DNA of 37,927 nucleotides. Origin: Maribacter sp. Its GTDB lineage: Bacteria > Bacteroidota > Bacteroidia > Flavobacteriales > Flavobacteriaceae. Where the stretch lies: NCBI GenBank assembly GCA_022865355.1, contig JALHST010000138.1:1-37927 (forward strand), given 5' to 3'. The position numbers and the translations under genes are program-made. Positions 1-37,927 of the stretch are shown in pieces (position 1 is the stretch's first letter; every line of letters starts with the position of its first letter). Under the pieces are notes generated by a model that saw nothing but the letters and a program-made list of their open reading frames with translations, made no database searches and had not been told where the DNA came from.

Positions 1-672
1 ATGTATAAATGTGACTACCTGCCCTGCCAGATTTTCATCGATATTCGGCAGTTTTTTGTGTATGATATCTATTTCCTTTTCCTTGCTTGGAAAATCGACC
101 CAATGGTATAAACAGCGACGCCTCAGCGCATCACTCAGTTCACGCGTCCTGTTCGATGTAAGGATCACATAAGGTTTTGAAACCGCCTGAATCGTACCTA
201 ATTCGGGTATACTGATCTGGAAATCCGACAGCAGTTCCAATAAATAGGCCTCAAATTCCTCATCGGCCCGATCAATCTCATCGATAAGCAAGACTATAGG
301 TTTTGCTGCACTGATAGATTGCAATAAAGGTCTTTTAAGAACATAATCCATCCCAAAGATTTTATTTGCCAAAACAGTTTTGTCGGTTTCCTGCTCGAAT
401 AACTTGATATGCAGTAATTGCTTCTGATAATTCCATTCGTAAATTGAAGTGGCCACATCGAGTCCTTCGTAGCATTGCAAACGGATTAGATCAGTTTGCA
501 AATAGGCGGCAAGCGTTTTTGCGACCTCCGTTTTTCCAACTCCGGGATTGCCTTCCAACAGAAGAGGCTTTTCTAAGTTCAGGAGGAGAAAAATAGAAGT
601 AGCCAATTCCTCACCAAGAATATAATCATGCTCTTCGAAGGCTTTTATCAGGCCTTCTATTTCTTTGTTCAA
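1..672 (-). CDS. coxD: CoxD-like MoxR-family AAA+ ATPase, 3' end beyond window
   Basis: The first 224 residues are present; the gene continues past the left edge. Walker A GNPGVGKT lies at about residues 41-48, Walker B IVLLIDE at 126-132, sensor-1 asparagine in LTSNRTREL at 171-179 and an arginine-finger stretch LRRRCLYHW at 183-191. The segment RLQCYEGLDV after Walker A is typical of CoxD-like MoxR ATPases. CoxD is a membrane-associated chaperone needed to mature the Cu-S-Mo centre of CO dehydrogenase, usually with the VWA protein CoxE, which may follow outside the window. The start is the TTG at 672: an in-frame TAG lies shortly upstream and no ATG lies between. A strong intrinsic terminator sits just in front of it, so it may be expressed below coxMSLG. 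Confidence 0.85.
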   Translation of the reverse strand, partial: MNKEIEGLIKAFEEHDYILGEELATSIFLLLNLEKPLLLEGNPGVGKTEVAKTLAAYLQTDLIRLQCYEGLDVATSIYEWNYQKQLLHIKLFEQETDKTVLANKIFGMDYVLKRPLLQSISAAKPIVLLIDEIDRADEEFEAYLLELLSDFQISIPELGTIQAVSKPYVILTSNRTRELSDALRRRCLYHWVDFPSKEKEIDIIHKKLPNIDENLAGQVVTFIH

Positions 673-685
673 TAGTGTAATTTTT

Positions 686-713
686 AAAAAAGCTATCCCC
701 TAGGGAATAGCTT
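686..713 (-). terminator. Intrinsic terminator between coxG and coxD
   Basis: On the minus strand the arms AAGCTATTCCC (713-703) and GGGGATAGCTT (700-690) pair over 11 positions with one G-U wobble, with a TA between them (effectively a CTAG tetraloop), and a T-run follows at once. This is a textbook rho-independent terminator directly after coxG and only 14 bases before the coxD start. Readthrough, or an unseen promoter, would be needed for coxD. Confidence 0.75.
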
Positions 714-736
714 ATGATTTAAAATCTAAGGTCTTG

Positions 737-1207
737 TTATGCCGTTGCTTCGGCCGCTGCCAATTTTTTTGAGAAGTTCGAAACGAATTGTTTAAAAAGT
801 TGATCAGATACCATCGTAATCAAGCGCGAGCCAAATTGGGCGATTTTACCATTGATGGTGACATCCATGATAGCATCCAATTTTGAGCCGCCATCTTCCT
901 TTTCAGTGATATTCATGGTCATCGTCATTTCTGCATTGCCATTACCCTTCACATCGACACCGTTTCCTGTCAGTATTATTTTTCGGTTATCCGCATCGAC
1001 TTCATCATAAAATATATCCGCATCGTATTTAGCCCCGATGGGGCCAAATTTCATACCCACTTTTCCTTTGTAATGATTATCCCCCACTTTTTCCTCTATG
1101 GAAACGCCAGGAACACAATCCATTACCTTTTCAGGGTCAATAAGGTGCTCCCATACTAAGGCGGGTGATTGCGGGACTTCAAAGGATTTTTCTAATTGTG
1201 TTTTCAT
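737..1207 (-). CDS. coxG: CoxG-like SRPBCC protein of CO dehydrogenase cluster
   Basis: This is a 156-residue START/SRPBCC-fold protein. The N-terminal segment, with ALVWEHLIDPEKVMDCVPG at about residues 17-35, is the CoxG signature, and the domain fills nearly the whole chain. CoxG proteins are not catalytic. Family work links them to anchoring CO dehydrogenase at the membrane and to passing its electrons to the quinone pool. Many CoxG proteins carry an extra hydrophobic C-terminal tail; this one ends right after the domain (KKLAAAEATA) with no membrane segment. It lies 102 bases after coxL in the same direction and is followed by a terminator, so it is likely the last gene of coxMSLG. The start is the ATG at 1207. 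Confidence 0.88.
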   Translation of the reverse strand: MKTQLEKSFEVPQSPALVWEHLIDPEKVMDCVPGVSIEEKVGDNHYKGKVGMKFGPIGAKYDADIFYDEVDADNRKIILTGNGVDVKGNGNAEMTMTMNITEKEDGGSKLDAIMDVTINGKIAQFGSRLITMVSDQLFKQFVSNFSKKLAAAEATA

Positions 1208-1309
1208 CTGTTTGCTTTCTTTTTCATTGATTTAGGGTTTATTCAGGCCCACTCCGACCTCTAGCTACTTTTATTTGGAGGAATGCTTCCTTAAGCGAAC
1301 CTCATACCT

Positions 1310-3670
1310 TTATTTCGAATGTGCCTGTATCGCCTCCCATACTTTGGCCGGGGTAATGGGGATATCCAGATGTTTTATTCCCAAAGGAGACAGAGCATCT
1401 ATAATAGCATTTGCAATTGCAGGAGGTGCACCGACCGTTGGCGACTCCGCTACCCCTTTTGCGCCCAATGGATGGTGGGGTGAGGGTGTGATCGTATGCC
1501 CTGTTTCCCAATGTGGCGATTCTACCGCCGTTGGCACCAGGTAATCCATAAAAGTCCCGTTCAATACATTGCCTTCATCATCATACTCGATACCCTCATA
1601 CATGGCTGGAGCGATACCTTGGGTGAGGCCTCCATGAACTTGTCCTTCAACGATCATGGGGTTGATGATATTACCACAATCATCAATGGCAACAAAGCGC
1701 TTTACATCTATTTGCCCCGTTTCCTTTTCTACTTCCACGACACAGATATAGGCCCCGTTGGGGAAGGTCATATTTGGCGGATCATAATAATAAGTTGCTT
1801 CAAAGCCAGGTTCCATACCAAGAGGAAAATTGGTATAGGCAGCAAAAGCTACATCTTGGATCGTCTTGGACTTTTCAGGGGCCCCCTTTACAAAATATTT
1901 ACCTACTTCCCATTCGATATCCTCTTCACTTACCTCCAAAAGATACGCGGCGATTTTCTTGCCCTTATCACGAATTTTTCTGGCGGCCATGGCAGCTGCG
2001 GCTGCTCCTGTGGGTGTACTTCTACTCCCGTAGGTACCTAGGCCATAGGGAGCCGTATCGGTATCTCCTTCTTCCACTTGGACCTGATCGTAGGGAATAC
2101 CCAACTCTTCAGCTACAATTTGGGCATAGGTCGTTTCATGGCCCTGGCCTTGGGATTTTGTTCCAAAACGCGCAAGTACCTTACCTGTAGGATGGACCCT
2201 GATCTCCGCACTATCGAACATAGCAATTCCAAGGATATCAAAGTCTTTAGAAGGCCCGGCACCCACCACTTCGGTAAAGGTACAAATGCCGATACCCATC
2301 AATTTTCCTTGCTTTCTTTTTTCGGCTTGTTCCTTGTTATAATCGGCGTACCCGATCATCTTCATGGCTTTGTGAAGTGTTGCCTCGTAATCCCCACTAT
2401 CATAGTGCCAGCCTAGAGGAGAGGCATACGGAAATTGGTCTTTCTTTATAAAATTTTCTAGCCGCAGTTGCGCCGGATCCTTACCTATTTCAGCGGCCAA
2501 TTTATCGACCATTCGCTCAATTGCATGTACGGCTTCGGTAACCCGGAAAGAGCAGCGATAGGCGACCCCCCCAGGGGCCTTATTGGTATATACGGCATCC
2601 AATTCAGCAAAAGCATGGGCATAATCATAAGAACCTGTACAGATGGAGAACATGCCCGTAGGATATTTTGAAGGGTTTGCAGAAGAATCGGTATATCCGT
2701 GGTCCGCTAAGGTTTTTACCTTAAAAGCCTGAATTTTGCCCTCCTTGGTCGCCGCCAACTCACAATCCATATGATAATCCCGTGCAAAACCATTGACCAG
2801 GTTTTCGGAACGGTCTTCGATCCATTTTACCGGTTTACCGATCAAAAAAGACGCTGCAATCGCAACGACATAGCCTGGATAAACGGGTACCTTTCCTCCA
2901 AAACCACCTCCAATATCCGGAGAAATTATTCGTATTTTTTCTTCTGAAAGTCCAACATGCCCAGCTACCAAGGCCAATATGGTACGGATCGCATGAGGGG
3001 CCTGCGAAGTCATGTATATTAGCATTTTATGGGTATCCTTATCATAGGAAGCGACACAGCCACAGGTTTCGATGGAAGCGACATGAATTCTTGGAAGATA
3101 GACGCGTTCCTTCACGACGACATCAGCTTTTGAGATCACTTCGTCGGTTTTTGCCCGATCCCCCTGTTCCCAATGGTATATGTGGTTGTCTTTCTGTCCT
3201 TTTTTATCAGGACGCAACAAGGGTGCGTCTTTGTCCAATGCCTTAAAAGGGTCAACGATTGCCTGCATGGGTTCATAATCTACCTCGACCGCCTCGGCGC
3301 CATCTACCGCTATGTATCTGTCAGTGGCAATTACAGCGCATACTTCCTGTGATTGGTGCATGATCGTATCGGTAGGCAAAACCATTTGGGTATCCGACAG
3401 CAATGTCGGCATCCAATGTAAATTATATTGCGCCAGATCATATCCCGTAATAACCGCCAGCACTCCTGGGATGGCCAGCGCCTTCTCCTTATTGATACTT
3501 TTTATCTTTGCATAGGCATACGGACTGCGGACCATGACCATGGTCAACATGCCCGGTAATTTCACGTCATCCACATAGTTGCCCTTACCGTGTAGAAATC
3601 TGGCATCTTCCTTTCTCTTTACTGAGTGGCCCATTCCGCCTACTGCTGCTGATGTTTTACATTTGAACAT
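1310..3670 (-). CDS. coxL: Aerobic CO dehydrogenase large subunit, form I (CoxL)
   Basis: The catalytic subunit of the Mo-Cu carbon monoxide dehydrogenase oxidises CO with water to CO2 in the cytoplasm. The 786-residue protein has the form I loop VAYRCSFR, whose Cys373 matches the copper-ligand cysteine (Cys388 in Oligotropha carboxidovorans). Near the end, KGVAESPTVG supplies the conserved active-site glutamate (Glu742, matching Glu763). PDIGGGFGGKVPVY and VKWIEDRSENL are further CoxL hallmarks. Form II relatives have AYRGAGR instead. A TTG at 3685 would add five residues; I prefer the ATG at 3670, which follows an A-rich stretch. It begins shortly after coxS (stop 3690-3692) and forms part of coxM-coxS-coxL-coxG. 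CO oxidation itself is inferred from the motif. Confidence 0.95.
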   Translation of the reverse strand: MFKCKTSAAVGGMGHSVKRKEDARFLHGKGNYVDDVKLPGMLTMVMVRSPYAYAKIKSINKEKALAIPGVLAVITGYDLAQYNLHWMPTLLSDTQMVLPTDTIMHQSQEVCAVIATDRYIAVDGAEAVEVDYEPMQAIVDPFKALDKDAPLLRPDKKGQKDNHIYHWEQGDRAKTDEVISKADVVVKERVYLPRIHVASIETCGCVASYDKDTHKMLIYMTSQAPHAIRTILALVAGHVGLSEEKIRIISPDIGGGFGGKVPVYPGYVVAIAASFLIGKPVKWIEDRSENLVNGFARDYHMDCELAATKEGKIQAFKVKTLADHGYTDSSANPSKYPTGMFSICTGSYDYAHAFAELDAVYTNKAPGGVAYRCSFRVTEAVHAIERMVDKLAAEIGKDPAQLRLENFIKKDQFPYASPLGWHYDSGDYEATLHKAMKMIGYADYNKEQAEKRKQGKLMGIGICTFTEVVGAGPSKDFDILGIAMFDSAEIRVHPTGKVLARFGTKSQGQGHETTYAQIVAEELGIPYDQVQVEEGDTDTAPYGLGTYGSRSTPTGAAAAAMAARKIRDKGKKIAAYLLEVSEEDIEWEVGKYFVKGAPEKSKTIQDVAFAAYTNFPLGMEPGFEATYYYDPPNMTFPNGAYICVVEVEKETGQIDVKRFVAIDDCGNIINPMIVEGQVHGGLTQGIAPAMYEGIEYDDEGNVLNGTFMDYLVPTAVESPHWETGHTITPSPHHPLGAKGVAESPTVGAPPAIANAIIDALSPLGIKHLDIPITPAKVWEAIQAHSK

Positions 3671-3689
3671 AATTTTTCGTTTCAATAGG

Positions 3690-4178
3690 TTAGACTGCCG
3701 GTTCTTTTTCTTTTTGCATTTCTTTCGCGGCCTGTTGCAGCGACTTTACAATATTGTTGTACCCAGTGCATCTGCATAGATTGCCAGAGATACCCCAACG
3801 GATTTCTTCCTCGGTAGGATTCGGATTGTTCTTTAAAAGATCGATGGATCGCATGATCATTCCCGGGGTGCAAAAGCCGCAATGCAATCCGTGTTGATCA
3901 TGAAAGGCCTGTTGCAATGGATGGTTGGTACCTTCTGGGGCAACTCCCTCTATAGTCGTAATCTCAGCGCCATCGGCCCTGACCGCAAGGTAAGTGCAGG
4001 ATTTTATGGATTTGCCATCCAAAAGAATGGTGCAGGCCCCACAATTTGAGGTATCGCACCCGATATGAGTTCCCGTAAGATCGAGATTTTCACGGATAAA
4101 ATGCACCAACAACAATCTAGAGTCGACCTCTTTGGTAATGCTTTCCCCATTTACCTTTAGTGTTATTTTGTGTTTCAT
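3690..4178 (-). CDS. coxS: CO dehydrogenase small iron-sulfur subunit (CoxS)
   Basis: This 162-residue protein carries two [2Fe-2S] clusters and passes electrons from the molybdenum site in CoxL to FAD in CoxM. The plant-ferredoxin-type cluster is held by Cys41, Cys46, Cys49 and Cys61 ([10 protein letters not shown]...C). The C-terminal helical domain has the second set, Cys100 and Cys103 (CGFCTPGM) and Cys135 and Cys137 (LCRCTGY). CTGYNNIV after the last pair is typical of CoxS-type subunits. There is no signal peptide, so the enzyme is cytoplasmic. It sits 11 bases after coxM and about 20 before the coxL ATG, which implies cotranscription. Confidence 0.95.
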
Positions 4179-4189
4179 GGAATTCTTGT

Positions 4190-5059
4190 TTAGCTAGTTG
4201 CCCTTTTCAATGCAGAGCGCAACATACGTTCGGTTAATGTTTTTGTTATCGATCTTTTATAGGCTTCCGAACCTCTCAAATCAGAGGTGGGTTCACAGTC
4301 TTCGCTGGCGATTGTCCCAGCTTGTACTATCAGGTCTTCGGTTATTTTTTTTCCCTTAAGCAAGTCTTCGGCCCTTGATAAACGCAAGGGAACCGAACTA
4401 AGGTTGGTCAAACCAATCCCGATTTGTCGGCAAACTCCACCAGCATCCAACTCCACATGCACCGCCACACCTGCTGTGGCATAATCACCTACTTTACGTT
4501 CTACCTTGTGGTAGGCCCCACCACTTCCTTTTTTATGTTTCGGTATTTGAATTTCTACCAAAACGTCGGAAGGTTCCAATGCCGTCATATAAAAACCATG
4601 GAAGAAATCGTCAATAGGGATCGATTTTTTACCATTGGCCCCCTCGGCGATAATGGTGGCCCGCATGGCAAGCATGAGTGAAGGTTGGTCATTGGCGGCA
4701 TCGCCATGGGCAATGTTGCCTCCTATGGTACCAACGTTTCGAACCGAAGGGTCTGCCGTCAACTTTACGGCATCCGAAAAAATGGGATATCCTTTTTGGA
4801 TCAGTAGGGAGTGTTCCATTTCAGTCTGGGTGGTCAAGGATCCTATTTTCAATAAGTCACCTTCTTCCTTTATATAGGAAAGTCCCTTTATCTTACTAAT
4901 ATCAATGATGTGTTCAGGGGTTGCGAACCGCAGCTTCATCATGGGGAGCAAGCTATGCCCTCCTGACATGTATTTGGCGTCTTCACCAAGAGTCTGTGAC
5001 AAAGCGATCGCATCCTTCAAAGAAGTCGCCTTGTGGTACGTAAAATTGGCAGGAATCAT
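4190..5059 (-). CDS. coxM: CO dehydrogenase medium FAD subunit (CoxM)
   Basis: This 289-residue FAD-binding subunit of the molybdopterin dehydrogenase type receives electrons from the CoxS iron-sulfur clusters. The two flavin-binding segments are present: [13 protein letters not shown] at about residues 32-44, and [16 protein letters not shown] at about 112-127. The C-terminal CO_deh_flav_C-like domain follows from about residue 175. As first gene of the minus-strand operon it starts at the ATG at 5059. The region upstream, shared with the divergent cysteine desulfurase, holds a candidate promoter. Confidence 0.94.
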
Positions 5060-5086
5060 AATTAAATCGTTTTGAGTATAAGCTAT

Positions 5087-5117
5087 TAAATATATCGTTT
5101 TTTTTCCTATTTATCAA
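5087..5117 (-). promoter_or_regulatory. Candidate promoter of the cox operon
   Basis: On the minus strand a TTG (5117-5115) is followed after 20 bases by TATATTTA (5094-5087). This resembles the Bacteroidota -33/-7 pattern (TTTG, about 19-21 bases, TAnnTTTG) except for the last base of the -7 box. It would give a leader of about 20 bases before coxM. The flank is very AT-rich, so chance matches are possible. Confidence 0.4.
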
Positions 5118-5209
5118 TGCAGAATGTCATTGTTTAGGAACTATTTAATGTTTATACACGTAATATCAATTAAGTCCAATTGACGAAAATGATTTACATT
5201 CGTATGCCT

Positions 5210-5217
5210 TACCTTTG
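5210..5217 (+). promoter_or_regulatory. -7 promoter box of the cysteine desulfurase gene
   Basis: TACCTTTG fits the Bacteroidota -7 consensus TAnnTTTG exactly. It would put the transcript start near 5222-5225, over the in-frame TTG at 5220. This supports the ATG at 5247 as the real start. I could not find a convincing -33 element at the usual distance. Confidence 0.5.
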
Positions 5218-5246
5218 ACTTGGCTATTTACAAAGCGATTCAGCCT

Positions 5247-6428
5247 ATGTATTCCCAACTATATCTCGATTACAATGCGACGACTCCCTGCGCAAAGGAA
5301 GTGGTCGCTGTTATGCTGCCGTATTTTAATGAAGATTTCGGAAATCCTTCAAGTAGTCATCATTCGTATGGTTGGATAGCCAAAAGTGCGATAGAAAATG
5401 CTACCCATGACATAGCCAAAACCTTAGGAATATCTGAAAACGATTTGATTTATACTTCGGGATCGACCGAAAGTTGCAATATGGTTTTGAAAGGCATAGC
5501 TAAAAAAATGCAGGGGAGAGGAAACCATATCATCACCACCAAAGCTGAGCACAAGGCTGTTTTGGATACGTGCGCCAATTTGGAAGACGAAGGATTTAAC
5601 GTATCTTATTTGGATGTGGATTCTAAAGGACTTATTGATATCGAGCAGTTCAAAAAGGTATTGCGTCCAGATACTATATTGGTTTCGGTGCTTTATGCCA
5701 ATAATGAAACTGGGGTCATACAACCACTAGAAGAACTATCGCAGTTGACCCATGCCAATAATGCGTTACTTTTTTCCGATACTACCCAGGCATTGGGGAA
5801 AACCCAGTTGGCAAAAGTGCTCGATTTGGTAGACTTTGCTTGCTTTTCAGGCCATAAGGTATACGGCCCCAAAGGTATTGGTCTAGTGTTCGCAAAGAAT
5901 AACCAAAATTATGGAGTGCTGCCCAGTTTAATACAAGGTGGTGGACAACAAAACGGCCAGCGTGGTGGAACGCTAAACACCCCTGGTATCGTTGGTTTAG
6001 CAAAAGCCATTCAGTTGGCACATGAAAGATTGGAAGAAGAAATAGTACGAATAGTAAAATTGAGAAACCAATTGGAAGCGGGTTTGTTGGCCATTGAACT
6101 ATCAGTTTCCAACAGCACATCGACCAAACGATTGCCCAATACGGCAAATATTTCTTTTAAGTATGTTGACGGCGCAAACTTATTGAGTGCACTAAGCAAC
6201 CAACTTGCGGTCTCTAATGGGTCTGCTTGTAATTCAGCCTCGGTCGAGCCTTCCCATGTACTGCTGGCCATGGGTGTTGATCACAGTTTGGCCTATGCGT
6301 CCCTTCGCTTGAGCCTGGGTCGCTATACGACTGAAAATGATATTGAAAAAACCATTGAAATTATCACAAAGGAAGTTATACGACAACGCGAGAACAATAT
6401 TCTCTGGGAACGTAGGCTTGATCAATAG
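5247..6428 (+). CDS. IscS/NifS-type cysteine desulfurase
   Basis: This PLP enzyme takes sulfur from cysteine and holds it as a persulfide. The 393-residue protein begins with YLDYNATTP, a class V aminotransferase start. Lys204 in SGHKVYGPKG is the PLP lysine and Cys328 in GSACNSASVEPS is the persulfide cysteine, both close to E. coli IscS numbering. It is therefore a group I enzyme, not the SufS type used for general Fe-S assembly in many Bacteroidota. There is no scaffold gene beside it. It is divergent from coxMSLG and ends 30 bases from the convergent xdhC, so a role in sulfurating the molybdenum site, like Rhodobacter NifS4 with XdhC, is likely. An upstream in-frame TTG at 5220 would add nine residues but overlaps the probable promoter. 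Confidence 0.9.
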   Translation: MYSQLYLDYNATTPCAKEVVAVMLPYFNEDFGNPSSSHHSYGWIAKSAIENATHDIAKTLGISENDLIYTSGSTESCNMVLKGIAKKMQGRGNHIITTKAEHKAVLDTCANLEDEGFNVSYLDVDSKGLIDIEQFKKVLRPDTILVSVLYANNETGVIQPLEELSQLTHANNALLFSDTTQALGKTQLAKVLDLVDFACFSGHKVYGPKGIGLVFAKNNQNYGVLPSLIQGGGQQNGQRGGTLNTPGIVGLAKAIQLAHERLEEEIVRIVKLRNQLEAGLLAIELSVSNSTSTKRLPNTANISFKYVDGANLLSALSNQLAVSNGSACNSASVEPSHVLLAMGVDHSLAYASLRLSLGRYTTENDIEKTIEIITKEVIRQRENNILWERRLDQ

Positions 6429-6458
6429 GTAAGTATACCTTTAGAATTTCGTACATAC

Positions 6459-7565
6459 TCAAGCCCGCTCATGGATCGGGCCTGTCTTATCCCGAAGCAT
6501 ACCCCCTGAATTTCCTGAGAGAGCACTTAGTATTTCCCCGATTATACTAGTAGCAATTTCTTCTGGGGTATTGGCCCCGATTTGCAATCCGCAAGGCGAA
6601 TAAATTCGATTTTGCTCCTCCTTCGATAATAAACTTCCATTTGCCTTATATTCTTGAAGCATTTTATTAAAACGTTTTCTCGGCCCCAAGCAACCGATAT
6701 ATAGCGTGGGGCTTTTGACAAGTGCAACTAAATTGGCAAAATCGGTCTTATAATCATGGGCCATTAAAATTACCGCGGTACGTTCATCTATGAGGGGTCT
6801 TTCCTTCAAATCTTTAGGATATAAATTGGCGACTGATTTAATTTTGTCTTTTTTAAGTTTTTGAATGTTGCCGACCAAACTTACGTCCCAATCCAACACC
6901 TTGGCCAAATCGATCATCGGGTAAATGTCATAGTTGTCACCAAAGATTGCCAAATGATATTGGGCGGGCATGAATTCTATAAATATAAGGGCTTCCGTTT
7001 CAGGACAAACAAAACGGTAGGTGTCCGATCTCTTTTTTTTGATGACTTCCTTAATTTTATCCTTAATAAATGCTTGCATTCCTGCATGCCCACAATTTTC
7101 CAAAATTTGGCTCTCAGTGTCATAGTAAAAACTTTTTCCCAACCACATTTCATCGACCTCATTATTTATGGCGGTTATCGTGGCAATTATGTGCATCTGT
7201 CTTTTCGCGGTACATTTTTCCAACAACCTTATGGCCGATAACTCTGTATCGATAGGTACAATCAGCACATCTATGATACCATTGCATCCCAGGCCCACCC
7301 CAATTTCCTTGTCCTTCGAAGTATCATACGTGACAATAGAAGGTTTTTGCTTTAAAATGGCCATTTGTGACCTTCGAAGTGCATCTCCCTCTAAACATCC
7401 CCCACTTATACCGCCTTCATAAATGCCAGATTCGAAAACGACCATTCGGGCTCCTTCCCTTCTATAGGATGATTCTTCTACCCTAACGACCTGAGCAATG
7501 GCAGCCCTTTCATTGAGCGACGTATTGCTTTTAAAAAAATTGACAATCGATTTGATCTCCTTCAT
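6459..7565 (-). CDS. XdhC/CoxF-family molybdoenzyme maturation protein
   Basis: XdhC proteins bind the molybdenum cofactor, accept sulfur from a cysteine desulfurase and hand the sulfurated cofactor to the apo-enzyme. This 368-residue protein has the N-terminal XdhC_CoxI domain with SSYRREGARM (about 32-41), GGISGGCLEGD (about 51-61) and GVGLGCNGIIDV. The C-terminal Rossmann-like domain runs from about residue 205 to the end. Its nucleotide loop reads IFGDNYDIYP, where relatives usually have a GAG-type loop, so dinucleotide binding may be altered. CoxF of CO dehydrogenase clusters belongs to the same family; I cannot tell whether this copy serves CoxL, IorB or both. Its start is the ATG at 7565, back to back with moaA. 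Confidence 0.87.
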   Translation of the reverse strand: MKEIKSIVNFFKSNTSLNERAAIAQVVRVEESSYRREGARMVVFESGIYEGGISGGCLEGDALRRSQMAILKQKPSIVTYDTSKDKEIGVGLGCNGIIDVLIVPIDTELSAIRLLEKCTAKRQMHIIATITAINNEVDEMWLGKSFYYDTESQILENCGHAGMQAFIKDKIKEVIKKKRSDTYRFVCPETEALIFIEFMPAQYHLAIFGDNYDIYPMIDLAKVLDWDVSLVGNIQKLKKDKIKSVANLYPKDLKERPLIDERTAVILMAHDYKTDFANLVALVKSPTLYIGCLGPRKRFNKMLQEYKANGSLLSKEEQNRIYSPCGLQIGANTPEEIATSIIGEILSALSGNSGGMLRDKTGPIHERA

Positions 7566-7636
7566 TCTAAAATGTATATTTCAAAATTCCCAGTATTTAT
7601 TAATAGTTGGTTAAAAACAAGCCAATATATTTAAAA

Positions 7637-7669
7637 TTTGCTATATTCAGGCGTTGTAGCCGTCCTTTG
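7637..7669 (+). promoter_or_regulatory. Candidate promoter of moaA-moeA
   Basis: TTTG at 7637-7640 is followed after 21 bases by GTCCTTTG at 7662-7669. The -33 element and the TTTG half of the -7 element fit the Bacteroidota pattern; the TA of the -7 box does not. It would leave a leader of about 30 bases before the GTG start of moaA. Confidence 0.35.
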
Positions 7670-7705
7670 TAATGTGCTGCGCTACCATTTAACAATCCAT
7701 AAAAG

Positions 7706-8689
7706 GTGAAAGATTCTTTTGATCGATCAATTGATTATGTACGCATCGCGGTTACCGATAGATGCAATTTACGATGTTTTTATTGTATGCCCAAAGAGGG
7801 AATATCTTATGAGCCTAAGGAACATCTGCTCAGCTATGAGGAGATTATCAGATTACTAAGCATTTTGGGCGGATTGGGTTTTCAAAAAGTTCGCTTTACG
7901 GGGGGAGAACCTTTTTTGCGAAATGATTTTATGAAACTTTTGGAGAATACGGCGTCACTTGCAGATTATAATTCCATACACATTACCTCCAATGGCACCT
8001 TGTTGCAAAAGCACCTCCCTAAATTAAAAGATCTTGGTATTACCAACATTAATCTTAGTATCGATTCTTTGGACCCAGAACGGTTTCATAAGATTACGCG
8101 ACGAAATGATTATGATAAGGTAATACAAACTTTTTATTTACTGATGGAAGAGGGATTTAAAGTCAAACTAAATGCCGTAATCATGCACGGGGTGAACACC
8201 CAGGACATCATTCCATTGGCCGAGCTGGCAAAAGAACATAAGGTCGATGTGCGGTTTATTGAAGAAATGCCTTTTAATGGCGGCTACAAGCAAAATATCC
8301 AAATGTATACGGCCAAACAAATTTTGAACGACCTAAAAGTTCATTACCCAACTATTGAAAAATTGGAGGGATTGCCTGGGGATACTGCCAGTTTATATAA
8401 AATTCTGGGTTATAAAGGAACGATAGGCATCATCGCCGCCTTCACCCGAACGTTCTGTGATACCTGCAATCGGCTGCGAATATCTTCCAAAGGCGATATC
8501 AAAACGTGTCTTTATGATGGAGGTGTTTTTAATATCAAAGACTACATGCGCTCAGGAGTGACAGACATGGAATTGTCCCTAAAATTCCAAGAACTCATCA
8601 AACTAAAACCTAAGGATGGTTTTATAGCGGAAAAATCTCGAGAAAATGTCGATCGACCCCTTGAAAGCATGAGTGTTATCGGAGGTTGA
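7706..8689 (+). CDS. moaA: GTP 3',8-cyclase MoaA
   Basis: This radical SAM enzyme, acting with MoaC, makes cyclic pyranopterin monophosphate from GTP, the first step of molybdenum cofactor synthesis. The 327-residue protein has the SAM cluster motif CNLRCFYC near residues 20-27, the GGEP segment (FTGGEPFLRND), and the C-terminal second-cluster cysteines in FCDTCNRLRISSKGDIKTC. It ends in the conserved Gly-Gly tail (SVIGG). The start is the GTG at 7706; no suitable ATG lies upstream, and the N-terminal spacing to the CxxxCxxC motif is normal. The gene is coupled to moeA: its TGA at 8687-8689 lies just before the moeA ATG at 8691. Confidence 0.95.
   Translation: MKDSFDRSIDYVRIAVTDRCNLRCFYCMPKEGISYEPKEHLLSYEEIIRLLSILGGLGFQKVRFTGGEPFLRNDFMKLLENTASLADYNSIHITSNGTLLQKHLPKLKDLGITNINLSIDSLDPERFHKITRRNDYDKVIQTFYLLMEEGFKVKLNAVIMHGVNTQDIIPLAELAKEHKVDVRFIEEMPFNGGYKQNIQMYTAKQILNDLKVHYPTIEKLEGLPGDTASLYKILGYKGTIGIIAAFTRTFCDTCNRLRISSKGDIKTCLYDGGVFNIKDYMRSGVTDMELSLKFQELIKLKPKDGFIAEKSRENVDRPLESMSVIGG
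8681..8685 (+). promoter_or_regulatory. Shine-Dalgarno site deciding the moeA start
   Basis: GGAGG lies five bases before the ATG at 8691 and inside the last codons of moaA. Strong Shine-Dalgarno sites are uncommon in this phylum. It favours 8691 over the in-frame GTG at 8673. Confidence 0.65.
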
Positions 8690-8690
8690 T

Positions 8691-9905
8691 ATGAATACCA
8701 CTTTCATCACATACGAAGCGGCCTTGGCGATTCTTGAAGCACACAAGAGCGTGTTTGCCAATGAAGTACGCCCCTTGGAAGACTGTACCGGAGCATGGCT
8801 TGCGGAGGATTTAATTGCCGATCGCGATTTTCCTCCCTTCGATAGGGTAACTATGGATGGTATCGCCATTGTATTCGCCGAATACGAAGCAGGGAGACGC
8901 ACGTTTCCTATCGAATCTCTCGCCCCTGCAGGCACCTCGCAACTATCGTTGCAGGACAGCGGCCATTGCATTGAAGTGATGACTGGCGCCATTATGCCCG
9001 AAAAGACGGATACCGTAATCAGATATGAAGATTTAGTAATCACCGATAACTCGGCCACCATTACGGTAGATTCGCTTCGATTCCGACAAAATGTCCATTT
9101 CAAAGGAATCGACATTTTAAAGGGGAATCGTATCGTAAGGCAAGGTGGCGCTATTTCAAGTGCCGAGATCAATATTGCCGCTGCCGTTGGAAAGTCGACC
9201 CTCCTTGTAAAAAAAATGCCCAAAGTGGTTATTATTTCAACAGGGGATGAATTGATCAATGTGGATGCAATTCCCAAATTACACCAAATTCGGAGGTCGA
9301 ATATTTATGGGATAAAGAACACCTTAAAAGAATGGGGGCTTAAAGCAGATCTTGCACATTTGCCTGATGACCCCGCCGAAATGAAGCGTATCATTCCCCA
9401 ACTTTTGGACTCTTACGAAGTACTGATATTTACAGGAGGCGTGTCGAAAGGCAAGTTCGATTTTTTACCGGAGGTACTTGAATGGGCAGGGGTTATGAAA
9501 TTATTCCATAAAATTCAACAGCGTCCTGGAAAACCCTTTTGGTTCGGCACCAATGGATCCCATAAGAAAATATTCGCCCTTCCGGGCAATCCGGTATCTT
9601 CTTTCGTTTGTTTGTATGTCTATTTCCAATTTTGGTTAAAAAAATCCTTGGGCGTCGAAGAACAGCCCATGTACGTCATTTTGGACAAAGATGTTTCCTT
9701 TCAGCCCGATTTGATTTACTTTTTGGAAGCCAACTTGGAAAGCCGGGCAGATGGGTCGCTTTATGCAAATCCTATCGAGGGAAATGGTTCAGGTGATTTT
9801 GCCAACTTGGTGAAGACCGATGGTTTTTTGGTGTTACCACAATATAAATCAAAATTTAAGAAGGGAGAAGTCTATCGTTTTGTACCTTATAGGTCAAAAT
9901 TTTAA
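8691..9905 (+). CDS. moeA: Molybdopterin molybdotransferase MoeA
   Basis: MoeA inserts molybdate into adenylylated molybdopterin. The 404-residue protein has the full MoeA layout: an N-terminal domain with FPPFDRVTMDGIAI at about residues 44-57, the MPT-binding domain with STGDEL, FTGGVSKGKFDFLPEVL and RPGKPFWFG, the loop ALPGNPVSSFVCLYVYF, and a C-terminal beta-barrel domain. It is the second gene of moaA-moeA. The usual partner, MogA or MoaB, which adenylylates the substrate, is not visible in the window and must be elsewhere if the pathway is complete. Confidence 0.93.
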   Translation: MNTTFITYEAALAILEAHKSVFANEVRPLEDCTGAWLAEDLIADRDFPPFDRVTMDGIAIVFAEYEAGRRTFPIESLAPAGTSQLSLQDSGHCIEVMTGAIMPEKTDTVIRYEDLVITDNSATITVDSLRFRQNVHFKGIDILKGNRIVRQGGAISSAEINIAAAVGKSTLLVKKMPKVVIISTGDELINVDAIPKLHQIRRSNIYGIKNTLKEWGLKADLAHLPDDPAEMKRIIPQLLDSYEVLIFTGGVSKGKFDFLPEVLEWAGVMKLFHKIQQRPGKPFWFGTNGSHKKIFALPGNPVSSFVCLYVYFQFWLKKSLGVEEQPMYVILDKDVSFQPDLIYFLEANLESRADGSLYANPIEGNGSGDFANLVKTDGFLVLPQYKSKFKKGEVYRFVPYRSKF

Positions 9906-9914
9906 AGAATCACA

Positions 9915-10370
9915 TTGGAAGCTATAAAATCAAGCTGCTGTAACACAAAGCTGCCGTCAAATAAAATTGCTGACGGTGCTAATGGTTCTATGTCATTCCT
10001 ATCAACTTTATTGCTGATATTGCTTCCTAAATGTCCCCTATGCATCACGGCCTATATGGGTGCTATCATCATGTTTTTCGATATAGAATACTCTCAATTA
10101 GTCCCTTTTCTTTTATATGCCAAACCAGTTTTGGGAGGTATCATCCTCTTATTGATCTTAATAAACTATAAAGGTAGGAGAACGCTTATTGCCCTGGGCA
10201 TTGCCAGTTGTGCTTTGGTGTTATTATTGCTATCAACCTATACCTTCATTTTATTAGTACCGTCCTGGATACTTTATTTCTCATTTTTCTTCGCCATTTG
10301 GTATAATGGCAACTTCCAGTATTTTTATCGATTTATGCGTTTAAGAAATCAGAAAAAAGCGGTTTCATGA
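9915..10370 (+). CDS. Small membrane protein with CC and CPLC cysteine motifs
   Basis: I do not recognise a named family with certainty. The 151-residue protein has a short hydrophilic N-terminus with an adjacent cysteine pair (SSCCNTK), then about three to four membrane segments (roughly residues 27-52, 57-81, 88-110 and 112-130). LLPKCPLCITAYMG lies in the first segment. Paired cysteines near the N-terminus plus a CxxC in the first helix recall MerT/MerC-type metal carriers, but similarity is only at that level. Nine bases separate it from moeA, and it ends at the shared terminator, so it belongs to the moaA-moeA transcript. A role in metal (for example copper) or thiol handling for the molybdoenzymes is a guess. 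The start is TTG at 9915; the ATG at 9990 would remove the CC pair. Confidence 0.65.
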   Translation: MEAIKSSCCNTKLPSNKIADGANGSMSFLSTLLLILLPKCPLCITAYMGAIIMFFDIEYSQLVPFLLYAKPVLGGIILLLILINYKGRRTLIALGIASCALVLLLLSTYTFILLVPSWILYFSFFFAIWYNGNFQYFYRFMRLRNQKKAVS

Positions 10371-10382
10371 TAACCACTTTTT
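10354..10382. terminator. Bidirectional terminator between convergent molybdenum operons
   Basis: AAAAAGCGGTT (10354-10364) and AACCACTTTTT (10372-10382) pair over 11 positions with one C-A mismatch around a 7-base loop. The A-run and T-run arms give a U-tract on both strands. The hairpin covers the stop codons of both the plus-strand membrane-protein gene and the minus-strand TauE/SafE gene, ending the moaA and iorA operons together. Confidence 0.7.
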
Positions 10383-11166
10383 AAAACTGGGTGCCCAGCC
10401 CGTTGATCAGCAAGACGCGCATGCCCACTATAAGAACGAGGATTCCCGTAATGAGTTTAATGCTATTACCGGTCAATTTGTTCAAACTGATTCGAATGCC
10501 CAATTGCCCACCCAGCAAGACGGCTACTATAAGACCTGATGCCTCGAGCCAAGGTATTTCGAAGGTGCCGTTGATCAACAACCCCCCAATGCCCGATACC
10601 GAATTCACCAAAATAAAAAAACTTGCCAATGCAGCAATCTTAATCGATTTGTCCCATTTCATATGGTTAAGGATAGGTGCCAGAAAAATTCCGCCCCCGA
10701 TTCCTACCAAACCTGATAACAGACCGATGCCCCCACCCAGTATGTAGTTCATATAGGGCGGATAATTTCGATTGACCTCTTGCGATGAAGTCACTTTATA
10801 GGTTTGATAGATCAGGGCCAATGACGAGATTATCAAGGCGGCCCCTAAAATGATAAAGAAGATATGCTCCTTGAGTCGAAAGGATGCCCCGAGGAATGCC
10901 ATGGGAATACTGGTAATGATAAAAGGCAAGAATTTCTTAAAATCGAGGTGTCCGTTTTTAAAGTACAGATAGCTACTCCCCGATACTACTACCAAATTGC
11001 ACACCAAGGCGGTACTTCGTATCGCGAAGAAACTCGTAAATACCAGCGTCAGAATGGCCAGATAACTAGATCCACCTCCAAATCCTACTGAGGAATACAG
11101 GGTGGCAATAATAAAAAATCCGATACACAACAATGCCAAGCCCTCAATATTTTGTGGCATAGGCAT
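10381..11166 (-). CDS. TauE/SafE-family membrane permease
   Basis: This 261-residue integral membrane protein has about eight predicted helices and the family's two half-repeats. FFIIATLYSSVGFGGGSSYLA lies in the first half and GGGIGLLSGLVGIGGGIFLAP in the second; the repeated GxGGG turns are typical of TauE/SafE (formerly DUF81). Characterised members export sulfite, sulfoacetate or other organosulfur anions. It overlaps the moeB-rhodanese gene by 23 bases and is the last gene of the operon. A link to sulfur or oxyanion traffic for cofactor synthesis is plausible but not shown. The start is the ATG at 11166; a second ATG at 11160 is equally possible. Confidence 0.85.
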   Translation of the reverse strand: MPMPQNIEGLALLCIGFFIIATLYSSVGFGGGSSYLAILTLVFTSFFAIRSTALVCNLVVVSGSSYLYFKNGHLDFKKFLPFIITSIPMAFLGASFRLKEHIFFIILGAALIISSLALIYQTYKVTSSQEVNRNYPPYMNYILGGGIGLLSGLVGIGGGIFLAPILNHMKWDKSIKIAALASFFILVNSVSGIGGLLINGTFEIPWLEASGLIVAVLLGGQLGIRISLNKLTGNSIKLITGILVLIVGMRVLLINGLGTQF

Positions 11167-12217
11167 TCAAGTTGTTAATACCTCCTTTTACATTGATAAA
11201 AGTGGTCTTTGGTTGAAGTTCGCGAAGGGTTGCCACAGCCTGATGACTTCGTACCCCTGACTGACAAATGACGTACACGGGACCATTGGCACTTATTTCG
11301 TTTATTCGCGTTTCCATTTCCGCCAATGGAATATTTACCGTTTTGGGCAGGTGAAAGGCATTAAATTCGCTTCGGGTCCGCACATCGATGCAGACGACAT
11401 CCTCACTTGAATGTAATAATTCAAATTCAGGGGCCCCGATGGCCGATACGGGTACCTGACAATCAAAATCATAGGTTGATTTTAGTGCCTCAATATCCAG
11501 GTTTTTATTTAGCCTTGAAAATTTAATTTTGGTCAAGCTTTGATCCAAACCGTTATAAAGAAGGAGTTTGCCTGAGAGTACTTCCCCGATTCCCGTAATC
11601 ACCTTGATGGTTTCCATGGCCTGAAAATTTCCAACAATTCCGGGGATAATTCCTAAAACCCCATTTTCTTCGCAACTAGGAATCTCGGCAGGTCGAGGCA
11701 TATTCTTGAACAAACAGCGATAGGTAGGCCCTTGTTGAAAATTAAAAACGCTCACTTGACCTTCAAAACCATGTAAGGCACCATAAACAAAAGGTTTTTT
11801 AAGGATTACGCAGGCATCGTTGATCAAATAACGTGTCGGGAAATTATCGGATGCGTCAACGACCATATCATATTCCCGAATAATTTCCAGGGCATTTTCA
11901 GTCGTGAGAAAGGTAGGGTAGCCGGTTAATAAAGTTTCTGAATTTTGAGCATTTAGTTTTTCAATGGCTACGGCGACTTTCGATTTTCCGATGTCAGATT
12001 CACCGTACAAGACCTGTCGATGAAGATTGGAGGCCGATACAATATCGTTATCGACCAAGCCCAATGTGCCCACGCCCATGGCATTCAAATAGGTCATAAC
12101 CGGTACCCCTAGCCCGCCGGCACCAACCACAAGGACCTTAGCTCGGGCCAATTTTTCTTGCCCTACCGGGCCGAAGTCCTTTAAAATAGTTTGTCGGGAA
12201 TACCGAGTTGAGTTCAT
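11144..12217 (-). CDS. moeB: MoeB/ThiF-type adenylyltransferase fused to rhodanese
   Basis: The protein activates the C-terminal glycine of the MoaD sulfur carrier by adenylylation. It has 357 residues: a ThiF/MoeB domain (about 1-235) and a rhodanese domain (about 260-357), the MoeBR/MoeZ layout in which the second domain can supply the sulfur. The ATP loop is VVGAGGLGVP at about residues 30-39 and DASDNFPTRYLINDAC follows near 120. The rhodanese active loop is CQSGVRS with Cys318. Of the four zinc cysteines of E. coli MoeB (PCYRC and CxxC), only the one in TYRC remains, so the structural zinc site seems lost. It overlaps the mobA-like gene by four bases and sits in one operon with moaD. ThiF-like substrate overlap cannot be ruled out. 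Confidence 0.88.
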   Translation of the reverse strand: MNSTRYSRQTILKDFGPVGQEKLARAKVLVVGAGGLGVPVMTYLNAMGVGTLGLVDNDIVSASNLHRQVLYGESDIGKSKVAVAIEKLNAQNSETLLTGYPTFLTTENALEIIREYDMVVDASDNFPTRYLINDACVILKKPFVYGALHGFEGQVSVFNFQQGPTYRCLFKNMPRPAEIPSCEENGVLGIIPGIVGNFQAMETIKVITGIGEVLSGKLLLYNGLDQSLTKIKFSRLNKNLDIEALKSTYDFDCQVPVSAIGAPEFELLHSSEDVVCIDVRTRSEFNAFHLPKTVNIPLAEMETRINEISANGPVYVICQSGVRSHQAVATLRELQPKTTFINVKGGINNLNAYATKY

Positions 12218-12810
12218 ACCCTTATTAATTTTAGCATGGCTTCTTTGTATTCCTCCTCCGAATTCGCATTGAGAAGAACCTGTTCATTCCTAGGGAATAC
12301 CAAGGCAACATCACTGTTGATCAAATATTTGCGAGGGCAGGTTCCATGACCGCTTCGGAGATAATCAATCGATTCCGATAGGGCACTTGATTCCCAAATA
12401 GCGCACAAAGGCTCCGGTAAGGGATTTTCTTTTAAGGCAAAGGCCGTCGCTTTTTTTGCTTGGTTCCTGGCGGCAATTAATTCTTTCAAGGCGGGTTGGT
12501 CGATCAAAGGCAAATCACAGGCTAAGACCAGCCAAGCCACATCGGGGTGCTGCTTGTGTGCCGATATAAGTCCGTTAAAGGGGCCCTTAAATTCATCGTC
12601 ATCGACAATCACATTCACATGCGACGGTAATTCGGATAGCTGATCCCCTCGTATACTCATGAAAGGTTTTTCACAGACCGTTGCCAGTAAACCATATAAA
12701 TAATCCCTTTGGGGCATGCCGTGATAATTGATCAATCCCTTATCCTGTCCCATTCGGGTACTTTTACCACCCGATAATATCAAACCATAGATTTTATCGA
12801 CCGAAGTCAT
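12214..12810 (-). CDS. mobA: MobA-like molybdenum cofactor nucleotidyltransferase
   Basis: This 198-residue nucleotidyltransferase adds a nucleotide to the mature cofactor. The N-terminal loop LILSGGKSTRMGQDKGL matches MobA (guanylyltransferase) better than MocA, which usually starts LAAGxSxRMG. LVLACDLPLID carries the metal-binding aspartate. CO dehydrogenase and IorAB-type enzymes normally carry the cytosine dinucleotide form made by MocA, so the true nucleotide used is open. The start is the ATG at 12810, set by GGAGG at 12820-12816; an upstream in-frame ATG at 12885 would add 25 unlikely residues inside moaC. It overlaps moaC by 17 bases and moeB by four. Confidence 0.82.
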   Translation of the reverse strand: MTSVDKIYGLILSGGKSTRMGQDKGLINYHGMPQRDYLYGLLATVCEKPFMSIRGDQLSELPSHVNVIVDDDEFKGPFNGLISAHKQHPDVAWLVLACDLPLIDQPALKELIAARNQAKKATAFALKENPLPEPLCAIWESSALSESIDYLRSGHGTCPRKYLINSDVALVFPRNEQVLLNANSEEEYKEAMLKLIRV

Positions 12811-13267
12811 TTTTACCTCCTGTTTTTTGTTCCAACTGAATATCGGAAATTTGTATATCATGCGATAGCGCCTTGCACATATCATAAATTGTCAATGCGG
12901 CGATCGATACCCCGGTCAATGCTTCCATTTCGACGCCCGTACGATCTTGGCATTTAACCATACAGACGATTTCCAAAGAACGTTCCTTGGGAAAAATGTC
13001 TATATCTATTTTGGATAGGTTGATCTGATGGCACAGGGGAATCAGTTCAGAGGTGCGCTTTGCTGCCTGGATTCCCGCAAGAATGGCCGTCTGGAGAATA
13101 CTCCCCTTTTTGCCCAAAAATTCTTGGGACGCCAGTGAATCGAATACCTCTTTTGGAAAGATTACCTGGCCCGAAGCCATCGCCATACGATCGCTTTTTT
13201 CCTTGTTGGATACATCGACCATAACGGCCTTTCCGGCTTCATCCAAATGTGTAAGATTCTTTGACAT
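12794..13267 (-). CDS. moaC: Cyclic pyranopterin monophosphate synthase MoaC
   Basis: MoaC converts the MoaA product into cyclic pyranopterin monophosphate. All key segments are visible in this 157-residue protein: LIPLCHQINLSKID at about residues 75-88, CQDRTGVEMEALTGVSIAAL at about 106-125, the MCKAL helix and the C-terminal KTGGKNDFGR. Length and motif order are normal for the family. It follows moaE after 28 bases and overlaps the mobA-like gene. Its partner moaA is in the convergent operon some 5 kb away. Confidence 0.95.
   Translation of the reverse strand: MSKNLTHLDEAGKAVMVDVSNKEKSDRMAMASGQVIFPKEVFDSLASQEFLGKKGSILQTAILAGIQAAKRTSELIPLCHQINLSKIDIDIFPKERSLEIVCMVKCQDRTGVEMEALTGVSIAALTIYDMCKALSHDIQISDIQLEQKTGGKNDFGR
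12816..12820 (-). promoter_or_regulatory. Shine-Dalgarno site deciding the mobA start
   Basis: GGAGG on the minus strand lies five bases upstream of the ATG at 12810, inside the end of moaC. It is the second strong Shine-Dalgarno site of the cofactor genes; both sit where two reading frames overlap or abut. Confidence 0.65.
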
Positions 13268-13295
13268 ATTAATTGAATCTGGCTTATGTAATTCA

Positions 13296-13718
13296 CTAAG
13301 GATGGGCAGAAACCCAAACTGTTTTATTACGAAAAATTTCCTTTTTCCAAATGGGAACGCGATCCTTGAGGGTATCGATCAAGAAACGACAGGCCTCGAA
13401 ACATTCGCTTCGGTGTGCTGAAGAAGCTCCGACGATGACTACGGGTTCTTCCACTTTTTTAATCCCCGTGGCATGACGCAGTACCAATTTGTTCAAATCC
13501 CATTTCGAAAAGGCCTCATCGGCAATCTTTCTCATTTCCTTCAAGGCCATGGTCTTGTAGGTTTCGAACTCCAACGCCACCACCGCTTCCTTGTTCGTAA
13601 ATTCCCTTACCGAACCGATAAAAACACAGATACCTCCACTTTGTGCATGGGAAAGTTCCGAATACACACGGGAAGTATCAATGGTATCTACAATTTCTAT
13701 GATTATTTTTTTCATCAC
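13296..13718 (-). CDS. moaE: Molybdopterin synthase large subunit MoaE
   Basis: MoaE is the catalytic subunit of molybdopterin synthase; with thiocarboxylated MoaD it adds the dithiolene sulfurs. The 140-residue protein shows the family's FIGSVRE segment near residues 33-39, RHATGIKKVEEPVVIV, SSAHRSECFEACRFLID near 99-115, and the active-site lysine stretch VPIWKKE near 121-127. It overlaps moaD by four bases, the usual coupling for these two subunits, and precedes moaC. Confidence 0.95.
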   Translation of the reverse strand: MMKKIIIEIVDTIDTSRVYSELSHAQSGGICVFIGSVREFTNKEAVVALEFETYKTMALKEMRKIADEAFSKWDLNKLVLRHATGIKKVEEPVVIVGASSAHRSECFEACRFLIDTLKDRVPIWKKEIFRNKTVWVSAHP

Positions 13719-13957
13719 CCTCCACTAACTGGCGGAATAATGGCTATTTCATCATTCCGACCTAAAGGTACATCATCTTCGGCATACTCACTATTTACGG
13801 CAACGGCAAAAGACGACAAATTAGAAAATTCTGGGAATTTTCGTTTTAGAAATCGCTTCAATTGCCCGACCGAAAGAAGATCTTCATGTTCCCCTTCAAG
13901 CCGCAACCGCGATTCGCCCACAATATCCTTAGCAATTCCAAAAAGTAGTACGTCCAT
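13715..13957 (-). CDS. moaD: Molybdopterin synthase sulfur carrier MoaD
   Basis: This 80-residue ubiquitin-fold protein ends in Gly-Gly (AIIPPVSGG), the terminus that MoeB adenylylates and that is then turned into a thiocarboxylate for MoaE. Its size and the DEIAIIPPVSGG ending are standard. It starts five bases after iorB and overlaps moaE by four, so the cofactor genes are transcribed together with the molybdoenzyme they serve. Confidence 0.93.
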   Translation of the reverse strand: MDVLLFGIAKDIVGESRLRLEGEHEDLLSVGQLKRFLKRKFPEFSNLSSFAVAVNSEYAEDDVPLGRNDEIAIIPPVSGG

Positions 13958-13962
13958 AAAAA

Positions 13963-16179
13963 TTATCCGATGACTTCCTTCGCCATCATATTGTTTATAA
14001 AAGGTTGTTTATAGATGCGATTACCTGTGGCTTTCTTCAGGGCAATCGATACCGCCGCTCCTGCGGGTGGCAAGGCCGGTTCTCCCAAACCGGTCGGGCT
14101 CAGGGTATTTTCAACAAAAAAGGTTTCGACTTTAGGGGCTTCATTCATACGTATGAGTCGATAACGATCATAATTATTGCTCTCTGGTGCACCGTCTTTA
14201 AACATAAAGTTCGCATACATCGCATGGCCGACGCCATCCACAATACCACCTTCGATTTGATTGCGTGCCCCCAAGGGGTTGACAACTATGCCACAATCAA
14301 CGGCCACCGTAATTTTTTTCACCACCGGGGTATTATTTTCTATGACCACATCAGCTACTTCCGCCACGTGTGTATTATGGCAATAATAGGCACAAAAACC
14401 TTGAAAAACCCCTGGTTTAGGATTTCTATAACCTGATTTTTCAACAACCAGATGAATTACATCTTCTAATCGTTGTGGGGAATATTCAATGCGTTCATCT
14501 GTGGTGCCTTTGACTTTTTGCAAAAGATCTAAGCGCATTTGAACGGGGTCTTTATCCATCAACTCGGCGAGTTCATCCAAGAAACTTTGCTCGGCGAATG
14601 AAAGGAAATTCGTATAGGGCGCCCTCCAAGCTCCTGTCGTTATGTTGCTATCATATTTTGCAACATCAACCTGATAATTTTCAAGCGTGCCGGCAGGAAA
14701 AAAATTGGGAATCAACCCGTACATATTGTCATTTATCGCAGCTTCCTTTAAATGATAGCCCGTAATTTCCCCATTTTTGATACTGGCCTTGATGCGATAT
14801 TTAATGGCAGGACGATAAACGCCAGTGGTCATGTCGTCTTCCCTTGTCGACACCATTTTAACCGGTTTTTTGATGGCATTGGCTATCTCTGCCGCCTCAT
14901 ATACAAAATCACCATAGAGCCGACGTCCAAAGCCGCCTCCCATACGGGTCATTTCCAAATGAACATCGGCAACGTCCCGTCCAAGCATTTCTGCTACTGT
15001 GGCTGCCGCATCTGCGGGTGTTTGTACGGGCCCGACCAAATGAATCCGATCTTCGGTTACATTCGCAAAAAAGTTCATCGGTTCCATACAGTTATGGGGT
15101 AAAAAGGGCGATTCATAGGTACGCTCCAAAACTTTATCGGCCTGCTCAAATGCCTTCGCGACATTCCCATCCTTTCGCAAGGTGGTAAATACCTTTCCAT
15201 CTAAAAGGCCTAAGAGTCTTTTATCCTGAAAATCGGTGCTCTCTAATGGTGTACCCTCAGTCCATGTAGCCTGTATCGCCTTTTTTCCCTGGATTGCTTC
15301 CCATGTAGTTTTGGCAATCACCACCACTTTATCGCTATCCGACAATTTCACCGTCCAGTTTTGTTCTTCTTTTCCCAATAGTTCCCGGGCCTTTTGCCCT
15401 ATGCGAATCACATCGATTACGCCCGGCATCGCCCGGGCCTCAGAATCATCAAAGGTATCCAAGACTTTCCCGAATGAAGGGGGTCTTAAAACAGAGGCAT
15501 AGACCATACCCTCCTCTTTATAATCCAACCCAAATAAGGGTTTTCCGGTTATGATTTTGTCAATATCTACATTTGTAATGTCTTGGCCGATAAGGGAATA
15601 TTCTTTTGGGTCTTTCAAGACCACATTCTCGGGCACTTCAAGGGTCGCCGCATCATTCACAACATCGCCATAGCCCAGTGTTTCTCCCTTGGCATTGGTG
15701 ATTATTCCTTGTTTGGCTTCGCATTCTGCGGGATCGACGCCCCAACGGGCAGCAGCCGCATTTACCAACATTTGTCGGGCCGTTGCCCCCGTCTGACGCA
15801 ATGGATCCCATCCAAAACGGATGGATTGACTACCTCCGGCAATTTGACGGGTGTAATTCTTTGTATCCAAGATGCCCTGTTGTACATATACATTGTCCCA
15901 GGGAACATCCAATTCTTCCGCTATGATCATGGGCATAGAGGTCTTTACTCCCTGACCGATCTCGGGATTGGGAGAAAAGATGGTGACCATACCATTATCG
16001 GCAATTTTTATAAAGGCATTAAAATCATTGAAATTCAATTTTGAAATATCTACGGGCATTTCCACTTTGGGTTTACAGGCCGTAAATAAATTGAAACCGA
16101 TAAGCATACCCCCTCCGGCAAGGGAAGAGGTTCGTAAAAATGCCCTTCGGCTAAATTTTATGGATACTAGGGTCGACAT
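13963..16179 (-). CDS. iorB: IorB-like molybdenum oxidoreductase large subunit, Tat-exported
   Basis: This 738-residue protein is the catalytic subunit of a two-subunit xanthine-dehydrogenase-family enzyme of the isoquinoline 1-oxidoreductase/aldehyde dehydrogenase type. The N-terminus has a twin-arginine signal (SRRAFLRTSS at about residues 10-19, then a hydrophobic stretch ending LFTAC, a possible but imperfect lipobox). The cofactor loop MGGGFGRR and active-site glutamate in PTGLGEPALPP are present; AYRC is absent, so it is not a CO dehydrogenase. The paired iron-sulfur subunit lies 17 bases upstream; no FAD subunit is present, as in IorAB, so electrons probably go to a cytochrome or quinone in the envelope. 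The substrate is unknown, most likely an aldehyde or N-heterocycle. The start is the ATG at 16179. Confidence 0.9.
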   Translation of the reverse strand: MSTLVSIKFSRRAFLRTSSLAGGGMLIGFNLFTACKPKVEMPVDISKLNFNDFNAFIKIADNGMVTIFSPNPEIGQGVKTSMPMIIAEELDVPWDNVYVQQGILDTKNYTRQIAGGSQSIRFGWDPLRQTGATARQMLVNAAAARWGVDPAECEAKQGIITNAKGETLGYGDVVNDAATLEVPENVVLKDPKEYSLIGQDITNVDIDKIITGKPLFGLDYKEEGMVYASVLRPPSFGKVLDTFDDSEARAMPGVIDVIRIGQKARELLGKEEQNWTVKLSDSDKVVVIAKTTWEAIQGKKAIQATWTEGTPLESTDFQDKRLLGLLDGKVFTTLRKDGNVAKAFEQADKVLERTYESPFLPHNCMEPMNFFANVTEDRIHLVGPVQTPADAAATVAEMLGRDVADVHLEMTRMGGGFGRRLYGDFVYEAAEIANAIKKPVKMVSTREDDMTTGVYRPAIKYRIKASIKNGEITGYHLKEAAINDNMYGLIPNFFPAGTLENYQVDVAKYDSNITTGAWRAPYTNFLSFAEQSFLDELAELMDKDPVQMRLDLLQKVKGTTDERIEYSPQRLEDVIHLVVEKSGYRNPKPGVFQGFCAYYCHNTHVAEVADVVIENNTPVVKKITVAVDCGIVVNPLGARNQIEGGIVDGVGHAMYANFMFKDGAPESNNYDRYRLIRMNEAPKVETFFVENTLSPTGLGEPALPPAGAAVSIALKKATGNRIYKQPFINNMMAKEVIG

Positions 16180-16196
16180 CTTGTTTTATTTTGTGG

Positions 16197-16658
16197 TTAT
16201 ACCATTTTTTCAGCGGCAACGGCCACCGCCTTTTGAATGCGATTATATGCCGCACATCGGCAAATATTACCTTGCATGGCATTCTTGATATCCTCCTCAC
16301 TTGGATTCGGATACTTGGCCAAAAAGGCCGATGCGGTCATTATCTGTCCCGCTTGGCAATATCCGCATTGGGGGACATCAACGGCTTTCCATGCCTGCTG
16401 GACCGGATGGGTTCCATCGTTAGAGAGCCCTTCGATGGTAGTGATCGATTTACCATCCAATTGAGAGACCTGCAATTGGCAGCTGCGGGTGGCGTTTCCA
16501 TCGACATGAACGGTGCATGCCCCACATTGCCCTATACCACAGCCATATTTTGTACCTACTAGGTCAAGATGGTCACGCAATGCCCATAGCAAAGGGGTCT
16601 CCGCAGTGGCATCGACAGCGTGGTCCTGTCCATTAATTTTTAAATTGTACGTTGGCAT
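16197..16658 (-). CDS. iorA: IorA-like [2Fe-2S] subunit of molybdenum oxidoreductase
   Basis: This 153-residue small subunit has two [2Fe-2S] clusters. The ferredoxin-type ligands are in [10 protein letters not shown] near residues 40-49 with a later cysteine in TRSC, and the second set in [10 protein letters not shown] and [15 protein letters not shown] and CAAYNRI distinguish it from CoxS (CTPGM, CTGY) and place it with IorA. It has no signal peptide, so it must be exported by hitch-hiking on the Tat signal of IorB. It is the first gene of the eight-gene operon, with a -7 box just in front of the ATG at 16658. Confidence 0.92.
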
Positions 16659-16665
16659 CTTATTT

Positions 16666-16673
16666 CAAATTTA
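16666..16673 (-). promoter_or_regulatory. -7 promoter box of the iorA operon
   Basis: TAAATTTG on the minus strand (16673-16666) fits TAnnTTTG. The predicted transcript start is about 16659-16661, almost at the ATG at 16658, so the message would have no or a very short leader. No clear -33 TTG is seen at the usual distance. Confidence 0.4.
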
Positions 16674-16803
16674 AATTATCAGATGATTTGATGATCATAA
16701 AAAAGAGGGATTCAGATTTCCTAAAAAAATGTATACCCCTATCGAGGCATGGTAGCTTCTAAATTAATTATAAAAAAACACATTAAAATATTTTAAGAAA
16801 ACT

Positions 16804-16824
16804 TTTAACATTTTTTATGTTAAA
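16804..16824. promoter_or_regulatory. Inverted repeat, possible operator in divergent promoter region
   Basis: TTTAACAT (16804-16811) and ATGTTAAA (16817-16824) are a perfect 8-base inverted repeat with a 5-base spacer. A 14-base palindrome of A and T lies at 16783-16796. Both are in the 199-base gap between iorA and the RNA methyltransferase gene, near -45 of the latter. The sequence is AT-rich, so this is only a candidate regulator site. Confidence 0.35.
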
Positions 16825-16845
16825 TAGTAATCGTGCCAAATGCAT

Positions 16846-16853
16846 TACTTTTG
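16846..16853 (+). promoter_or_regulatory. -7 promoter box of the RNA methyltransferase gene
   Basis: TACTTTTG fits TAnnTTTG exactly. The predicted transcript start falls at about 16858-16860, at the ATG at 16858, which suggests a leaderless message and rules against the upstream in-frame ATG at 16840. A -33 element is not obvious. Confidence 0.5.
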
Positions 16854-16857
16854 GCCC

Positions 16858-17670
16858 ATGGATTCGTATAAACAAATTAGCAGTCTGCAAAATCCATTGG
16901 TGAAAAGCTTGCTTTTACTCAAAGAGAAATCGCGGGAACGCAAAAAGACCGGCTTGTTCTTAATCGAGGGCCTTCGCGAAATCGGGATGGCCATTAAAGG
17001 AAACATGGGCCTTGAAACAATACTGTTTTTTCCGGATCTGATTTCCTACGATCAGATCCTGAATTTAACAAAAATATCGGGTGTCGGGCCCGATTTTATC
17101 GAAATTTCAAAGGAAGTATATCAGAAGTTGGCCCATCGGGAAACCACTGAAGGTGTTTTGGCCATCGCTCGAAGCCGAACACATGCTTTAGACGCCCTTG
17201 TATTTAAGACTACAAACCCGCTGATCTTGGTTGCCGAGTCTCCTGAAAAACCAGGGAATATTGGCGCTTTGTTTCGCACGGCAGACGCCGCAAACATTGA
17301 TGCGGTCATCATTGCAAATGCAAAAGGCGACCTGTATAATCCCAACAGTATTCGGGCGAGTATCGGATGCCTTTTTACCAATCAAATTGCAGTTGGCAGC
17401 ACCTCTGAAGTGATTGCTTTCCTGCGCAAAAAGAAAATTTCGATTTTCTGTGCTTCGCTGATGGCCTCCAAAAATTACCTCGATGTGGATTATCGTAAAG
17501 CCGCTGCTATTGTCGTAGGTGCCGAATCTATTGGATTATCGGAAGAATGGCTCGCTGCATCCAATCAAAATATCGTCATTCCCATGGAGGGAGAAATCGA
17601 TTCTATGAATGTTTCAGTGTCGGCCGCAATACTTATCTTTGAAGCAAAACGACAACGCAGGATCTCTTAA
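16858..17670 (+). CDS. SpoU/TrmH-family RNA 2'-O-methyltransferase
   Basis: This SAM-dependent knotted methyltransferase probably modifies rRNA or tRNA. The 270-residue protein has an N-terminal substrate-binding domain (about 1-105, KTGLFLIEGLREI) and the SpoU catalytic domain. The three motifs are clear: NIGALFRTADAANIDAV, IVVGAESIGLS, and IPMEGEIDSMNVSVSAAI. The layout resembles RlmB-like and YsgA-like proteins; the exact target base cannot be read from sequence. The upstream ATG at 16840 would overlap the probable -7 box, so I use 16858. It begins the core-gene block to the right of the molybdenum island. Confidence 0.88.
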   Translation: MDSYKQISSLQNPLVKSLLLLKEKSRERKKTGLFLIEGLREIGMAIKGNMGLETILFFPDLISYDQILNLTKISGVGPDFIEISKEVYQKLAHRETTEGVLAIARSRTHALDALVFKTTNPLILVAESPEKPGNIGALFRTADAANIDAVIIANAKGDLYNPNSIRASIGCLFTNQIAVGSTSEVIAFLRKKKISIFCASLMASKNYLDVDYRKAAAIVVGAESIGLSEEWLAASNQNIVIPMEGEIDSMNVSVSAAILIFEAKRQRRIS

Positions 17671-17703
17671 TGTTGTCTTTGAAATCGCAATAATATATTG
17701 TTT

Positions 17704-18939
17704 ATGTTGGATAGCCATACCTTATTTTATATCATAATTACCATCTTGCTTGTCCAATATCTTATCGAAGTTGTGCTTGAGTATGTTAACGCCCGGCGAT
17801 ACGATGATCCCTTACCAAAGGAACTTGACGATCTATTTAGCGCCGAGGAGGATGAAAAATCACGTAACTATAAAAAGACGCGCTATATTTTCGGATTGGT
17901 CAGCAACACATTTTCAGTAATGCTAACCTTAGGTTTTTTGATTTTTGGCGGCTTTCAAATGATAGATGTTCTTGTTCGCGGGATGACCGACAACGCGATA
18001 CTGATGGCCCTATTATTCTTTGGGATCATCATGATCGGAACCGATATTATCACTACACCCTTAGCCTATTATTCCACCTTTGTGATCGAACAAAAATTTG
18101 GCTTTAATAAAACCACGCCAAGATTATTCTTTGTCGATAAATTGAAAGGTTGGATCATGTCGGCCATTTTGGGGGGTGGCATGTTAGCCGCGATAATGTG
18201 GTTCTATCAATGGGCAGGACCCGAATTTTGGTTGTATGCATGGGGAATGGTGGTGGTATTCACTGTCTTCATGAATCTCTTTTATAGCAAACTGATCGTA
18301 CCATTATTCAATAAGCAGACGCCTTTAGAGACCGGAAGTCTTAAATCAAAGATCGAAGGGTATGCGCATAAAGTGGGCTTCGAACTGCAAAATATTTTTG
18401 TTTTGGATGGTTCAAAACGTTCCACCAAGGCCAATGCGTATTTTACCGGATTTGGGAAGCAAAAAAGGGTTACTTTATATGACACTTTGCTTCATGATCT
18501 CGAAGACGATGAAATTGTCGCCGTTCTGGCGCATGAAGTAGGCCATTACAAGCGCAAGCACATCGTATTTAATTTAATGGCTACCATATTGATGACCGGA
18601 CTTACCCTGTATATCTTGTCGCTATTCATTAATAATCCCGAAGTTTCTTTGGCAATTGGCGTTACTACCCCTAGTTTTCATGCCGCGCTTATCGGTTTCG
18701 GCATTTTATACAGTCCGATTTCTGAAATTACTGGCTTGTTAATGAATTATTTGTCACGCAAATTTGAATACGAGGCCGATGACTATGCCAAAAAAACCTT
18801 TGCTGCCCAACCCTTGATAACCTCCCTAAAAAAGCTTTCAAAAAATAGTCTAAGTAACCTTACACCTCATCCGGCCTATGTATTTGTGCATTATTCCCAT
18901 CCTCCTTTAATTGCCCGTATCAGAAATCTAAGGGCATGA
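17704..18939 (+). CDS. M48-family CAAX-prenyl-type membrane protease (Ste24-like)
   Basis: This 411-residue membrane zinc protease has several hydrophobic segments (about residues 5-23, 62-86, 95-120, 145-165 and 175-197, and two after the active site). The zinc motif HEVGH is at 277-281 within VLAHEVGHYKRKH, and the third ligand Glu355 is in FEYEADDYA. The N-terminal region with multiple helices is the peptidase_M48_N (Ste24) type rather than HtpX. Bacteria make no CAAX-prenylated proteins, so the substrate is unknown; membrane protein quality control is a usual guess. A TTG two codons upstream (17698) is a less likely start. Confidence 0.88.
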   Translation: MLDSHTLFYIIITILLVQYLIEVVLEYVNARRYDDPLPKELDDLFSAEEDEKSRNYKKTRYIFGLVSNTFSVMLTLGFLIFGGFQMIDVLVRGMTDNAILMALLFFGIIMIGTDIITTPLAYYSTFVIEQKFGFNKTTPRLFFVDKLKGWIMSAILGGGMLAAIMWFYQWAGPEFWLYAWGMVVVFTVFMNLFYSKLIVPLFNKQTPLETGSLKSKIEGYAHKVGFELQNIFVLDGSKRSTKANAYFTGFGKQKRVTLYDTLLHDLEDDEIVAVLAHEVGHYKRKHIVFNLMATILMTGLTLYILSLFINNPEVSLAIGVTTPSFHAALIGFGILYSPISEITGLLMNYLSRKFEYEADDYAKKTFAAQPLITSLKKLSKNSLSNLTPHPAYVFVHYSHPPLIARIRNLRA

Positions 18940-18982
18940 TTTTTGTTGTTTATTGGCAAAGATTGCCGTATTTTAGATAAAG

Positions 18983-21187
18983 ATGAGCCCAGCAACGCTA
19001 GAAAAGGAAAACAAGGAAATTACCCGGCAGTACAAGGAATTACTGCGTATTAGCTATCAAATTTTGTCTGATGACGACAAGAAGATGATACGCTCGGCCT
19101 TTGAAATTGCGATGGACGCCCATAAGGACCAGCGTCGCAAATCGGGCGAGGCCTACATTTTCCATCCCATCGCCGTTGCCAAAATCGTTGCCTCCGAAAT
19201 AGGTCTTGACGCCGTTTCAATCACTGCCGCACTACTACATGACGTGGTCGAGGACTCGGACTATACCTTGGATGATATTGAACGTATGTTCGGGGAGTCC
19301 GTAGCCAGGATCGTTGATGGCCTTACCAAGATTGCCCATCTAAAAAAGGACATGAACATTTCGCAGCAGGCGGAGAACTTTAGAAAGATGCTCCTTACCT
19401 TGAATGATGATGTCCGGGTAATCCTCATCAAGATTGCCGATAGATATCACAATATGCTCACGCTTGATTCGATGCCCGAGCAAAAACAAGTACAAATCGC
19501 ATCCGAAACATTATACATCTACGCTCCCTTGGCCCATAGAATCGGGTTATACAATATTAAGACCGAGCTAGAGGACCTAAGTCTTAAATATACCGAACCC
19601 GAAGTATATAAGGATATCAAAGGAAAAATTGAGGATTCTAAGGAGGAACAGCAGGCCTATATCAATGCTTTTACCAAGGTCATCCAAAAATCGTTGGATA
19701 AGGAAGGACTGAATTACATTATAAAGGGGAGGATGAAATCAATTTTCTCGATGCGGAGGAAAATGAAAGCCCAAAATGTGTCCTTCGATGAAATTTACGA
19801 CAAGTTTGCCATTCGCATCATCTATAAATCCGACAAGCAGAATGAAAAGTTTTTGGCTTGGAAGATATATTCGATCGTTACCGATCACTTTACCCCCAAT
19901 CCTGTTCGGCTGCGGGATTGGATTTCCTCGCCGAAGTCAACGGGATATGAGGCCTTGCACATTACGGTAATGGGTCCAAAAGGTCGCTGGGTCGAAGTCC
20001 AGATTCGAAGTGAACGGATGCACGAAATAGCCGAAAAAGGATATGCCGCCCATTTTAAGTATAAACATGGTGATCATAAAGAACAAGGTATCGATGTTTG
20101 GCTGAACCGTTTGCAGGAAGCCCTCGAAAATGCCACGGCCAGTGCGGTTGATTTTGTCGAAGAATTTAAACTGAACCTGTATTCAAAGGAAATTTTTGTC
20201 TTTACACCGAAAGGGGAGCTCAAATCACTGCCCAAAGGTGCTACACCATTAGATTTTGCTTTCAACATCCATACCGCGGTCGGCATGCAAACCCGGGGTG
20301 CCAAGGTCAATGGAAAGTTAGTCCCCTTGAACACCACCTTGAACAGCGGGGACCAAGTCGAGATTATTACTTCGGAGCAGGCCAAGCCCAATCAAAACTG
20401 GCTTGATTATGCCACCACTGCAAGGGCGCGGGCAAAGATAAAATCTTCCTTGAGGGAAGAGAAAAAGTCGATGGCCGAAGAAGGAAAAGAAATTCTACGC
20501 AGAAAACTGAAATCACAAAAAGTAACCCTAAACGAGGATGTGATCAACAAGATGGTGGTCTACTTTAAATTGAAGACCAGCCTAGATCTTTTTTATCGCG
20601 TCGGTATAGGGGCCATAGGCAACCAAATGATCAAGGATTTTGCATCCTCCTACAGCAATGCCTTTATCAGTTTCTTCAAGAATAAGATTCGCCGTACCCC
20701 CATACCCGAGGATATCAATAAAGATGAAATTACCACTAAATACGACATGCTCGTCTTTGGGAAGGAAGAGGAGAAATTGGACTATAAACTATCGCAGTGC
20801 TGTAACCCTATCCCTGGGGATGAAGTCTTTGGTTTTGTGAGCGTAAGCGAAGGTATAAAAGTGCATAAAAAAAACTGTCCGAATGCCATTGCCCTTCAAT
20901 CAAATTATGCCTATCGGATTATTAGCGCCAAATGGATCGATTCTTCCCAGGAAGAATTTAAATCGGAGATACAACTTACAGGCATCGATAACTTAGGATT
21001 GGTCAGTCAAATCACTGAATTAATATCGAACAATATGCACGTTAATATGCGAAATCTCAACTTCAGTACCGATGGCGGCACCTTTACGGGTAGGATAACC
21101 GTGGTGGTAAAAAATATAGGAATACTCAAAAAGTTAATAAACAACCTGAAGCAGATCAACGGCATCGACAAAGTCAGTCGCATTTAA
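18983..21187 (+). CDS. Bifunctional RelA/SpoT-family (p)ppGpp synthetase/hydrolase
   Basis: This 734-residue stringent-response enzyme makes and degrades (p)ppGpp. Domains in order: HD hydrolase (about 45-190, with AALLHDVVEDSDYT and KIADRYHNMLTLDSMP), synthetase (about 230-360, with KSTGYEALHITVMGP and EVQIRSERMHEIAEKGYAAH), TGS (about 400-465, beginning FVFTPKGELKSLPKGATPLDFAF), a zinc-finger-like/helical region with CCNPIPGDEVFGFVS, and a C-terminal ACT domain (about 655-734). The intact HD ligands and synthetase motifs suggest both activities are kept. It is followed closely by the Fur-family gene. Confidence 0.94.
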   Translation: MSPATLEKENKEITRQYKELLRISYQILSDDDKKMIRSAFEIAMDAHKDQRRKSGEAYIFHPIAVAKIVASEIGLDAVSITAALLHDVVEDSDYTLDDIERMFGESVARIVDGLTKIAHLKKDMNISQQAENFRKMLLTLNDDVRVILIKIADRYHNMLTLDSMPEQKQVQIASETLYIYAPLAHRIGLYNIKTELEDLSLKYTEPEVYKDIKGKIEDSKEEQQAYINAFTKVIQKSLDKEGLNYIIKGRMKSIFSMRRKMKAQNVSFDEIYDKFAIRIIYKSDKQNEKFLAWKIYSIVTDHFTPNPVRLRDWISSPKSTGYEALHITVMGPKGRWVEVQIRSERMHEIAEKGYAAHFKYKHGDHKEQGIDVWLNRLQEALENATASAVDFVEEFKLNLYSKEIFVFTPKGELKSLPKGATPLDFAFNIHTAVGMQTRGAKVNGKLVPLNTTLNSGDQVEIITSEQAKPNQNWLDYATTARARAKIKSSLREEKKSMAEEGKEILRRKLKSQKVTLNEDVINKMVVYFKLKTSLDLFYRVGIGAIGNQMIKDFASSYSNAFISFFKNKIRRTPIPEDINKDEITTKYDMLVFGKEEEKLDYKLSQCCNPIPGDEVFGFVSVSEGIKVHKKNCPNAIALQSNYAYRIISAKWIDSSQEEFKSEIQLTGIDNLGLVSQITELISNNMHVNMRNLNFSTDGGTFTGRITVVVKNIGILKKLINNLKQINGIDKVSRI

Positions 21188-21197
21188 ATTTTAACCG

Positions 21198-21205
21198 TAC
21201 ATTTG
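21198..21205 (+). promoter_or_regulatory. -7 promoter box of the Fur-family gene
   Basis: TACATTTG fits TAnnTTTG exactly and gives a transcript start near 21211. It overlaps the in-frame TTG at 21203, so translation should begin at the ATG at 21233. The gene can then be transcribed apart from relA/spoT. Confidence 0.5.
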
Positions 21206-21232
21206 CATATTGTCATTGCGCTAAAAATTGAT

Positions 21233-21688
21233 ATGGCTCCCAGCAAAAATCAGGAAATAGTAAAGAACGTTTTTACGACCTTTTTGGAAGAAAATGGTCA
21301 TCGGAAAACACCCGAGCGCTATGCCATTCTTCAAGAAATCTACGATAGTGACGAACATTTCGATATTGAATCGCTATACATCAATATGAAGAACAAAAAG
21401 TATCGGGTCAGTCGCGCGACCTTATACAATACCATAGAACTTTTATTGGAATGTAAATTGGTACGCAAACACCAATTTGGCAAAAACCAAGCACAATACG
21501 AAAAATCGTATTTTGATCGGCAGCATGACCATGTGATCCTCACCGATACCGGAGAGGTGATGGAATTCTGTGACCCCAGGATACAGTCTATAAAAAAGAC
21601 CATCGAAGAAGTATTTGATATCAAGATCAATGCGCATTCATTGTACTTTTATGGCACAAAAAACCAAAAGGAGAATACGAATAGCTAA
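21233..21688 (+). CDS. Fur-family transcriptional regulator
   Basis: This 151-residue metal-dependent repressor has a winged-helix domain (about 1-85, with [15 protein letters not shown] and the recognition helix [15 protein letters not shown]) and a C-terminal dimerisation domain. The metal region [19 protein letters not shown] keeps the histidines and the glutamate, but the CxxC usual in classical Fur (HxHxxCxxC) is replaced by LTDT, and no C-terminal cysteine pair is seen, so the structural zinc site is missing. Iron sensing is likely but Zur or PerR roles cannot be excluded. It precedes purA by 13 bases; an upstream TTG at 21203 lies in the promoter box. Confidence 0.88.
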
Positions 21689-21701
21689 CCAGGAATTATA
21701 C

Positions 21702-22973
21702 ATGGCAGTAGATTTATTGTTGGGCCTACAATGGGGTGACGAAGGAAAAGGAAAGATCGTAGATGTATTGACCAAGCATTACGATATTATTGCCCGATTT
21801 CAAGGCGGCCCGAATGCGGGACATACACTTGAATTCGATGGTATTAAACACGTATTGCATACCATACCGTCGGGTATCTTTCATAAAAATGCACTGAATA
21901 TTGTGGGGAACGGGGTGGTAATCGATCCCGTGATATTTAAAAAAGAACTGCAGGCCCTAGAAAAGTTCAATATCGACATTAAATCAAAGTTATTGATTTC
22001 TAGAAAGGCCCATCTTATATTACCTACCCATCGGTTATTGGATGCCGCTTCGGAGGCGTCCAAGGGCAAGGCCAAAATTGGTTCCACTTTGAAAGGCATT
22101 GGTCCGACCTATATGGATAAAACTGGCAGGAACGGCATGCGCGTCGGTGATTTGGAGCTTGACAATTGGAAGGAAAAATATCGTGCACTCGCAGATAAGC
22201 ACGAAGCGATGATCGCATTTTATGACGTGGAAATACAATACGACCTTAAGGAACTTGAAGCCGATTTCTGTGACGCCGTCGAAAATTTAAAAAAATTAAC
22301 ATTTATCGACAGCGAGGAGTATCTGTTCCAAGCCCAAAAAGCCGGTAAAAAGATATTGGCCGAAGGGGCCCAGGGATCCTTATTGGATATCGATTTTGGA
22401 ACCTACCCATACGTAACCTCAAGTAATACAACGGCTGCCGGTGCCTGTACCGGGTTGGGGGTGGCCCCTACCCACATCGGTGAGGTCAAAGGTATTTTTA
22501 AAGCCTATTGTACCCGCGTGGGCAGCGGACCCTTCCCTACTGAATTATTTGATGAGGATGGCGCCACTATGGGGCGAGTGGGCAATGAATTTGGTGCGAC
22601 AACTGGAAGACCAAGGCGCTGTGGTTGGTTGGATCTAGTGGCCCTCAAATACGCCGTTCAAATCAATGGGGTTACCGAACTAATGATGATGAAGGCCGAC
22701 GTTTTAAGCGGATTTAAGAAAGTAAAAGTCTGTACGGCCTATGACTACAAAGGTAAACGTATCACGCACCTCCCGTATAATATTGAGGCTGAAAACGTAA
22801 CCCCTATTTATACCGATTTAGAGGGATGGGGACAGGATCTGACCAAGATGGGCAGTGCAAAAGAGTTACCTGATACGTTAAAGGATTATATTTCCTTTTT
22901 GGAAAAGGAGCTTGAAGTGCCCATCACGATCGTATCGGTAGGGCCAGATCGCACACAGACGATCCACAGATAA
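21702..22973 (+). CDS. purA: Adenylosuccinate synthetase PurA
   Basis: PurA joins IMP and aspartate with GTP to make adenylosuccinate, the first committed step to AMP. The 423-residue protein starts MAVDLLLGLQWGDEGKGKIV, with the GDEGKGK catalytic/GTP loop at residues 12-18. GGPNAGHT follows near 40-47, GIGPTYMDKTGR near 130, and QGSLLDIDFGTYPYVTSSN near 226-244. The C-terminal GTP site has SVGPDRTQTI. The ATG at 21702 matches the family's N-terminus; in-frame codons upstream lie in the Fur gene. Close spacing to the Fur gene suggests cotranscription. Confidence 0.96.
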   Translation: MAVDLLLGLQWGDEGKGKIVDVLTKHYDIIARFQGGPNAGHTLEFDGIKHVLHTIPSGIFHKNALNIVGNGVVIDPVIFKKELQALEKFNIDIKSKLLISRKAHLILPTHRLLDAASEASKGKAKIGSTLKGIGPTYMDKTGRNGMRVGDLELDNWKEKYRALADKHEAMIAFYDVEIQYDLKELEADFCDAVENLKKLTFIDSEEYLFQAQKAGKKILAEGAQGSLLDIDFGTYPYVTSSNTTAAGACTGLGVAPTHIGEVKGIFKAYCTRVGSGPFPTELFDEDGATMGRVGNEFGATTGRPRRCGWLDLVALKYAVQINGVTELMMMKADVLSGFKKVKVCTAYDYKGKRITHLPYNIEAENVTPIYTDLEGWGQDLTKMGSAKELPDTLKDYISFLEKELEVPITIVSVGPDRTQTIHR

Positions 22974-23061
22974 ACCGGAGGTTTTCACCTTTCACTTTTT
23001 CTATTACCGTGAAAGAAATAACAATAAGACCGTTTTTCTTTTTATTTTACTAAATTAGGGC

Positions 23062-23739
23062 ATGAAAAATCGATTCCCGCTTAAAAACTTCGCAGTACCG
23101 GTTATGGCCTTTATACTGTTTTCCTGTGTTGCCCAACAAAAAAATCAAGAAGTCGACTTCGTACCCCTCTTCAATGGAAAAAATCTCGATGGATGGGTCG
23201 GCAATAAGGAAGCCTACAGGGCCCAGGAGGGCATGATCGTAGTCGACCCGGAAGGCGGCGGCAGCGGTGGTAATTTATACACGGTAGGGGAATACAGCGA
23301 TTTTATTCTGCGCTTTGAATTTCAATTGACCCCCGGTGGAAACAACGGACTGGGCATTCATGCGCCACTGGATGGGGATGCCGCCTATGTTGGTAAGGAA
23401 ATACAAATACTTGATAATACCGCTGAAAAATATGCCGACCTACAACCCTATCAATACCATGGTTCGGTATATGGGATTATTCCGGCGAAAAGAGGCTTTC
23501 TCAAACCTGTTGGGGAATGGAATTCCGAAGAAGTCATTGTAAAGGGTTCAAAAATAGAGGTTATCCTAAATGGAACAACCATTGTAGACGGTGATTTTCT
23601 GGAGGCAAGCAAACAAGGTACCATGGACCACAAGGACCATCCGGGACTGCAGCGCACCGTTGGCCATATCGGTTTCCTAGGTCATGGCGATGTGGTGCGT
23701 TTTCGCAATATTCGAATCAAGGATTTAGCAAATAAATAA
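23062..23739 (+). CDS. DUF1080 (3-keto-disaccharide hydrolase-type) lipoprotein
   Basis: This 225-residue envelope protein begins with a lipoprotein signal (FILFSC, cysteine near residue 22). The rest is one concanavalin-like jelly-roll domain of the DUF1080 type, starting with VPLFNGKNLDGWVG near residue 33 and including GGNNGLGIHAPLDG, EIQILDN and a C-terminal FRNIRIKDL. Some DUF1080 proteins from gut Bacteroides hydrolyse 3-keto-glycosides, and that is the best functional guess. It lies 18 bases before a Gfo/Idh/MocA oxidoreductase, a frequent pairing that could form or use a keto-sugar. Confidence 0.85.
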   Translation: MKNRFPLKNFAVPVMAFILFSCVAQQKNQEVDFVPLFNGKNLDGWVGNKEAYRAQEGMIVVDPEGGGSGGNLYTVGEYSDFILRFEFQLTPGGNNGLGIHAPLDGDAAYVGKEIQILDNTAEKYADLQPYQYHGSVYGIIPAKRGFLKPVGEWNSEEVIVKGSKIEVILNGTTIVDGDFLEASKQGTMDHKDHPGLQRTVGHIGFLGHGDVVRFRNIRIKDLANK

Positions 23740-23757
23740 CGATTAAAAACTAAACAA

Positions 23758-25101
23758 ATGGGTTTACCGAACAAAGATCGAAGGGATTTCGTCAAAAAGA
23801 GTAGCTTAGGAATGTTAGGGGTGGCGTTGGCTCCCTCCTTTATGGGACGGTTTTCTGCCCAAAACCGATTGCGAACGGCCCATATCGGGGTCGGAAATAT
23901 GGGCGGGGAGGATCTTAAAGCCATATCATCACATGCCCAGGTCGATGTCGTGGCACTTTGCGATGTAAATGCCAATAATTTGGCGAATGCACTAAAATTG
24001 CACCCCAAGGCAAAAACCTTTTCGGATTACCGGATAATGCTCAAAGAAATGGGTGACGCTATCGATGCGGTAATCGTATCGACACCCGACCATACCCATG
24101 CCCCGGCCTCTATGATGGCCATGGGCCTGAACAAACCAGTTTATTGCCAGAAACCATTAACCCATTATGTCTCGGAAGCCCGAGCCATGCGCCAAATGGC
24201 AGAAGAAAAGAATCTGGTTACCCAAATGGGAATCCAGGTGCATTCTTTTTACGATTATAAATTGGCTACCTTATTGATCCAATCAGGTATTATTGGAAAA
24301 GTACATACCGTGCGGGCCTGGTCGCCCAAAAATTGGGGATATGACGGCCCGGTGCCTGAAGGTAGCGATCCAGTGCCGTCTACTTTGAACTGGAACCTAT
24401 GGTTGGGTACCGGGAAGGAACGACCTTACAAAGAAGGGTTTTACAATCCGGTCAACTGGCGAAAAATAGTAGATTATGGCTGTGGAACCCTCGGTGATAT
24501 GGGCGTACACATTTTTGATACACCGTATAATGCCCTTGAATTGGATGTACCACGCACCATTAGAAACGAATGCAGAATGCCTACGGGATTCGGATATCCC
24601 GAGAGAAATATTGTTACCTATGAATTCCCTGGAACAAAACACACCACCGAAACCTTAAAATGGGTATGGTATGATGGTCCGGGTGCCCCGGATAGCCATA
24701 AGGATCTTGAACTTCCCGATGGGGAAGCCTTGCATGATCAAGGTGCCATGTTCATGGGGGAAAAAGGTAGGTTATACCTCCCCCACTTCCAAAAATTGCC
24801 TAAGCTGATCGTTGATGGAAAATATCAGGAAATGGATATAGAAGCATTCAAATTGGGTGCGCCCGTCAGGGATTATGATTCGGAAGGAAAGAAACATTAT
24901 CACCAATTTGTCGATGCATGTCTAGGAAAAGGCGCGACCAGCGCCCCCTTTTCCTATGCATCTAGATTAACCGAAACCATTCTTCTTGGAGTAATCGCCG
25001 GACGTTTTCCGTACAAGACATTGCATTGGGACAATACTACGGCCAAATTCTCGGAAGATGAAGCCAACGCATTTTTGGAAGCTGCCTATCGCACATTTTA
25101 A
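23758..25101 (+). CDS. Tat-exported Gfo/Idh/MocA-family oxidoreductase
   Basis: This 447-residue NAD(P)-dependent sugar oxidoreductase has a twin-arginine signal (RRDFVKKSSLG at about residues 8-18, then a hydrophobic run to FSAQ). The Rossmann domain begins RTAHIGVGNMGGEDL near residue 40. VIVSTPDHTHAP and YCQKPLTHYVSEAR, with the catalytic-site lysine, are family hallmarks. The C-terminal alpha/beta domain has WRKIVDYGCGTLGDMGVHIFD, where the Asp/His pair sits. Exported enzymes of this kind usually carry the cofactor tightly bound. With the DUF1080 lipoprotein upstream it may act in a 3-keto-sugar pathway; the substrate is not known. Confidence 0.88.
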   Translation: MGLPNKDRRDFVKKSSLGMLGVALAPSFMGRFSAQNRLRTAHIGVGNMGGEDLKAISSHAQVDVVALCDVNANNLANALKLHPKAKTFSDYRIMLKEMGDAIDAVIVSTPDHTHAPASMMAMGLNKPVYCQKPLTHYVSEARAMRQMAEEKNLVTQMGIQVHSFYDYKLATLLIQSGIIGKVHTVRAWSPKNWGYDGPVPEGSDPVPSTLNWNLWLGTGKERPYKEGFYNPVNWRKIVDYGCGTLGDMGVHIFDTPYNALELDVPRTIRNECRMPTGFGYPERNIVTYEFPGTKHTTETLKWVWYDGPGAPDSHKDLELPDGEALHDQGAMFMGEKGRLYLPHFQKLPKLIVDGKYQEMDIEAFKLGAPVRDYDSEGKKHYHQFVDACLGKGATSAPFSYASRLTETILLGVIAGRFPYKTLHWDNTTAKFSEDEANAFLEAAYRTF

Positions 25102-25194
25102 ATTCCTAGGATAAAATTGCATTTTTGGGTACGCGCTTACAGGATTTAGATTTTGTAAAAGCGCTCAATCATCAATGCCAAATCTATCCTAATC

Positions 25195-25227
25195 TTGACG
25201 CCAATACTTCAAAAAGCTTTATTTTTG
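25195..25227 (+). promoter_or_regulatory. Candidate promoter of the OstA-like gene
   Basis: TTG at 25195-25197 is followed after 22 bases by TATTTTTG at 25220-25227, an exact TAnnTTTG box. The transcript would start near 25232, about 12 bases before the TTG start codon of the gene. Confidence 0.45.
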
Positions 25228-25243
25228 GGCAAAAATATAGGAT

Positions 25244-26968
25244 TTGAACAGTTTTCGCTTCATCATATTGTTCCTTATTATTTTAATGGATGGTCATGCC
25301 CAGGAAGCGGAACCAGCCGGCAAACAGATCAACATCGTCTATGGGGCAAACTTCACTAAGGATGAGGCAAACTTTCCCGGGGCCACTATTTTTAGCAAGG
25401 ATACACGACAGGTGCAATTTGAACATCAAGGGGCCGATCTGTGGTGCGATATCGCCATATTCTATCAGAAGGAAAACAGGTTGCAGGCTATTGGCAATGT
25501 GAGGCTACAACAAGGAGATAGTGTGCAAATGACCAGCGGTAGAATAAATTATGACGGAGATACCAAGCTGGCCAAAGCCTATGAAAGTGTGCTTTTGAAA
25601 AATACAGCGAAGACCACTTCAATGACCTTAACCACCGATACCCTATATTTTGATCGGGAAAAACAGGAATCGTATTATCAGGATTTTGGTACCGTTGTAG
25701 ATTCGACGCACACGCTAACAAGTGAAATAGGGCGCTATTTTATGGAACTTAAGAAATATCAATTCTTGGATAGCGTGCATATACTTAATCCGCAATATAT
25801 TCTAGACTCCAAGCAACTCGACTACTATACGACCTCAAAAAATGCCTATATGTACGGGCCCTCCACCATTACCGGCGATACCTATAGAATATACTGCGAA
25901 AGGGGGTTTTATGACACAAAAATTGAAAGTGGTTACGGAATAAAGAACACACGAATAAATTATAACAATCGCATCATCGAAGGAGACAGCGTGTATTTTG
26001 ACAAGGCCTCCGAATTTGCTTCTGCGACCAACAATATTGTGGTGACCGACACGATCAACAAGGGAGTCATACGCGCCCACTATGCCGAAGTCTTCAAAGC
26101 AAAGGATTCGGTATTTGCCACCAAAAGGGCCGTTTCAATTGCCCTGGTCGAACAAGATTCCCTCTACATCCATGGAGACACCCTAATGGTGACCGGGAAA
26201 CCGGAAAATCGGATTCTCAAGGCCTTCCGTAATGCCAAGTTCTATAAAACCGACTTGAGCGGGAAGTGCGACTCCATCCATTCGGAAGAAAAAACGGGGA
26301 TTACACAGCTTATTAAAAATCCGGTACTCTGGAATGGGGAAAATCAAATGACGGGAGATAGCATCTATTTAATTTCGAATGTTAAGACCGAGAAGTTAGA
26401 CTCCCTAAAAGTGTTGAACAATGCCTTTGTCATTTCATTGGATAGTATCAGTATGACGGGGTACAACCAGGCCAAGGGCAAGGACCTTTTTGGCCAATTC
26501 GAGGACAATGCGCTCAAAATTATCGATCTGGTTAAAAATACCGAAGTAATCTACTATGTTTACAACGACGACGACGAACTGATCGGTATCGATTATACCA
26601 AATGTAGTGCCATTCGCATTACGCTGGCCAACAATGAAATTGAGGATCTGACTTTTATAACCTTGCCTGATGGCGATATTTTTCCTGAAAAAGATTTCCC
26701 GGAAGATACCAGAAAATTAAATGGCTTTGTTTGGCGGGGCGAGGAGCGCATTCTAACGAAAGATGATATTTTTGATGCAGAAGATAATAATTTAGTATTG
26801 CCCGTTATTCGCGGTATCGATGGTCCCATTGACCTAGACGCCAATGAGGAGGAACGGTCTCAAAATGAAGGAGATCCCGTCAATAACATCGATCCAAGCG
26901 CAATAAAGGCTCAAAAACCAAAGGAGCGGCCCAAGGTCAAAAAAGTACTGTCGAACAAAGCGCAATGA
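25244..26968 (+). CDS. OstA/LptA-like periplasmic protein
   Basis: This 574-residue protein has an N-terminal signal sequence (about residues 1-20, ending DGHAQ). The first part, with CDIAIFYQKENRLQAIGNV followed by RLQQGDSVQMTSGRINYDGD, is the OstA/LptA-type beta-jellyroll that binds lipopolysaccharide. Similar repeats with GDSVYF and GDTL patterns continue through about residue 480. The tail is charged and proline-rich (KAQKPKERPKVKK). In Bacteroidota such proteins are annotated OstA-like and are thought to help carry LPS to the outer membrane. The start is TTG at 25244, because a later ATG would cut the signal peptide. The stop overlaps the aminotransferase start (ATGA). Confidence 0.8.
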   Translation: MNSFRFIILFLIILMDGHAQEAEPAGKQINIVYGANFTKDEANFPGATIFSKDTRQVQFEHQGADLWCDIAIFYQKENRLQAIGNVRLQQGDSVQMTSGRINYDGDTKLAKAYESVLLKNTAKTTSMTLTTDTLYFDREKQESYYQDFGTVVDSTHTLTSEIGRYFMELKKYQFLDSVHILNPQYILDSKQLDYYTTSKNAYMYGPSTITGDTYRIYCERGFYDTKIESGYGIKNTRINYNNRIIEGDSVYFDKASEFASATNNIVVTDTINKGVIRAHYAEVFKAKDSVFATKRAVSIALVEQDSLYIHGDTLMVTGKPENRILKAFRNAKFYKTDLSGKCDSIHSEEKTGITQLIKNPVLWNGENQMTGDSIYLISNVKTEKLDSLKVLNNAFVISLDSISMTGYNQAKGKDLFGQFEDNALKIIDLVKNTEVIYYVYNDDDELIGIDYTKCSAIRITLANNEIEDLTFITLPDGDIFPEKDFPEDTRKLNGFVWRGEERILTKDDIFDAEDNNLVLPVIRGIDGPIDLDANEEERSQNEGDPVNNIDPSAIKAQKPKERPKVKKVLSNKAQ

Positions 26969-28146
26969 TCAAAGACTTCTTAAAATATCAGGCGCAAACC
27001 ACTGAACATCCGCTGGGAATGGAAGTTTCCCATGCCAAAGGAAGCTATATCTATGACCTTCAGGGCCGAGCACATTTAGATTTTGTCGCCGGAGTATCTG
27101 CCTGTAGTTTGGGACATTGTCATCCGAAAGTAATCGCGGCGATACAAGCACAAACTGAAAAATATATGCACGTAATGGTCTACGGGGAATATGTCTTAGG
27201 ACCGGCTGTGACCTATAGTAAGTTACTCGCATCGTTTCTTCCTGCACCTTTGGAAACCACCTATCTCGTCAATTCAGGTACCGAAGCCATCGAAGGTGCC
27301 TTAAAACTGGCCAGAAGATATACCGGTAGATCACAAATAATAGCTGCCAATCGCGCCTATCATGGAAATACCATGGGCAGTCTTAGTATCATGGGATTTG
27401 AGGAACGCAAGGGCGCCTTTAGGCCATTGCTTCCCGATATCTCCTTTATTGAATTCAATTCAGAGCAAGATTTACTTAAAATCACCGAACATACGGCAGC
27501 GGTAGTGTTGGAGACTATTCAAGGAGGCGCGGGCTTTTTGGAACCCCAAAATGGCTATTTACGTAAAGTACGTCAAAGATGCACCGAAGTTGGCGCCATG
27601 GTCATTTTAGATGAGATCCAACCAGGTTTTGGACGAACCGGCAAACTTTTCGCTTTTGAACATTATGACTGTGTCCCCGATATTTTGGTCATGGGCAAAG
27701 GAATGGCCTCTGGTCTGCCAGTTGGTGCCTTTACAGCTTCAAGGAAAATGATGCAGACCCTTGAACATGACCCGAAACTCGGCCATATTACCACGTTTGG
27801 CGGCAATCCCGTCATCGCGGCAGCCTGCTTGGCGACCCTCAAGGAAATTACCGAAAGTAATCTCATGGCCGAGGCCCTAGAAAAAGAAAAATTATTTCGA
27901 AAATTGTTACAACATCGCGCCATTAAAGAAATTCGTGGCAAGGGACTCATGTTGGCCTTAATAATGGAAAACAAGGAACAAGCAGACCATTTGATCCTCA
28001 ACTGTGCAAAAAAAGGCCTAATATTGTTCTGGCTTTTATTCGAACCAAAAGCAGTGCGAATCTCCCCGCCTTTGACCATTTCTACTGAGGAAATTAGACA
28101 GGGCTGCGCATTATTATTAGCAGAATTAAGGGCTTATGAGCAATAA
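26965..28146 (+). CDS. Class III PLP-dependent aminotransferase
   Basis: This 393-residue fold-type I transaminase has the segments of the acetylornithine/4-aminobutyrate group: NSGTEAIEGALKLARR near residues 105-120, AYHGNTMGSLS near 138, LDEIQPGFGRTGKLFAFEH near 216-234 with the PLP-ring aspartate, and VMGKGMASGLPVGAF with the Schiff-base lysine near 250. GHITTFGGNPV marks the phosphate-binding part from the other monomer. Substrate cannot be fixed from sequence; acetylornithine, GABA or polyamine donors are all possible. It overlaps the OstA-like gene by four bases, so the two are translationally coupled although they share no obvious pathway. Confidence 0.88.
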   Translation: MIKDFLKYQAQTTEHPLGMEVSHAKGSYIYDLQGRAHLDFVAGVSACSLGHCHPKVIAAIQAQTEKYMHVMVYGEYVLGPAVTYSKLLASFLPAPLETTYLVNSGTEAIEGALKLARRYTGRSQIIAANRAYHGNTMGSLSIMGFEERKGAFRPLLPDISFIEFNSEQDLLKITEHTAAVVLETIQGGAGFLEPQNGYLRKVRQRCTEVGAMVILDEIQPGFGRTGKLFAFEHYDCVPDILVMGKGMASGLPVGAFTASRKMMQTLEHDPKLGHITTFGGNPVIAAACLATLKEITESNLMAEALEKEKLFRKLLQHRAIKEIRGKGLMLALIMENKEQADHLILNCAKKGLILFWLLFEPKAVRISPPLTISTEEIRQGCALLLAELRAYEQ

Positions 28147-28166
28147 TTTGTTAACTAATTTGTTAA
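28147..28166 (+). repeat. Tandem TTTGTTAA pair upstream of the TPR gene
   Basis: TTTGTTAA occurs at 28147-28154 and 28159-28166, 12 bases apart. It is followed 43 bases later by a -7-like TACTTTTA (28209-28216) before the TPR gene start at 28245. A matching pair lies upstream of the DUF4870 gene. It may be a regulator site on one face of the helix, or chance in AT-rich DNA. Confidence 0.3.
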
Positions 28167-28244
28167 TAATATAGCCCAAAAGTACCCATTTAGGTAATCT
28201 CAAAGGCCTACTTTTAAAACCATAGTATTAACCAATACGTTCCT

Positions 28245-29645
28245 ATGGCGTTAGATTCAGAAGAAAGACCAAACGAACCCATCGTAAAGTTTGAATCAAT
28301 GCTCAAGACTGACGACATCTATTTCTTTGATGCGGAGGATTTTGAGGATATCATACACCACTACCTGAACAACGGGAAAATTTCGCTTGGCAAGAAGGCA
28401 ATTAAAATTGGGCTTCAGCAACATCCGCATTCCATTGAATTAAAATTACTTCAGGTTGAAGTGCTTGTTTTTGAGAACAATCTGGATGTCGCCGAACAGT
28501 TGCTTGACGAATTACAGATTTTGGATGTTAACAATGAGGAAATCTACATTCAACGCGCGAATATTTATTCAAAAAAAGATAATCATGAAGCAGCCGTTAA
28601 TCTTTTGAATAAAGCCTTGGCAATGGCGGAGGACAGTTTTGATATTCATTCACTTTTAGGTATGGAATACCTATTTATGGATGATTTTAAATTGGCCAAG
28701 GAAAATTTTATGAAATGCGTTAGCTTCGATGAACAAGACTATTCTTCGCTTTATAATGTCATCTATTGCTTTGAATTCTTGGAAGATTATGATGGCGCCA
28801 TTCTTTATCTCAACGATTATATAGACAGGAATCCGTATTGCGAGGTTGCCTGGCATCAGTTGGGGAAACAGTACTATTACAAGAAGATGTATCCTGAATC
28901 ATTGGCCGCTTTTGATTTTGCGATTATTTCCGATGACCTATTTATGGGCGCCTACTTCGAAAAAGGGAAAGTGCTCGAAAAATTGGGCAAATATCAGGAT
29001 GCCATAGAAAATTATGAGACCACCATAAAAATAGAGGATCCAACATCACATGCCTATCTTCGTATCGGTAAATGTTACGAAAAGCTGAACAATGATGATA
29101 TGGCCAAATATTATTACTATCAGACAGTGCATGAAGATCCTCTGCTTGACAAGGGTTGGTTGGCCATTACCAATTTCTATTTTCAGAAAAAAAATTTCAA
29201 AAAAGCGCTTTACTATATCAACAAAGCGCTGAACATCGACGGCGAAAATCCTGATTATTGGCGTAAATGCGCCAAAATAAATACGGCCTTAAAAAATTAT
29301 GACCAGGCCGATTATGCCTACAAGCAGACCATAGACCTGGGTAATTATGATTTGGATACGTGGCTACAATGGGCCGAAGTAGCCCGCTTGAACAAAGATG
29401 TACCTGCTGGTCTTCATATATTGGAACAGGGGCATGAATTTTATCCCGATAGCGCTGAAATCTTATTCAAGATGACGGGATTTCACCTGCTTTCCCAAGA
29501 TAGGGTAAGCGCCCGCGTGGTCCTGAGCAAAGCCCTGAAAAAAGATATTAAAAAATTAGATCTCTTCAAGGAGGAATTTCCGCAGTTCAGTGAATCTGAA
29601 TGGTTGGACAATATTATCTCCCACATCAAAAAGGCATCCAGATAA
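28245..29645 (+). CDS. Cytoplasmic tetratricopeptide-repeat protein
   Basis: This 466-residue protein has no signal peptide or membrane segment. It is made of about ten TPR-like helical pairs from roughly residue 45 to 440; clear units include AWHQLGKQYYYKKMYPESLA, AYFEKGKVLEKLGKYQDAIE and AYLRIGKCYEKLNNDDMAKY. The N-terminus has a conserved acidic stretch (DDIYFFDAEDFEDII). TPR arrays bind protein partners; homologues of this type are widespread in Bacteroidota without an assigned role. It is followed after 98 bases by the first DUF368 gene, which has its own -7 box. No enzymatic motif is visible. Confidence 0.85.
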   Translation: MALDSEERPNEPIVKFESMLKTDDIYFFDAEDFEDIIHHYLNNGKISLGKKAIKIGLQQHPHSIELKLLQVEVLVFENNLDVAEQLLDELQILDVNNEEIYIQRANIYSKKDNHEAAVNLLNKALAMAEDSFDIHSLLGMEYLFMDDFKLAKENFMKCVSFDEQDYSSLYNVIYCFEFLEDYDGAILYLNDYIDRNPYCEVAWHQLGKQYYYKKMYPESLAAFDFAIISDDLFMGAYFEKGKVLEKLGKYQDAIENYETTIKIEDPTSHAYLRIGKCYEKLNNDDMAKYYYYQTVHEDPLLDKGWLAITNFYFQKKNFKKALYYINKALNIDGENPDYWRKCAKINTALKNYDQADYAYKQTIDLGNYDLDTWLQWAEVARLNKDVPAGLHILEQGHEFYPDSAEILFKMTGFHLLSQDRVSARVVLSKALKKDIKKLDLFKEEFPQFSESEWLDNIISHIKKASR

Positions 29646-29651
29646 AATAGC

Positions 29652-29659
29652 TATTTTTG
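29652..29659 (+). promoter_or_regulatory. -7 promoter box of the DUF368 genes
   Basis: TATTTTTG fits TAnnTTTG and lies just after the TPR gene stop. It predicts a transcript start near 29664 and a leader of about 80 bases before the first DUF368 gene. No good -33 partner is seen. Confidence 0.35.
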
Positions 29660-29743
29660 CCCTTTTGCCCACTCATTGTACCTTCAAAGTCCGATTGACT
29701 AACCTAATGGGTGGTAAATGCAGGCTGGTTTATTTAAACAAGG

Positions 29744-30670
29744 ATGGAAAACCGAAATTTATTGCAGTATCTGATTGTTGTGCTGAAGGGCATGGCTATG
29801 GGTATCGCCGAATTGGTGCCCGGTGTTTCTGGCGGGACGATCGCTTTCGTCGCGGGCATTTATGAGGAATTGATTACATCAATCAACAATGTCAGTCCCA
29901 AAACTTTTAAAATTTGGCGCACATCAGGTTTTAAAAGTTTTTGGGAGGCGTTGAATGGCAATTTTTTGATCACCCTGCTGCTGGGAATGGCCATAAGTAT
30001 CTTTTCCTTTTCCAAATTAATTCGTTGGCTTCTTGAAAATGAGCCCATCCCTTTATGGTCTTTCTTTTTTGGTCTGGTGGTTGCTAGTATCATTTTTGTT
30101 GCCAAAGAAGTCACAAAATGGAATCTTGCTACCCTATTGGTATTTATTCTCGGCGCCATATCGGCATATTTCATTACGGGCTTGCCACCCTCCCAAAACA
30201 CCGAAAGCCTACCATTTTTATTTTTCTCGGGAGCGATTGCGGTATGTGCAATGATTTTGCCGGGTATTTCGGGATCCTTTATTTTGGTGCTACTAGGTTC
30301 TTATAAAACGGTATTGGACGCGGTAGATGATAAAAACTTCAAAATATTGATTACCGTGGGATTGGGTATCTTATTCGGAATACTAAGCTTTGCGCGATTG
30401 TTGAAATGGATGTTCAACCATTATAAAAATGTCACATTGGCCATATTGACCGGTTTCATTCTAGGCTCCTTGAACAAAATATGGCCTTGGAAAAGAGTTT
30501 TAGAGACTCGATTGATCGGTACAAAAACGATTGTAATCGACGAGACTGTCTCCCCTTTTTCTTTTGATGGGGATTCCCGAATAATCTTGGCGATTGGGAC
30601 CGCCCTCATTGGTTTTTCACTTATTTTTATCCTCGAAAAAGTTGCGAAAAGAGATGCGCCCCAGCCTTAA
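29744..30670 (+). CDS. DUF368 polyprenyl-phosphate transporter-type protein (copy 1)
   Basis: This 308-residue membrane protein has about eight to nine helices. The diagnostic N-terminal loop GIAELVPGVSGGTIAFVAGIYEE is at about residues 21-43, and an inverted-repeat counterpart AMILPGISGSFILVLLGSY lies near 168-186; the two PGxSG turns are the family hallmark. DUF368 members (PopT) return undecaprenyl phosphate across the cytoplasmic membrane for reuse in cell-wall and surface-glycan synthesis. A second copy follows immediately. The ATG at 29744 fits the family N-terminus. Confidence 0.88.
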   Translation: MENRNLLQYLIVVLKGMAMGIAELVPGVSGGTIAFVAGIYEELITSINNVSPKTFKIWRTSGFKSFWEALNGNFLITLLLGMAISIFSFSKLIRWLLENEPIPLWSFFFGLVVASIIFVAKEVTKWNLATLLVFILGAISAYFITGLPPSQNTESLPFLFFSGAIAVCAMILPGISGSFILVLLGSYKTVLDAVDDKNFKILITVGLGILFGILSFARLLKWMFNHYKNVTLAILTGFILGSLNKIWPWKRVLETRLIGTKTIVIDETVSPFSFDGDSRIILAIGTALIGFSLIFILEKVAKRDAPQP

Positions 30671-31682
30671 AATGCACGATACAAGAACATTTCTTGATAA
30701 ATTCTTTTTGGTCATAAAAGGCCTTTGCATGGGGGCAGCCAATAAGGTGCCTGGCGTGTCGGGCGGTATTGTGGCCTTCGTTGGCGGATTTTATGAGGAG
30801 TTTATCTACTCTTTGCAGAAAATAAACGGGAAGGCCTTTAAGCTTCTTTTAAACGGGCGGTTTAAAAGTTTTTACCGTTATGTAAATGGCACTTTTTTAG
30901 GATTGCTGATCGCCGGAATGCTCATCAGTTATTTCAGCGTGTCCCGGTTGCTCGATTATTTCCTGGAAAGAAAGGAACTATTTGTTTGGGCCGCCTTCTT
31001 TGGGATGATTTTAGGTTCTATTTATTATATCTCCAAAGATTTTGAGCATTGGAACAAAAAAACCATAACAGCCGGAATGATTGGTTTCATTGTGGGAATA
31101 TCGATCAGCTTTTTAAGTCCGGCCAAGGAAAATGACAACCTCCTCTTTATTTTTCTGTGTGGAATTATCAGCGTCTCAGGCATGACGTTGCCCGGTCTGT
31201 CTGGGTCTTTTATTCTTATTTTATTGGGGAATTACGTATTGCTCCTGGTCGATTCGGTCAATGCGCTTTATGACACCATCAGTGAAGTTTTTAGGGGTGA
31301 TTTCAGTTTCGTCAACAATTCATTGCGGTTGCATACCCTGAAGATCCTAGTGATTTTTACCCTGGGTTCGGCCACCGGATTGGTAACACTTTCGCATATT
31401 CTTACCTATGTACTTAAGCACTATAAGCATATTACCACAGCGGTCATTATAGGTTTCATAACTGGTTCGCTCGGAGTCGTTTGGCCTTGGAAAAAAACCA
31501 TTTTTAAGACCGATGGCTTGGGCCAGGTGTTTCAAGATTCAAATGGGAAGGCCATAATCGTCAATTACGAACGTTATTTCCCCGATTTTGGAAGCCTGGA
31601 AACTTGGTGGGCCATTTTCTTTATTATGGTGGGAATCTTTGTTTTATTAGGGCTCGAATGGTATGGAAACAATAGAAAATAA
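30654..31682 (+). CDS. DUF368 polyprenyl-phosphate transporter-type protein (copy 2)
   Basis: This 342-residue paralogue of the preceding gene has MGAANKVPGVSGGIVAFVGG near residues 23-42 and GMTLPGLSGSFILILLGNY near 179-197. It keeps both PGxSG turns and the same helix pattern, but ELV is replaced by NKV at the first loop and the C-terminal loops are longer. The start is chosen at the ATG at 30654, which follows an A-rich stretch and overlaps the previous gene by 17 bases; an ATG at 30672 is also possible. It overlaps aroE by 20 bases, so the three genes are likely one transcript. Confidence 0.87.
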   Translation: MRPSLKMHDTRTFLDKFFLVIKGLCMGAANKVPGVSGGIVAFVGGFYEEFIYSLQKINGKAFKLLLNGRFKSFYRYVNGTFLGLLIAGMLISYFSVSRLLDYFLERKELFVWAAFFGMILGSIYYISKDFEHWNKKTITAGMIGFIVGISISFLSPAKENDNLLFIFLCGIISVSGMTLPGLSGSFILILLGNYVLLLVDSVNALYDTISEVFRGDFSFVNNSLRLHTLKILVIFTLGSATGLVTLSHILTYVLKHYKHITTAVIIGFITGSLGVVWPWKKTIFKTDGLGQVFQDSNGKAIIVNYERYFPDFGSLETWWAIFFIMVGIFVLLGLEWYGNNRK

Positions 31683-32427
31683 AAAAATATTGTTTGGGTT
31701 AGTCGGGCGTAATATCGCCTATTCGTTCTCCAAAGGATACTTTACCCAAAAATTTGCCGCATTAGGACTTGCGAATCATAACTATGAAAATTTTGACTTG
31801 CCGAGTATAGAAGCATTTCCCGCCCTTATTAAGAATACCGAGGGGCTCAAGGGGCTCAATGTCACCATACCTTATAAGCAATCGGTGATACCGTATTTGA
31901 ACCAGCTCAGCAGAAAAGCCAAAGAAATAGGGGCGGTCAACACCATTCAATTTAATAAGACAGGTTTAAAAGGCTACAATACCGATGTATACGGATTCAA
32001 AAAATCAATAAAACCCTATCTGAAAAAACAACATGTCAAGGCCTTGATTTTGGGCACGGGTGGTGCGTCAAAAGCTGTGGCCTATGTATTGGGCGAACTT
32101 GGAATCTCCTATAAATTTGTTTCCCGAAGTGCCAAGAAAGGGCAATTTACCTATGATGCTATATCAGAAAAAATACTGCAGGAATACACCATTATCATAA
32201 ACTGTTCCCCAGTAGGAACTTTTCCGAACAGTACTGAAAAGCCACAGATATCCTATGAGTATTTGGGACCAAAGCACCTACTCTACGACCTAATTTACAA
32301 TCCGTCAAAAACCGCTTTTCTCAAAGAAGGGGAAGCTCGTGGCGCACGTATCTGCAATGGTCTGAAAATGCTTGAATACCAAGCGGAAAAAGCCTGGGAA
32401 ATATGGCGCAGGACACCAAAGGAATAA
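31663..32427 (+). CDS. aroE: Shikimate dehydrogenase AroE
   Basis: AroE reduces 3-dehydroshikimate with NADPH in aromatic amino acid synthesis. The 254-residue protein has GLKGLNVTIPYKQSVIPYL near 56-74 with the catalytic lysine in TIPYK, IGAVNTIQF, GYNTDVYGFKKS near 106-117 with the catalytic-pair aspartate, the NADP loop LILGTGGASKAVAYVLGELG near 129-148, and YDLIYNPSKTAFL. The substrate loop usually reading GxPxxHSxSP is GRNIAYSFSKGYF here, which keeps the two serines in a modified frame. It overlaps the second DUF368 gene. At 254 residues it is slightly short, as in other Bacteroidota. Confidence 0.92.
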   Translation: METIENKKILFGLVGRNIAYSFSKGYFTQKFAALGLANHNYENFDLPSIEAFPALIKNTEGLKGLNVTIPYKQSVIPYLNQLSRKAKEIGAVNTIQFNKTGLKGYNTDVYGFKKSIKPYLKKQHVKALILGTGGASKAVAYVLGELGISYKFVSRSAKKGQFTYDAISEKILQEYTIIINCSPVGTFPNSTEKPQISYEYLGPKHLLYDLIYNPSKTAFLKEGEARGARICNGLKMLEYQAEKAWEIWRRTPKE

Positions 32428-32640
32428 TTGATCGTGGCTTTAAAATGTTGGCAGAACTTCAAATTGACCCAAGGTCGGCTGGGAATTATAACCAATTATT
32501 TTTCCTTGTATTTCGCGGTTAAGTGAAATTTAAAGGGCATGTCCTAAGTCACAGGTAAATAACAAAAAGAAGTCCCATATTTTTTGCTATTCATGCGGTA
32601 GTTAGTATCTTACAATGTACTTATTGAAATATTAAGAGTA
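32428..32640. other. 213-base gap between aroE and the DUF349 gene
   Basis: I see no gene, hairpin terminator or convincing promoter box here. The sequence is AT-rich towards the DUF349 start. A 25-codon reading frame from an ATG near 32443 has no recognisable features. Confidence 0.5.
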
Positions 32641-34662
32641 ATGCTGGAAGAGAAAGATCGAGAACTACATGATAATGTAGGTGGGGAAGAATATTCAGAA
32701 ACTACCGGAGCGCTTAAGGATTCGGAGAAAAGCCCTGAAAAAAAATCCAAGAAAAAAAAGGAAGTCATCGAAAAGAAAATATCGGAAACCGATACTTCGA
32801 TCGAATCTGATGATGTTCTTGTCGAAATCGATGAATCGAACGCAGAAGATGCGGAGGATAGCGATACACATCAACGCCACCATATCCCACAACTAGACTA
32901 TCATGCCCTGAGCATGGAAAACCTGGTGGGAGAACTGCAGCGCCTTGTTCGCAACGAAAAAGTACAGGCAATTAAAAGACATGTTGATGCAATCAAGCAT
33001 GAATTTGACCTTAAGTTCCAAGAGTTTTTAGAACACAAAAAGGAAGATTTCATCAGTAATGGAGGCAACGAAATCGATTTTAAATATAATTCGGTCGCAA
33101 AACGTCAGTTTAATGAAGTATACGCCGATTATAAGGAAAAGCGCAACCAGCACTACAAAAGCCTTGAAAAAAGCCATAAGGACAACCTGACCAATCGTTT
33201 GGAAATCATTGAAGAATTAAAAGGCCTGGTCAACATTGAGGAAGATATTAATACGACCTATAAAAATTTCAAGGACATTCAGGAACGTTGGCGAAATGCC
33301 GGCCCTGTGCCCCGAACCCATTATAATGATGTATGGCAAACCTATCAACATCATATTGAAATATTTTACGACTTCTTACATATAAATCGAGAACTAAGAG
33401 ACCTTGATTTCAAGCACAACTTGGAAGAAAAGACCAAAATCGTCGAACAGGCGGAGATCTTGGTACAGGAGGAAAATCTAGACAAGGCCTTTCGGGAACT
33501 GCAAACGCTCCATAAAATTTGGAAAGAAGACATCGGTCCGGTAGACAAAGAGCACCGTGACGCTATTTGGGAACGATTCAGCAATGCGACCAAGGCTTTG
33601 CATCACCGACGTCAGGATCATTTTAAGGAACTTGAAAAGGTATATGAACAGAATTTGATTAAAAAACAGGAAATCATTGCGGCCATACACGAACTTACTG
33701 AAAATGTCGCCGATGACCATAAAACACTTCAAGAGCAAATAGCCAAAATAGAAGAATTTCGCAATGCGTTCTTCAAGGCAGGTAAGGTTCCCCAAAAAGT
33801 GAATGAGACCACCTGGGCGGCCTTTAAGGAGTCGGTTCGCAAATTTAACCGCAATAAAAATTCATATTACAAAAATCTTAAGAACGAACAACAGGAAAAT
33901 CTGGACAAAAAACGGGCACTTCTCGCCCTTGCCATCTCCCTGAAAGATAGTGAGGAATGGGAATCAACTACCATGGAAATGAAACGGATCCAGGGAGAAT
34001 GGAAAAAAATTGGCCATGTACCCCGCAAATATTCCGATAAGATCTGGAAAGAGTTCAAAACTGCCTGCAACCATTATTTTAATCGCTTGCACGCATTAAA
34101 AAATGAGGCCGCCGAAGAAGAGAACGATAATCTTGAAAAAAAGAATGCCTGTTTGGAGCGAATTAAAGAATTTGAACTCTCGGGTAAAAGGGAAAAGGAC
34201 TTGGCTGTCTTAAAATCATATATTGAAGAATGGAAAGACTATGGCCGGGTACCTTTTAATAAGAAGAATATCAACCAAAAGTTCAATAAAATAGTCGATG
34301 CACTTTTTCGAAAACTAAATGTTAGCCGTCAAGAAGCTGAATTATTAAAATATGGCAACAAAATACAGGAGCTTTCCCAAAAAGAAGACGAACAGGCTAT
34401 TTACCAGGAGCGTACTTTTATACGCCGAAAAATTGATGAGAGCAAAAGCGAGATCCGTCAATTGGAAAACAACTTACAATTTTTCTCGAATGCCTCCGAG
34501 GACAATCCATTGGTTCAGGAAGTCATAAAAAAAGTTGATGATCATAAGGCAGAACTTGCTACCTGGAAGGCAAAACTTAAAAAACTCAACATTCTGGAGA
34601 ACAACCTAAATAAGACCGTAGCGGTCGAGGAAACCGAATCCTCAGATTCAGAGGAAGCATGA
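32641..34662 (+). CDS. DUF349 five-repeat coiled-coil protein
   Basis: This 673-residue, strongly charged cytoplasmic protein has a disordered acidic/lysine-rich N-terminus (about 1-85) and then five DUF349 repeats of about 75 residues. Each is recognised by a W..xGxVP....xxxW.xF core: ERWRNAGPVPRTHYNDVW, KIWKEDIGPVDKEHRDAIW, AFFKAGKVPQKVNETTW, GEWKKIGHVPRKYSDKIW and EEWKDYGRVPFNKKN. The end (about 585-655) is coiled coil. The family has no firm biochemical role; Bacteroidota genomes almost always carry one such protein. The start at 32641 is the first ATG after an AT-rich leader. It stands alone. Confidence 0.87.
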   Translation: MLEEKDRELHDNVGGEEYSETTGALKDSEKSPEKKSKKKKEVIEKKISETDTSIESDDVLVEIDESNAEDAEDSDTHQRHHIPQLDYHALSMENLVGELQRLVRNEKVQAIKRHVDAIKHEFDLKFQEFLEHKKEDFISNGGNEIDFKYNSVAKRQFNEVYADYKEKRNQHYKSLEKSHKDNLTNRLEIIEELKGLVNIEEDINTTYKNFKDIQERWRNAGPVPRTHYNDVWQTYQHHIEIFYDFLHINRELRDLDFKHNLEEKTKIVEQAEILVQEENLDKAFRELQTLHKIWKEDIGPVDKEHRDAIWERFSNATKALHHRRQDHFKELEKVYEQNLIKKQEIIAAIHELTENVADDHKTLQEQIAKIEEFRNAFFKAGKVPQKVNETTWAAFKESVRKFNRNKNSYYKNLKNEQQENLDKKRALLALAISLKDSEEWESTTMEMKRIQGEWKKIGHVPRKYSDKIWKEFKTACNHYFNRLHALKNEAAEEENDNLEKKNACLERIKEFELSGKREKDLAVLKSYIEEWKDYGRVPFNKKNINQKFNKIVDALFRKLNVSRQEAELLKYGNKIQELSQKEDEQAIYQERTFIRRKIDESKSEIRQLENNLQFFSNASEDNPLVQEVIKKVDDHKAELATWKAKLKKLNILENNLNKTVAVEETESSDSEEA

Positions 34663-34856
34663 GTTCATAGTAGTTCTTAGAAAATTAAGGTGCTATGTCC
34701 CCAAAAAGCGAAAAGAGGTCTCTAGTACGCTAATGATAGACGCTTCTGCTACCAAAAGGAAATCCAAGCCCTCGCATTGCTGTAGCACGAAGCATTTAGG
34801 CCAATTCGCTTCGTTTATGGCATCCCAACACGAGCGCAAATCGTCATAAAAGACCT
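34663..34856. other. Gap with a possible small ORF or gene remnant
   Basis: Nothing is certain here. On the minus strand an open frame from about 34865 to the stop at 34693-34695 reads FYDDLRSCWDAINEANW and CEGLDFLLVAEAS. It looks protein-like in composition but has no ATG; a TTG at 34839 would give 48 residues. It may be a remnant of a gene once following the AIM24-like gene, or chance. Confidence 0.2.
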
Positions 34857-35657
34857 CTAAAAGCGGTTATCCCCATCCAAAATGCGACCAAGGCCCCCAA
34901 GAATGCTTCCTTCACCAACATCTTTCCCACCTTCCTTAGGCGCAGCGGCCCATACCCGCCCTGCCAGGCGGCTAAAAGGTAGCGATTGAATATAAGCGGT
35001 ACCCGGTCCGCGCAAGGTTGCAAAGAACAATCCTTCCCCGCCGAATATCGTATTTTTAATGCCCCCTACAAACTCGACATCATAGTCCACGTCTTTTGTA
35101 AAACCTACGATACAGCCGGTATCCACCTTCAATACTTCACCGGCCGCCAATATTTTTTTAGCCAAGGTACCTCCTGCATGAACAAAAGCCAAACCGTCGC
35201 CTTCGAGCTTTTCCATAATAAAGCCTTCGCCTCCAAATAAACCCCGCCCTAGCCGTTTGGAAAATTCTATTCCAATGGAAACCCCTTTGGCCGCACATAG
35301 AAAGGCATCTTTTTGGCATATGAACTTTCCTCCGATTTCAGAAAGATCTACGGCAAGGATTTTACCTGGATACGGCGCCGCAAAGCTAATGTGCTTCTTA
35401 TCTTGTCCTTGATTGAGAAAGGCAGTCATAAAAAGGCTTTCTCCTGTTAATACACGTTTGCCGGCAGAAAATATTCGGCCGAGTACGCTGTTGTCTTGAT
35501 TCGAGCCATCGCCAAATATGGTGTCCATGGCAATTCCCGATTCCATCATCATAAAACTGCCCGATTCGGCTATTACGGCTTCCTGGGGATCTAACGCTAT
35601 TTCTACGTATTGCATTTCTTCCCCGTGAATCTGAAAGTCTATTTCGTGTGCATTCAT
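34857..35657 (-). CDS. TIGR00266/AIM24-family protein
   Basis: This 266-residue protein of the AIM24 fold has no signal peptide. The family pattern is clear: ESGSFMMMESGIAMDTIFGDG near residues 31-51, the SLFMTAFLNQG segment near 74-84, GKILAVDL, FLCAAKGVSIGIEF, LAFVHAGGTLAKK, and VGGIKNTIFGGEGLFFATLRGPG near 217-239. The glycine-rich tail is typical. No catalytic residues are known; the eukaryotic relative is a mitochondrial inner-membrane protein, and bacterial function is undefined. The start is the ATG at 35657, with a -7-like TACTTTTA (minus strand, 35677-35670) just upstream suggesting a very short leader. Confidence 0.85.
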   Translation of the reverse strand: MNAHEIDFQIHGEEMQYVEIALDPQEAVIAESGSFMMMESGIAMDTIFGDGSNQDNSVLGRIFSAGKRVLTGESLFMTAFLNQGQDKKHISFAAPYPGKILAVDLSEIGGKFICQKDAFLCAAKGVSIGIEFSKRLGRGLFGGEGFIMEKLEGDGLAFVHAGGTLAKKILAAGEVLKVDTGCIVGFTKDVDYDVEFVGGIKNTIFGGEGLFFATLRGPGTAYIQSLPFSRLAGRVWAAAPKEGGKDVGEGSILGGLGRILDGDNRF

Positions 35658-35808
35658 ATTGTACTTATTTAAAAGTATTAGTAGCTCCCTTTGTATACTT
35701 TGTTACAAGCAGGATATAATTTTTTGAGTGTATTTATAATACCTTTAATTATTGGCAGTTTTCCAGTAATTATTGAACCCACTATCAAGATGCTTGGGCC
35801 ATTAGCGG

Positions 35809-36264
35809 TCATGCCTTCAACTTCACGGTCCATTCAAAATCAAAGGTCGAGACCACGACCCCTTCCACATTGACCCCGATCGATTGCATCCAAAAGGTTT
35901 GCCCCTCCCCTGTTGCAACCGTTCGTCGAATAGCATCCCCAATGAGTAACCCATCGACACAGGTAAATGTTATTCTGCCCACAGCCTTTTTTGAGAAATT
36001 AGCCTTATTCTTTGCCACCAGCATGGAGATTTTTTGTCCACTTTCCCTTATTTGATTGATAACCAAGGCCCCGGTACTCAGCTCGGCCGCCATGCCCTGT
36101 ACGACCCAGTACATTGATCGAAACGGATTTTGATTTATCCATCTATAACGAACTTTTACGATGGCCTTTTGGTCATCAATATACTTCAGCCGTACGCCAC
36201 ACCACCATGCAGCAGGTAATTTAAAAAAAGTAAAAGCGTTGAATTTACGCGCCGAAATGCCCAT
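35809..36264 (-). CDS. DUF4442 hotdog-fold (thioesterase-like) protein
   Basis: This 151-residue single-domain protein has the hotdog layout of DUF4442: an N-terminal strand and helix with LPAAWWCGVRLKYIDDQKA near residues 17-35, the central helix NPFRSMYWVVQGMAAELSTG near 46-65, and three C-terminal strands ending STFDFEWTVKLKA. The asparagine/glutamate positions used by PaaI-type thioesterases (YWVVQGMAAE) are partly kept, so acyl-CoA hydrolysis is possible but unproved. It has a good -7 box upstream on the minus strand and is divergent from the DUF4870 gene. The start is the ATG at 36264. Confidence 0.8.
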   Translation of the reverse strand: MGISARKFNAFTFFKLPAAWWCGVRLKYIDDQKAIVKVRYRWINQNPFRSMYWVVQGMAAELSTGALVINQIRESGQKISMLVAKNKANFSKKAVGRITFTCVDGLLIGDAIRRTVATGEGQTFWMQSIGVNVEGVVVSTFDFEWTVKLKA

Positions 36265-36282
36265 TATAGCTTGATTTTACTT

Positions 36283-36290
36283 CAAAAGTA
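36283..36290 (-). promoter_or_regulatory. -7 promoter box of the DUF4442 gene
   Basis: TACTTTTG on the minus strand (36290-36283) fits TAnnTTTG exactly, putting the transcript start near 36277, about 12 bases before the ATG at 36264. Confidence 0.45.
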
Positions 36291-36311
36291 GCTAAAATAG
36301 TTGAACCTTTA

Positions 36312-36330
36312 TTTGTTAATATTTTGTTAA
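36312..36330 (+). repeat. Tandem TTTGTTAA pair upstream of the DUF4870 gene
   Basis: TTTGTTAA occurs at 36312-36319 and 36323-36330, 11 bases apart and 41 bases before the -7 box at 36371. It matches the pair at 28147-28166 in sequence, orientation and distance to its promoter. Confidence 0.35.
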
Positions 36331-36346
36331 TTATTAGTACCATGTG

Positions 36347-36378
36347 TTGCATAGTACCTTCTTTTAGATATATATTTG
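36347..36378 (+). promoter_or_regulatory. Promoter of the DUF4870 gene
   Basis: TTG at 36347-36349 is followed after 21 bases by TATATTTG at 36371-36378, an exact TAnnTTTG box. This is one of the best promoters in the window. It gives a transcript start near 36384, about 14 bases before the ATG. Confidence 0.55.
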
Positions 36379-36397
36379 TATAAGAAATTACTAAGCT

Positions 36398-36868
36398 ATG
36401 ACAGATACATTGACCAAACACGAGAAAAATTTATCGGCCATCATACATGCTTCGACCTTTTCAAAGTTTTTCATACCCTTTGGAAATTTTATCCTGCCTT
36501 TGGTATTATGGACCGCCAACAAGAATGAAAATGACTTTGTGGATTATAATGGAAAACAGGCGCTTAATTTTCAGATAAGTATTTTACTTTATGGGGTAGT
36601 GCTTGCCGCCATTACAGCAACATTGTTCCTCGTATTCGCCTTCGATTTCGTTGGCTTTATCGATGTTTTTGAGCTCAACAGACATAACCTTTCTGAATTC
36701 AATCACGACCATTCGGGTTGGGGAATTCATATTATGTTCATGCTTATGGCCGGAGTCTTGGGGCTTGGACTACTAATACTCGATATCGTCTGTACCATCC
36801 TGGCCACCCTAAAAAGCAGTAGGGGCGAAAAATATGTATATCCGCTAACCATAAAATTCATTAAATAA
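36398..36868 (+). CDS. DUF4870-domain membrane protein
   Basis: This 156-residue protein has three predicted membrane segments, at about residues 25-42, 63-90 and 110-135. It has the DUF4870/Tic20-like pattern: FGNFILPLVLWTANKNENDFVDYNGKQALNFQIS near residues 29-62 and a second conserved helix pair before a C-terminal YVYPLTIKFIK. The function of such small membrane proteins in bacteria is not established. It overlaps the next gene by one base (TAATG), so both are on one transcript. Confidence 0.8.
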   Translation: MTDTLTKHEKNLSAIIHASTFSKFFIPFGNFILPLVLWTANKNENDFVDYNGKQALNFQISILLYGVVLAAITATLFLVFAFDFVGFIDVFELNRHNLSEFNHDHSGWGIHIMFMLMAGVLGLGLLILDIVCTILATLKSSRGEKYVYPLTIKFIK

Positions 36869-37362
36869 TGAAACGATCCAACACCCTTAAATTTATACCG
36901 ATACTTTTCTTGATGGCTGCGACCTTTATCGGCGCCAGTGCTTTCAGCAAGGCCGAGGGGGCCATGGGGGGCCAGCAAGGATCCTATGAGGCCCTCTACC
37001 ATGAGATTGCACGTATGGATAGTATTTATTTTGAAGCATACAACACCTGTGATATGGTAAAACAGGCCGCTATCTATGCCGATAATGTTGAATTTTACCA
37101 TGATCAGGGAGGTTTATCGACCTCCAAGAAAGCTATTTTGGAAAGTATCGAAAAGAATATTTGTCATAAAGTGACCCGTGAATTGGTCCCGGGCAGTATC
37201 GAAGTTTATCCCATAAAGGATTTTGGCGCCGTAGAAATAGGATTACATAAATTCCATAATTCACAGGAACCGGATGCCGTTCCGAAACCGAGCAAATTTA
37301 TCGTGATATGGGAACAGAAAGATCACAATTGGCTAATTTCAAGGGTCATTAGCCTTCATTAA
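36868..37362 (+). CDS. Secreted NTF2-like (DUF4440/SnoaL-type) protein
   Basis: This 164-residue protein starts with a signal peptide (hydrophobic FIPILFLMAATFIGASAF, likely cut near residue 27). The mature part has the cone-shaped NTF2-like pattern: a first helix with MDSIYFEAYNTCDMVKQAAIY, then YADNVEFYHDQGG, and strands ending HNWLISRVISLH, typical of DUF4440. Such domains serve as small hydrolases, isomerases or ligand binders; no catalytic set is obvious. It is translationally coupled to the DUF4870 gene. A role with the PadR gene 188 bases downstream is not evident. Confidence 0.75.
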   Translation: MKRSNTLKFIPILFLMAATFIGASAFSKAEGAMGGQQGSYEALYHEIARMDSIYFEAYNTCDMVKQAAIYADNVEFYHDQGGLSTSKKAILESIEKNICHKVTRELVPGSIEVYPIKDFGAVEIGLHKFHNSQEPDAVPKPSKFIVIWEQKDHNWLISRVISLH

Positions 37363-37549
37363 AAAACATTAAAAATTGCCACGGGTACTAATCACACCCG
37401 AAGGAGTTTAATCATCAATCAAAAATCAATCAGGATGTTTATTCATCGATCAAAAAACGAACCGTTAACCCATGCAGACCAAAATTAGAATTGTTGAAAA
37501 CGTCCGTCTTATCGGTAGGCTGGTTTAGCATAAATAGAAAAAAGAAATT

Positions 37550-37879
37550 ATGAATGTAGAAAACACAAAAGCACAAATGCGCAAAGGGGTGTTGGAATAT
37601 TGCATACTTTCCATCTTGAACGGAAAGGACAAATACGCATCGGAAATTCTCGAAACCCTTAAAGACGCCAAGATGCTCGTCGTCGAGGGTACCATTTACC
37701 CCTTATTGACCCGCTTAAAAAATGCCGGTCTGCTTAACTATCGTTGGGAAGAGTCGACCTCAGGGCCACCAAGAAAATATTACACTTTGACCGAAACAGG
37801 CAAACTATTCCTTAAGGAATTGGATAGTACTTGGGACGAATTAAGGAATGCCGCGAATTTGGTAACTAAAAACAAATAG
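37550..37879 (+). CDS. PadR-family transcriptional regulator
   Basis: This 109-residue winged-helix regulator covers only the PadR DNA-binding domain, without the C-terminal dimerisation helices of larger members. MRKGVLEYCILSILNGKDKYASEI at about residues 9-32 and VVEGTIYPLLTRLKNAGLLNYRWEES near 43-68 are typical, with the wing at GPPRKYYTLTETG. Short PadR proteins in Bacteroidota often precede a PspC-domain membrane protein, which would lie outside the window. The start is the ATG at 37550 after an A-rich stretch. The 187 bases upstream contain no gene or clear promoter. Confidence 0.9.
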   Translation: MNVENTKAQMRKGVLEYCILSILNGKDKYASEILETLKDAKMLVVEGTIYPLLTRLKNAGLLNYRWEESTSGPPRKYYTLTETGKLFLKELDSTWDELRNAANLVTKNK

Positions 37880-37927
37880 CCTAGAAACAAACAGACCACA
37901 ATTTAAATTTGGGGTAAAAAAAAGTCA

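Follow-up and report, generated by a model that had tools for sequence, protein, structure and literature searches.

The DNA analysed here, a window of 37,927 nucleotides that makes up an entire contig (C73) of a 319-contig genome, carries the first genes of one coxMSLGDEF operon of a Flavobacteriaceae bacterium that is split by a contig break. The best explanation of our data, to which we assign a probability of roughly 70%, is that this operon encodes a form I CO dehydrogenase in which CoxF, by means of a C-terminal YHS domain, performs the copper-specific step of maturation. The fusion of a YHS domain to CoxF looks new, while form I clusters in Bacteroidota were already known. The route of copper to the Mo-S-Cu site has been worked out mainly in O. 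carboxidovorans, whose CoxF, unlike the one described here, has no C-terminal YHS or other Pfam copper domain. The pattern that we describe names a concrete copper-type module on CoxF, which in the samples examined was limited to clusters of the copper-containing form.

Reading of the open reading frames confirmed that the cox genes of the window run in one direction on the minus strand, as the earlier note had it, with coxD beyond coxG: coxM (5059-4190, 289 aa; the FAD subunit, with Pfam FAD_binding_5 and CO_deh_flav_C), coxS (4178-3690, 162 aa; the [2Fe-2S] subunit, with Fer2 and Fer2_2), coxL (3685-1310, 791 aa when counted from a TTG; the Mo-Cu subunit), coxG (1207-737, 156 aa; COXG PF06240, with a short C-terminal end as seen in a tail survey) and the N-terminal 224 aa of the AAA+ ATPase coxD (672-1, open at the contig end). 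Since the window is an entire contig, its gene list stops there. The ends of C73 and of a second contig, C178, have 12 bases in common, CoxD continues in frame across them, and coxE (246-1379) and coxF-YHS (1372-2382) follow coxD on C178. The operon is therefore coxMSLGDEF, and the coxMSL order together with coxD, coxE and coxF is found when the window and C178 are taken together. The idea that the cluster ends as M-S-L-G-D with a separate xdhC thus reflected a contig end. The xdhC gene of the window (xdhC2; 6459..7565, minus strand) encodes a different member of the XdhC family without a YHS or HMA domain, which scored 48 bits on the CoxF profile versus 466 bits for the operon's own CoxF. Its wider clade includes XdhC proteins from genomes without form I CoxL, and it was rejected as the copper factor of the CO dehydrogenase.

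Judged by its sequence, CoxMSL is a form I Mo-Cu CO dehydrogenase. CoxL scored 1205.2 bits against the curated TIGR02416 cut-off of 991.15, its best PDB chains were CO dehydrogenase large subunits (8uem, 1ffu and 1n5w), and its active-site loop, GVAYRCSFR, aligned to 8uem and 1ffu, has the AYRCSFR motif with the copper-ligand cysteine. In a tree of 65 rows, made with a quick method and with long branches flagged (chiefly the form II row L093), CoxL fell on the form I side with SH-aLRT 100 on both sides, beside a Eudoraea sequence (L009) at 98. The likely start of CoxL is an ATG at 3670, five codons past the TTG, which agrees with the start of the Robiginitalea CoxL. The Pfam domains of CoxL, CoxS, CoxM and CoxG were all above cut-off. 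By eye, eight cysteines of CoxS make up two [2Fe-2S] sets (CDTSNCGAC...C and CGFC...CRC), and the flavin motifs GGHSLLP and TIGGN are present in CoxM. The form I assignment, the complete iron-sulfur sets and the flavin loops had all been put forward in the earlier note, and each of them held. With the O. carboxidovorans enzyme and with 8uem and 1ffu, which we take to be the enzymes of Mycobacterium smegmatis and Hydrogenophaga pseudoflava, respectively, the system shares its subunits, the copper-ligand cysteine loop, the [2Fe-2S] and FAD motifs, and the CoxD, CoxE, CoxF and CoxG helpers.

Could this simply be an ordinary form I operon of a type already known for Bacteroidota? Form I coxL has been reported in this phylum (PMC6794299, PMC10305171, PMC13240472 and PMC13203968, which in the portions available to us give genes and not CO uptake), and the same cluster is present in near relatives: complete MSLGDEF was found in 37 of 42 loci with 88-95% identical CoxL, the remaining five being interrupted by contig ends. 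We nevertheless consider this reading unlikely, because the searched literature contained no paper joining CoxF with 'YHS domain' or YHS with XdhC, so that the copper-domain pattern on CoxF is absent from it under these words. The near relatives were Flavobacteriaceae or one of its genera in 39 of 42 cases, in line with the flavobacterial host proposed before; Eudoraea chungangensis KCTC 42048, Robertkochia marina and Maribacter orientalis are carriers of the operon. MSLGDEF is the rule among these relatives. It was also present in Paraburkholderia, and L-G-D-E-F occurred in five form I loci from another two families (f13 and f39); we therefore dropped gene order as a novelty. The suggestion that the order differs from that of proteobacterial carboxidotrophs holds for O. 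carboxidovorans (MSLDEFG), with Paraburkholderia as a limit to it. CoxG is 156 aa here and 205 aa in O. carboxidovorans. A short CoxG as a flavobacterial hallmark was likewise discarded, since annotated CoxG proteins of 149-154 aa stand beside form I CoxL in five other genera (Marivivens, Aestuarium, Pseudosulfitobacter, Shinella and Deinococcus).

That the contig represents contamination or an alien island in the genome is highly improbable. The genome is 2.6% contaminated, and G+C is 46-47% over coxLSM versus 40-42% in the next 6 kb, with values of up to 46% elsewhere in the window. Against this, the cox genes and the flanking molybdenum cofactor genes were both nearest to Flavobacteriaceae among the loci compared, and the operon goes on in C178, which is part of this genome too.

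The operon's own CoxF is an XdhC protein with both family domains (XdhC_CoxI, 51.6 bits; XdhC_C, 95.1 bits) and a C-terminal YHS domain (PF04945) that scored 40.9 bits against a curated cut-off of 30.3; its motif, NPVC...YFCCDGC, has all three metal-ligand cysteines. Residues 260-279 are predicted to form a disordered linker, and the YHS blocks were modelled with a pLDDT of 83-91. Foldseek with the YHS model gave XdhC structures and Rossmann folds, with no YHS structure among the 50 matches listed. For a survey, CoxF-like proteins were divided from other XdhC proteins at 200 bits, a value of our own choice, and duplicates (L001, L082-L084, L112 and L113-L117) were excluded. XdhC_CoxI and XdhC_C (PF02625 and PF13478) were present in all 86 CoxF-like proteins; a YHS domain was found on 68 and a CopZ/Atx1-type HMA domain on 6 further ones, whereas neither occurred on the 80 other XdhC-profile matches, 77 of which had Pfam XdhC domains. 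An extra tail is thus carried by 74 of the 86 members of the CoxF-like group and by none of the others. These Pfam counts were taken at E<=0.01 rather than at the curated cut-off, and are independent of the YHS and HMA tail profiles, which were made from the tails found here. In nine form I loci the sequence analysed contained no CoxF-like frame (L009, L015, L044, L046, L050, L059, L074, L075 and L092), and three of these (L046, L050 and L092) had weaker XdhC frames; L092, from Nonomuraea, was counted among the other XdhC proteins at 115 bits, although it falls within the CoxF clade of the tree.

The three cysteines were conserved in 67, 67 and 68 of the 68 YHS tails, as in YHS/TRASH domains such as that of the Mycobacterium phlei adenylyl cyclase. 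The differences from these domains are the fusion to a molybdoenzyme maturation factor and the first ligand position, which is mostly Asn (47/68) rather than Asp (19/68). An exception is the Deinococcus tail (L088), in which two of the three cysteines are missing and which at 29.1 bits lies under the Pfam cut-off of 30.3. YHS-type CoxF was present in nine phylum-level groups among those sampled, Archaea included. The YHS domain of CoxF is a probable copper module. As a class, YHS domains may also have a structural role or bind metals other than copper.

HMA-type CoxF was found in one Rhodothermales MAG and five genomes of two other families. All six tails have the MSCxxC motif, and the HMA type shares this motif and the beta-alpha-beta-beta-alpha-beta order with CopZ/Atx1 proteins (PF00403); the latter are free chaperones, whereas the HMA here is a domain of CoxF, and not of the host's own CoxF. 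For one such tail (L047) the nearest PDB sequences were copper ATPases, CopZ and MerP, with zinc ATPases also among the relatives, and its predicted fold matched copper-binding domains (2l3m and 2qif among them) as well as MerP (1osd). In the CoxF trees, built with a quick method and repeated without far rows, the HMA tails trace back to a single origin, and the exchange between YHS and HMA is therefore one event.

In the samples examined, the distribution of CoxF ties it to the copper-containing form. Form I CoxL was present in 6 of 296 Bacteroidota genomes, and a strong CoxF (E<1e-50) was found in those same six, the next best match being at 2.4e-20. The enzymes of form II loci (AYRGAGR) are without the copper-ligand cysteine. 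The neighbours coxD and coxE are common to both forms, each occurring in 19 of 22 Bacteroidota form II loci (both were missing nearby in the other three); unlike form I, however, none of these 22 loci had a CoxF-like protein or a copper-type tail. Among 72,556 plasmid records, 6 had an XdhC-YHS match covering at least 80% of the query, and each of these belongs to the set of 19 form I records. According to the available part of PMC4240915, coxF and coxE mutants of O. carboxidovorans both have enzyme without Cu. A split into a general CoxE and a copper-specific CoxF is therefore not clean, since CoxE is needed for Cu and yet its gene is found in most form II loci. That same text proposes a phytase-based copper route and a copper motif, 'MCPSHGTM', in CoxF. 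In our alignment, inspected by eye, the cysteine of this motif was at least 90% conserved in both CoxF-like and other XdhC proteins, and the motif thus does not look copper-specific.

In the mechanism that we favour, CoxMSL would oxidise CO and, by analogy, deliver the electrons to the quinone pool, aided by CoxG. CoxD and CoxE would carry out steps of maturation that form II enzymes require as well, and CoxF would add the copper-specific step: its XdhC body would dock to the apo-enzyme, and the YHS domain on its flexible linker would take copper and deliver it to the sulfurated Mo site, a part that the unrelated HMA domain would play in the YHS position.

HMA domains are chiefly metal carriers, and this, together with the nearest PDB relatives of the HMA tail, argues against the tail being a copper sensor or gate that permits CoxF to act without handing copper over. 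This idea, which we hold to be quite unlikely, draws on the one studied YHS domain, which according to the accessible part of PMC4626032 probably senses copper for an adenylyl cyclase activated specifically by Cu2+, and on the fact that a tail-less CoxF is tolerated in alpha-proteobacteria and Nonomuraea; it fits poorly with the position of the tail on a protein whose mutant has enzyme without copper (PMC4240915, as far as available). It is improbable, too, that the tail has nothing to do with copper and is a structural module of the zinc type or one that binds a partner. YHS/TRASH domains do occur in proteins without copper chemistry, and the toluene-4-hydroxylase YHS is without bound metal (PMC4626032, same part), but a copper-chaperone fold substitutes at the same position, and among the samples analysed the tails occurred only in form I clusters.

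Copper delivery by the tail, as we favour it, would not be universal. All nine alpha-proteobacterial loci examined, that of O. carboxidovorans among them, and the one actinomycete examined (Nonomuraea) have a CoxF without a YHS or HMA tail, so the chemistry can do without the copper arm. A second, bare CoxF-like copy is present in two Neomarinimicrobiota, and one bare CoxF (L060) runs off its contig. Tail profiles found no stand-alone YHS or HMA proteins near bare CoxF in the locus stretches searched. In Rhodobacterales, the arm might be supplied by a free-standing microprotein that ends in PCC and lies next to a bare CoxF. MHYT genes, considered as a replacement for the tail in alpha-proteobacteria, were seen in the stretches of all nine alpha-proteobacterial loci, but may be regulators. 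A broader proposal, which we advance tentatively as a serious possibility, is that CoxF is a dedicated copper metallochaperone with an exchangeable arm (YHS, HMA or possibly the PCC microprotein) and that a MerC-like membrane protein of Flavobacteriaceae and Saprospiraceae CO dehydrogenase clusters imports the metal. YHS and HMA offer two natural versions of the tail for swap tests, so that the little-understood loading of copper becomes more open to experiment, and in lineages that have it the fusion could help annotators to recognise true CO oxidisers.

Beyond coxM lie genes of molybdenum cofactor synthesis. A NifS/IscS-like cysteine desulfurase (5220..6428, plus strand, divergent from coxM) is a possible sulfur donor; of the 34 near-relative loci that extend 4.5 kb or more upstream of coxM, 33 have both this gene and xdhC2 there. 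Then follow on the plus strand moaA (7706..8689; Radical_SAM and Mob_synth_C) and moeA (8673..9905; MoeA_N, MoCF_biosynth and MoeA_C), and on the minus strand a moeB-like adenylyltransferase with a rhodanese end (11144..12217), a mobA-like nucleotidyltransferase (12214..12885), moaC (12794..13267), moaE (13296..13718) and a moaD-like gene of the ThiS family (13715..13957). Between the two groups, a 151-aa membrane protein with a PKCPLC motif (9915..10370, plus strand) is a candidate metal transporter. It had no match to MerC (PF03203), and three of its six relatives, distantly MerC-like, scored 17.9-24.1 against a cut-off of 27.6 bits.

Growth on CO as a carboxydotroph involves the CBB cycle, and RuBisCO (PF00016) had no match in the host genome, while the same profile matched 5 of 14 genomes as a control. 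No NiFe hydrogenase was found in the host genome, and two COX1-family genes were present. In agreement with the earlier note, CO would thus likely serve this bacterium as an energy supplement rather than for autotrophy.

The window, a complete contig (C73) of the Maribacter genome G000 (3.97 Mb, 319 contigs, 99.7% complete, 2.6% contamination), holds coxM (5059-4190), coxS (4178-3690), coxL (3685-1310), coxG (1207-737) and, at its end, the first 224 residues of coxD, all on the minus strand and in agreement with an earlier note. That note had also assigned CoxL to form I, the Mo-Cu CO dehydrogenases, and this held: the protein passed the curated model TIGR02416 (1205.2 bits; cut-off 991.15), its closest PDB chains were the CO dehydrogenase large subunits 8uem, 1ffu and 1n5w, and the AYRCSFR loop was present. 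In a tree of form I and form II sequences, a check suggested in the note (65 CoxL sequences; quick method, LG+G4, long branches flagged), window CoxL grouped beside a Eudoraea sequence (L009; SH-aLRT 98) on the form I side (support 100), which excluded the ten form II rows. The [2Fe-2S] sets described for CoxS and the flavin loops described for CoxM were both correct on reading the sequences. The CO dehydrogenase of the window belongs to a known kind and is an ordinary example of it.

The M-S-L-G-D order proposed earlier is right for these five genes, but the operon goes on with coxE and coxF, which lie on a second contig of the same genome (C178), immediately downstream of a coxD end. Since C73 and C178 have twelve bases in common at their ends, and the CoxD frame continues from one to the other at the residue predicted from Robiginitalea CoxD, we conclude that the host operon is coxMSLGDEF. 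A look for the same order in other Bacteroidota found it complete in 37 of 42 near relatives (loci with CoxL 88-95% identical to that of the window), the remaining five being broken by contig ends. What had been taken for a separate xdhC of the cluster (6459-7565) is a second XdhC protein, the operon's coxF being on C178. Of the near-relative loci, 34 include 4.5 kb or more of sequence upstream of coxM, and 33 of these carry it there together with a divergent cysteine desulfurase; by the XdhC-NifS4 precedent mentioned in PMC4240915, this pair may have a sulfur-supply role.

CoxF of G000 consists of XdhC_CoxI and XdhC_C domains followed by a YHS domain (40.9 bits; cut-off 30.3). We gathered XdhC-family frames from the loci in hand, divided them at 200 bits on a CoxF profile into CoxF-like and other proteins, and ran Pfam on each protein singly (E<=0.01). 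The 86 CoxF-like proteins carried YHS in 68 cases and HMA in 6, and neither domain was found on the 80 other XdhC proteins, 77 of which had Pfam XdhC domains. The 12 without a tail were from nine plasmid loci of alpha-proteobacteria (that of O. carboxidovorans included), two Neomarinimicrobiota second copies, where the first copy bears YHS, and one frame truncated by the end of its contig; a weaker CoxF-like match in Nonomuraea was likewise bare. At these Neomarinimicrobiota loci (L048, L051) the YHS-bearing gene follows coxG and the bare one lies further down. CoxF-YHS was seen in Bacteroidota, SAR324, Neomarinimicrobiota, Chloroflexota with Thermomicrobium, Dormibacterota, an actinobacterial MAG, Deinococcus, Natronorubrum (Archaea) and Paraburkholderia/Caballeronia, as well as in 38 of 38 near relatives with a visible CoxF, in a locus sampling biased towards relatives of window CoxL because the scan began from it. 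Three cysteines matching the YHS metal ligands named in PMC4626032 were conserved in 67, 67 and 68 of the 68 tails, with Deinococcus as the exception. In a model of a YHS-type CoxF, the tail was folded (pLDDT 83-91) and preceded by a disordered linker (residues 260-279).

In the 296-genome phylum sample, the genomes with a strong CoxF match (E <1e-50) were the six with form I CoxL and no others; outside these matches, XdhC proteins reached 2.4e-20 at best. At 22 form II loci from the phylum and family samples (16-18 kb fetched around each CoxL), coxD was present in 19, coxE in 19 and any XdhC in one, and a CoxF-like protein or a copper-type tail in none. Eight genomes have both forms (G179, G050, G058, G003 and G008 in the phylum sample; G312, G342 and G394 in the family sample), and in all eight CoxF was absent from the fetched form II locus. 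Among 72,556 plasmid records, six had an XdhC-YHS protein covering at least 80% of the query, all of them form I carriers. Form I CoxL was listed for 19 plasmid records (55.6-67% identity; the next listed, 43%), of which these six carry the fusion and 13 match CoxF just to the XdhC end. Four more form II loci, on plasmids, had no XdhC (L093) or only tail-less ones of 47-97 bits (L094-L096). Gene content thus separates the maturation roles: CoxD and CoxE usually occur with form II enzymes as well, CoxF does not, and CoxF alone bears copper-type domains.

HMA replaced YHS at the CoxF C-terminus in Rhodothermales L047 and in five genomes of the host's GTDB phylum, four from family f13 and one from f39 (L149-L153). 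The five tails scanned singly against the Pfam cut-off scored 31-45 bits (cut-off 24.8), and all six matched at E<=0.01 and had MSCxxC. A PDB sequence search with the L047 tail placed copper ATPases and CopZ closest, with MerP and zinc ATPases lower down. Its AlphaFold model showed a beta-alpha-beta-beta-alpha-beta order (residues 281-340, pLDDT 92-97) after a disordered linker, and in Foldseek it aligned with copper-binding domains and MerP (rmsd 1.2-2.2 A). On trees of the XdhC part only, HMA carriers formed one clade amid YHS carriers (SH-aLRT 97, and 94 in a repeat), requiring four tail-state changes in the first tree and three in the repeat. Because their hosts occupy three places on the CoxL tree, CoxF may have been transferred separately from CoxL, a reading based on quick trees.

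According to PMC4240915, O. carboxidovorans coxD, coxE and coxF mutants yield apo-enzyme, with Mo sulfurated to varying extents and copper absent in the coxE and coxF mutants, and copper supply has been proposed as the CoxF role. PMC3471820 notes that copper-chaperone motifs are absent from CoxD and terms CoxDEF jointly a possible Cu-chelatase. The CoxF tail could be a sensor or a structural module; the simplest reading is that it is a copper pick-up and delivery arm. The tail would pick up copper while the XdhC body grips the enzyme, and would carry it on its flexible linker to the enzyme site. In lineages with a bare CoxF, copper would be loaded some other way. CoxF and 'copper chaperone' are co-mentioned in four existing papers, PMC3471820 among them; in the open literature, a scope that excludes most subscription journals, we found no joint mention of CoxF and 'YHS domain' or of YHS and XdhC. 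New here would be a CoxF with an exchangeable putative copper arm, the literature comparison having been made for the YHS tail.

Other genes at form I loci may handle metal. A 151-aa membrane protein (9915-10370, plus strand) with an N-terminal CC and a PKCP[LF]C motif has 34 relatives in hand, the window included, all in form I loci; its gene lies upstream of coxM in Saprospiraceae (L042, L043) and a Thermoanaerobaculia MAG (L044). Three of six relatives showed weak, sub-threshold similarity to MerC. Across the 296 phylum genomes it was found in G000, with one weak match in a genome that has no form I CoxL, and was absent from the five other form I genomes. We consider it a candidate metal importer for CO dehydrogenase. 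In all four Rhodobacterales form I loci a tiny frame ending in K[FS]PCC follows coxF (L091, 14312-14434; L145, 14252-14410; L146, 14257-14493; L148, 14816-14974) and precedes coxG where annotated; the same pattern search gave none in five other alpha-proteobacterial loci. This could be a stand-alone metal peptide beside the bare CoxF. Each of the nine form I loci of alpha-proteobacteria (L086, L091, L142-L148) had a gene for an MHYT membrane protein within the sequence fetched; other loci gave two weak matches only (L090, annotated LytTR, and L097). MHYT is a proposed copper-binding sensor.

The CoxL scan of genome contigs gave 73 loci, the 42 near relatives including Maribacter, Robiginitalea, Eudoraea, Robertkochia, Pelagihabitans, Gillisia and MAGs. 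Form I CoxL is patchy in both family and phylum, occurring in 8 of 299 genomes, G000 counted, in an even sample of the host family (placed as Flavobacteriaceae through its relatives) and, in the phylum sample, in 6 of 296. The Eudoraea MAG Ww469 has coxL on three contigs (L009, L055, L059), probably strains binned together. G000 gave no match to RuBisCO or the NiFe hydrogenase large subunit and has two COX1-family oxidase genes; CO is likely an energy supplement to heterotrophy. In PMC13203968, the CO oxidisers characterised among species isolated from the ocean number 13 and are all Pseudomonadota, those of other phyla, Bacteroidota included, being known from genomes. Bacteroidota form I CO dehydrogenase has been reported in PMC6794299, PMC10305171, PMC13240472 and PMC13203968.

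Among CoxG scoring at least 60 bits, those of the main flavobacterial clade (window 737-1207, L009-L041) extended 26-30 residues past a conserved FGSR-type motif and the others, including L015, L021 and L054, 49-71 residues, in some cases ending in a GGMIKSVVKGLF-like sequence; short CoxG occur in other lineages too. Because a second, IorAB-like molybdenum hydroxylase (13963-16658, minus strand) directly adjoins the moa genes, the window's Moco genes probably supply at least two enzymes. By eye, its large subunit starts with a twin-arginine/lipobox-like stretch.
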